Below, piece by piece: positions 1 through 64,000 of a DNA stretch of 64,000 nt (positions within the stretch are counted from its first letter, which is position 1; every line of letters starts with the position of its first letter). The DNA comes from Nemopilema nomurai. Lineage: Eukaryota > Cnidaria > Scyphozoa > Rhizostomeae > Rhizostomatidae. The stretch spans positions 3,168,781-3,232,780 of the forward strand of contig ML133387.1 of assembly GCA_003864495.1 (NCBI GenBank). The letters are read 5' to 3'. The notes under the pieces are model-generated. The model was not told where the DNA came from. It did no database searches and saw only the letters and a list, made by a program, of their open reading frames with translations. The translations under genes were made by a program, and so were the position numbers.

Positions 1-3000
1 CCTTTGCTTGCTCATTTTGGTTCGGCCGTCCTTTTACCTCATTCCATTTGGGGTTCCCGGCCTTTGATTGCTGCGAAGAATTCCTTTGTTGGGCTATTCC
101 AAAAAGGTTACCTTGCTGGGTTCTCGGGGGAAGCAGAGACAGTAGAAAAATAGCGTCTTTTGTCTGATTTCACCTCATTTGGCTCACGAATGCCATCACC
201 ATTATGTTGAACCCCACATGAACGTTGCGAAACTATGTTGCAAGTGACGGCATTAAGATTGAATAACTGGTAACACGTAATATGGTAACTGGATAATGTT
301 GCAATTTCAGTTTGGCGCTAAAGTAAACCAGAGGCTGGAGAAAGTCTTGCACTGCGCCTTTTGAATTGGATATTACTGGTGCTTATAATTTTGAGTTAAC
401 TAATCATCGCTTTGATAATTATATGTTGACTAGGCAATTCAAGGCACACTCTACTTTCATTTGAAACATTCAACTACTGTTTTATTTCAAATTGATCCAA
501 AAGTGAGGTAGGGGTTTGTATAGTCGATTGCTTTTGCAAGGCTCTAAAAGTGTTGTTGTTGTTGTTATGTGGCGTAATAGAGTGCGATCGAAGACGCTTC
601 TTGTTGTTTAATCTTTGGTTATTCGTTCTTATCTTTTCTATCAGAACTCAAATTTACATAAACAATTCGAAAGGCTTTACATTTTATCTAAAAAAGCTTT
701 GTTAGCGAGGCCTTTTCTCATCTTATTCCAATATTTTTATGCAATTAATGACAAGCATGACATTAGCAAATGTAATCTGAGTTAATGTAAAGAGTAAACC
801 GAAAATTCTTTCAGTGTCTTCCTCTTTATTTGCCATAGCCACACAAATGAAGAAAACTTTAATTTGAACTGAAATGGTAGGACTTGAAGCAATAAACCAG
901 CACGTGTGCATAACAACTAGAATCCTTTGAAAATAGCCAAAATTATCATCCGTACGAAAGAAGATACGGGGAAGGAGAATTTGCAAATCTTTTTATCACG
1001 AGCAGATCAAGGGTTTAAATACCAATGAGAAAGGATGGTTTATAGAGGCTGGCTCTTGCTAAAATAGGGGCAACAACAAGGATTTAGTTCTCTAATATCC
1101 CAATATTTCAACGTTCTAATGTAGGCAGGGCCATCCTGACCTATGTCACAACGTGACCCTCTTACTTAAACGTCGACTTTCGTCATTTGCCTGCCCTCTG
1201 AAACGAATAGTATAAACGACTTCTTTCAACAGGAGCGTATTGCTGTTGGTCTGCTTGATTTTTCCCACAGTCAAAATTTATTACACGGAATTGTGGCATG
1301 CAGGAGAAGTTACTGAGAAATGTTTATGGGCAGGGAAACTCTAAATATTTCGATGATTTATCAGAAAGGCGGACCCCATATGACCCTTGCGATCATTAGC
1401 TGTCATTCCTTCGATCATCAGCCATGACTCGTCTTACTACAGTCATGATCGACCCGATCATCAGTCATGACACTTCGCATCATAAGTAACATGTGTGGCA
1501 TTTATGTAGAAGAAACACGAATAATATCTGGTAATATATTTTAAATATCTCATTCAATTTCATTCTCATATACTTATTTACTACATACCTGCGGGCGGTT
1601 TAAAAGAATAACAAAATTTACTTCTACTGCAAGACAATTACAATTGTTGACAATTATCCTGCGACGGAGCAAGTTCTAATGCGAAGATTTGGATTAAAGC
1701 AACAAGGATTACCAGCCTTTTTTGCCCTTTACAAATCAATGCATTGTATCACTGTCTTCGAAGAAACTCTTTTTTGCAGTCTAGTTTTGGAGAAGCAAGT
1801 CCTCTTAGACTATAGCTTTAGAAGACTGGCATACGTAGGTAGTCCTTAGCATACCCACAGGGATACAAGGCAACGGAACCTACGTACACCTTATTCATTC
1901 CTTCCGTCAGAATTACTTGCCCCATCGCAGTATTTTATCGATTTACATATACCCAAAACCTAACAAAACCCTTCATTAACAAAATAACTATGAACATAAC
2001 AAAACTATAATACAGCTCAGCATACCACAGTCTTTGACAAACAATAGTGATTGAAGACAAATACACTTGTTCGAAGCCAACTTCCTTCCGTATTTTCAAC
2101 AAGACGAGAATTATTTTGGTCAGGCCTTTTCGATGTAGAAAACGGTCTAGTAAGTTTTTTTACCCTACTCCAAAGGACACGTGAAGACGAAGCTAAGACA
2201 AGTACAAGAATCTGACCGTACAATTCATCAGACTTAGAATTGCCATTCTCTGGTGGGCAGCCCAGTGACACATACATCAGAAAGGGGCAAATGTCGTGTA
2301 ATAAAAATTATTGAATTTGCTAGAAAATAACCTCAGAGCCTCATGAAAATAGGTGGTCGTTCAAAAAACCAACAAATTTGCGAGAATAGATATGAGGTAC
2401 TTTTGGCATTGATAGGGGGTGCCCAATCTCACCCTCTTGCTAAAATCTATTATTATCTTCTCTAAAGACATCGCACATGTGTCAGGACCTGTGAATTGAG
2501 TAAGGGGTTTTTATGACAAACACTTAAGTCATTACAAAATACCTTAAAAGTATTGCATTTCTGCTTTACGCCCGGTGATAATTGATTTGAGTGCCCCTTT
2601 TCCCCTACATTTCTAAAGCTGGTGTTCGCCCACACTTAAAAACGGCTGCTTAAAAGGAATCAATATGATTCAAATGCACGTAGCTTGGGCGTTTCCCAGC
2701 TCAACGCATCAGACACGTGCACCGGCATGTCTCCAGGGAAACACCCGCTACTTCAATACAAAAGAGTTAAACGAATAGATAAATGAATGGCAACGAGTGG
2801 GCGCAGTATGTTTCTCTGAGGATGGAAGGATTAGGGATACACTGGACCTGTCTAAAGCACTATTCACTATCTTGCGAGTGGATGTAGGGGAATTGCGCTC
2901 ACAAACAAGAGATACCCAAGAAATGTAGAGGCATCCAGCTGAAGCAATTTGTTTTGCACCTGCTAGCTAGATTAAGTTAGTATTGAATACAGAAAGGGGT

Positions 3001-3573
3001 CTTTTCATTGAACTAGTTGGCACAAGGCTGAGGGAGCTCATCGTAAAGAGCCCAAAAAGAGCTAAAAATCTAAAAAGCTCGTGACGGCGAACTGGCAGGT
3101 CCTTGAAATTCGAATTCAAATTAGATCAAATTCCCTTATAGTAGATTTTACGCGCCAATTTCAAAACTTCGTGAAAATGGGCCACAGCTCAAACGTGCCG
3201 TTCATATTTAACAAGAAGCATTTGCTACTTAATTAAAGATACATTTAGGAAAGACATAGATTTGCCTTTGTTTACTTACTAACATAAACTGTGTACGTGT
3301 TAGCAACGAAAATTTCCCACTTTCCCGTAAAACCCATTGAAGATAAGGTGACTTCTGATAGTCTGTGCCCGGAAAGCCACGCAAAAACAGAAGCAAGCCT
3401 CATACACTGGGAAGGGGCGTCTCCAGTGCACAGCTCTTGATGTCCCACTCGTACCGTCTCCAAGGCCCCAGTGCATTGTGCAAACTGTTCGACTCAAACT
3501 TTCGAAGCATTTTCCAGAGGAATTTAGCCATAGAAGCTTTTCGTATCGGTTTTGCGAACAGGAAACAACTTAC
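1..3573. other. Gene-poor left flank
   Basis: No exon here could be supported by an open frame plus paired splice sites. The stretch holds a short GTT microsatellite near 551 and a loose 20-25 base quasi-repeat around GATCATCAGTCATGAC at about 1385-1475. A hydrophobic minus-strand frame lies at 723-986 but begins with TTG and has no recognisable motif. A minus-strand frame at 2020-2277 has a faint glycosyltransferase look but no splice acceptor. Later exons of the UGT-like gene to the right could lie here unrecognised. Confidence 0.5.
551..566. repeat. (GTT)n microsatellite
   Basis: About five uninterrupted GTT triplets in AT-rich non-coding DNA. A second GTT run sits near 3748-3763, and its complement lies inside the candidate UGT-like exon, where it encodes a run of five asparagines. 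Confidence 0.8.
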
Positions 3574-5176
3574 TCCAAGCAACTGCCAGCGATTAAGAAC
3601 AGCAGACTTCTGACTCCGAAGCAGGTGTCCCATGCACTTCGGAAGCACCGGCAAGTTTTTTGTCGAAATAAACAACATGGCGTCGCAAGTTTCCACGCAA
3701 GCTTCAGCCGCGATTAGTTCGGGAAAGGTCAGTTCACTCCCACTTTTGATGTTGTTGTTGTTGTTCTCGTCAGGGCTGCCATCTTCGAGCTGGCGATCGA
3801 AAAGGAATTCGAAGGCTTCTGTATCTGCGAAAATGATTTGATTGATCAACAGCTATCCAACTGATAAAATCATTCAAACAAATCGATCAAACAAACGATT
3901 CAAATCAATCACTCCCTAATGATTCAAATCAATGAATCAATTACTTCCCTACCAACCAATCACTTTAGTCAACTAGCCATTCTAATCAACCAATCACCCC
4001 TATCAACATTCGAATCAACATGTCCATCAGCATCATCATTTCTCGAATCAATAAGTTTCTATTACCCAACCATAATCATTCACTTAAAGAGCATTATCTT
4101 TCAATTAAAAATATCAAAGAACAAGTGCCTCTTGGAAATTCTGAATTGCCGCTTTTTGCCTTTGAATAGCCGTTTCTCTTTGTCTCAGACTTGGCCCATA
4201 TGGCCTTTGAAACCACCAGGGAGGTTTTCTTAAATCCGACAAGAGACTGTAAACGTTGAGTAATTGCCCCATGTATCACATTATGAAGCAGTGGATTAGC
4301 ACAATAATAGAAGGGTGAGAACAAAAGAGAGCCGCTCCAAATACAATGCAAACCAAGAGGGACACTCTGCTCTCCTTGGGGAGGGGGATCATTAATGGCA
4401 ATTGAGCAATCTATCTTGTTCATAGCAAAAGAATCTTCGTCGCATATGACGATAAGAATAAAAATTGTTTCAAGAAATGGTACAATGTTTCAGGCGTATA
4501 GAAAGTGTTACTAAGTATCATAAATTCATGTCAATTCAGAGATAAATGCACAAAATTTGTCTAATGCACTCTAAACAAAGACAAGGTGGACGATAAAAAT
4601 TTTTCTTTACAATAAAAATCTAACGCAACGAACGTTACTTTGCTGTATGGTGAAGAAATGTTCGAAAGGGTTCTGGTGTTTGGTTCATTGGCCTAAATTT
4701 GTTCGATGATTTGTTTATCCACATTTAAACTTTTCAGCAAATAAACTTTAATTGTCGAATGAAAATTAGTATAATTAACTTGGAGCATAAGATAAATTGA
4801 ATTCTATGATTTTTTTCTAGTCTTTGGGTTTGTATAAAGAACAAAAGAAGAAGTATCGTAAGGAAAGTACAATAACTAAAGTAAAAACATAATGTATCGA
4901 ATTTTTAGATTTCCAGAATCGCAAATAATCTACTACAGCCGTGGGCTAAACAACTGTTCTACCGTGATTTCTTCAAGAAAAATCTTAAATCAGTACTTAC
5001 TGATTGTTGATGTGAAGAGAAACAAATCTAGAAATTGGAAAAATTAGGAACTAACCTACAATCGTGACTTCGTGGCCATGATCAAAAAGCTCTTTACTAA
5101 TTTTCTTGACTACCATCGAGGATCTTTTGAAGTCCTTCGTGCAATCAACAAACAACAAGACATGCATGCTAGCCAT
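3574..5176 (-). CDS. UDP-glycosyltransferase-like, first two exons only
   Basis: Exon 1 (5176..5056) starts at an ATG and encodes about 40 residues. They end in HGHEVTIV, which resembles the first beta-alpha-beta unit of family 1 UDP-glycosyltransferases, where a GHEVT-type motif closes the second strand. Its donor is G|GTTAGT. Exon 2 (3824..3574) has a T-rich acceptor ending GCAG and a strong GTAAGT donor, and it joins exon 1 in phase (phase 1) to give an 83-residue open frame with DTEAFEFLF. An Asn run comes from a GTT microsatellite. No signal peptide precedes the motif, and I could not find the sugar-nucleotide-binding C-terminal half. It may be a fragment, a diverged gene or a pseudogene. 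The splice logic is seen in the bases; the family call is inference. Confidence 0.38.
3838..4090. repeat. Degenerate AATCA-rich low-complexity tract
   Basis: About 250 bases dominated by variants of AATCA, ATCAA and CAATCA. It looks like an old, decayed pentamer-type satellite. It lies just upstream, in transcript sense, of the acceptor of UGT-like exon 2, so it forms the end of that intron. Confidence 0.6.
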
Positions 5177-6739
5177 TACTTTTGTAGCAGTTTTGCAAGG
5201 CTGCAGGTCCGATGAACAACTTGCCAGTCGAGAATGCAGGACAAGAGCATCAGCTGTTCCTTCTTATGTTCATCCTGCCCAATCACATGGACACAATGCC
5301 TACCGTCAGCGCAAGGGGGTCACACGTGCATTGCAAGCAATTAAGAACAGCTTTAGGTGACCCCCGATTCTGAGACTGGTATTATTGCGTAAACAACAGC
5401 TGTTTACCGGGGCATCCTTGACAAAGGATGGTCACTAGGGTTTAGACTTGAATATAACAAAAATTGATGACTTGCGTCAAAACACGTGTTTCAAGAGGTC
5501 AGAGTTTTCAAAGGGGTTTAAGAGGGTATCCTTTGGGTGCACCAGTTCTAGTACAAAACATACTTCATTTAAGTCCTTTAGGACGGCAGGCCTCGACTGG
5601 TTGCAACATACAGCAGTATAAGCAAACTAATTAAATCACACCGCAACAACAATTCATTTCTCCATACTGCGTTTTCTTGCATATACATATGGCGTTAGAA
5701 GAAGCAGTATTTCCATTTTTGAAAAGCGTTTGTCGAAAGTGTTCAAAGATTCAAAAATTTTGGTTTATAGCAGAGCATCTTCAAGCGTTTGTAAGTATTA
5801 AAGCATAGTCGGCCATTAACCCAGAGACCAAGTTTTGCTTTATTGATTACACAAAGCCCAGCAAAAAGCCCATTCTTAGAATAAAGTAGCTCTTTTTATT
5901 TATATAAAAACTGCCCAGAAAAATTGCTAGGAATGGCCATACACCTTTCCACATAAAATCCATTAATAAAAGTATTGTTAAAGAGAGATTGAAGCGAGAT
6001 CATATACTGTATCACTACGATTCGGAAAATGTTCTGACAATTATAAATATTTGTCATAAGCTGTTTCAATTTTTCCAAACTTCTTGACAATTTGTATGGT
6101 GTGTAAAGCATTATCACCCAAGTAACTCTATACGCCCTTACGAAAATCTTTCCTCTTAAAATCAAGAAAACATTTAAAAAAATTTTAAAAGAAGAGCCAG
6201 AATGGCTGGGGAAGCTGTTTTTTGGTGAGGTTCTTTGCTTGATTTTTGAAAAAAAAACAATTGCGCTTTCCAACCCCCCGTCCTAGGCCACGCGAAGACT
6301 CGCTTTCAGTGGTTGCCGGTTTACGATATCACCTGGAACAATTGCAAAATGGCCGATATAAAAGGCAGATTAACTAGCATCTAAACAATTCCCAGGTGAA
6401 AATTATGGCTCGTCTCACGAGAACGTATTGCGTATGAACAAATTCAAATTTGCATACACAATTACAAAGCCAACACAAATAATAGCTGTCTGTGGATCGC
6501 ATATTATTGTTCAAAATTATACCAATAATAAGATGAGTTTTGTACGAATATATTACAGCATTGAAGACAAGAAAATTCTCAAAAATTCAAAATATAACCA
6601 AGTGGTCATTCTTGTCAATGGCTAGCAGCTTCGTAACACGGCCAAACAAAGGCTGGAAAAATTGTTCGGATAACCCAAGTTTGCTTTCAGAGAATCGATG
6701 ATCACGCGTGCTTTCTTCATAAAGCAAATATAGATAACT

Positions 6740-7990
6740 TTGCAAGGACTATTTTGATGGATTCGTTGCGAATCTTGCATCTGATGGATTCGATTATTGC
6801 ATCTGCCCGAGCGCTATCTCCTTAGAAAACCTGGACTTTAAGGAATTAAATGGCCCTTTTGGCCCCGAGAATTGTAAGGATGAAGAGAGGCGCTAAAAGG
6901 TACTCAAGGTAGCCATCAAAGCTACTCAGAGTCTAGAAAAATTGAAAAAAACTTTTCATGAAATGACTCTTTATAGCCAAGAGAATACTTGAAGAAGATG
7001 ACTGATTTGTGATTAACGTCTTCCAGATTAAGAGAAAATAATCGCTTGACATTTTTAATGATTGTATGAGCCAATTAACTTGACAAAAGCAGTCTTCATC
7101 ATTGAAATAAAGTCATATCGTTTTTGATCGAAGAAATGCAGCTATGAAAACAAACAAATACTGCAATTCTAAGAAATTGCCGCAAAGCGACTCTGAAGAA
7201 CATAGGCATACTTTGATGGAAGGACAGGGAGTGATAATAAACTCATTTTAAAGCAGGTACTCCAAGAGCCTTGCCGACAAAAGGTAGCTACAAGATTTGG
7301 ACACATCAAGAAATGACACTCTCAGATAAAAGTCGCCAGGCTCATATACGTCTTTAGAAAAACGACTGATTGCTTTTGTCTCAAGTGCAAGTTCAGGTGA
7401 AAAGTTTTTGTCTTTCAGGACAATAACTGCTAGATCTGTCCGGGCGAAACTGTTGTTCCTCTAAAATTAACCCGGATGCTGCAAAGAGTGACAAAAAGAC
7501 GAAGAGACCATGCTGCGACAGAGGGACCGCTCTTGACACTTGCGCTAATTCATCGTTTATTGCTAAAATTAGTGTCAGCTGATATCGAAGCGGCTGTGTG
7601 CGAAGGAGGCTAGCGACTTTGTCGTGATGCTGTTCTGATTCATCACCAATATAGCTATGTTTTCTGTGGAAAAAATATCAACTTTAACGCAAAGTCTTCA
7701 TGACATATACTTTGGTGGCAAAGTGATAAAAGTACATTTTTAAATTCTAGCAAACAGTGCTTTCGTTCGTTTACGTCCGTGCCATCCACTTAATTCGATC
7801 GTCTCCCGAAGGTCAAAGTTGAAGAACAAGGTTCACTTTCTGCCGAATTCTTGGAGCTAGTAAAGTCTTCGCTCTTTGAGATTACGAAATTTAATGTTTT
7901 TAATATTTCTGAAGGCTATGGTATTCAAGGCGTTCCAAACATTGCAATGGAAGGAAGTGGATTGAAATCGCCATGTATGTGGGTGTGAAC
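6740..7990 (+). pseudogene. Decayed coding-like patch, unrecognised
   Basis: Several plus-strand segments read like protein but are broken by stops and frame changes. One near 6746-6885 is rich in acidic and aromatic residues. One near 7450-7570 is Cys/Lys-rich. A 64-codon stop-to-stop frame at about 7796-7988 contains SAEFLELVKSSLFEITKF. Splice sites do not link them. This could be an old transposon or a dead host gene; I cannot name a family. Confidence 0.22.
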
Positions 7991-9178
7991 TAAAACAAAG
8001 TGTTACCCAAACCTGCTGAGGTGCTCCAAATATTTATTATGCGGTCTTTGTGTTGGCGTTGTAGCACATTCTAAACTTCAACCAGATGTATTTCAAAATA
8101 AACCCTATTCTCCTTACTATGAACCAACCAAGCATTTAAATGATCCAATTATGTTTTTGGATCTAATGGATGGAAAATGATAATTGTAAACCTGCACTGG
8201 TGCTCAAAAACACAATATAGTCACGGCATGCAAAGTTTTTTTCGATGTCCATGAAGCAAGACGAAAGGGGCCACATTAAAGTCTGTTTGATTTCATCACA
8301 AAATACTTTATCCAATTAAATCAATATACATCTTATCTTTAACACAATCTACAAAAGCTTACAAAGAATAATCAAAATAAATCTTAGCATAATTCACAAG
8401 TATTAAACAAACCAGAGCAAAAGATTAAACGTTAGGAACAATTACATTGAATTAGGCTAATGAGATTGCAGCTTAAGCAAGGTTAAATAAAACGGTAATT
8501 ATGAGATCCAGATATTTCTTAATCAACTTCTCAAATTGCTAAATCGCTAAGTAAAGCAAAAGGACTGACAGGGATGAAAAGAGCAACATTTCTGAACGAG
8601 TTGAAAGGAGTGGCATGGCCTGGGCAGTGGGAAGCATAGAAGTATCTCGCATTTCGTTCTCTCTTTAACACTGGTATTTTGCTAAAATCATTCGTGACTG
8701 TAAGGCTTCACATGGCCGTTCATCTCAGTCCATGTGACCAATATGTGAGCACTTTCGATCTGTACCTAACGTCAATCATCCTTCCTATTTTTAATGCATC
8801 CTATTCACACCTCTCGTAACACTATCACGTGTCATGCCTGGATGGTTGCTTGAAACAATAACATACTATATACATTTAAAAATCAATATAGCTTCGAGGT
8901 ATTTGAAAGCAAGAATGATTGCAATGACCCAGTTAAGGTTGTCACGGCTAAAATGTAGGTATTTTGTTGTGAACAAAACCATAAAGTCTCTGTTTACTCA
9001 GATAATTTTCTGCCTGGCTTTAAGTTTGCATGGCTTTTAAAAAGAGAATTAAGGGTAATGATTAAAGCGTTTGGATTAAAAAGTTTGAAATATCAGAAAG
9101 TTTTAGCTCTAAAAATATACGAGGATTTCTCCCCCTATTTGTCTAATTCTTTAGCTCAGCATCCTAATAAAAATATAT

Positions 9179-9197
9179 TCATATATATATATATTAG
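9179..9197. repeat. (AT)n microsatellite
   Basis: Short alternating AT run just downstream of the TTLL7 stop. Similar short AT/TA runs occur near 13637-13652, 28974-28990 and 35213-35240. Confidence 0.75.
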
Positions 9198-9231
9198 CAC
9201 TAAAAAAGAACGGCTCAGCTGACACATGAAC

Positions 9232-9328
9232 CTATTTGTGATCCGCTCTCTGAACAACTCTGCTATATCTTTGGCCAGGAAACTGCTGCCCCGCAGAGAA
9301 CCGGCTACTGATGTGATGCACTGGTTTG
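9232..9328 (-). other. TTLL7: Inferred terminal exon of TTLL7
   Basis: After the exon ending near SAPDSYN, two bases (AG) remain. Only the frame starting AG|C in this exon keeps phase. It gives a Ser/Arg-rich tail of about 31 residues ending in TAG. Its acceptor follows a T-rich tract ending CGTAG. Human TTLL7 also ends in a Ser/Arg-rich tail but without close identity, so this exon is less certain than the rest. A different open frame across the same bases would need an unseen linking exon. Confidence 0.6.
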
Positions 9329-12300
9329 CTACGAAATAAGAAAAGATCATCAACCTGAGTATAAGTGAATTCATGAGTCAGTAAAGGGAGTCAAAAGAGA
9401 TCTTGTATGTCATGACAATCAAATTTGGGGACTTCGCAGGATACAAAACAACATTTACAAAACTGTTTTTGCGAATGAGTTATTTCACTAGAGACAATTT
9501 TTGACAGTATTCAATTTCAAAGCAACACAGTCAGTTTGTTTCTAATGCGAAGTTTTTCAGCAATTTCCATGTATAACCTAATAACCTAATGTTGTCAGTC
9601 ATTATAGCTTAAGCAGCAAAGGGTTCCGAAGTTTCATTAACATCGAGGGGCAAATCACTCCAAGAAAATCTCGTACACCTTTTGTGAAAATTCTATTATT
9701 TGGAATCTCCGGAAATTCTTTTGTTTTAGGGAAAATCTCGTACGCTATTTGCAAGAGCAAATTGCCCCTAGAATAATATGACGTCACAGATTCTAAAGTT
9801 TTCCAGATTACCATTGTAAAAGATAAATGGTCGGTTATGACTTGCTCTTCAGTGGATATGAGTTGATTCCAGGAATACTGTGTTAAAACAGAAACCTAAA
9901 CGGCTGCAGGAATAAACGACCAGGGCATTAAATCGAGAAATTGAGTTGGTCGATGAATTCACGCGAATAACAACTTCTGGCTGAGCGAAGGAAACCTCAA
10001 GAATCAGAAACCTCAAGTTAAAGCCACAATAAATCCAAGCTTTCAGAAACCAGATTCTCAAGCTCAGTTCATCTCTCACTGCTGATTACTTGGTCTATTT
10101 TGATACCCTGATCTCAAAAACATTCCATGGCAAAGGTTCTTAGAAGATGCATGCTATAAGATTCACTGTGAAACACATCACAAAGTTGTGAAGGATCAAC
10201 GATGCATCGATTGAAACACTAGTGTTGATACTTTAGCAAGGATGCCTCAGGCCCTCGTGGTTGGCGTGACAGTTTGACTTAAAACCAAAAGCCAAATGGC
10301 CCTACAGTTCTGAAATACTTTTCAGTAGATGCAGATTAATCACATTGATAAGATTTATGCCATCAAATCTAATCACTTCTCTGGAGTTTATAATTATATA
10401 CAGCAATGTCAACACCACGACCAAAACGAAGTCCTAAATTTGGAATCTTCCAAAACAGTTTAGAGAGAAATTTGAAGAAGCGAAGCACAATGGTGCATCC
10501 GATCAAATGACGCTATTCATTGGAAAAATACTCGCAGTAAACAGAAACTAGAAACCTGGATACTCGGATTGTGGTAGATAGGCCTGATTTCCATTATGAA
10601 AATATGCAACAAAAACAACTAATGTCTTTCAATGAATCAGACATAATTTGACGTGGTCAGGACAGACGAGATACTCAAAAGTGACTCATCAATGACAAAA
10701 ACAAGGGACATTTGGGATGTTCCATGTCATGAAATTATGCCAGTTACCTTTCAAAGTTAAAGCGGATAGAGTTGCGGCCGTTTAGTGCGCTTATGAGATA
10801 TAGCTAAGGGTTCTGCTGGACACTTTCATAAAAAGCTTCAATGGAAAAAAGTTCTAGAAAAAGAACCTGAATAAGGAGGCATCAAATAAAAATGCAATAG
10901 GGATAGCCAATCAGAAAACAATTAGCAACGGGCAGTTTTCTGGCGTCACGTAGCGTGAAGCATGTCGGGAAAAAAGTTAAGCATGGCTCAAAATACTTAG
11001 CTTCTTCAAATCAAGGTATTTTTCTGAGCCACAAACAAACACTCTATCAGTCAAGCTCAAGGCTCGATGATTAACGAAAATACATACCTGTTATAGGAGT
11101 CTGGCGCGCTCAAGGCCGAGAAATTCTGCTGAGAGCCCAGGTGGGATGCCTCCGCTTGGGCCGCGAATTCATACACAACCAAAAGACACTCCCGACACAG
11201 CTGCACTACTCTTCTGCAACAGTTCATTTCAAGCTGCAAAAACAGCAGTAAGCCAATGAAGGCAAATAGGCCCATACGCCGCATATGCTAAGGCAATTGT
11301 ATAAGCATCCAACAGTTGTTGATATGAACTACTTTGTACGGCAAGCTATAGTGGTTAGAGCTCCAATATTAATATGTGTGCGGGTTTTGGTAATTTAGAA
11401 AAAAACCATTGATTGATGATATCAACGTACAAGGTGATAATGCAGAGGGAAAGAGGTATTGATGGGTGTCTAAAGCCACCGGCAAAAACAAGAAAAGAGG
11501 AACTGTTGGTTTTAGAAGGAAGAGAGGGTGCGTGGAAATCACCCCCACTCGGTCCCCCAATTCGAGATCATTTAAAAGCGGAGAGTGTCAAGCACCTACC
11601 ATTGTTACATTTTCGGTTCCTTTGTTTATAATGCTTTCCCAGGAGTCCCTAGAACATGATTGAGGACAACATTAAAGAATTCAATTCAACCCGAGAATTC
11701 AATAATGCGAAGCCTGTAATTCAAAGAAGATAACCAGTCTAATTAAAGTCACCAGTTTAATACAAATGATGACATCACAGGCAGGAAGAACATTAGCTAT
11801 TGCGTGAACAGAGCCCACCAAGCACCCAAAAGAAGACCAGTTTTTAACAAGATGCTGATCACAAAAAGCGGGATTTAACAAATATACCACTTTACTAAAA
11901 TAGCCGTATTAGGATGGGGGCATGTACCCTTGCATTAATACATCTTTCAAATGATCAAATGCTACAGAAGTGGTATCATAAAGAAAATTGAATCTCAAGA
12001 AAATCTCAACGCTTCATAACGTCTCGCGGCAGATTCCGTTCTACCAAAAAGCAATGCACAGGTCTGATACCTTAACAGTGTTACCGTGTTCTTTGGCTTT
12101 TGAAAATCAAAGTCTTCCGTATTAAGTGTACAGAGAGGAAGGGAATATACCCATTTGTGTTGAAGCAATTCCACAGGCCTTGTCCGTGGTTGGCGAGTAG
12201 CCTGTTCATGATTTTGTTGAACATGCGACTAAGCCTTAACGAATCGACATCCGGGACCCTCCAAACTCTCTGCAATATCGCGCGGACATTTCCTTTAACA

Positions 12301-15300
12301 ATATCTATCACCTGGAAAAGATTAAACAAAAATCAAAACAGTGACGCAATCCAGGCACACGTGCAAGTTTTCAAAAGACCCAGTGATCATCATGGGAATA
12401 TCGCATAGGCTGATGGGAATACCAGCTCATTGCTAGAGGTACACACGTGCTCAAAACAGTTAGCGACAATTGTCTTCCGCAGAAACAGAGAGCAGGAAGA
12501 GTTTTAAATGAGCGAGTGAAAACACCAGAGAATCTTCTGACTGGGAAATAATAAATGAAGCATGGGGCTATTTTTGAGCAACATGGAATTCAAATTTTCT
12601 CCTACAGTTCGCTAGTGCTGGAAAGCGAGTCACACAAACCACACATTCTTCTGCTATTGGGGCAACTTTTAAGCCCAGTTTAACAGATTCTCCAAATCAG
12701 TAAAACGTTCCCCACAAAAAAGGCTGGTCATAATCAAAATTATCAAGGGGAAGGTACATAAATGATAACGCAGCAGAAACGAGGTGCCAAAGGTACGAGT
12801 AAGGAAAAGACTACGATCATTGGTCACAAAGGCGTCAGTAGAACCTCACGTTATGGCAAAATCTAAACTCGAGTTCTGCAATTAGACGCCATTTTCAAGT
12901 AGTAAAGGCAAAAAGTAATATAGATTTCGTGCAGGATTGTGCCTTGCAAACTTTAAAGCTAATCACTGCGATGATGCTTCCAGAATATCTAAATATGCGC
13001 ATAGTCTCAAAACCCAATCTTTTAATCAATGTTTCAAATTTACTAAGATCCATCGAGGCTTTCGCGAAGACTATGGGGATGACGCGTAATCTTTGGAGAC
13101 TGTCAGAGGAGGCAAAAGCATGCTTAGAGGGAATTCGGCTAAATATCGCTGAAAGAAACCGAAAGATTTTGCTAAGATGAACGCAGCTTTCGACTGATAC
13201 TTAAACCTACGCTTGCATGCGGGGACAATCCCCTGCAGTAAACGCAAGGGATCATTAGAGAAGATCTGAGTATAAAGTGGTGGTAAGGGTAGCCACAAAT
13301 AACTAGAAAGAGACAGATCCAGGCAGGGCTTGCCATCAGTGCCACTTTCACCGGAGAAAGTTAAAGCGGTTTACCACGGTCGCTATTGGTAACCACGGTT
13401 CAAAGGATAGTGGATTGGTGCAAGGGTGAGAAGGTGCAATGCATCTATTGCGAAGGAGACAAAAACCTCCATTTGGGTCCAGGGCTCCGGGACACATGGT
13501 GAGAAGGTCTTACCATATTTGGCATTTCCGGGATCTCTTCGCATTACGTCCTCCCGTCGCCAGTATTGAGGATGGTTGGGTGCACGAGGCATGGAGAGAG
13601 GTTCTCTCTCTTGAGTAAAAATAGTTACGTATAATCATCATATATATATATCTTATTGTTAGAAAGCATGTGTCTCTCTGTGGTACACGCCTATGTCCAC
13701 CCAAGTCACTATTCATTGACATTTGAGGGCATGCCCTTGGCAAGATACTGTTGGAATCGGCGATTGTAACTATTATATAAGCTCTCAGAACATATGGCTT
13801 GCATAGCTTGCAGCTCTAAACATAAAGTGTGTGACACTTAAAGATAATATGCAAAAACAGAAATAGCCATAGAAGCTGGGGATTACAGTCAAAAGAGAAA
13901 TTGAAACGAAGAGCATTGCAGTGAAGCATGCAAGTAAACATTGAGGGATGACTTTGAACAAGCTTACGAGAGTTAACCGCTCTAGAAATAATACTTATTC
14001 TTTTAAACACACCTTCCCAAAATATGAAGACGGAAATTTATAACATGAAGCAGCACCCATACCATCAGATAAAATGCAAAAGTTCTTGCGGAAGATGATT
14101 GGCCTAGGAAATAACCCAGGCAGGTTTCACATGCACTTGGGCAAAGAGGACGAGCCTTGTACAAGAGAATACGAAGAAGTTTTGCCAAAGAGCTTCCTTC
14201 CTTTCTTCCTTCCTTTTCGCCTCCTTTTAAGACTCTAACGCCTATGGCAGTATAGAGCTTACTGCATATGAGCTGTTAGGAAAATAATGCATGCGACCAT
14301 CTGTTGCAATAGAAGATAACGGGGCATCGCCGTGAGAAGGTGGTGAAATCGTCAGTTTTAGCTGCATGCACGCAAGCATTGACGTTGGAGTACAGCTGTT
14401 TTCTTTCTTAATGAAGTAGAGGTGTCAAAGCTTTTAGCAGCAAATGTGTAGCGATTGGCATATCATAACAAGAACAATTTCCACAGCATCAAAAAGTGGA
14501 GAAAAATTAACAAGCCTTGCTGCAGAAACCCACAATTATTGTGACCACACCTCTCTCCTCCCTTCTTCCATGATTGCATGGTCATGCTTCATGTTTTATT
14601 GTTTCGAGCTCCGCACGAAGACTTGCTCAGGGCACTCTCTAAATAACCTGAAGCATCTATTAGTGTACAAAGCAAGCAACAAATGAACTCACCTTTTTTC
14701 GTTTGACAGAATCGAGTTTCACTAACCAGTATGAAGCAACCTTAGGTTTGTGGTACTTCCAATTTTCCATTATCTGCGTGAAAAGAATGATTGCAGTTGA
14801 AAAATATCATTTGTTATATAGAATAATAAAACAGGTGGAATGCCAACTTCAAATGTTCACTCAAATCGCAAAGCTTGTGAAAATGTCCTGTTCTTCTGTG
14901 ATCAGGTCCATTAAGAGGTTCCCAGTTTGACAATATCTTGGTCTCAATAGCGCTTTATGTTAAGGACAGTACTTACTCAAATTAAAGATACTCCTCGTCT
15001 CTATTTAATTTCGCAAGGCCTTAAAATATGTCCTTTTTATCTTGTGATCAGGTCCATTAGAAGTTTGACAACCCTTGGTCTCAAACAGTCCCTATTTTAT
15101 AGGAGTGTGATGACAAAGGTTCATACAGGTAAAGGCTCACATTATCCAGTAGTCGTGCTGCCTCCTCATTGCATTTACCAGGAAACTTTATTTTCATATT
15201 GTTAAGGGCATGAAGGCTTTCCCTCGTCAGTTCATTTGCATCGCCACAAAAGCAGTTGACAGCAGACTGATCTTCATGCTGCAAAAAGGTACTTCATTAA

Positions 15301-18300
15301 GGCAAATTGGTGGTTACAATTGAGGGATAATACACTCAGAAATGCCAGGTAGTTAATGATTATTATTGGTGGGGTATGGAGCATGATAAACATATCTCTT
15401 CTGACGTCATGCATAGTGAGTCTTTACTGTTGACCACTGAAGTCCTCTGATGGAGTTTAATCCAGTTGGGCTTGTGTTGTATTATCTTTGTTGTTTCTAA
15501 CGTGGAGATTACCAGAAATGGACACCGGCATAAAAAGAAGGTGGGTCTTTGGGGCGTCCGTGGGTCTTTGGGGCTGGGAGGTCGTTAGGAGAAAGCATAT
15601 CTCCTGCAAACGCCTGTAGCCAATACATACTCTTAGCAGATATCGTTCCATGCAATTCTTGCTGTCGTTTCTAGGCTACAGTGGTGTCCAACATAAAAGT
15701 AACAGTTTTTTCGGGTCTGATGCGTTTCTTATAAAATGACATATTTACTGAAATTCAGGGTAATGTTTCTTAGACAGAGGCTCGACAGAGGCCTTTCCAA
15801 CAACTTATTAATGACTGCAGAAAACGGCGAAGAAGTTAAGTTGATAGCCTATATCCTCAAGGATATAAAGACTATACATTCTAAGTAACTGACAAAATAG
15901 CGAGTGTGAGTGACGTTTTGTTCGGTTTTACAAAGGATTATAGTTATATGAAATTTTTCTAATTCGACAAGCTTTCTTCAGGCCTTCACAAGTTTCTTAT
16001 CAAAGGATTTCTTTTTAATTAGGGCCTGTGTTTCTTAAATGCACTTCAGTATGCTACTGTCTACTTAAACGCAATCCTGTTATTGACAATCTAACAAACA
16101 GAAGATAAACAGCTTAGAACAATGCCAGGAATCGTGGTTGAAAAGGAACCAATCCCAAAACGAACCTTCTGCGCCTCGAGGGACAATGACGACATTGATT
16201 TACTTATCCCTTTATGCTTTGCGAGCGCGTGGATCTGTCCGCATCGAATGCGGTCGCTGGTCGAGGAGTACGGTCGCTTGAACAGTGCCTTGCTCTGCAG
16301 TTCTGAGACACTTTCGCTCCGTGCAGGGGGCTTAGCCGAAGGCATCGACATCAAGGGCTACGTTGAAAAAGAAAACCTTTAGCGTGCATGGCAAGGACAA
16401 ACTACATTAAGTTTTCGTGAAAGATTAGCCCCATAAGTGCTTGCGTATTGAATTGCCAGACCTGTTCTAAAACACGTCTAATGGTATGGTGTAGCAGTGT
16501 AGAAGGAGTTGTAGGAAGGGCGGATGGGGTGTGGTCTAGGACGGTGCAATTGGTTGATTACATGTGAGGAGGAGAATTTAAAATAAAACAGCATGTTAGT
16601 GTAAGATCTTTTCATAGATCCTTGAAAAAGGCAAACGATAGTCTTCATTTTGTGTATTTGTGACAAGAAGAATTCTAGGTAGAATATTAACTCAACAAAG
16701 AACATTGACATAGATTCCGAGCCAACAGTTTTTACGATCACTAGGGTTGAATGAGGCCTCACTAACAAATACCATTTTCAAAAGAGAGCGTCCACTCTGA
16801 AGGGCATTATAGAGAAAATTACATTCATTTAGAGCAGTTCATTTCATTTTTACTTCAAGTCATGAAAAAGATAAAAGATAGAATTTTTGCACGTTTACAT
16901 TTTTTAAATTGCTAGAAAAAGCGGAACTATTTTTCCAGATTGCGCCAAAACATATGACGACAATTTTCGTATATTTGGGCAAGCTAGGTCGTCCTTTCAC
17001 CTAGGTGTTTTGGAGTCTGTCTATATTTCAATGGAAAATCCAATTCTTTGTAGACAGAAAGAGTTCGTCTTTTCCCTTGGGCTCTTCTAAAGTGAGGTGT
17101 TAAGTAACGCAGATTGGTCAATTATAACCAATCACGCGCTCTGCTTATCACCCTCTAGTGTTTCGATGCGCATCTGGCTATTAATTCGGTCAGTTTTTGG
17201 TTATCTTCCGATGTTTGCATACTCTGAGGAGTGTCGGACGAAAAAAGTACTTTTAAGTATGCGAAAAATAGTTCCGCTTTTTCTAGCAATTGTGAAGTTT
17301 TGTACCACAAAGCACTTGTTCACATAAATTTTTTAAGCAGCATCACGTGTTGACCACGGAGAAAAAATGAGTTACATAAGTTACATGTTACATAATGGTT
17401 ATATAATCCTAATCCTAAATGCCCTACAGGTGAAGTCTACCATCCAAGACTAGAAAATCATTTAAACCTCAGACATTATAAAATTAAACTCTTAATCCCT
17501 TTTCCTTAAAAATGCCGTCTAATGCAACCAACCAGCATTTGTAATTAAAATTTCTAATTATTCTGCAAATATTCGTGTCTAGACGGAGAGAACATGATAT
17601 TTTTTAAATTACATTTGGCAAGAGCAAGTCTAAAAAAATGTGGGTTAAAAATCAAGGCCAGTATTGAGAGTTTGTATAAGACAGTTCTGATAAATCAGGA
17701 GAAAAATAAAGTTAAATCTAAAAACAATAGGAATAACATGTTCAAATTCACCTGTATAATTAGACACAGTTAGAGAGCGCACTTTTGAACTTAGCTAAAC
17801 TTAAAATAGTTTACTTTATGTACATTCTTGGTAGCATACACATACACATTCATATATTCCAAACTCCCCGTCTAGGTGTCTTGCAACAATTGATGAACTG
17901 TAGAACTACCACCAGATGGCGGATTGCAAATTGACGCAATATGCTCGTGCCGCTACCCTTTGCTAAATGGCCCAAAATGGATACGACGCCTTCAATAATT
18001 AATGCTTTTAGACTAAGCCCATGCTTTACCTTGGGTGGCTTGACAGAGATCTCGTCATGGTTGCTCAGAAACAGCCGGTCATCGTCGCCTTCTGCCTGCT
18101 CCAGCAGCTCAGCAACCTCTTCTTCCTAGCAGCAGAAATCCGTGTAATCGTAAGTAATTGGCAAACTAATACACGAGACAACGTCATAAAAACACAACAG
18201 GAGATTTTAGAAAGATCTGAGCAGTCTCATATCTGCTAATTGCGATATTGTTTATTAATGTTACTGCAATACATTGCGTCTCGGCTTATCGAAGGCTCTG

Positions 18301-21300
18301 ACTGCTGCCATCTCATGCTGAATTCATTGGAGAAACAAGAATGAATGGGAGAGCAGAAAAAGAGAACCGCAGAACGAGATGTTTCACGATAATTTGAGTG
18401 TTGGATTTTAAGCAAAGAAGCATACAAAAAAAATCATTCTCCAGTGGCGTTTCTTATTATTCTTTTCAAGTGGACAATCAGTTAGTTGATATAACTATAG
18501 ATTTTAAGAAATAAGTGCCAAATAGAACCAAAAGACGCATAAACATGCATTTGCTCAGAATGGTGGGGATATTAAGACCAGTTGTCGAAGGGTGACATGT
18601 ACAAAGGCTCTTTCTGTTGGCTTTTGGTACAACTAGTCTCGTTATCTGACTTGAGCAAAGAAGGAGTATAAGTTGATCGGTACATTTCAATTAAACGCAA
18701 AACATTATGCAACCTAATGTAACAATCCACTGTATTACTGATATTCATTGCGATAATATACACAACACATGCCTTCAACGTAATCAATGATGGGATTGGC
18801 TCTATGGTTGCTTTTAGTAAATGTTTGACGCAACTGTGTTAAACAATATAACCAAATCCATGCTGAGTAAGTTGGAAACGCATGCTTTACTGTACCTTTA
18901 AGGAATGGAACTGCCTTGCAGCCTCTCTTTGCAAGTAAGGTCGACCTAAAAGGGACATCAAAGGACCGTTGAAACAAAAGTTATTCATAAATGGTTTAAA
19001 GACAAAGAAAGAGACATGTGGTCAAAGTAGTCGAACGAACGTTTACCGACGTTTGTAGAAACTTTTCGCAAGTTTAAATTAATGAACTTTGATAGAATCA
19101 AAAAACATTTGCGGAAAATTCAAAGGACCATCGAGGAAGATCATTATAACCAAAACAATCAAAGCTTCAGGATCCCTAGGTCCCATCTCAAATGATGTTT
19201 GAATTTAATGAGAGATCGATATACATTGAGCAGGTTTTGGCCAGAGACACAAGGGATACTTCTGGCGTCCGCATTATTGGTGCCCACATTAAGTTGGGTC
19301 TTTTAGCAGATAAGCATAAGAACTACATCCAGCTAATCATTGACGTAATCTAAACAACAAAGGTTTGCGACTCTTTCATCTGCGCGCGGGAGAAGATAAC
19401 GGTTCAGCAAAGAGGCGGCTTGGTTGGATACGGCAAGTCCGCTATTTGTCCCTTCACACACAGGGACAGATGCTAGCGTGTGCTAGATTCCTGGTTGAAT
19501 AGTCTCCGCTTGAAATCTGCGTGCGCGTTGTAACAAGGCCGGCCATCCGCGCCGCTCGGCTTCAAACGCGCGGTCAATGCATCGCGTGCAATGTTCTTTC
19601 AGAAAACGCGAATATCTTCAACCCATTCAGGGGAAAGCCGGTATTATACATAGGCTATGATAAATTCCCATCATCGGATAAAAATCGTAGCTGGATAAAG
19701 AAATTTACTTAGCACTCCGCCAAAAGCCCTCTTCCTCTGGTCACCGTTCGGCTCCATTGACGCGCGATATTTTCGGCCTAGTTCATTGACCGGCAATCGG
19801 CATTCCGGATGAAAAGTTGTGTTCGCAATGATGATCAAAGGTTTTTATTAGAAATGCTCAACATCAAACAAGACTGACACGCATTCAACAGATCCTGATC
19901 CTTTCGCGAATTTCTTGTTGATTCAACGATTTTTGATAGTGAAAAGTCTTTTTCAAGCAAAGAATTCTCGACTTCTTTGACGGTTCGCTATCAATAAAAC
20001 CACACCAGAGCCTAGCTTTGCTAGTAAACCGAACTGAATCTAACAAAATTATTCACAAACAGTGATGCGACATCCACTGCACACCTTTATATAGCGTTCG
20101 GGCAAAGGTTTAATGCATATTTACCCAGTCACCAGCCCAGGACAGGTAGATTTAAAAGAACAAAAGAGAACATAGGCAAGCAAATATGTGCAACAATCGT
20201 AGGTGGTTGTACAGAAGGCCAGCGAATCATCAAATTTCAATGACGAACATGCCGTGTGTAAGAATCCGTAACAATTTAGGCACTCTCTCGTAAGTTGGCA
20301 TTTGAGAAGAGTTCTGATCAAGGTAATTTTGTGGACAGCGCAGAACTTTGGAAAACGAAACAGGAGACGAGCAGAAGCTACTAACTAAAAGAAATGAAAG
20401 GCCTTGTGCTGGAGCATATACTGCAATACAAGTCGAGAAAGGGCTTATGTTCCCTCTGATTAATATACTGCGAAACGATTGCAAATTGATATTTCAAAGA
20501 GGGTAAAAATAGGATAATATTGGATAGAATTGAACAGAATAATATTGGATAATGAATACATATTGCAATATGTTGCGATATATTTCGTAAGGTTGTCTAA
20601 TCTGTGCATATTCCCATAAAATTTAAATATTTCGGCATTTTGAAATTTATAAGGGGTAAAAAATGTTTACAAGACCATCTTTGATTCAATTCATCACACC
20701 ATAATGTAAACTCGACCATTCAATTCAGTTACTTGCCTGTAAAAACTTTTGCTGCTGCTTCGGCCAGCTTTTTGTATCTTGCATTCTTGACATTGTCGGT
20801 CGATGGATAGATTCGTATGAAATTTCCCTGTAAACAGAAATGAGACCTGGTAATCAATTAACAGTGAAGTTGTAATATTGAAATTGGATAAACATAAATA
20901 CTGTAACTAGAAACGTTATGCGATTGCGTAAAACTATCAAGAGTTGGTTCTCGGATGGCCGGAAAAAACCACAAAGGTAAGAGAGAGAATTGAAAGCGAG
21001 AGACAAGAGAGCCAAAAGAAGGTCTGGCACGAACGGAACGGGGAAAGGGAGGCAAGAGGGCCAGAAAGGAAAGAGAGAGAATTACCCTGCGGACAGGGGT
21101 GTAGAGCTAGAGGGCTTGGGGCCCTCTTTGGTAAAACAGAAAATTGGCAAATTTAAGCATTTTCTATCGTTTTTGTTGCAATGTTTTGTGCAAGAACCCC
21201 CTTGATAGCAGTACACTGACCGCGGATAAAATTCCGTGCCAGGTTAAATCAAAAGTTCCTAATGATTTCTTTCAAGGTAATTGAAAAAAATTGTTATCTT

Positions 21301-24300
21301 ACCATATGACGGTTTTCATAGTCTTCTTTGGCGGCGTCACGACGAAGTTCTGCTAGTCTGACTCTCTGTAGCAACAAACCAGGCAATAAAGTTACTTATG
21401 CAAGTAAGGGAAATTTGGCAAAGACATATCTATTCCAGGAAATGAAAGAAAGAAGGGACGAAGAAAGATAAGTTAAGGAAAGAAAGGAGTGAGAAAAGAA
21501 AGACAAAAGAAACATATTAGCAAAATATTAAAAAAGAAAGGGAATCTCAATAGGTAATCCATTTTGGCGTACGTTTTTCTGTCCATGTCACATTAAAAAT
21601 TAAGAGGTTTTTAATTTCAAATAATCGAGTTTCAGTGTGTACAATACCAGTTCACTGCGTTTTTGTTCTATAATCTGCTTGCGCCGATCTTGCTCCTAAA
21701 AAGTATAAAGAGGCAAATGAATTAATGGCAATCTCCTTACAAGCCATGTTGGAGTTTACGATCCTCTAATAAAAGCACTCTGTGAGGGAATGATCCTGCT
21801 TTCGATACTGATAAGTATTGATTCCTTAATACCACATCGCGTCGGTGGTGTAGCGGTTAGCATGGTTGCCTTCCAAGCAATCGATCCGGGTTCGACTCCC
21901 GGCTGACGCACTCTTTTTCTCTTGCTAAAAATTTTCTTCTTTACACCCTTCAAACTTTCAGTCACTGATAACATTTTACTGTATTGTTAGAAATGCTTGC
22001 AATCTTCATCAACAGCTACGGGTCTATTTCAACCTAAGTAGCAAGCTTTTTTGGCTGGAAATGAAATTTCGTCAACGATTTTTGCAAAAAAGGGAACCTG
22101 TTTGAGCTTCTAGTAATTTCAGAAACCACAAAGAAACTTTGATCAGAAAGGTTAGGTAGCCAAAAATACTTGAGCCCCCAAAACATTAAGAATTTATAAA
22201 ATGCACTAGTGGGATCTTGCTTGAATTGTGTCATTCATTTATGTTTCGTTGTGAATATTATTGGCAAACTTCTTTTAGTTCTTTAAAAAGTACGCAAACG
22301 TCAGGAAATGGCAAAAAGCTGACAAAATAATACTCAGGTCGAAAAAACTGGAGGGCTTTGAGAAGAGTATATGATTGGCTGTCTAATGGCCAACCACCTT
22401 AAGAGTCCTGGTAAAATGACAAACTCTTTTGCCTACACAAAATGACACTTTGCATTGAAACATATGCAGATCTCAAATCTCAAACTGACTAATCCGTCTT
22501 TCTTCTGGACTGGAAGTCATAGACTCCCCCGTTCCCTTACATCATTTGGCGAAATAATATGAAGCAAGACTTACAGAACAGCTCTCGTTTCTTTTAACAG
22601 GCCTAAGTAGTCGCTTGCGTGCTTCTCTTTTTTCTTGAGCAATGCCCTTTCGTCTGTCGCTCAACCTGGGAGAAAATTTACGATCACGTACGGGTAGAAA
22701 CATATCTTATAAGACTTCTGAAATGAAAAGGCATTATTTCAAAGACCTAAGTAAAGAAAAAATATCAAGGCACTTCCGTTAAATCAACTTCAATCTTTAA
22801 TAAATCTATACAGATTTAACAATTAGGGCTAAATTGTAAGCAGCAAAAAGTGGAAAACTCAATTCATTGCCATTTCTGACTGAAAGTTTCTAATCTTTTC
22901 ATTAAAAATTCATTCAAATTCCAGAAAAAAGAGAAAGACATTAACTGATTGTCTAATGATACCTAGGAACTAAATCATCATTCCCTCGCCCTAAGTACAT
23001 TTTCCTGAGAGTAAATTAAACAATCACTATCTAAATTCTTTTGCACGAGGGAAAGATAGAGAAAATGATAGAGAAGTCTTTTGAGAAGCTACAATATCGC
23101 TTCACATTTTCTACAAGGATTCTGCTTTGGAAACATTTTCAGCCAAATGAAATACAGCAAGCAAAATCATAAAATGCAATCGAAAACAGCAATTAGATAG
23201 AAAATCAGCAAAATTGATATTAAAGAACATCTGGCAATAACCACATGCATCTAACAGTATGAGTAGGAATATGATGTAAGATGAAAAAGAGGCAAACATG
23301 GAAATTTTAAAAATAATTTGCAAAAACATTTTTTAGATTTTAAAAACCAATATGAGGAGGCTAATGAGTGTAAATTTCGTACCATACTATAGAGAAAAAT
23401 TCACTAGTGCCATACTATAGAGAACTTTAATTGATTTTCTCCAACGACATAAGAAAGACATCGATTGAAATATACTTCAACCAAAAAGAACTTAAGGACA
23501 ATTAAATGTGGTCATACCTTATATTTACCAACTTGAACGCATCCCTAAGCATATTCCGTTTGATAGCATAATCCAAGGGTTGGTCTGTTCCAAAACTTGG
23601 GGCCCTGTTGACCTGTTGAAATTGAACAGACCGATGCAGTCAACAAGAAGTCGAAACCTGGAGATTCAGGAAGGTGAACGACTCATTTTTACCTTTATGC
23701 ATTCCAATAGTCATTGCGATCACTGCCGTGTACATGCCAAGTGAGAACTGGGCAGGAATATTTACATCTGCATTAATTTTGCGCAGGTGGTCCAGCATGG
23801 TAAAATTGTCTCATGGTACATAGATTGGGGAAATTTTTCAAGAGGTTGGTTCATTTAATCTAATATAAACTGAGCCGGAAATTCAAAAAAAATTGCCATT
23901 AGGACACTTACTTCTAAGACCCATGGTTTCAGCTTTTTGTCCACAAGTATGTCGAACCCCAAAATTTCAAAACAAACACTCTCGCTTCCACCAGGATCGC
24001 TCGGCCGGGACACGTGGTAAGCGCGGTAAACATGAGGCTCCGCAACAAGCAATGTTTTGACAACGACGTCCTGCGAAGGAGCAATGATTAAAATACGAGA
24101 CGATAGTAAAATTCAACGTTGGTTTTACAGAAGACGCCTTCATAGATAGACATTGGTTTTAGCATGCTCATTACTGAAACAAAAAGAATTTCTGATGGCT
24201 TTTAGCTGTATAGCCAAATACGAAGCTTGTACGATGAAAGTATCAAGTGTAGTCAAATTTTTCCCTGCAATAAACAAGATAACAAAAGTAAATTGAGCCT

Positions 24301-27300
24301 TTAAATTTATATTTGTCGGTGCAAAGTCTACGAGTGTGGACCCCATAACAGTGATAACACCTGAAGAGCTCTGCTTTGTTGTCCGCGTTCACTTTACGAA
24401 TTAGAGGGCTAGCTGCAAAGACAAGCCTCGATTCCAAACCATCAACAGCACAAACTCGAATACATTCCGTTCAACTGGCATAAAAATCAATAAACCAGTT
24501 TAAGAAGGCACAAGGTCAACATTTTGGTGCGAAGGGCAATGCACTCTTGCAAATAGCGTACTAGCAAACAATAGGATTTCCAGGGATTTTTTGATAAAAC
24601 AATAGGATTTTCACAAAAGGTGTAAGAGATTTTTTGGAGTGATTTGCCCCTCGTTTTGGTGTACTTGGGGTACTACTATTCTACTAGAAGGTGTGCTGCA
24701 GAAAATGGTCAGCATAGTTTCAGGCACATTTTTATGGCGATAGAATTGCCTTTATAGAATATTCAAGAATATTCTTCGTCAAGTGCAGGTTTACCTGAAT
24801 GCTAGACCAAACAAGGTCAGGGTTCTTGTCTTGCTCTTTAAGCCACTGGAGGAAGAACTTCAAAGTCCTGAAATCATGTGAATCATTATAAATCATTATA
24901 TTTATAAGTTATTGTTTAAATTCAAGAAGTAGCACAGAAAATTTGTTTGAAGCAAAGCCCTAAGAAGCAAAAGAAAATATAATTTTTTACTTTTTATAAC
25001 TGTCTTACACTTTCAGGTGCGGCTCTCGTCATAATCTATAACATAATATTAAAAGGTATTTTCGTGCCATGGTATAATGATTTCCTTTCTAAGTAGCAAT
25101 CCCAAAGCCATTCCAAAGCTTATGGGAAAAAGTCATTAAAAATCCTGATGTCCAAAAGGCGCATTAATTGACATAAAGGATGATGATATATCTTTATTGC
25201 CGTTAATGACCCTATAGATCAATTTATGACACACCAATCATGACATAACCAGTGGCGTAAAGAAAACAAGCTTTGTTTACTGTCATCAATCTACCTGCTC
25301 CTTTAGCAAAATCACAGACACGCCCATTCCCTAGCACTAAAAGTTATTCCTAATGCACTATGCATAAAGAAAGAGTGAGAACAAAGAATGAGGCGACCAG
25401 ATTTCTAACCTCTTTGAGCCTTGATCTTCGTTTGAGGTTTTTACGAAAGCATCGCTGTACTTATTCACGGAATAGTTTGTCAAATGCATAAATTGGCAAC
25501 TCTGCAATAGAGAGGAAGAAAAATGAATCACTTCGACAAAAATGGAGACGCATGTCTAATAATAATAATAATGGAAACTTTTCATTTTCAATTCAAGTAA
25601 AACTACAATTACAAATTTCACTATTACAAAGGTAATTTGCAATTGGCTAGCCTGGGTTTACAAAGAAAAAGACTATTACAAGCACAAACAAAATAAATTA
25701 ACAAAAAAAAGGAAAAAGTGTGTTCGTCATTGTTTGTTTTAGAAGTCGTCAGTAGCAGAGATCTTTAGAATTGAAGAAGTTCAGGATTATTCCAAGATTT
25801 ATTTCTGCGGCAGAAAATGTAATAGGTAGTACGGATGGTTAAGTTGGATAGTTTGGAGATCATGAAGCAGAGATGATTTAATAATAATAAGACGAATATT
25901 TATATTGGATAAACACTTCAACGAGTTAAAACTGCTGTGTGTCCTGTGTCCTATGCCTTAATGGTACTACCTTCAATATTTACAGTTAAAAATAAATCTC
26001 ATAAAAGTAAGAATAAAGATGTGTACAATTTTCTTTAAGCTGTATCTCGAATTCCAATGTTACTCTCATGATATTCACTAAAAGCTGTAGTCTTCATCTT
26101 CAAAGCAAGGAGTAAACAAGAGATGACAGAAACCATTTGGCACTGTTTTTTGGCTATCATAAAGTATTGTACCACGAAACATTTGTTGGCAGAAAAACAG
26201 ATAGAAAGAAAGTTCCCTAGCCAAAGCTTGCCAAAAATTAATCAAAATCACTACAATATTGGGTAAACCTTAATCTCCTCTTTCATAGTGTTTTAGGCCT
26301 GGAACAAGGATTCACAAAAGCAGACAAAGTATTTCTTGCCGGTTGAAATCATTTTAGACCTCCGACCAATTTTATATATTGAAAACATTTTCCCTCGATT
26401 ATTTTAAGGAACGGGTAGTGCCTTGAATGAGTATTATGTAAAATATAACGATGCTGAAAAATGCAATAAAATAATGTAGTTTGAGAGATTGTACCAAAGA
26501 TAATACTTCATTTACAGAATCGTTGTCTAGGCCTGAACATGCAATTAAATTTAAATCCACAAATACCTTTCAATGATAAAAGAAATGTAATTCTTTTACA
26601 AGTACACAGAGCAAAGCAAGGACAATAATATACTTACAATATTTGCATCAGTTGGGGCAGAGTATTCCACAGTGCTCATTCTAACCTAATGAGAAAAAGA
26701 ACAGGCGATTTTTAATGTGAAGCTAGCAACTAACAACAGTGCCATGATATACCATATAAAAACAAACATTATGTAGTGAAAGCAGTCCAAAAACATCAAT
26801 AATTAACTTGGCTTACAAAGTCAGGGGTCGTGAGTTCGAGTCTCACTCGGGTCGGTTATTTTTCCGAACTCTCTATGATTCTACGTAGGAAATCCTGTTG
26901 CCTTTCACATCAATAATTATAGCAGAACAGGAATATGGCCAACAGCTCAATACAACAAAAATTAACTTAGCACCAAGCCAGAGTTAAACCAGCACAAGTT
27001 AAGCTAAAATGTCTCTCCATACTAAACAATTCAATCAAACATTGATCCGTATTCTACGATTCAAAGCTTTAAGAAAATAACATCACAGACAAATACAGGT
27101 CAGCTCTTACCAATCCATCATCGTAAATAAATAGCTTGAGCGGATCACAGGACAGAACTAAGACGTAAATCCGAAGGTCAAATTTGAAGCCGTCCATCAG
27201 CAATGGCTAAAATTAAAAAAGATGTATGGATAAGGAAGAGGCAAGATAATGATTTTCAAATAATTCCAAATAATTCCAACTTCAACTCCCACAGTACTTA

Positions 27301-30300
27301 CATCTTTCAAGTAATGCAAGGGAATCTAATTAATGTTTTGGGGTATTACAAGCAATGCTGTTTCCAGCGTAATCAATTGAAAAAGCATCGTCAATTTTAG
27401 GTGACAATACAGCCAGTGACCTACCGACATTTTAAATATATATTCCATCCAATAAAAAGTTATTCATATACTATAGCTCTTGATCGAGCGGGTATATAAA
27501 AAGATGAATGAAAGGAAGCAGGATATAAAAGGCTCTGCTATCTACAAATATTGAGGAAAAAAATGGAAATTTTCTACTGACTGACTAGATAGGTTTAACT
27601 TTCTACAGGCACCTTGTAGGGCATCAAAAGTGCCGGTAAAGATTATATATTTGATTGGATGGCACCAGAGCTTCAATCTTTATGAAAAAGTATGCGCTCT
27701 TTCTGTCCTCGTTCAATTGAAGTATTTACAATTGGAGCAATCAGTCCTCAATTGTTAGAACGAACAAGAAACATGACAAAGAAGATAATAGAGGCAGAAA
27801 AATGATTTAAGCAAGGTGTCAAATTAGAATTACAGATGGAAAACTGGTGAGAAGCAAAGGAATAACAAATCTGAAAGCACGAAATCTGCTTTTGTCTCTA
27901 ACACAATCATCTTACAAGATGGCACAAAGAATAATCAGTTGGAACAATCTTAGTTGATATGAAGCAAAGATTGAATGCAGACAGTTTTCTTTTTGGCTTG
28001 ACACTACAAGCCGCAAATTGGGTTCGACAGAAATCTCAAAACACACAAGCCAGTATCAAGGCACAATTAAGTGAGAAAGGATTTAGTTTCTCGTTATGGT
28101 GATAAGCTCAAACAGTTCGGTACCTTGTCTATGTATTCTTGAACAATGATGTTCTCGTGACTGTGCGGTAGCAGCTTATCAGCACTTCGCGTGAGTTTTA
28201 TCCTGCAGAAGGGAGAGCTTCGCTGTATCATGGAGACAATGGCGAATTCGAAAATAAATCAAAACATAAGTGAACATATATGCATGCAGTCTTCAGTTTC
28301 TGCATCATTGTTTTCAACTTAAGATCCTTTGGCAAGCAAACCAATGTGAAATAAGGAATAAAAAATCAACTAAAAACACAAAAAGATGTTGATGATTATA
28401 TCAGAAGCTTGCACGAGCCTAAGTATTACCAAAAAGTAGAGAAGATTGTAGCCAGCAATGTCGGGTCACGTGGTCTAAGTGGTTTGAACGGGATCTGGTG
28501 TAAATGGTGTCTAAAAATAGGGCTCTAGATAAGGGTATAGCTATAAAATAAACTGTAAATAATGCTCATTTGGCTCACCCATTCCCCATAGCACCATTTG
28601 CTGGCTTGATGATAAACGTTTTGTGCTTCTTTCTCTTCTTTAAGTCTCTAAGATATGACTGAAAAGCGGTATATCTGAAAATGTTCAAGGTGAAACAAAA
28701 TATTTCTGTACCTTAAGAAAGCCATTGCTACCATGCAAAAGGGTGGCACACGCATACCAGCCAGAAAATCTGATGGACCAATCATTATACACTATCATCA
28801 GCAGAATCTTGCCACACGTAAGTAGTGCTTCAGGGAACAAAATGTTGCAAAAATATTTTTCATAGTCTCCTTGTTTCTTACTGAACACATAAACTAAAGA
28901 TAAACTGAAGATTTCAAATGCCTTCGAAATATAGTCTCTATCTTGGTCTTAAACTTTGGTAAACATACATAAAAATATATACATATATATGAACAGTATT
29001 TCAGGCCTAGCCACTATACAAAATGCAGGGTGCAATGATGTATTTAACTGTCTACTCTGATTAACTATCTACAGCAAATAGATAATCCTTGCAGCGCCTA
29101 ACAATAAGAACACTTAAGCATATGTCAAACAATGTTCACTCAGGATGATCATAATTTAGACTCAGACTTGAGAAAGGATACTCCCCAGGAAAGTTCCAGG
29201 TCTGAGGTACAAAGCTGAACTCATCTGGGCAATCTTTTTGCATCCTAAGAGTAAAATTAATAGCTCAGCTAGCTTGAAAAGTTAAGTAATGAATATCTGT
29301 CTGCAGTCCAGTGGGTACAGCAGGGACTAAGGCTATCAATCAGCTTTTCTTACATTCTTCTAAAAAACCTTGTAACATAGTAAAAGTAATGTCACCAGCG
29401 TAGCATCTAAAAATTCAAAAATCTAAGGTAGATTTAGATCTATGTTTTTATAGATTAAGTGTACCATATAAGTCATTGTGCAGATATCAAATATGGACTG
29501 GAAGAGAGTACTTAGATTATCAAGTTTAGAAAATGTTGGCAAATTAAATCCTTCAAGCAACATTCTACATCTAAAAGTATCTCAGTCTTTTTGTTATTAC
29601 TTTATATTTCAAATGCAAATAAAATTAGCAACTAAGTCCTTTTCATTTAAAAATAACATACTTTGCCATGTTTCTAGCCAATGTATCTTTGCGAGAAATT
29701 TCACACATGCCAGGAAAATGGTTTATTTTCTGTAGAAGAAAAGGGAATCAAGTTAGTGATAATGTATCAAAATGAAGAAATTTGGAAAAAAAGGCGCTTG
29801 CTATCATACAATCTTTGAAAACAATAAAATCAACCAGGTAGGGTTAAATATATGTCATAATTAGAAACAAATTGAAAAACTGTTTTTCTTCAAAAATGTG
29901 TTGCGCGTTGTGATTTTGATTGAGTTAAATGCATGTGATAGAACCAAAATATGCTACCCAAATCTGCAACTTGTGGTTTTTAAGAAGATAGGGTAGAAGA
30001 GAGAAAATAAATCAATCACAGACCAGGAAAACAAAGAGGTAGGCTTTTTACTTAAAGAAGCTTCCTTTCTGAAAAGTAATTATATGTATGCAAAACAGGT
30101 TCTTTTGACACTGTTAGAAAGATGCTTCATGGATACCTATAAAAAACTTAAATAGGTGCTCATACCATACCTGAAAAAGTTTAAGGTCAACAATTCTATC
30201 AACAGTTACAGGAGAATCACTCCAAATCAGCATACTATGGTAAGAAAGATACTTTGAGCATTTTTGAAGCAAAAAATGCTAGAATACGAGTACCTAGCCT

Positions 30301-31261
30301 TCAAAACATTGGTTTATACATCTGTTTGCAAGCTTTTAACATCCCAAGAGAAGATAAATTTTCATTAAATTAAATGAGTGTGGACCTCTAGATTCCTTAT
30401 AAGATTTGCAAAACAGTGTCTGTGGATTGTAGTGAGGGAAACAAGAAGTATGATCAAGAATTGCATTTCCTGACAACATCTGCATGACTCTGGAAAGCAA
30501 GAAACTAAAGATTCAACAAAAAGCCTGCCAGTTAATAAAAGCTTCACTTATGACAAATTAACATTTCAACTAGGAAATGAATTATGACATTTAATAAGTA
30601 TTCAAGAAGTACAGATAACAAATAGATGATATCATAATTAATGAACAGCTTGACACAAAAGTGATAAATCTTACCAGTCAGAACTATCTGCATCAACAAC
30701 TTTCATCCCCAAGTCACTGCAAACTTTTTTCACTAAAAAAATGTTTCTTGACTTATGCTAATTGCAGAGGAAATTTCACTGATATGAGCATTATTAATTG
30801 GACCTCGAAAGTGACCAATGGCAAATTGTTTTGAGAACCCAGGATGGGTTCCTTAATTTGCAAAAAGTTAATTTCTTTTAAGACAACCATTCCTAAGTTG
30901 CAAGACATCTCATTTGATAAAGCAATGAGGCAACAAGATGAAGCAATATTCTTAAAGAAAATTAGGCACCATCTCATACACTCTTACCTATGGAAAACTT
31001 GGTGGCTGCTAGATTAGCCAGTATCTTGGCTTTCTTCTTTTTAGATGGCTTCTTCTTTTTTGCACCAGACTTTGGTCTAAGCCATGGCTGAGATGTAGAG
31101 CCTTGTTTCGGGGGTGAAATTTTTCCTGAAGCCAGATCAGTATTATCAGATCCACTATCCTCAGTGTCATCTTCATCTTCCTCTTCCATTGACTCATAAA
31201 GATCATTTGAACCTTGACTGGCATCCATTTTGAGAAATGCTTCCTTATTCAAGCCCCTCAT
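9232..31261 (-). CDS. TTLL7: Tubulin polyglutamylase TTLL7
   Basis: TTLL7 adds glutamate side chains to tubulin tails using ATP on microtubules, including axonemes. I assembled 26 coding exons, all in phase, for about 855 residues (human TTLL7 is 887): 31261..30988, 30732..30675, 30234..30171, 29729..29662, 29244..29182, 28674..28579, 28202..28124, 27206..27111, 26685..26638, 25501..25410, 24867..24795, 24070..23912, 23612..23518, 22665..22575, 21695..21648, 21365..21303, 20827..20737, 18945..18896, 18125..18030, 16357..16166, 15278..15141, 14773..14693, 12311..12151, 11648..11600, 11233..11088, 9328..9232. The TTL ATP-grasp core (about 95-425) shows [59 protein letters not shown] and [13 protein letters not shown], with the Mg-binding Glu390 and Asn392. 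A basic helix at 423-490 matches the microtubule-binding region. The family-specific C-terminal block has [39 protein letters not shown] and CLLVVYEF. The N-terminus is acidic then Lys-rich. The start is the first ATG in frame after a 5' UTR acceptor; Met at residue 12 is an alternative. The last exon is inferred from phase and its in-frame stop. Confidence 0.95.
9646..9769. mobile_element. Small inverted-repeat element (MITE-like), copy 1
   Basis: A 124-base element flanked by AGGGGCAAAT at the left and a matching inverted ATTGCCCCT at the right, in the last intron of TTLL7. Its interior matches copy 2 (24533..24651) along nearly its whole length in the opposite orientation, sharing AATCACTCCAA, TACACCTTTTGTGAAAAT and TACGCTATTTGCAAGAG. 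It has no coding capacity, as expected of a non-autonomous DNA transposon. Target-site duplications are not clear by eye. Confidence 0.65.
18946..20736 (-). other. TTLL7 intron 17, GC-AG type, with CpG-rich patch
   Basis: The upstream exon ends ACAG and is followed by GCAAGT rather than GT, a textbook non-canonical GC donor. The acceptor is CCTTTTAG. The codon split G|GT joins VFT to GRPYLQREA, matching the human TTLL7 junction region. Within the intron, about 19370-19760 is richer in GC and CpG than its surroundings and holds no TTLL7 exon. It could be an alternative promoter or a piece of an old gene. A plausible-looking terminal exon at 20345..20230 was rejected. Confidence 0.7.
21839..21910 (+). 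tRNA. trnG-UCC: tRNA-Gly (anticodon TCC)
   Basis: This 72-base gene folds as a standard tRNA. The acceptor arms GCGTCGG and CTGACGC pair, with an A discriminator. The anticodon loop is CTTCCAA with TCC at the centre, and the T-arm is CCGGG-TTCGACT-CCCGG. The A-box (GTGTAGCGGTTAGC) and B-box (GGTTCGACTCC) are intact and a T-run terminator follows at 21914. No intron and no encoded CCA. It sits in TTLL7 intron 14, in opposite orientation to the host gene. Confidence 0.96.
24533..24651. mobile_element. Small inverted-repeat element (MITE-like), copy 2
   Basis: A 119-base relative of the element at 9646..9769, inverted relative to it and lying in TTLL7 intron 11. The ends are AGGGCAAT and ATTTGCCCCT. 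The centre differs by small substitutions and a short length change, so the copies are not recent. Confidence 0.65.
25545..25900. repeat. (AAT)n run and possible retroelement tail
   Basis: Inside TTLL7 intron 9, an AAT microsatellite at about 25557-25573 is followed by about 300 AT-rich bases ending near another AAT run at 25880. Such microsatellite-flanked stretches often mark non-LTR retroelement 3' ends, but no coding motif could be read. Confidence 0.3.
26810..26858 (+). pseudogene. 3' half of a tRNA (tRNA-derived fragment)
   Basis: An anticodon-stem-like segment is followed by GGGGTCGTGAGTTCGAGTC and a closing TCACTCGGGTCGG. The T-arm (GTGAG-TTCGAGT-CTCAC) pairs perfectly and the B-box is intact. 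The 5' half (acceptor strand, D-arm, A-box) is absent upstream, so this is a truncated tRNA pseudogene or the head of a tRNA-derived SINE. It lies in TTLL7 intron 8. Confidence 0.6.
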
Positions 31262-32315
31262 TCACATCTGTAACAGAGGCAATTTAAGGGAACTAGAAGA
31301 AAAGGAATAACCCCATATGCATAGTTAAGACCTAGTTCCTTATTTGTAGACTTCAAATCACCAAATGGTAGTACCAAAAGTTCCTTAATAGTTCCTTAAG
31401 TTGCCATGTATCGTGAAAATTTCACATTTTGTGTTCAGCATATGTGAAAACTACTCAATGAAGCACTTGACACACAAAAAGCAAAATCTATGCAAGTATT
31501 GCCTGGAAATAAATGTAACTGGCTTTTCAGTTCTTAATGCTTGCAGCTAAAAAAATTTCAAATCACAGAAAGTTCCTTAGGGATTTAAGTAGCATAAGTT
31601 CTTTCAATATTTCATTTATATAAAGCGGTTCCTTTAAAAAAGGCATGTAAGGTATGAAATGCAGAAGAGCCTGTGGGGCAAAGCATTTGTCCCCATTGAA
31701 GAAAAGACAACCTAAGGTCATAGCCGTGCAATTGGAAATCTTCAAATCCAAGACCACAAAACATGCACTCTAAATATGCACAATTAAAAACAGTGTTGAT
31801 TGCTTTTAGATTGTGTAGATAAAGAGTAAATTCATGAAACTCCATCACAATAACCTTCTTGGCATGAGATATAAAAGTACAATACTTGATGATGGCTTGC
31901 CTTTTTGAACCGCAACAATTTTGCGGTTGCTGGGCAACAGGGCACTTAAAACGCACCAAGGGGATAGCTTTTAAATAAATTATACATAAAAGCTCTTTTC
32001 TGAAAATCACTCACGGCCAACTAAAACTAGTCCTTGCATGTGCTAGTAAGAACACTCGAAATATCAACTTCGTGCTAGTCTATCTCTTGATATTTTGACA
32101 ATTTGTGGTCTATTACCCATACATTTAAATTAGATATACCAAAAGTTTATCGTACTTAATTTTGGATGACAATATAGAAAGGTAACATGAAACAAAGGAC
32201 TCAGATTAAAACTTTTTTTCTAATGAACTAGCGATATTTCTTTGTGCTGCAGCCAAACAAATAAACAGTCGGCACAATCAATACTGAGCCCAAAATGCAG
32301 AGAAAAACATTTACC

Positions 32316-32560
32316 TTCGACGATTTTCTAGTGGAATCCTCTTTTATAAAACCACAAAGAACGCCATTATAGAATAAACGTAAATGTGAGTACAGTTGCC
32401 AAGAAACTATAGCGTCCTTGATATGTTTACACTTTAAAAATTTGCATGATAATCGTTATCCAAAGGAAAATTGTACTGAACAATCTTTGTTTGCCCTCTT
32501 TTGATCTTGGTGGTGCCTCGTTTCAGTGATGAGTTTGTTGCTGTCAGCTGTAGTCGCCAA
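32316..32560 (-). promoter_or_regulatory. TTLL7 promoter region and 5' UTR exon upstream
   Basis: The first coding exon is preceded by an acceptor (CTGTTACAG at 31268-31276), so a noncoding exon must lie upstream. A matching donor GAAG|GTAAAT ends at 32315. Transcription should start a little to the right. No TATA element or clear initiator was found, so the extent is inference. Confidence 0.4.
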
Positions 32561-34366
32561 GGCAACGAGGGTAAGGCGACAGCAAATTTTTACTACTTGC
32601 TCTTAACTAGGGTTCATTTATCATATTACAACAACTTGAATGAAACTTTAGGGAAGAAAAAACTTTTATACTCTGATGGGGGTAAACGTTTCATAAAAGG
32701 ATAAACATGACTTTAGAAACAATTTTAGATAAACATTCAGTGATCGAGACAAACAATAAATTTTACATCCAATGCTTCTAATCAATCAATAAAGAGCCAG
32801 AAATATGTTGAAATTTCACTGCCTTTCCATAATTTTACCATGTTTTTTACAGCATTTTTAAATCACAAAGAAGTTATCAGAAGCATTGTACACTTTTCAG
32901 TTCATAGTTATGTACAGTAGAAGCCTATTTTAGTCTTCTATTGTGTGGATCTATTAACTCGGAAACGGAAAATTAACTCGTTGATAAAAACAAACTTTGT
33001 CAGGAGTTTAATTAACCACAAAAAACCTTCTCACTATTCCACTCGGATCTGCTGCAACCATCAAAATCCGAGCAAAATATTATTAATGCTGGTCATTGAC
33101 ATATCTTGCTTCTGAATAACAATGCAAGTGCAGTGACTATTATCATGCTACAACAGAAATTTATGCCCCTGAAAGTCATTCATTTATTACAAAATATCTT
33201 TCACCATAACTGAAAGAATTGGCAGAAATACAAGCAATTATGTACCATTGAGTTTCCTTCATGAAAATACAACAACTAAGTTATTTAATCTATTTGAGCA
33301 TTTCTGGGCGTCTACTCACAAAGTACTGTATACTAAATTCCCTTGGCCGGTGGAAAGTTCATCCTGAACTCATATCCACCATCTTGTTATTCATTATAAG
33401 AACAAAACAGTGCAGTATATTCTGCTGGGTTGTAACAAATAAACTTTTAACAACTTAATCAATTCTATGACACATCACTTTTCTAATGGAAAAAACATGC
33501 TGAAACAGAACACTTAGTGATGTAAAAACAAAAATGGTATGACAGGATAAATTCTGAAAGCCACATCTCTCACATTTATCACAGAATTAACCATTTCATC
33601 AAAACAACAATTCTATTAAATTTTCATGGGTATACTTTGCTTGAATGCTATTAACAGCTTAAATAATATTCATTTAAGCATATTGTTTCCACATGATATT
33701 TGTAGAACTACTTGTGGCCATTGGGGATTCCAGTTAAGTCTGAAAGGTGCCTTTCTCATAATAAGTCATCATAGTATCAACAGTACCAGAATATGCAAAC
33801 ATAAAGAGATACTTGCTGAGATGCTTGAATTGACATAACGACAAGAAAGCATTACTGTAACAACGATTGCAAGATAACAGCGGCACACTATTTCAGCTCT
33901 AATAACTTAATCTGCAACTGTTGCTAGGAAAAATAGAAATCTCAAAACTATCAAATTCTTGACAAAATGAGCTGCACTCTACCATAAAATTAAATATATA
34001 CCATCTGGAACCAACTGATAAAGCAACTAGCAAGCAGCTACCAGTCTTTGTGTGAAAAGGAAAAACTACCAATTATCCTCCAAATAACCTGACTTCTAAC
34101 AAATTTGATTTTAACCTTTTTACATTGTACCACTCTTGAATTTCTCAGCCTCTCAGATATTGTAAAGGAATTTGCATTGAAATTCAAACATGATTTTATA
34201 TGAAAATATATTTAAGATTTGTACAGAAGCACAAGCACCCATACTTGAAACCCTTAAGTCACTTGCCTCTGCTTCCACTTAAAATATCCAGATACTTTTC
34301 TTGCCCGAGATGATTCATAGACAATACCATAATCTTGAATTCTGACCCAATCTGTAATATCTTGTT
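32561..34366. other. TTLL7-MED26 intergenic region
   Basis: AT-rich DNA between the 5' end of TTLL7 and the stop codon of MED26. The right part probably carries the MED26 3' UTR, and several AATAAA-type signals occur on the minus strand (for example near 33180). No exon or repeat could be supported. Confidence 0.5.
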
Positions 34367-36753
34367 TCACTCTAATATCACATATGGAAGAATCGAGACA
34401 CCATGGCTACTTTGAGCAACATTTTCTGACCAAGAACACCAGGCTCCATCCTTATTGTAACAACCATTAACTCCATCAGCTTCTACTACTGGATCTATAC
34501 AGTCTTCTGGCAATTGCTTTCTTATTACAGATAAGTCTTCTTCTGGAATGTCACTAGGGGGTTCAACCGCAACAGCCAAGCTATTACATAACTGACCTGA
34601 TTCAGTTTTCAATGACACTGTAATCCAGTCATCACTGTTTTCAACACTGCTATGTCCTGGTGAGGAATTTTCATTTTTAAGCCTATTATTATCTGTTATC
34701 ATACTGTCATTTGGGGATGATCTGTCAATGTTAACACCAATGCCAATAGAGTTATGTAGTCCATTTTGAGAGTTTATAACAGATTCACAACCTGACATGT
34801 CATTTGTTGAAATGTTTTCCTCTGTTAAACTAATACCATCATTTGATTTTTTTGAATCATTTGCATCATCCTTTTCATTTAAAGGTGAGCCCTCTGCACT
34901 AATACTTGTACGCCTTCTTTTTAAGCCTTTTTTCGGTGGAATTTCAGAGCATGATTTTGGCCTTTCTTCTTGTTCCTTAAGAACACCATTGATTTGAGGT
35001 GTGGGTGTAGATTTCCCATTGTCTCCATTCCCCGATAATTCTATGGCCTTTGCAAGATTTTTGAAGTGGTTGCTTACAAGCTTCTGCCATTTTTTTACAA
35101 GCCGTTTTGCACGTTTCGCCAAATCATCGTTATTCGTCTTTTTCCTCATCAAGTTGATGACCCTTCCGATTCTTGTAGCCTAAAGAATAGTAATGTGTAT
35201 AAAATACAAAAATCATATATATTCATATATATATATACATAATTGTTCTAAACTAACATTGACAAATAAATTAGCACAATTATAAAAAAGAAATCTTGTT
35301 TTTACAAAAACATCATGACTCAACATTGCAAATATATATTGCTTGTTATTAGATTTTTGTATGAACTAATAAACTAAATAGCATATAGTAATCATAAATT
35401 ATAGGGGGTGGAAACTAAACTATATATATACTTGAATTGCAATTGATAACATTATATGAATCAGATTATCATGTCCCTATCATATATTGAATGCTTGCTA
35501 GCTGCCTGAATAAAAAACAATTGGCACCACAACTGAAAACAATAGCCTGCTTTCTTGAAACATAAAAACTCCCTTAAACTGCCTTGAAAATTTGACAAAA
35601 ATAAGTGCTGAAAATAATTTTGACTGCAAATGAAGATGCTTCTTACTGCTGCTGCTTACTATCAGGTTTATAACAGTAGAACAAAGAACACAATAACAGC
35701 AAAGTTGAAACGTATGTGATTCATTAGACACACGCTAAATAACAAACAAAAAGTAATTTCTATATGTTTCTTTTTATTACAAAATTACAGGTGACCCATA
35801 ATAAGTATTTTCTGATTGGTAATATATCAACAATGAATGAACTTTGGAGGACATTCTTCTGAGTTGAAAAAGTTTAATTTGAAAAGGAGACTGTCTGCTT
35901 GCAATATTAGTGAGCCAAAGGTACATTTGTTTAGAATCAGAAACATGAGGAGATTTTCTTTACTTAAATAGCTTATACACTTTTGCACAAATTGTAGATG
36001 AAATTGACCTTGGAAAACAACTGGACTGTAATGTCTGGCAAAATATTTAATACTTTAGGGGATTCCTCTTTTAATTTTGTCCACATGGCACACAATTTTT
36101 AGAGTCGTAGTCATCAATCAAATTGGTTTTGCAAAATTCGTTATTATAAACAAAGCGGAATAGATCGCAAGACCGTGTTGAATTCTTTACAGAACTAGAG
36201 CTATAGTTATATAGCACAATATCAACAGATTATACAGTTCTTAATAACTCTATTGATAATTACAAAATAAATAAATGAACCGATGTTCTTTTTCATCAGA
36301 AGTTTTACTAGAAAATGAAAAGGAAATGGTTCAGAAATTTAAATAGTTAGGTTTTTTAAAAGTAAAAATGCGATGACTTGGCCTAAAAAATTAGGCCATA
36401 TGGTTCGTGGTTCCGTAACGATCTTTACTCTGATTCAAACATACAAATGATCTAGCCTTGAGCTTGTGACCAAAATTCATACAAGTAATGAATAAATGTA
36501 AGACATAGCACATACTTACCTCTAGTGCCTCTTTCGTTATTGTTATCTTTTCAAGAACAGCCACGATATCCAGGACTGAGGCCATATCAAGCACCTATCA
36601 AAGATGGCGAGGGTATCGTGAATCAGACATCCAATGGCAAATCGCACTTTTCATAACGACAAGAGACGGCGAATTTTCAAAAATACTTACATTTCCTTCC
36701 TGATCAACAACTTTATCTAGCCGTGCCTTTATTTCCTGGGGTGAGGGCGGCAT
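34367..36753 (-). CDS. MED26: Mediator complex subunit 26
   Basis: MED26 links Mediator to TFIID and to elongation complexes through its TFIIS N-terminal (LW) domain. There are three exons in phase: 36753..36691, 36594..36520 and 35179..34367, giving 316 residues. Residues 1-90 form the TFIIS-N helical bundle, with PSPQEIKARL, VAVLEKITITKEALE, ATRIGRVINLMRKK and LAKRAKRLVKKWQKLV, closely matching human MED26. A long Ser/Asn-rich acidic linker follows. The extreme C-terminus has DGVNGCYNKDGAWCSW and ends ILPYVILE, matching the conserved Mediator-docking tail (human ends ILPYVCLD). It is about half the length of human MED26 (600 aa); the loss is in the linker, so both functional ends are kept. 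Intron 1 carries a YY1-like AAGATGGCG near 36601. Confidence 0.95.
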
Positions 36754-38756
36754 GAATGCCTGCAGCCAATTTTTCTTCGGAGAGCATCTAGCTCCAACGG
36801 GTTGAGGCTAGTCATGACGCTCTCAAAGTCTTACTTCACATCTTATACCCTCGCGAAAGACAGCGGCACTGGGACGAATACAGAATCTTTGCGAGACGGC
36901 GCGAAATGCATTGTCGGATTATTATCGGTGCACGCTGGGTATATTCAAATGCATTGTGGGACGCAAGAGAGCGCGATTTTTTAAAAGTCTTAGACTTTCA
37001 AAGACGAATATCTACGTAATTTAGGAAATAACACGCGTAGTTTAGAAAGCTTACTTTCAAGCGAAAATATGCGCGAAGCTACATCCAATAGTGATTTGTT
37101 CTCCAGCGAAGCAAATACCAAGATAAAGAGCCATAATTTTATTTCTTTCAAGTTTTCAACGCAACAATTCATTTATTAGTGCGCCTGAATCTCAATTCTA
37201 GAAGCTAAATCGCATGCCCCTTTTCATTTTGATAAGTGGAATAGGTAAAGTGGCAGTGGAATTAACGCTCCAGCAACAGCGGGTCCTGCCCTTGCTGTGA
37301 CGTAGATGTGGTATCCAGTCCTCTTCGCTGTTATGTAAGTGAGATCAACTAGTAAAATGTCAATCGCTGTGATCACGAGATCATGTCGCGCTTTCAATAA
37401 ATCCATTCGTTGCTGGTAACATATCAGTGCTCTTTACTACTGCGTTTTTCACAACGACGCCAGAACAGTGACACATAAAAAACTCATCAGTGCACTTACG
37501 TATCAGTGCTCTTTACTACTGCGTTTTTCACAACGACGCCAGAACAGTGACACAAAAAACTCATCAGTGCTCTTACGTATCAGTGCTCTTTACTACTGCG
37601 TTTTTCACAACGACGCCAGAACAGTGACACAAAAAACTGATCAGTGCTCTTACGTATCAGTGCTCTTTACTACTGCGTTTTTCACAACGACGCCAGAACA
37701 GTGACACATAAAAAACTCATCAGTGCTCTTACGTATCAGTGCTCTTTACTACTGCGTTTTTCACAACGACGCCAGAACAGTGACACAAAAACAAATCAGC
37801 ACTAATTTGATCATGAATTTTTATCATTCTAAAAAGAACACGTCAAAAGCACTCTATTCGAGACTGTTAGAAATGATTGGAGGAAAAGCAAGACGAGACG
37901 AGGAAATAGGTTGTGCTTCATCTATTACCTGAAATCAACAAATGTAGTCCCTGATCTGTATGCTTCACACAATCCATGCAATCTCCATGCTTCGCATATT
38001 CTGTTTACAAGGCCGGCCTACACAAACTACTCTACGTTACTCTAGGACCAAACCTTTCGTTTCGAGTACATGATTTCTAGAAGGGTGTAATATAACACAG
38101 CGCGTTTAGAAAAAGGGATATGCATTGTCAAATGGTTACGTATAGTTCGAGGAAAAGGTTTGGGATCTTAAAAAACGTGAAATGACGCCAGCAGGTGAAG
38201 GTGAAAGGCTCATTAAACTGACTGCCAAGCTATGAATATTTTGTATCTTTGCCGCCATTTTGAATCCTCGGAGCATTAGCACTGTATACAACACAAATTG
38301 ATGTATATAAATATATTAAAGAACATAATTCAATTGTAAGAAAAAGGCAAGTTCAAGTGGCAAAATTTCTGGAATTTTAAATCAAGAACTCTTTTTCAAA
38401 GGAGTTGCGGCAAAGATGGCTCGTTTTTAATGGAAGACGGATGCGCAAATTTGATGGGTGAACTTGGATGGTCCAGTCTTACTCTATTTTCAATTTCGTT
38501 GACTTGAAATCGTGAAACCGTTGAAATGAACTCCGAGGGAAGCCACGAAGATGAAGAGGCCTAAACACAGATGAATGCAAAACTATGTACCTTTCTACAG
38601 TATTATCTCATAACATAGAGCCTCCTCTTCATACACTATCCCCGCTTTCGTGTACTATCACTGCCTACAGTTACTTCTAAAATAGGCCGCATGGCGCTTC
38701 TGTACGCTACTGATTTGCGATTGAAAAATTGCTTCTATTTAACGATGTTTAGTGAA
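36754..38756. other. MED26-p85 intergenic region
   Basis: Holds the MED26 promoter at the left, a five-copy minisatellite at 37422-37790 and the p85 3' UTR at the right. A YY1-type GCCGCCATTTTG lies near 38250. No coding exon was supported. Confidence 0.5.
37422..37790. repeat. Five-copy minisatellite, 77-79 base unit
   Basis: Units begin with TATCAGTGCTCTTTACTACT at 37422, 37501, 37578, 37655 and 37734. Each continues through GCGTTTTTCACAACGACGCC and AGAACAGTGACACA to a CTTACG end. Copies are nearly identical. The length changes are in an A-run (ACATAAAAAA versus ACAAAAAA) and one substitution changes CTCATCAG to CTGATCAG. Such identity implies recent expansion or homogenisation. Each unit contains the same short ORF segment in other frames, but there is no start or coding signature across the array. 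Confidence 0.95.
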
Positions 38757-41700
38757 TTACATGTATATACAGTCATCGTCCTCGATATATCGAATGGGAA
38801 ACATTAATGTGGTATCTAGAGTTGGGTTATGCATCTTTAAGGTCTGTTTGTGGTAATGGTGTATCAATGACTTCAGATCTTTGTAAATATTGTACGGCTC
38901 GGCGAAACCATAGCCACGGGGTCCGTGCTCTATTGGAATATGCTTGATTGACTGTTCGTGCCTACAGAACAAGAAAGACAACGTTACAACATCCATGGCT
39001 GAAGTGAATTTTCTCAAACATCCAAGCTTCAAAGAAATTTGTGGCTGAACTAGCAGCAATACCTTTGCTTCTGATTACAGTTTGACTCTGAGCGATCGCA
39101 TGTAAATAGTAATAGTGAACTGTAATACTGCAGAAATAATTCTCAAATGCACCATTTATGGCAAAATCGTGAAATTAAACTAAGATTAAGGATACATACA
39201 CCAGCGATATTACGTAGTGCCCAGGTTTTCGCTCACTTGACCGAACAAAAAATGTGCCATCGGGTTTGCCACTAAGCAAACGGCGAACTTCCTCCCTAAA
39301 AACAGAAACGATGATTGAACATATCAAACAAGAGCTACATAATCCTGAAGCAAGGGAATAATGGCTAAGCATTGATAAAAGCGTTCCTTATTGCGTTGTG
39401 TTTGTCGCTACCAGTGTGTGCCTTGGCATCGTGGGTGTTTCAACACTTTTCTTTCTGTACCACAGCTCTCTGGGTGCAAACAGTTGCAAGGGATTCATCA
39501 TTACCGGAGAGTTCAACCAACTTAAAAATCCAAACCAATAGACTGTCAAGAGACTATTAAATAGACTGGCAAATATTCGCTAACTATATTTCTAGAGATT
39601 TTGTGTTTCGTTTAACTTTAGAAACAGGACTCTATAGTGAAAAATGTCCACGGTTACACTGACAGATTATTCTGCACATAAATTCTATTTTACTACTATG
39701 AGCCATCACTACCAAGGTACCTGCTTTGAGAGCTGTGAGAATTTTAGGCAAACGCGAGTAAAAGAAGGAGCAAAAACACTTCTGTAAACCCTTCCAGTGA
39801 CCGTACCGTGTTACTCTACCCAAATAGCCACTCCTTTAACCTTCAAAACAGAAGCTTCACACAGAAAACTTGAGAACCAAAACTGTAATTCTGACCTTCC
39901 CACTCTTCCAAGAAGCCAAGACTGTTCGGGCAACTCTTCGCTTTCTCTCTGAGCACTCAATACTGGAAGTTCATCGTAAATACTATAGAAAACAATTGAG
40001 GACGGGCATAAAAATCATTGATTAGCAACTGCATTAAAAAGTAAGCGTGGAATGTTTAAAGAAAGCAAAGAACCATTTACTAGCATTGTGACAGGCCATT
40101 AAGAAGACAATCAATAGGACAATTTATGAGTATATATTCAGTTTATTAATATGCCACTAGAAGATATAACGTTGATTCTTTAGAGCAAATTATTATAATC
40201 CCGTAGTTTGTGTAACTGAGACACTGATTACGTCATTGCAATTATAATCTATTTTCACAAAGTTTTTGTTGTTGTCCAGACTAATAGCCTATTTTGTTGT
40301 TCCAAGAAAATGCATTTCCGGGAATTTTTGCCTAATTTGTACGTGTCGGGGTGAGTGGTTTCGTCACCACTAGCTCTTCCACTGAAAAGTCAATTTACAG
40401 GGCAGGAATACATTGGGAAATCGGTAGCACATTTGCAAAAGAAATCATACGAGACCTACCCTTCATTTTCTTTGTCGTAGAAACTTTTTGCCAAAGCAGG
40501 ATCGCTGTCCATGATTTTACTACGGAGAAAAATAATTGTGTCACTTAAAGGAGCTTTCATCTATTAAAAAAACTTAGGTGAAGCCTCCGATACCACCACA
40601 ACCGTGGTGATGTATTTTGCTAAAAGATGACACAATTCTATAAAAAGCATAAAAGACAGTCGCATGACTGGTTTTGCGCCATACACGATATTCGATTTTA
40701 TCATCCATCCTGAGCTAAATCTCTCCGAAATATAATGCAAAAATACAAAATGTAACGCATAATACATAATAAGATTTCAAACACATAATACGGGTATCTA
40801 ATACGGGTAGCCAATGAATTCAAGCAAATGGGTGATAGTCTCAAAATTAAATAGATGGGAGTGATTATGTACAGAGAAAGTCGATAAGAAGAAAACGCGC
40901 TAATGTTTATCAAAGTGTTCGGACAAGTGCCTAATCATATGCTGCCCAAGAATAGGCAATTAGGACTAATTGCATAAAGTGCCATATCGACAAGTGTGTG
41001 GAAAAAGGGGAGAAGCCGTTGTAACATATCATTTAGAAAATGTTGACTTGAAAAAATCTTGTATACTCATTCATTCTGGGACACTCAAACAATCATTGCT
41101 AAAAGAGTGTTTTGGGAGACTAGGATGAGGTGGGTGAAAGCATAAGTGATAAGATTGAAAAATATCAGGACCTGAAATAAGGCGTTCAATTTGGTTATGA
41201 AATATGACAAATGCTCAAGCTCCATCGGTAGTCGTGAGTGCCCTAAAAAGAATCTCGAAAAAGGTTGTAGAATGGATAAAAAATTGGAAATCTTGCGGAA
41301 ACTCGCCTTGTCAAGAACGACCAGAATTCTAAAATAGTCTTAGACTCATGAAAACAGATGAAAGCCGTTCTGTTAGGCATTATAATCAATAAAAATTCAT
41401 ACCTCTGCAGTGCATTGTATCTATTTTTAATATCGGTCAAGTCATATTTCATTCCATTTAGCGTCTTTTCTAAAATTGAGTACTCTTCATATTTCAGCCG
41501 GAATCTCTCGTCTGCCTCGCGTAAGGCCCCTTTCTCGTTCTCCAGACTCGAATTCAAACGTAACGCTGTGTCATTTAGGCTGCAAAAGAAAACCTACGTA
41601 GCAATCAATATGTAGAAAATATCGCGTGCTTATGCCTATATTTTACGCACGACATTACTTTTCAACATACTGTGTCTTCATATTCATAGCAGTATTAGTG

Positions 41701-44700
41701 AACATCATATTACCAGGATTTCAAGTGGCATTTACTGTTAAAGGGACATCCTGGGCAAGCAGGTTTAAAAACCATGTCCATAACGGCAAGGCTGAAAGTC
41801 CAAAACTTCCATTTTTCAACTTAACGGTACTTGTGTTAGAAACTAACGGGAAAAACATTTTACTCCAAATTTTGTGACTGTTAAACATTAATTATCGATG
41901 ATGAAAGTATCAATTTTCAAGACCTTGAAATCAAATGATCTGGCTAACTTATAGGAGTCTAATCAGTTCTTATCAGTAGCTAACATTTCCTAAATCCTTT
42001 TCATTTATAAAATCATTTAAATGAAAGCTTGTGTCTGAGATAGGTAAATCTTTGAAAACATACAAGCTCCTATCTTCTGGCGCCACCTCTTGTAGCAAGC
42101 CGCGGGTTAGACTCAGCTGGTCTTCTATAACATATATCACCTCGGCTTGGGCATCAAGAAGTTCCTTAGCATCTTCTAATTCCTGAAAAATGCAGAGAAA
42201 TTTTATATAGAAACCATGCATTGAAGCAAAATTACTCAAATATCGTCTTGCCAATTGGCATCATGTGAAAAAGCTAAGCATGGTTACAATAAACTGCTAC
42301 CAAGGGAAATGTGATGGTTATTAAATGACCCATCTGACAAAGAATGTTCCATTTGACAAAGAACGACCCATTTGAATTACTCATTTGAATAATAATGACC
42401 AATCTGACTTTGACTGACATGGTTGACTGAGTTTTATACAAACCTTGTAAGTCTCATTGAGTTTATTTTCGAGAGCCGTGTATTGTCCCAGTTGTGAAGA
42501 GACATCTTGGAGCTCCTGCTCAAGCTGGCTTGCAGGAATGTCAGGTAGGTTCTGAAAAAAACAAAGTACCAGATACAGCCATGAACTAAAGAGCTCCATC
42601 AAGTCCCTCAGTTCACAAACCAAGTAAAAACAACTTTGACTTTATAACAGTGTTGCGTCCTTCATCGGTCATTATCCTGTCAACTAGTATCATACGCTAA
42701 ACCTACAACGCTAGAAGCTTCATATTGCTTTCATTAGGCAATAGGGTAGAAAACTGTAAATCAAAAAGTACAGCAATAATCCTAATGGTCAAATAACCAC
42801 TAGGATAAAATTATGCCTAAATGTATTATCCTATCAATGAAAAGGTCAATCTTTAAATAAAGATAGTGCAACATGCGAATTTGAAAGTCTAGTGGTCCCG
42901 TAAATCTGTGGAATTTGACTTTCTCGAATGCAATCAAATTTGACCTGCCAGTGGATTCTCGTTGGACTTCTCTCTGCCAGGTCTGTGTATACACAAAGTC
43001 TGCACAGAAAAGAAACGAATTCGTTGCTAAGAAAGTATCACGAATCACATACCTCATATTTTGACACAGGAAACAGAAGCTTGGCATCCAAACTTGAATT
43101 GTATTCTCGCAATGAGTGGCTGCAGTAATGACTAATCAGGGCGGGAAGAGATGGAAACGTCGTCGAGTCGGTAAAACCAACTTTGCCATCTTTCTGGTAG
43201 ATTCTTATCAGCTTGTTGCCTCCACCTTTCCTTTGACAAAAATCCCCAAGTTTCAGTAAATGCCGAGAGAAGAACAAATCAGAACTTAAGATCTGCCCTC
43301 TATCAACTTTGGTTTTAACTCTGATGCCAAACAGTGAATATGGTAACATGGAAATTTAGCATGACAGGGAACCATGACATGATATTAAAGTGGCCATGAC
43401 AAGTTTTGTGTGGAAAAAACTAATGTTCAGGGTTGTGAGGAGACATTTTCAACTCACAGAAAACATACATTTCAATGATAAAAGCAGCTGTGGGTGTCAA
43501 TACAGTGTATTGATGTTCAGCATTTCACTACCGTACTGTTATATATTTGTCGCACATTATCAAATAATGATTGTATTAGTCTTCAAGGCTTCAAGATCTC
43601 CTGAAAACTTAAAGGATCTCTTAACCATCATCATTATTATCAGAATTAGAATCATTTTCACTGCAATTTACTACTCTTGGTGAGATGTCTAAATGGGAGC
43701 ACAGATTTGAACTAAAAGTCCATCTTTCATCTTGTCTTTAATGCATTGACTCTTGATTCGCACCCAAAGAACAAGCTTATACTTCACAAACCATTTGTTC
43801 TCGCAAATCAAACAAGATTTTTTTTATTAGTATAATTTTACAACTATCATTAGTATTCATACCATTATATTATTGTCAAGAATATTTCAAAATGATTTTA
43901 GATTGAAATGCTAAATGTTGAATTGAATTGAAACTGAATTTGGATTGAAAAGATGATAAGAAACTGTGAAGGAGCAGTGAAATGTTACAGGGTATTAGCA
44001 TATATACCTGAGAGTGAGTGTATATTCGCCTCTGTTGGTCGAGTCTCTCACTAGAAACGTACCGTCTGGAGTGTTTCTTAGTTTTTCTGAAGCAACCTCC
44101 CTACAAGTGGCAACAACAACAACAAATTAACGAAGTTCCCACAAAGATGTGTTCGCAACAATACGCATAATAATAACATTAATAAATATAAAAAGAAGCA
44201 ATGGTCTTCAACAACCGTTTTTAGATACAATTGAATTTCCAGAAAAATATAATAGATGATAATTGGGAAAGGCTATTTATTAATCACAGTAAGCACCGAC
44301 TTAAGAGTAGCGCCATCACTGTTACAATAAAGTCGAAATCACGTTGAAGCCCCGTCCTGCTTGTTCAACGTTTTTGACTGCGTTTACACGGGAACGAAAT
44401 GGAACCGCGATTAGAAGCTTACGGATAGATCTTGCGTCTACATGGGAACTGATGGAACCGTTCCAAACAGAACATCTAGAAAGTAGGTACCGTATAGAAC
44501 CGTACTGAAAAACCCTCGTGTGAACACCAAGAGCGGTTCTCGCCAAGTACGCTTAGAAATGAGGCATGAGAATTCGACTGGGGGTGATTCGCCGTGCGTG
44601 AATGGACAAAAAAGAAACAGTTCTGCACAGTACGGTTCCAAAGACATCGTGTAAACGCAGCCCGTGCTGTGTCGTGGAAATTGAGAATGCGGAAGAACGT

Positions 44701-47700
44701 TGCAAAGTAAACAGAGAAATAAAGCGGGGAATCCCAAACAGAGGTACCTTGATATCGGGCCCCAGTACCATTCGGCTGCTTCGAGGCTGGAACGGGGGAC
44801 CGGTGACACAATACTACGACGGCTTTCTCTGCGCCCTAAAACCAGTGCAACGTAAACAAATTACCACGAAGGGAAACGTAACGCATTGGCGGACCCAAAT
44901 TAGACTAAATATTACTACTAAGGCCGGGGTTCTAAGTCGTGCTTTTCATGTGGCGAACCTAATTGCTGAATTAAGTACATGAAAAGCGTAGTGTTTTACC
45001 GGGACCTAAGTTACAAATTGCTGAAAAACCACAAAATGAAAGCAATCTCTGCAACAAAAAAGAAAGAACAAAAAGATACACTGCGTCTCAAATTTAACAA
45101 CTATGACTGGGAAATTTCATCTAGCTCTCTTTCAAGAACAATTGTGTTGGGGATTTCAAGCTTCAAAAATGGGCCATTACCCAATTCCATGGTAAATTAA
45201 CAATCGAGACTATTTATAATATTCAACATCAATTATCAACAAGTTTCAATAACTCGAAGTCACAAAAAGACAACGGGTCCATACCTGGTACTGCTGGTTT
45301 TGCGTCAGGGCTTTGACCAATGAGCAAGGCCATGACCGTCTTTTGATGCTCCAAGTTGACAACTAATGTCCTAAAAGCCAGACATCTCAACTTCAACTCT
45401 TTTAGTGTGGCAACAAACGGTTTATAGTTGAAACCGCACTAACTAAGCAAAAAATAGAGCAAGTTTACTTGACGTGTTCCGTTCCAAGCTTTGAAAATGT
45501 GAATTCGAACGAGGTAGTTGCAAGCAACTTGGGCATGTTCATCAAGATTGACTTCCTGAAAACATTTCCTTGTCCTTCGTACACCACGCAACGGTGTTGA
45601 TCAGACGTGTCCTCGGATCGAATTACGGAGAATAAATTGTTGTAGGGAATCCTCTTGGAGAATTGCGGTTTTAAAGACCACAGAGGCAATCCATACCTCG
45701 AAGCTTCGTGAGGAATCCCAGACAGATGCATTTACCGCACGAAAAAGAAATTGATCAATCATTTTCATTATGCAAGAGATATCCAGAGAAGGCTCCAATC
45801 TTTTCGCGATAAAATTGTTTTTACATCTTATAAGCCATTGAGGGGCCTAATCGTGATCCTGATAATTCAATGGCGGAAAGCTTTTGACTCTCTCTGGAAG
45901 CAACATAGCGTAGCATAGCAACAACAACGAAGCCTCCATCTCGTTTGCGCCAATAAAAACAAGAGCAACAAACAAAGCAACAAATAAAGCTACAGTTTTT
46001 GAACCGTGTTTCGGGTTTTTGAGGAAATTAAGGTTGGGAAAATAAGGAAAATAGAATGAATGTGAAAAAAGAATAAATAATAAGTGCAGCTTATTAAATA
46101 AAAAAATCTTAAGACAAAGCATGCTGGCAAAAAAGGGGCGACAAGTAGCGAGTTCAATTTTCAAGAAATCCTATCCTCGAGTCATATGGATAATATATAA
46201 TATAATAATGATGGCGATATAATAATGACAGGATCTACAGAAATATTTATAGCCTTCTTCGACAAAGACATTGCATGGCTACACACCAAAGTTCAAGAAT
46301 GTTAAAAATTTGGTAACTGACAATTATCAATCTTAGTCTAAGAGTAGTTTGATAAATAAGGATTCAAAAGAAGAAAACATCTCACCTCGCATTGTTCTCT
46401 GATGGCCGTAGGATCAATACACTAAATTCCGTAAACATTTTCTCTAGGGTTGATTGGTCACAGCTTTTGCACATTCTGTGTTAAAAAAATCATTTGTATC
46501 AAAAATATGCTATATAGTGAGAACTGAAGCAAAATCCAAAAAACAATTCCATGTAAAAATAATACTTTGATTATTCATTTGTCGCACAAAACATAACTAC
46601 AACTAAACAAATTGCGAGGTGTTGTTCTATTACAAAATTTAACAAAAAATTGACCCACTTGATAAGGTGCTTTTGTATAAACTCTAGGCATTCTCTGTTC
46701 TTTCTCGGTAGTTTCTGGATTTTACCACTAAGCAGATCTTCACTGCCCCGTAACGAAAGACTGAGCTCTGAAATTAGTTGATCAAAGTAAGCAAAAAATT
46801 CACATCATGTTTACCTGAAAAGGGAAACTAAAGAAGAGAAGAAAAGAGGCAATCTTACTGAGAGTTTGCATACAGGACATTCATCAAGTACTTCCTGCCA
46901 ATAATTCTAGGAATTCGGCATACGACACAGTGTGCAAAGTCTCATCCCTGCTAATCCTACCAAGTTTCACATCCCCCTCATCCTCCACCACCCTATCTCC
47001 ATCTCTCAACAGAGATTACTTTTTCTTGTGATAATCCAACCCACATATTATCTAGCCGTCATAATTGACAACGCCATTGAAGAATTTGAAAATGATAAAA
47101 TCTACGAGATACATACTTGCAGCTACAGTAAAGTCCTCGTATGATTCCGGGGGTATAATGGATGAAGGCATCTCCAGCAAATAACGCTTCAGCAACGAGG
47201 CTGCAACGTACGGATTTTGCCACTCTTCGCTTCTCATGTTAACGAAACTAGGAGCTGGGAAAGTAAAAACGACCCTTTAGGAAAATTCAGCCCTAGTTTG
47301 CCAAAAGTCTTAACTATTTCACTGGGCAATAATACAAGCTATATATATTAAAAGACTGGTGCAATACATAAAGTGAAACATGCACCCTTTAACACGCTTG
47401 TGTCATACGACTTTAATGTATTCTTTGTATAAAGATTTAAAAACGCAAATGTACATCAATACAAGTAGGCAGTCAGATGCTGTTGAATCAAAGCTTGATA
47501 CAACCCGAGTTAATCTGATTAAAGATCGTTACTTAATTATTTAGTCAATTCTTATCTTATTGGACGACTCCGTACCAAAAAGTGGCTCGAAAAAATTACT
47601 GGTTTCTGATGATATTCTCAAGTAAACCTATGTCAAGTCGATTGGGAAAATTGATTTCAAAGAGTAAATCTTCTACAGAATGTTGTTTTAAGATGCGGTC

Positions 47701-50700
47701 CAGCTCAGATTAGGCCAGCCTCCTGCTGCAGAGAGACTGTATTGAGGTCATCCTTCCAATTTCCTCTATGGTATGATTAAACTCGAGCAACAGCTTTTAA
47801 AAAAGCTTATTAAACACAGCAAACCTTGATTTAAAGCGTTTCTCAACGAAAGAAGCTCTAACAATGGAACTGTTGTCAAATATACATCATTTGTCGTCAG
47901 TCCTTGCTCTTCGATCGCCAAAACGAGGTTCTTCATCGTCAATGGGATGCTCTCCTCTAAATTTTTACCAAATGAAGGTTCTAAAAAGGAAATAAAAGAT
48001 TGATTCTCCTGGCGGTTCAATTTTGATGCAAAGGAATACCAGAGCGCGGGTATCAAGTAACGTTTTGGCGATGCAATTGAGAGTATCATTCTAGGCAAAA
48101 AGATGTCGCCCTTAATCTACCAAACAATAATCTATATGCAACATGGTTTAGGTAATTACATTGTGGGGATGGGGAGGGATTCATGGCCCAAATCTTGACT
48201 CACAATATTGCCAGTCAAAGCCAACAGACTGGTGCTCTAGAAAAACATGGCAACTCAACCAACAATGGTTGCATGTTTTGAACTTGCTTCAGAGCTTAGA
48301 GAGCGTGATACCTAGAGTTAACTTTGCCTGAAGTATTTTACTGCAATCAATACCAGTTTGGTTATGCTAAACCCAGCCCAATGCACCATCAAAATTTCAT
48401 TAAGACGACCGGAGTTAAGACAAACCTTGGACATCGCTTGATCTTCTCGAGTGATAATACTTCTGCTTACATGCGGCTAAGCCATATTGCGCACAAGGCC
48501 GGTGACACTGTACGCCACATTCTACAAAGCAAAGACGATTCCGATGTTCAAAGTTCTATTGTAACAAGCTCTAGGCCTAGCCATCCAGGCAGATGCCACA
48601 TTTTATACAATGAAACTTAGTTTCTTTAATTACTCAAAGGTAACCAACAAGAATGAATTCGAGAAGCCAGAAACTCAGGAATATGCCCAAAGGGAAAATT
48701 GAAGCCTAGGATTCAAACACAAAAACATGGTTCGCGAAATGTCAAAGATTACTATAAATAAACACGGCTAGCAGGATAGATTGTCTTGATTTGTAACAAT
48801 TAGTTGGAACAGTCTTTCAAAATCGAGGCAGGTATCTGTTGGAGCTTTTCGCAAACGCAAATGCACATACCCGCCCGTTGACTTGATGCATCGAAAACAA
48901 GGCACGAAGACATCACGGTCAAAAAGCTTCAAACGTAATCCCAAGTGTCGGATAAAATAATTTGCAAATCGAATTCCCGGGAGAAGGCTGCCGTTCACAG
49001 ACAGAATCGGCCTTGGAGGCATTGCTTTCAAGCAGTAAATGAATCCTCTCGGGAATGTGAGTTTAGAAACACCTGCCTTTAGCTTTGCGATATAAACTGA
49101 TTTGTGAATGCAAATCTATTTTACTTTAAATCTGCAGTGCATTTAAATGCTTGTTTAAGAAACCAAAGGCGAGGAGTGCATTTCAAAGACGAATTGTTGA
49201 ATGCGACAGCAGTCCTCGTGTGATTAATCATTCAGGTCAGTCGGGCTCAAACATCGAATGAACGGATAATCCAGCCACAACACGTATTCTTGGAAGATAA
49301 ATGTCTTGTGAAAGCCAATGAAGACAAATGCCTCATTTGATTTCAACTAGACAACAAGACAGGCTCTTCAAATCGGTTGCGATATTCCAGTTAAAAGCAA
49401 GGGGTAATATTTGCCATGTTTAAAAGCACCCAGCTATTGTGGCTTTACATTGCAAGATAAAACGAAGAGGTGACAGTTAAACACGCATTGGAGACAGTTA
49501 CGCATAGCAACTGGGCTCAAACGCAGCACAGGTATTGGGAGTAAGTAGAGACAGTTGATGACAACACTCACCTTTACATATGACGCCCTGGCGCACAAGT
49601 CCAAACATGAACTTCTGGCAAACATCGCAGGCTTGAATCGTGGTAAACGTATGCTCTCTTAACACGTGGCTTTGAATGTTAGCTATGGTGGAAGAGGTAG
49701 CTTGTTAAAGGAAGTATTGCAAGTGTAAACAACGAGCCTGTAATCATGGCAACCAAGGGAATAGCATGGATGGTTGCGTAAACCATTGGTTTCACAGGCG
49801 ACAGTTCCAACGAAAAGAGTGATTAGCTATAATTCTTCATCTTACTCCAGACGATAAAAGGAAGAAGATCAACGGAAATAAAGCATTGTGTTTTGTTTTA
49901 GGTCTTTTTCACTATCGCATATTTCATCAATTTTAACTCATGTTCTCATATTTCCTTCAATTTATCTATATTCTAGGAATGTTGGAAGAAAACGTTTTCG
50001 ATTGTAAACTCACGTCGATGAACATAGATCAAACGTAAATCTAATCCTACTCATCAAAGAAGGCTAATCTTGCTTGCATCACTAATGCTTCACAAATTCA
50101 TCAAAAATCTCAAATTGACAATCTGCTGTTACCTCCACAAGAATCTACGAAATTTTCGTTTGGTTCCGCCATATAGGGATGTAGTGGATTGGGAAAGTCC
50201 ATCTAAATCAAACGGTGAAACAGGTAAGGAAGTGACGTCATCCAATGACATCAACATATCATGAAAGATCTACATTCAATGATTACAAACATTTTACTAA
50301 TAGAACATTCAAAGATTGCCTAGACAGCCTTATCACATGTCTATATCAATTGTGAAATGAAGAAAAATATGACTAATGAAGCGTTGATAAATATGATGAT
50401 AGCAACAAAAACAAAGTTTAGGTCGCTTGTCCCTGCGAGACAAATGATGGGATGCAGGTAATAACATTGGTGTGTGTCTTGATGACAGGAGCATGTAAAA
50501 AAAGACTAGCATGAGGTAAGCTTCACTTGACAAAATGAGGGAAATCATTAGCAAAGGCTGCTGTTAGGGGATATACCGAGAAGCCTTTTAAACGCAGGAC
50601 AGAAATTAGCTAAGGAGGAAATTTTAGGCCACACACCCTTGCACAGCCTTTGGTCAGCTCTTTTATCGAATTGTGTAGACTTTTTATATCAAAGTCATGA

Positions 50701-53224
50701 GGTATTGCCAGAACCTAGAAAAAAGTGATGGAAAAGGCATTATACATTAGATACATAGTGAATGAAAGCTAAAATGTGAAACAAATATTTAGTAAGTTTC
50801 GAAGTTAAGCAAATAGAAACACATTTAAAATCCAACTTCAAAAGAATTTACCAGTTGGTTGCACATGTTTTGATTGGGTAGAAAAAATTAGCTGTTTTTA
50901 CCTAAACTGAGAAGCCTGTTTTGCAACCAACTGTTAACTGCTTGAGACAAGTTCACTTTTAACAGTGGTAAGTCTAAAAATTAGCATAATGAAACTGCAT
51001 ATAAAATAGCTAGCCAGTTTTTCAAACAGGAACAATATGCATTTTTTGACAGCAAGAGAGTTTTGAATGTCACAATAAATAAACAAACCCTTTTAAGGTA
51101 AGACTCATCTACTTCGTACAATACAGAACCAGTGACATTAGCTGCTAGGAATGTGTGCATGTACTGATAGGCCCTAATGGCTGCTACCCACTCTAAAACA
51201 TCTGAAACATCCCACTCTTTCACTTGCTGAAACCAAAAATGACATTTTATTTTAGATTTCTTTCACAGTGAGGCTAAAAAAGCTAATTACAGTTAAGGTA
51301 TGTAAAAGAACAAACAACAGCTATAGAAACAAATAAGAGTCTAGTTGATAAGTTACATGCATGCTTGTTTTTAAAACCAAAGAAATACTATTATACAATG
51401 AAATCTTAATACCCAAAAGTAGTTGGGAAAATTTTCAACTACAACATGAAACTTCCAAGCTCCAACAACAGCTGTTATAAAACAGGAACAAATTTGCTAC
51501 AAAAATTAATAGTTATTGGTTATCCATACCAGGAGATAAAAGTTGCTTAGTACACAATTTAATAAAATTCAAATAGGATAAAATTCATCATATACTAGTT
51601 ACTCACTCTCAACAAGTCTGACTTTTGATAATCAACTGCAAGTTTGCGATCAGGATCACATGCAACACTACCAAAAAAGAAGCTACAGCCACAATGGCTT
51701 GCTAAGCAGCATTCTGTGAAAAGAGTAAGCAAAATGAATCAGGGTATGTAGAATCAAAGCAGGAAGCACTGCAGTAGCCATAGAAAGATTGGAATGGAAT
51801 CAAAATCATTACATTTCATACATACACTTTTTCAAATTATAAGCTGCTTGGAAAAAATCATTTTCCACCACATATTTTTGTTCAATACTACACTACAATG
51901 TTTCATTTAGAGCTATGAATAAACAAATACAGCATTGATATCTGATCGACATATAAAGAAAGGAAACAGTGATGAAATAACTAACATTTTCTAAAATGTT
52001 GAGAAGCAAATTGGTATCAGAATTTAGCATTTTAAAAATTACCATCTGTTTAGATTATAACATACCATTGCACCAGAAGCTATATCGATTGATTCCCCAA
52101 ATATAATCAAGACCTTCAAATGAAACATGATTGATTATCATAGCTCAAGCTATTATAGTTAAAAGGATATGAAAAACAGCAAGGGCTGAAACATTTCCCA
52201 TAAAAAAGTTCTGGCAGGGATTTTGGCAGAGAAGAGGTAGGAGGAAATTTCAGCCCCTATTCTGTGATATGACAAAGGAACATGGTCATACAGTCAAGTT
52301 TCATCATTAATTATATAATTAATTAATAGAGCAGGCCAACCCTTTAGGCAGTGATTAAAAAATTCATGTCATGGGCTTTATAATTTTTCTTGGTGGTTGG
52401 AAAAGTGCAGGTTTGCAGTAGCAATTGTGTCACTGCAATAAAATGGAATCAGGTTTATAACTAGGTAAGGTTCTCCAGGTGTATTGGATATCTTCAAAGC
52501 AATTGACATATGACAAATGTGCATTAAACAGAACATATCTTGTGCCAAGCACCAATACTCACATTGAGAGCACCAAACAGGTTTACTAAACATGACCTTT
52601 TCAAGGTCATGGTTATTTATCTCCAAACTTGACAAGCTTTGACCTGAAAAATACATGTATTGATAAATTTATATATGCCTGTGGTATATATAATTTGAAT
52701 TTTAAGTTCAAAGTCTGATTTTTGTAGTCTATGTTTATCAGGCAACCTGTATAGTCCTGCCTTCTTGGTACCAAGTACCAAGTTAGATGGCAAAAAAGAA
52801 ATATTCACCAAAAGTACAAACTTTGCAACAATAAAGAAATTCTTGGAACATTTCAGTTCTACTTTTCTGATAGCTATCTTGAGTTTTGAAGGCACCCAGG
52901 ATTAATCAATATATAAATCTAAAAAGCTAAGCAATTTCTGTTACCTTTTAGCATTGTTGGCTTTGTCAGATTTGCAGGCTTTGGAGGCCTTGGTGGTGGT
53001 GGTGAGAAGTCCTCCACTATGGACACAAACGTCCCAGGGATCTGACCATGATCACCTGTATTCTTGTTTGTACCTATTAGCCATCCCAATGGGTCAATGA
53101 TTGGCTTGGCAACAACTATCAAGTCTCCTTTGTGTAATTCAATTTCACCTTCATCCTGTGGCTTGTAGTCATGCTCTACCACAAAAGTCACAATGCCAAC
53201 ATTTCCTTCAATACTTGATTTCAT
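38757..53224 (-). CDS. PIK3R: PI3-kinase p85-type regulatory subunit with added C1-SAM-C1
   Basis: Class IA PI3K adaptor that binds p110 through iSH2 and phosphotyrosine through SH2 domains. 24 exons join in phase (932 aa; human p85-alpha 724): 53224..52945, 52643..52563, 52113..52066, 51713..51607, 51226..51089, 50714..50637, 50202..50133, 49682..49572, 48521..48426, 47980..47825, 47254..47117, 46767..46659, 46475..46386, 45370..45285, 44835..44748, 44100..44008, 43230..43053, 42551..42444, 42182..42064, 41579..41403, 40519..40460, 39982..39896, 39295..39200, 38961..38757. Domains: SH3 8-72 ([20 protein letters not shown]); Pro-rich 73-90; C1a 105-155; SAM 175-242; C1b 273-322; RhoGAP-like 338-505; nSH2 552-648 ([14 protein letters not shown]); coiled iSH2 650-800; cSH2 826-932 ([15 protein letters not shown]). 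Both SH2 FLVR arginines are intact. The RhoGAP-like finger reads VYLTT where human p85-alpha has YRT. The orthologue assignment to PIK3R1/2/3 is not possible; it is probably pre-duplication. Confidence 0.93.
44378..44660. mobile_element. MITE-like element with CTGCGTTTACACG ends
   Basis: The left end CTGCGTTTACACG is matched by an inverted CGTGTAAACGCAG at the right. The matching continues inward as TGGAACCG on the left and CGGTTCCA on the right. The interior repeats GAACCGT motifs in both orientations. Length is about 283 bases with no intact transposase. It lies in the p85 intron between the exons that split the start of the N-terminal SH2 domain. Confidence 0.65.
45465..45731 (-). CDS. Intronic ORF in the p85 gene, unrecognised
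   Basis: An open frame of up to 88 residues, in the same direction as p85, in the intron between the last RhoGAP-like exon and the linker exon. It is less AT-rich than its surroundings and begins at an ATG ([18 protein letters not shown]). A second overlapping frame extends from 45798. It may be a fragment of an inserted sequence or an alternative exon. No family is recognised. Confidence 0.2.
   Translation of the reverse strand: MHLSGIPHEASRYGLPLWSLKPQFSKRIPYNNLFSVIRSEDTSDQHRCVVYEGQGNVFRKSILMNMPKLLATTSFEFTFSKLGTEHVK
48426..49682 (-). other. C1b zinc finger exons (p85)
   Basis: Exons 49682..49572 and 48521..48426 encode His273, 12 residues, CDVC, 13 residues, CKEC, 4 residues, His311, 2 residues, Cys314, 7 residues, Cys322, an exact C1 spacing. 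The core [14 protein letters not shown] keeps Gly23, Gln27 and Gly28 of diacylglycerol-binding C1 domains, but position 11 is Ile instead of Pro. It lies directly before the RhoGAP-like domain, the same order as in chimaerins. The Glu of CKEC is created across the splice (G|AA). Confidence 0.93.
48768..49022 (-). CDS. Intronic ORF between C1b exons, unrecognised
   Basis: An 84-residue frame from an ATG ([19 protein letters not shown]) to a stop, inside the intron that splits C1b. It is rich in Arg and hydrophobic residues. The real C1b half-exons lie on both sides and join without it, so it is not part of p85. It could be an inserted fragment; evidence for expression is absent. Confidence 0.18.
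   Translation of the reverse strand: MPPRPILSVNGSLLPGIRFANYFIRHLGLRLKLFDRDVFVPCFRCIKSTGGYVHLRLRKAPTDTCLDFERLFQLIVTNQDNLSC
50637..51226 (-). other. SAM domain exons (p85)
   Basis: Exons 51226..51089 and 50714..50637 join in phase 0 to give a five-helix SAM pattern. It runs from [13 protein letters not shown] (the usual W-x-x-x-D-V-x-x-W-L start) through [19 protein letters not shown] and YLKRVLAI to [11 protein letters not shown] (the final helix). The exon boundary falls before the fourth helix. SAM domains commonly self-associate or pair with other SAM domains. Confidence 0.85.
52066..52643 (-). other. C1a zinc finger exons (p85), first half
   Basis: Exons 52643..52563 and 52113..52066, with the next exon 51713..51607, encode His105 then 12 residues, CSQC, 13 residues, CNEC, 4 residues, His143, 2 residues, Cys146, 8 residues, Cys155. 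The standard C1 pattern ends with 7 residues, so the last spacing is one longer. Pro at C1 position 11 and Gly at 23 are kept (KPVWC, WGINRY). Position 27, usually Gln in diacylglycerol-binding C1 domains, is Tyr. Two of the eight ligands are split by introns and are restored only when the exons are joined, which strongly supports this gene model. Confidence 0.9.
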
Positions 53225-54468
53225 GATCTAGCTATCATAGGGATTATGATCAAAATGTGTACCCAGTATGTATCTGTACTTTATGGCAGTATGATGATCC
53301 TTAGGATACTTCCTCTATGTCATCCTCCTGGCCATACAGCTGTCTTTCATATTAGTGTCTCCTTTTGCCCCTGCTGATATAACCACAGATTGAGTTTATA
53401 AAGAAAGAAGTGAAAGCTACTAGAGTAAGCAAGCTTTGAACAATTATTTTGAAAAGGTGCTGATGGGAACCGCTGGTGAAAGAGAAAAGCAAAAGATGCA
53501 ACAAGTTGGGGTGAAAATTGGAAATTGAATCATAGCAAAAATTTTCTTAAAATATACGTATGAAAATACTAGGATCATACTATCATCAGATATGTTTACT
53601 TCTTATATTATTTTAAAATAGTCATATAATTAACCTAGCTTCCAGAAAATATCTCCAAATTGATTATGCTATTTTCATTTCCTCTAGAAGAATTATTTAA
53701 TAAAATAATTAGAGTTTACTTAAACTAGAGACCACAGTATCAATGGTCTCAAATAAACTTATTTTCTACATAATCTCTCAGGATTACTTTCAGTGTAACA
53801 AGAGGGTAACAAAAATTGCCCATTCTTTCAGATGTGCAATGTAAAATTCTGGCCTCTACAGACGATAGCAAATATTCTTAAATGAAAAACATCCGACTGC
53901 ATACACTGGCTCAAAGTCAATAATTCATAATTCATAGTACAATTTTCTTTCTTCCGTGTTTCATTACATCCTTCGTGCAAATGGTATTTGCACAACAGAG
54001 TAATAATCACGGTGGTTGACCATTTATTGAATAATAGTAAAAGCCATGCTCATAAATTTTGATCTTCCTTAATGGCGTAAAACCGTACAAAGAAGTCCCT
54101 CTTTTCACCATGTACTGTTCATACTTTCTTTCGACACAAATGACTAAGCAACCTTCATCAAAATAAAACTTGCCGGTGTCAATATTGTGGGCAGAGATTA
54201 TTCAAACTTAAATAAAAATAAAATAAAAATCTTACAAAAAACTATGGATTCTCTGAAAACACCCTGTCTCCGAGGAAACACCCTCTGGTTCAGAGTACAA
54301 CAAATGACAATTTGAATTCCGGAAGCTGTTCTTACACATACGGATGGGCCTAGCCAATCGCCAAGTAAAGCTTCCAAACAAACAGATGAAATAGGAAGGA
54401 AGTGTTCACTATTTGCCAAAAAAGGAAGCTTGACTTCCACAAAATGCTTGTGATTGTAAGTAACTTAC

Positions 54469-54600
54469 CATTAAGTTAACTGTTTCACATTTATCGTTCC
54501 TACTTTCACTCCTTTCCAGAGGTACCATTTATCTCGCGGGGAAACTTTTTTGAGGCAGCACCTTTACTAACCCGCGGGACGCCTCGCGTGCTATAAAGAG
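54469..54600 (-). promoter_or_regulatory. p85 5' UTR exon and GC-rich promoter
   Basis: The p85 start exon is preceded by an acceptor (TATGATAG) shortly upstream of its ATG. A matching noncoding-exon donor AATG|GTAAGTTAC ends at 54469. Immediately to the right is the most GC-rich patch in the area (CTCGCGGGG, CCCGCGGGACG). This suggests transcription starts about 1.3 kb upstream of the ATG, across one 5' UTR intron. Confidence 0.45.
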
Positions 54601-55429
54601 ACAATTTTGACATTTTTGGTCGGGTGATAAATCAAATCAATTAAAATAAAAACTTTTTTCAGCAATTGATAAATTAATTACAAGATACGTCATGTTATTT
54701 GTTACGATACGATCATTAATAACAATAAAAAATACATTATAATGAACAACATGAGATATTATATAAAATTAGCTGATGGGCAGTATGGAAAAAATTCATG
54801 ACAGAGCTATCAGAGCCATGTGCCTACTTTGACGCGAAACGACAATAATATAATATCAGTTTTATTTGAATGATAACAGTGAAAATAAAACAGATAAAAA
54901 TGAAAAACAGAAATCAAATAATAATAATAGTTCACGCACAAAACTCTTAGAATGGGAATTGTTAAAACTTTTGTCTATCTTTCGCTAGTTCTACGGACAG
55001 TTGTCGTTGTCCATGAGAAAAACCAAGAAAAGGAATCCTTTTAGCGTTCATCAATTTCTACCATCACACAATGCTCATTTCTCTCGGCTTAAATACGAAT
55101 CCTGCTGATAATTTCACGTTTTTTACAACAGGGAATTACCGAAATACCAACCAATAACAAGCGTTCTTACAATTTACGTAAATTTGTCACACATGAATAC
55201 TTATAACAATCACGAGTTGGATGATTATGTCCTGTCCTCATATTAAGGAAGAGGAATTTGCGTGTAGGCGTAAGATAAACAATACATAATGCTCAAAAAA
55301 GCAATGATTAATTTCCATTTAAGCATTTAATAGCGCAAGCATCATACCACGTACTGTTGAATCTGCGTAAGCATGACTTACAAGGAACCATGCTGCAAGC
55401 AAAGGGTTAGTAAGTGGACAAGAGGGCTG

Positions 55430-56752
55430 GGAAAATACACAGGAATAAATAGGATTGAAGATTAGTGGCAGCATTTTTCAAATTTAGATGCAGTGGAGTC
55501 CATAATTTGACACCATCAAATGTAAAGAAGTTTTTCTAAAAAATTGTGGAAATCGATTGAAGAGAAAAACCAAGGCTAGAAGCGTGTATAGTTTGGTAAT
55601 GATGAAGGTTTCTTGCTTTTAAAAATTCCTAAAGTAGAAGAAGCTAGCTTCTTTATTTGTTTGAAACATGAAATTTCCTATTTCAAGCTTGTAGGGATTA
55701 CCCAAATTCAAAAGATTCATGCATTTAAAGATTGGATGAAGCATTTAAAGACTATGTGCATTGAAGGATACAAAGTCGGCTACTCTAACGGCATTTTGTA
55801 AGCTGCATTTTAGGGTTTCTGAAGTTCATTTGTTTGCGCACCCCAAATTCAATATCAATGCACTGCGTGGGATTGAATGAATAAGTTATGAAGTGTTCTT
55901 AAGGGAGTTTGTTTAATAAAATCAAGATTTTCACTAGCAAATACTGGCGTCATCAGCAAACACACAAAAATTTAGCTCTTTGGAAAAGTTTCATAGGCCA
56001 TTGGTGTAAAATAGGAATAGCAGGGGTTCAAACACACTTCCTTGTGGAACAACACACGTTTAGTTGAAGTCTCGCAATTTGTAGTAACTACTTGTTTTTG
56101 CCTCTCCAGGTATGATTTAAAGCCATCCCTCTGATATCATTGTGTTCTAACTTCTTTGATGCGATGTCGTAATTTTCAGTATCAAATGCTTTACTGAAAT
56201 CCAGAAAAATGCAGCAAAGGGAAAAGGCCATTTCTATATTGCTTATTAGCTGAGACTTATTTTCTTGAAAGTCGCATTGATGTTTATATGTGATATCATC
56301 TTATTTCTAAGAAGCTTACTAAACGAGTGTTCGTCAGTTTTCAAAATTTTTGCTGAAAAATTGGAATAATAGAGATAGGACGATAATTTTCACGCCCGAT
56401 GTTTGACTTACCTTTATGTATAAGAGTGACATTTTTTCAATTTCGATTAGCCTGGAAAGATTCTTTCAAAAATGAGGAGTATTCTATGGTAGAAAAAGGT
56501 TCAGAAATGGTGTAACACACTTATTTGAAAGTGTCATAGGCAACAGGATTTCTTGTTTGATGGCCTTATTTTCTTATTTGAGAACTTATTCGATGACCTT
56601 ACAGAAACATTGTAAGAATCATTTGATTCACTTTCATCGACAACATTGGAAGGGATCAAGACAGAATACTTGGGGAAAGGCCTTGGTTGGGGCTCGTCGA
56701 GCATAAGTTGCTTAGAGCAATAAACCTTTGTTGCGACAAGAAAAGCTTCCAA
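55430..56752 (-). mobile_element. Degenerate non-LTR retrotransposon (reverse transcriptase remnant)
   Basis: Read on the minus strand, about 56220-56110 gives FLDFSKAFDTENYDIASKK and HNDIRG, a classic LINE reverse-transcriptase block. About 55946-55960 gives FADDAS, the catalytic YADD-type box. About 55730-55610 gives LLNLGNPYKLEIGNFMF. About 55540-55480 gives VKLWTPLHLNLK, matching the C-terminal tail of L2/CR1/jockey-like elements. Frameshifts and stops separate the blocks and the upstream endonuclease is missing. It is an old 5'-truncated copy in the COA7-p85 intergenic space. Confidence 0.8.
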
Positions 56753-57936
56753 GGGATGTTTCTTCCTAAGTTATGTGGGGCGACGTTAACAGTCCCAAAG
56801 AAATCAGCCCAGGGAGGGGCACTTGGCACAGATATACATGGTGATGTCGGTCCGATATTTTTGGGTTAAATGCATACCCAAAGTTTGAACATGCAAAAAA
56901 TGTTAGGTCCTGCGAAAGAATAGGTACAATTATGATATTTCAAATTTAGAAATACTGATATTTTTGCTTTTTTACTCTTTGGATGTTTTAATGCAACCTT
57001 TTTGTGATATTTTGGGTCTTTTGAAGAGCTGACATTTTTGGATGGTCTGTAACATTTTTGGAGGACTTATACCAACACATCCCCCGTATGTCTTAGTGCC
57101 GAGTGCCTCCCCCCTTGAGAAACCAGCATGCAAAAACAAAAAGTCGCTGCGATGGAGGGATCTTTAGTATGCTTTACAGTCCCAGACAATCGTCTCTACA
57201 AAAACAGAAACTGAATTTAGATGAATTACAGAATCGATTCTGGCGAGAGCTGGGGATGGGGGAACACATTCATGGTCTGAATCAAACATAGCCATGTTGA
57301 GCACCCCTCCAATTTTCACTTTATAAAAAGCCCGCTTTATCAAACTTTAAAAAATGTTACTGCCGTCTGAATAAAAAAAGAGACACAAATACATGCTTAC
57401 ATTAAACCACTTTCATTACAGATAGCGAAATATGGTTCTAGACTCAGCATAATTTTAACATATTTAAGTCTTTTGTAAGTTGGTATCAGCAGTATTCTTT
57501 TCTCAGCAATGCTTTACATCTAGCCAAAAGTTTAGCATGTGGCCTCAGCTTCCCTTGACAACTAAAGATGGCAGTTGTCAAATCTAGTTTAGGCTTGAGT
57601 TCCATTACTATAATGAGACAGCACATTTAATTATAACTTCATTTCTATCATGATGGGTTTGATAGCTGTGTATGTTCATGAACCTTCTTAAATAATGTAC
57701 TTATCTTTTTGCACAATATTCACCCTGTGGGATTTCCCCAAGACTGAAAAGCTGACAATATCACTAAATTTGGTCTTTCTTTGCATTATTCACACTTGAG
57801 AAAATTTTCTCGTAATAATAAAATATAATGGGATATGAAAAATCTAACAATAAAAACTACAACACCTCTAAATACACCATTATCCATCTCAATAGATTTC
57901 AAAACATACATAAGACATTTGATGCACAATCTCCAT
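56753..57936. other. Intergenic region and COA7 3' UTR
   Basis: No supportable exon. 56800-57300 is less AT-rich and may be more retroelement debris. The right 500 bases should hold the COA7 3' UTR. Confidence 0.45.
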
Positions 57937-59235
57937 CTATGCTGTGCTATTATCCTTCAGTGCCTGAGCTCTTTTCCTGAATTCAGCAGACTTCTCCAAG
58001 TCTTTCTCTACTCCCTCACCCATTTTATACATTCTACTGACATTAGCACAGGCCCATGGGTGGCCAAAGTTACAAGCCTTTAGAGAAAGTTCAAATGCTT
58101 TCGGCAAGTCCTTTTTGATACCATTTTTACCAGTAAGATAGATGCAACTAAGGTTAAAGCAGCCAAGACAGTGACCGCCTGTGCATGCCTTCTCAAAACT
58201 GCTAATAGCTTTGTCCATGTCCATTTTAATATTTGACTTTTCATGACCACTCTGGTGAATCATTGCTGCATTGTTACAAGAGCCAACAGAACCACCATCA
58301 CATCCACGCTCAAAGTATTTCAGAGCTTCTGCAATGTTTTTGTCTATGGTTGAAAGGATACTACAAAATGCTTGTGAAACAACTACTGGTGAAAATCAAA
58401 GTGCTTCACTAAAAATGCCAAGAAAATAATGATAAGGGCTAACAAATTTTGAAGATCTATTATGTAGTTGTAACATGAAAATGACACGTTGTCAAAAAAA
58501 GTTATTCAACATATTGAAAGTGATGAATGGATTTTTTGACTTGCTTTTTGACAGACATTTTAACACATGGGAGGATCATGGGTAGGAGTGAGAACTTTCA
58601 ACTTCTGTAAAATGAACAGTGAACAAGCTCTATTGTTAAACCTAGCTTTCGGCACAGAGTAAGAAAATCAAAACAAACTGAAACTATTATTCTAATGGTA
58701 CAAGGAAAACCAAAAACTTACCTTTTCCGGAAAATAGTAAATATCCCAAGGAAAAACAGCTATGTGCATGACTTCTTTCTTCACAGTTGGTTTTGAAAAT
58801 TCTTTTTGCTCCTTCTAAATCTCTTTCAACAACTTGATAAAATTCCCCAAGCTCATGGCACCCTAAAGATGGAGAACGGAGAAAATTTAATTATTAGGTA
58901 TGTGTTTAAACCTATGAATTACTACCTAAAACTTCCTAATAATGGGGTGTATAAAGAGGCCAAAATCAAAAGAACGCTCGCTCTGATTCTAATCTTTAAC
59001 AAAAAATGGCTCAAATGCATGGTGTGTTGGCTACAATTTTTAAAAATAAATGCAACTTATATAAGACTTATATTGATAAAAAAGTCTTCAGAAAGCAGGA
59101 ATGACATAAAATACAACCTTCCTTTTTGCCTCTGCTACAATCATGCGTTAAAAGCTCTCGAAGTTGTTCAACATACTTCTTTGTTTCTTCTTCTTCGCTA
59201 ACACCAGAGGAAAAAAGATTCTTTAATCTCTCCAT
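57937..59235 (-). CDS. COA7: Cytochrome c oxidase assembly factor 7 (Sel1-repeat)
   Basis: COA7 is a mitochondrial intermembrane-space, Cys-rich helical-repeat protein needed for respiratory complex IV assembly. Three exons (59235..59118, 58862..58722, 58343..57937) join in phase for 221 residues (human 231). Residues 1-39 form an acidic helix beginning MERLKNLF. Then come Sel1-type repeats in which cysteines recur in pairs, for example CEERSHAHSCFSLGY, CDGGSVGSCNNAA, CTGGHCLGCFNLSCIYL and CNFGHPWACANVSRMYKMG. The last closely matches the human C-terminal repeat. The codon split G|GG restores KKEGCHELGEFY at the first junction. There is no cleavable presequence, in line with MIA40-type import. 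It shares a promoter with HDDC3. Confidence 0.95.
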
Positions 59236-59322
59236 TTCATAACAGCTAAGGAATAGGCATATGTCCCATTTATGTTCTACCTCTGAGTGAAGGGATTGAG
59301 GCCTCGTTCTGGCCAAATAAAA
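59236..59322. promoter_or_regulatory. COA7/HDDC3 bidirectional promoter
   Basis: Only 87 bases separate the two start codons on opposite strands, so both promoters and 5' UTRs must overlap or run into the neighbour's coding region. A YY1-like AAAATGGCGG covers the HDDC3 start codon. No TATA box is visible. This is direct from the sequence; use of a shared promoter is inference. Confidence 0.7.
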
Positions 59323-59862
59323 ATGGCGGATATAACGTTGCTGGTAAAGTGTACAAATTTCGCCGCAATAAAACACACAAATCAACGCCGGAAGAACATT
59401 GAAAAGACGCCATATATAAACCATTCTATTGGTGTTGCACATATTCTATCAGAAGAAGCTGGAATAGCTGATGTAGATGTGCTAGCTGCCGCCATTTTGC
59501 ACGACACAGTTGAAGACACTGACACAACATTTCAAGAAATCGAAGACTGCTTTGGACATGCAATTAGAGTGATCGTCGAAGAATGTTCCGATGACAAGTC
59601 ATTGCCAAAGGATAAACGAAAACAGTTGCAAGTAGAGCATGCGCCCATTTGCAGCCCAAAAGCAAAGCTCGTCAAATTAGCGGACAAGATATACAATCTT
59701 CGCGACTTGAACACCGAAACGCCCGAAGGTTGGACAGATGAAAGGGTAGCGGAATATTTTACATGGGCTGGCAAAGTATTTCAGGGGTTAAAAGGAACGA
59801 ATAAAATTCTTGATGATATTTATATCGATTTATTGAAAGAGAAGGGGGTCGACTTTTCTTAA
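59323..59862 (+). CDS. HDDC3: MESH1, metazoan SpoT-like ppGpp/NADPH phosphohydrolase
   Basis: HDDC3 is an HD-domain metal hydrolase that cleaves ppGpp in vitro and acts as a cytosolic NADPH 2'-phosphatase in animals. The product is 179 residues, the same as human. Metal ligands are His34 (YINH), His60-Asp61 (ILHDTVEDT) and Asp121 (KLADKIYNLRD). The catalytic pair Glu64-Asp65, the RRK substrate loop at 22-24 and PEGWTDERVAEYF are intact. It lacks synthetase, TGS and ACT domains, as all MESH1 proteins do. The whole CDS is one exon, unlike every other protein gene here. The start was set at MADITLL; an in-frame upstream NTG would add a basic tail with no family support. Confidence 0.97.
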   Translation: MADITLLVKCTNFAAIKHTNQRRKNIEKTPYINHSIGVAHILSEEAGIADVDVLAAAILHDTVEDTDTTFQEIEDCFGHAIRVIVEECSDDKSLPKDKRKQLQVEHAPICSPKAKLVKLADKIYNLRDLNTETPEGWTDERVAEYFTWAGKVFQGLKGTNKILDDIYIDLLKEKGVDFS

Positions 59863-60939
59863 ATCAACTTCAATTGTTGTTGTAAAGTAGCCACCTTTTT
59901 TCTTTGTTGTACTGTACTATAAATTTGAAAATAATTTTCACTTAGAAGGTTCTCATTTCGTTTCATGGGTTGGCTTAAAACAGAGCGCATTTAAGAAACA
60001 AATTTTAAAAACTAAGGTACACTTGCAATTTAAAGAAAGCCAATCTACAGCTTACGGGCTATTATAAGATTTTGCTCCTCTCAAGAAAAAACGATTCAGC
60101 TATTTTTGAACTTTTCCTAAGCATATGCAAGTCTTTTGCGGCATTAAGGTAACTGTGGGTGGAGTTCTGTAAGTTGACAGCGAAAAGGTTAAACAAGCAT
60201 CCTTTGACAGCATATTACTTCATCAATGGTTTGCCATTCAAGCTTAAGGATCTGCCCCTATATATTGTATCAATTAAACTCAAGATCATTTGGTACTCCA
60301 ACATTTGGTCAGGTTTGAGGCCTAAAATCTCATGGTGACAGCACCTTTATCAGCGCTACCACGTATAAGAGCTTTAACTGGCAAGCTTTCATACTATCGT
60401 GCTTTGCAGAATGACTAGAAACAGAGGTCAGCGGAGAAGTTGCTTAACTCTTCTTTATATTTGCAAATTTTGTTAACAAATGAAAGTTGGAATGACAAGG
60501 AGCACCAATATGCAGCTATTGTAAAAAATTGGGCACACGTTCGCCGTGGTTCTTACGCACCTTATCTTATCATTAAAATGTGATAAACGGAACTTTTGAA
60601 ACGATGCTTGGAGATTTAATGCACATTAGGGGAACAAGACCAAAAGAAAATTCCAGACGCGTATTAGCTGCGGATTTGAAGAAAGTGGACTATTCAGTGT
60701 GTCTTTGATTAAATTAAATTAAAAATAAAACTAAAAACGACCAATGTCAGTTTGCCAAACAACAACACTATACAATAATGTTAACCCTCTTATAACAAAT
60801 ATAATTATTTATAGAACTATTTTTCATATCAACAACATCTGATAGACTATAGTGGATGCCTTCCCCTCATCATTGTCCCAGGATGACCCAGTAGCGTGGC
60901 CAGATAATTTAGCTCAACAAAAAGGTCACAAGGATGGCT
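59863..60939. other. Convergent HDDC3-RSPH1 3' space
   Basis: The two genes converge here, so this holds both 3' UTRs. AT-rich; no exon or repeat was supported. Confidence 0.5.
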
Positions 60940-63646
60940 CTACATGTCTCCCAGATCGACCTCAACTTTCTGTAGGCTCGTTATCGCAGATGCCTTCCAT
61001 TTGGGGGTCTTAACGACCAGGGCTTCTTCGCCTTCCACTTCAGCCTCTTGTATTTCTTCCTTGACAATGTATTCTCCGATCTGTTCACTACCGTTGTCGA
61101 AAAGGAACCTAAAAGAAGTACCATTGGCAATTACGAATAGAATACGACAGTTAGATTCGTCAGATCTGAAGGAACATTGTTTAAAAAAACACTGTAATTC
61201 AACTTTCAGGCCTTTGATTAATACAAGAAAAGTATTTACTGACAAAATTATAAATCGAAACACTAAAATCACTATAGTCTTCATCACACGTGACTTGTTT
61301 CACGACCTGTCAATCAAAAAATTATCACTAAATAAATCATTACCGAATAAAGTAAGACGAGGTAACATGCCAATATATTTGGTTAGGCATTTTGGGAACA
61401 CCAGCCATTTGCTTTGCAACTATCTCATCTAGAAACCGATCAATGACAAGTGTCCATAGCAAGCCCAATAATGGTGATGTCCAGTTTAAAATTGTGACAA
61501 AGATTTTAAACCAGCAAATACGCTTTTACAGAGCATTTTTCTGCACTAACCTTCCGGGTCCGGTCGGTAGTCCTTTGTCGTAATTTCCCACGAAGCGGTA
61601 ATTTTGGTTTAGGAATTCACCCGGGCCTTCAAGCTGACCAGCAATCCAGCGACAACGGTACTTCGAGCCTGAAGGAAATTTCTTGATTAAATCTCAAATA
61701 TAAAATCATTTCGTCTTCTTAGAAACCCTACCTGATTGCAGTTTGAGTATGAGAAATGATGTTTAAAACCAAACTAGGGTGCCCTGTAGATTTGAAACTT
61801 TTACCGGCTCTGTCCGTGGTTGGGCCTCTCATTTACCTTTTTTGCTTTTAAAATCTCCAAACTGATTTTATTTAAAGGCCATAGCGCTAGCTATAAAATG
61901 ACGTATTACCATGCGATGCAACAGTGATGCATTACCTGTAGCTGCGTAGGTGTAAATGCCTTGGCCTTCTTTTTTGTTATCGACCCAGTCTCCCTCGTAG
62001 ATGTCTCCGTTAACGTAGTAGTAGGAGCCATATCCATTTCGTGCGTTGCTAGACCAGGAACCTTCGTAACGGGAGCCGTCGGGATAGTACAGTACTCCTT
62101 CTCCTTGTTTCTTTCCGTACGCATAGCCACCGACGTACTTACCGCCGTTCTTAAACCTAAACGCAACGAAAGGAAGCTAGCTCAAAAACAACGACACGAT
62201 GCTGAAATGCATGCCGGTCTTAACAAGGTATGCAGGAAAAGTAATAGCGGTATAAGTAACCTGTAGCCTTTATGATGTCATACGCGACCATTTGTCAGAT
62301 CTTGAAAAGTTTAGCCATACGGGCGGAAGAAACGCTGAAGTTATGATGTAGCTAGTTTTTGTGGATTCTTAATTTATCTTATTTAGGTAATTAATAATCT
62401 GTATTCGAAATGAAAAAATAATGCAAATTTAAGAGAGGGGGAGTGTTTTTCGGCCTCGGTTAATGCTTATAACAATTCTCGTTTGAATTTTTTTCCAATC
62501 TGATTGCAGTCATTTGGCCTTATTTGCAATTCATTGTTCTGCAACAAAACATATTAACTTTTACTACGGGCCAGCACACTTTTCTCAACCACTGGCTTTA
62601 TTGTGGTAATGGAAACAGAAATTGCTAGTGGTTTTGTTGCAGACCAAAGTCACAAAGTGGGAAACGTGAGGGCATAGGAACTCTAACTTTGACACCAAGT
62701 ATCTGTACCAGTATGAAGTGGACCCAGGGACTCTAGCTATGTGCAGGCCACGCCTTGAGCACTTGGGAACACCATCCCCCAATGCCCCTCCTCCACCAAA
62801 CAATTCAAAATAAATGCTGGTTATAACAAGGGTTTGCAAGTACTTGTTACAGCCCTCCCTGTTTTAGACTGCATTTTATGTACACGCAACTTTGGCTGTA
62901 GTCAACATCTTGTTCAAAAACGGGGCAACATAGTCTTGAATCTTATTAAATCTTTGTTAATTAGATCTTTATTTGATCTTCATTTAATTAGATCTTCGAC
63001 TGTCTGTGTAGATGATGAGCTTTATTATCCTGTTAGTTAGCTTTAATGTGGTAAAGAAACTATGGAGTACCATTATCAATTTAACGAGGATCCTACGGCC
63101 CAGGCGAGCTTTGATGAGAAACTGATACTTATTCTTTCATAGGCTATGATGCTCGTGGGAGTAATCCGCGCGTTGGATTTTTCACGTTTATTACACTTAT
63201 GTATGTTAACGTGGATAATAACCTTTCCTCAAACACTCGTTGTTTTTGTTTCCCAAAAAATTAGCATGTCACAGGTGTTAGTGACATGAGAAAAACTTCA
63301 TAAAAATTTGTCTCCCACAGTGAAACATAGGCCTATTCAATTTCGCTCGTAAATAATGTCAAATTTTGACCGACGTAAATAATGTCAAGGTTTCTTGACA
63401 GCACTGTAGAGGCAAATAGCCCAATCGAAATCTGGACAGATGTGGTTAAACAAAAACGCAATTGGCTTACTTATAAACTCCTTGGCCATGTCTTTTCCCA
63501 TGTGCATAATCTCCCTCGTACGTATCCCCGTTGGGAAGTTTCGTCTTGCCTTTGCCATGTCGCTCATCAAACTCGTTTCGATCTCCCTCGTATTCACCAA
63601 GGTATGGTCCAACATCCTCATCAGACTCGTCTTCGGAGCTCGACAT
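60940..63646 (-). CDS. RSPH1: Radial spoke head protein 1 (MORN repeats)
   Basis: RSPH1 is a component of the radial spoke head in motile cilia. Four exons join in phase (63646..63471, 62156..61936, 61668..61551, 61108..60940) for 227 residues. An acidic start ([13 protein letters not shown]) is followed by MORN repeats, including [61 protein letters not shown] and [15 protein letters not shown] degenerate repeat follows ([15 protein letters not shown]; human GSKYVGTWV). The tail keeps [10 protein letters not shown], an acidic run and [10 protein letters not shown], as in human RSPH1. The protein stops about 80 residues before the human end, lacking the long acidic C-terminus. Confidence 0.96.
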
Positions 63647-64000
63647 GTTTCCTGCCTGATTAGTATCTACCGAAGGGTCTCTGTTTTTCTCCGCTGAGCG
63701 AATGGTCCTTGAGGAACGGACCTGTTACTTCCAGCTTTGGTTTGTTACCTTGGTGATAACGACCAAGCTTCTCAGTTGGTATTGGTCACCTGATCGGCTT
63801 ATTTGTAATACGACACTCCATCTTTACTTTGAGAACAAATGACGACAAACATTCCCTCGTCTCGCAGATGGCCCCGCACGCACACGCTGTTAGCCGGGAA
63901 AAAGCAAAAGGCTTCCGGCCGGATTCCTAAAAATGTCTAACCTTTCCAATAATAACAGCAATACATGGATCTGCTCAAAAACCTTAAATTTATCTAATAG
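63647..64000. other. RSPH1 upstream flank
   Basis: Contains the RSPH1 5' UTR and promoter and the window edge. The middle (63830-63930) is CpG-richer. No further gene was seen. Confidence 0.5.

What the first reader, a model, noticed from the sequence alone, without database searches (positions are those of the whole stretch)
38757..53224. PI3-kinase p85 with an inserted C1-SAM-C1 module
Seen: 24 exons read in one phase-consistent chain give SH3-C1-SAM-C1-RhoGAP-SH2-iSH2-SH2. Known: vertebrate p85 alpha and beta have SH3, RhoGAP-like and two SH2 domains with no C1 or SAM. Inferred: the PI3K regulator gained, or the ancestor had, direct lipid sensing (C1) and multimerisation (SAM). It would couple diacylglycerol signalling to PI3K in one adaptor. 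I know of no description of this architecture.
Basis: partly seen in the sequence, partly recalled or inferred. Interest (0 to 1): 0.92.

Follow-up and report, generated by a model that had tools for sequence, protein, structure and literature searches.

The report
Jellyfish PI3-kinase p85 with C1-SAM-C1 module
This is a real jellyfish gene for the regulatory subunit of PI3-kinase that carries two C1 domains and a SAM domain absent from the human protein; such domains are already in print for other invertebrates, so the arrangement looks like an old animal state that vertebrates lost rather than a new insertion.

Summary
Twenty-four exons (53224-38757, minus strand) splice in one frame to a 932-residue protein, SH3-C1-SAM-C1-RhoGAP-SH2-iSH2-SH2. 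The Rhopilema esculentum protein is 79% identical over its whole length, three further proteins 54-58%, and 23 of 24 exons are hit one by one. Genome searches with a jellyfish and a vertebrate query found no second p85, and a class IA p110 exon is present.

C1 in cnidarian and molluscan p85 and SAM in molluscan and arthropod p85 were published in 2015 (PMC4617754), shrimp p85 with two C1 and a SAM in 2025 (PMC12817958). The module is therefore probably ancestral and lost in vertebrates, not inserted. Direct diacylglycerol sensing is doubtful: zinc ligands are kept, but the first C1 lacks the essential Gln-Gly pair in 5 of 5 proteins and the second the essential proline in 4 of 5 (PMC9110374). 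The RhoGAP arginine finger is gone in 5 of 5. I read the module as a scaffold on an ordinary PI3K adaptor: a new member of a known kind, of modest interest.

The parts
52945..53224 (-). exon 1: start codon, SH3 domain (residues 14-69) and proline-rich stretch PPPPRPPKP
   Evidence: residues PPPPRPPK of this stretch invariant in 5 of 5
52563..52643 (-). exon 2: first C1 (C1a), part 1
52066..52113 (-). exon 3: C1a part 2 (WG loop), 16 codons
   Evidence: not hit on its own by tblastn
51607..51713 (-). exon 4: C1a part 3 and linker
51089..51226 (-). exon 5: SAM domain, part 1
50637..50714 (-). exon 6: SAM domain, part 2
50133..50202 (-). exon 7: SAM-C1 linker
49572..49682 (-). exon 8: second C1 (C1b), part 1
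48426..48521 (-). exon 9: C1b, part 2
47825..47980 (-). exon 10: RhoGAP (BH) domain, with the arginine-finger position replaced by Leu371
47117..47254 (-). exon 11: RhoGAP (BH)
46659..46767 (-). exon 12: RhoGAP (BH)
   Evidence: one tblastn stretch spans exons 12 and 13
46386..46475 (-). exon 13: RhoGAP (BH)
   Evidence: one tblastn stretch spans exons 12 and 13
45285..45370 (-). exon 14: RhoGAP (BH) end
44748..44835 (-). exon 15: linker and start of first SH2
44008..44100 (-). exon 16: first SH2 with FLVR arginine
43053..43230 (-). exon 17: first SH2, end
42444..42551 (-). exon 18: iSH2 coiled coil
   Evidence: helices in the model of the Rhopilema relative
42064..42182 (-). exon 19: iSH2 coiled coil
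   Evidence: as above
41403..41579 (-). exon 20: iSH2 coiled coil, with Asn766 placed at p85alpha Asn564 (numbering recalled)
40460..40519 (-). exon 21: iSH2 end
39896..39982 (-). exon 22: linker with Tyr806 (in the column of the vertebrate p85 tyrosine that I take for Tyr607) and start of second SH2
39200..39295 (-). exon 23: second SH2 with FFVR arginine
38757..38961 (-). exon 24: second SH2 end, conserved tail, stop codon

Best explanation
The gene is the one class IA PI3-kinase regulatory subunit (PIK3R, p85) that I could find in a jellyfish genome close to Scyphozoa. Its C-terminal half works as in vertebrates: two SH2 domains dock on phosphotyrosines, and the iSH2 coiled coil holds and restrains the p110 catalytic subunit (by homology). 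The SH3-C1-SAM-C1-RhoGAP half is an older and fuller form of the p85 N terminus, present before cnidarians and bilaterians parted and reduced to SH3-RhoGAP in vertebrates. The RhoGAP part and the first C1 have lost their catalytic or ligand residues, so the front half most likely acts as a scaffold: zinc-stabilised C1 folds and the RhoGAP fold as protein or membrane contact surfaces, and the SAM domain as a protein-protein contact. The second C1 keeps the Gln-Gly pair and may still contact membrane lipid weakly. Shown here: gene structure, domains, residues, no second copy at search sensitivity, presence of a p110 exon. Inferred: function of each domain, ancestral state.
For: Exon chain and domains; four full-length relatives with the same order; human p85alpha is the best solved match (4e-86), and Foldseek of the Rhopilema model ranks p85alpha chains first. 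Two iSH2 helices, 655-712 and 719-788, are modelled with ten-residue blocks at pLDDT 79-94 from 661 to 780 (65 and 68 at the outer ends). Both SH2 arginines are kept 5 of 5 and Asn766 5 of 5. In the genome 19 of 27 matches to P0001 lie in this locus, among them all 17 with E below 1.2e-6. A p110 exon has PI3K_p85B 3.6e-23 plus PI3K_rbd and matches p110delta 1e-40. Residue losses were judged by PMC9110374 (passages). Ancestral state: PMC4617754 section 11 and PMC12817958 passage.
Against: No transcript, protein or binding data for this species. PMC4617754 reports for Cnidaria C1 and an extra SH2 but no SAM, and SH3 only in choanoflagellates and ray-finned fish p85alpha, so its cnidarian architecture is not identical to this one. 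Only 120 of 767 nSH2 matches were listed, so I saw no molluscan, arthropod or anthozoan member with C1 or SAM myself; the one named arthropod row, P0023 (Diaphorina, partial), has neither in its listing. The C1-SAM-C1 stretch of the model is under pLDDT 50. The iSH2 Pfam score is under its cut-off in my scans of all five proteins.
Confidence: 0.8

Rival explanations
1. One reading: a C1-SAM-C1 cassette was inserted in this lineage and makes the adaptor a direct diacylglycerol sensor that couples DAG to PI3K.
For: Exons 2-9 are 729 nt, flanked by phase-1 introns on both sides. C1b keeps Gly23, Gln27 and Gly28 in 5 of 5, and P0003 keeps all four DAG residues.
Against: C1 and SAM are in print for molluscan and arthropod p85. 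The symmetry is common: 36 of 253 runs of internal exons here are 1-1 and 82 of 253 symmetric. C1a lacks Gln27 and Gly28 in 5 of 5; C1b lacks Pro11 in 4 of 5, and these are strictly conserved in DAG-sensitive C1 domains (PMC9110374).
Confidence: 0.12
2. The C1b-RhoGAP unit shares one origin with chimaerin, so the orphan RhoGAP domain of all p85 proteins descends from a DAG-regulated C1-RhoGAP protein.
For: C1b and RhoGAP align to beta2-chimaerin as one stretch (9.2e-19) with no gap across the linker.
Against: In the same search the chimaerin chain that holds RhoGAP alone scores 23 bits, below ARHGAP15 (55) and ARHGAP12 (43). In a 17-row RhoGAP tree chimaerins do not join p85; p85 rows of both kinds are split from six other RhoGAPs at only 80/85, and the program warned that long branches meet. 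C1b does not join chimaerin C1 in a 22-row C1 tree.
Confidence: 0.15
3. Gene-model artefact: the C1 and SAM exons belong to a nested or separate gene.
For: None found; exon 3 is short and has no tblastn hit of its own.
Against: One phase-consistent chain on one strand; the same order in four other proteins, two of them uninterrupted frames on contigs of about 3.3-3.5 kb.
Confidence: 0.02

Closest known systems
Rhopilema esculentum 'PI3K regulatory subunit alpha-like' (P0001)
   Same: Full length, 79% identity, same domain order and the same residues gained or lost at the DAG and arginine-finger sites except for the letter at Gln27 and Gly28 of C1a
   Different: Sequence only; no function reported in the calls
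Penaeus vannamei PI3Kp85alpha (PMC12817958, passages read)
   Same: Two extra C1 domains and a SAM domain absent from the human orthologue
   Different: SAM described as N-terminal; order relative to the C1s not stated in the passage; sequence not compared here
Class IA regulatory proteins of Mollusca, Cnidaria, Ichthyosporea, Arthropoda, Choanoflagellida (PMC4617754, section 11 whole, section 12 part 1 of 2, and passages)
   Same: C1 in Mollusca, Cnidaria, Ichthyosporea; SAM in Mollusca, Arthropoda, Choanoflagellida; RhoGAP and two SH2
   Different: For Cnidaria an extra SH2 and no SAM reported; no count of C1 copies and no residue analysis in the parts I read; figures not held
Vertebrate p85alpha and p85beta
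   Same: SH3, RhoGAP(BH), SH2, iSH2, SH2; 4e-86 to p85alpha in PDB
   Different: No C1, no SAM; the RhoGAP YR arginine is kept in 8 of the 9 vertebrate-type rows with that domain (Lys in P0114) and lost here; the psyllid row P0023 lacks it too
CDD models for C1 repeats of 'PIK3R-like' proteins (C1_PIK3R-like_rpt1 and rpt2)
   Same: Recalled: curated models for two C1 domains in uncharacterised PIK3R-like proteins
   Different: Recalled only; a paper search for these names found nothing relevant

Membership tests
Class IA PI3K regulatory subunit (p85/PIK3R) | Two SH2 domains with phosphotyrosine-binding arginine, flanking an iSH2 region | tested here: met
   SH2 x2 1.7e-37; both arginines 5 of 5
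Class IA PI3K regulatory subunit (p85/PIK3R) | iSH2 coiled coil that binds p110 | tested here: inconclusive
   PF16454 2.3e-6 but 27.7 bits against a cut-off of 31.5; two long helices, mostly confident, in the Rhopilema model; Asn766 conserved; binding not testable
Class IA PI3K regulatory subunit (p85/PIK3R) | RhoGAP-like (BH) domain before the first SH2 | tested here: met
   RhoGAP 1.6e-17 at 349-479
Class IA PI3K regulatory subunit (p85/PIK3R) | A class IA p110 partner with a p85-binding domain in the same genome | tested here: met
   PF02192 at G000:C105, 1.1e-21; Pfam and PDB on the ORF
DAG-sensitive C1 domain | All eight zinc ligands | tested here: met
   C1a and C1b, 5 of 5 proteins each
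DAG-sensitive C1 domain | Pro11, Gly23, Gln27, Gly28 all present (PMC9110374) | tested here: not met
   C1a: 4, 5, 0, 0 of 5; C1b: 1, 5, 5, 5 of 5; only P0003 C1b has all four
Catalytic RhoGAP | Arginine finger after the conserved Tyr (recalled as the usual RhoGAP finger) | tested here: not met
   Leu or Phe in 5 of 5
SAM domain | Pfam SAM above cut-off | tested here: met
   SAM_1 26.6 bits, cut-off 23; over a SAM cut-off in 4 of 5 proteins, P0003 just under at 22.0
SAM domain | Self-association | not testable with these tools
   Best solved match neurabin-1 SAM 0.0021; the module was modelled under pLDDT 50
Chimaerin (SH2-C1-RhoGAP, layout recalled) | C1 or RhoGAP domain joined in one clade with chimaerin | tested here: not met
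   Trees (22 rows; 17 rows), both small and partly unresolved

The most novel reading that the evidence does not exclude
The textbook p85 is a stripped-down form. The animal ancestor's PI3K adaptor already had SH3-C1-SAM-C1-RhoGAP-SH2-iSH2-SH2, a multi-contact scaffold whose C1 and RhoGAP parts turned into non-catalytic, non-DAG pseudo-domains. The otherwise puzzling, nearly inactive RhoGAP domain of vertebrate p85 would then be the last remnant of that scaffold, and jellyfish would keep the whole machine.
Probability: 0.45. Interest if true: 0.5.

Novelty: new member of a known kind. Interest (0 to 1): 0.33.

Why it matters
It gives a complete gene-level example of the fuller p85 in a non-bilaterian animal, with no second p85 found and a p110 exon in the same genome. 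With the two published notes it turns the question 'what is the RhoGAP domain of p85 for?' into one that can be tested in a jellyfish or shrimp protein that still has its neighbours. The residue losses warn against reading C1 here as a diacylglycerol sensor.

Tried and rejected
Exon-shuffling argument from symmetric phase-1 introns: rejected, since 36 of 253 runs of internal exons in this gene are also 1-1. Extra exon between exons 10 and 11 (an open stretch at 47709-47599): rejected by eye, because exon 10 joins exon 11 directly in frame and the joined sequence aligns without a gap to the relatives. Nested gene on the other strand: the longest plus-strand open stretch inside 48426-52643 is 78 codons; not scanned against Pfam. 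Chimaerin origin: tested by trees, not supported. Second p85 on contig C12 (43% to the second SH2 of vertebrate p85beta): the frame reads as an SH2-tyrosine kinase of Src type by eye, not a p85. The RhoGAP hit elsewhere on C23 (28%) was fetched but no frame of 500 codons lies wholly inside the piece, so it was left unidentified. Family PF16454 in the own genome gave 0 of 1 genomes, uninformative because iSH2 is split over exons. Wider survey of the family: two full-protein searches scored only 8,000 candidates and gave 14 and 20 hits, of which 4 are true relatives and the rest C1 proteins; the nSH2 search listed 120 of 767, mostly vertebrate by name. AlphaFold did not resolve the C1-SAM-C1 part. 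Paper searches; one search listed 15 of 24, 10 of 54 and 10 of 178 papers, so absence is not claimed beyond those listings. None listed a title on this exact order; led to PMC4617754, and searches list PMC12817958. PMC8797975, listed in several, was not opened. PMC10838073 (one passage) had nothing on domains.

Full report
The observation. I rebuilt the chain on the minus strand from anchor sequences. The first C1 spans exons 2-4 and the second exons 8-9.

It is more than chance. A search of a 5.8-billion-protein collection, in which only the 8,000 candidates sharing most words were scored, gave 14 hits, of which four are full-length relatives: P0001 of Rhopilema esculentum (class Scyphozoa; 79% identity over 100%), and P0002, P0003 and P0004 without species names (58, 54 and 55%, covering 98-100%). 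All four have the same order. In the precomputed listing P0003 and P0004 lack a SAM entry; in my own scan SAM_1 scores 22.0 bits in P0003 (cut-off 23) and 24.2 in P0004. tblastn with P0001 hits 23 of 24 exons. P0002 and P0003 are uninterrupted frames on contigs of 3,471 and 3,283 bases, which I take as spliced transcripts (inference).

What it is. The best solved relative is human p85alpha, 4e-86. The whole-genome search with P0001 gave 27 matches: 19 lie in the p85 locus on contig C23, among them all 17 with E below 1.2e-6, and 8 lie on other contigs, best 1.2e-6, over single C1, SH3 or SH2 stretches of the query. A vertebrate p85beta query gave 9 matches, 3 of them in this locus. Its first SH2 found this locus at 2.1e-15; the best match elsewhere was a RhoGAP, 28% identical, at another place on C23 (9.6e-8, not identified further), and the next an SH2 on C12 (7.6e-7) whose frame reads as a Src-type tyrosine kinase. 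So I found no second p85; a very divergent one, or one in small exons, could be missed. The same genome encodes a p85-binding domain and a Ras-binding domain in one frame, closest to p110delta: the class IA partner is there.

Residues. In the five proteins all eight zinc ligands of both C1 domains are kept. The four further residues called strictly conserved in DAG-sensitive C1 domains by PMC9110374 (12 of 18 passages shown) are Pro, Gly, Gln and Gly. In C1a they are present in 4, 5, 0 and 0 of 5; in C1b in 1, 5, 5 and 5 of 5. C1a is thus predicted not to bind DAG, and C1b to bind weakly at most, with P0003 the exception. The RhoGAP arginine finger (its usual place is recalled) is Leu or Phe in 5 of 5; it is Arg in 8 of 9 vertebrate-type rows that hold the domain, Lys in P0114, and absent in the psyllid row P0023. 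PMC7458397 (12 of 15 passages shown) says that the GAP activity of p85alpha is very low and that Arg274 was implicated as its finger; by my placing (recalled numbering) that arginine corresponds to Arg494 here, kept in 5 of 5, so a p85-type activity is not excluded. Both SH2 arginines and iSH2 Asn766 are kept in 5 of 5. The proline-rich stretch after SH3 is nearly invariant. Tyr806 falls in the column of a vertebrate p85 tyrosine, which I identify from recall with Tyr607, the dimer switch described in PMC7458397.

Structure. AlphaFold2 on P0001 with 15 aligned rows gave mean pLDDT 61.8 and pTM 0.30; SH3, RhoGAP, both SH2 and a two-helix iSH2 are modelled with fair to good confidence, and residues 71-339 (C1-SAM-C1), except one residue, are under 50. 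Foldseek ranks p85alpha chains first, with low TM-scores over the whole model. The model therefore supports the p85 half and says nothing firm on the module.

Origin. The decisive evidence is in print. PMC4617754 (section 11 whole, section 12 part 1 of 2, other passages) reports C1 in class IA regulatory proteins of Mollusca, Cnidaria and Ichthyosporea, and SAM in Mollusca, Arthropoda and Choanoflagellida. [quoted passage not shown] With the jellyfish gene, the simplest history is one ancestral module and loss in vertebrates. Cautions: the 2015 paper gives Cnidaria and Ichthyosporea an additional SH2 and no SAM, and SH2-C1-RhoGAP is also the layout of chimaerin (recalled), so some of its calls might be mixed; I could not fetch those sequences; and the one named arthropod protein in my listing, a partial Diaphorina protein, shows neither C1 nor SAM. 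CDD also has, as I recall, models for two C1 repeats of PIK3R-like proteins.

Side test. C1b plus RhoGAP aligns to beta2-chimaerin in one piece, which suggested a common origin. Trees do not support it: C1a and C1b are each a clade at 100/99, C1a joins PKC beta C1A at 91/93, C1b stays unresolved (22 rows); the RhoGAP rows of jellyfish-type and vertebrate p85 are both on long branches, separated from six other RhoGAPs at 80/85 and not joined to chimaerin (17 rows). The program warned of long branches meeting in both trees.

How it probably works. Shown by sequence: a p85-type adaptor with intact SH2 arginines and a p110 exon in the genome. By homology: SH2 domains bring p110 to phosphotyrosines. 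Inferred: SH3, proline-rich stretch, C1a, SAM, C1b and RhoGAP form a contact-making front half. With the C1a and RhoGAP ligand residues gone, I favour protein contacts and membrane proximity over second-messenger sensing. SAM self-association is possible, not shown.

Verdict. Real gene, real architecture, correct coordinates; the domains are not undescribed, the module is probably not inserted, and probably not a diacylglycerol sensor. Interest 0.33.

Noticed in passing
window 34370-36765, minus strand: A MED26-like gene (Med26 1.3e-8) lies directly downstream of the p85 gene. P0004 is a model in which p85 runs into a MED26-like protein that matches it (1.6e-46), so this adjacency is conserved in another species and P0004's tail is probably a fusion of neighbours.
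   Followed up: partly
window 38757-38800, minus strand: The C-terminal tail RY(I/L)EDD(D/E)xIYM is near-identical in the window protein and P0001-P0003 and absent from the vertebrate p85 rows; no function known to me.
   Followed up: no
window 57940-58395 (-), 59287-59859 (+), 61871-62176 (-): Neighbouring reading frames with Sel1 repeats, an HD domain (HD_4 1.2e-17) and MORN repeats.
   Followed up: no
L009 1018-1824, minus strand (G000:C105): Exon of a class IA p110 with p85-binding and Ras-binding domains, closest to p110delta in PDB.
   Followed up: partly
residues 105-155 (window 52643-51607): The first C1 resembles PKC C1A rather than the second C1 of its own protein (9.7e-12 to PKC beta; tree 91/93), so the two C1 domains do not look like a recent tandem copy.
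   Followed up: partly
P0023 (Diaphorina citri, partial): The psyllid p85-like protein also lacks the usual RhoGAP arginine, so loss of the finger may be wider than jellyfish.
   Followed up: no
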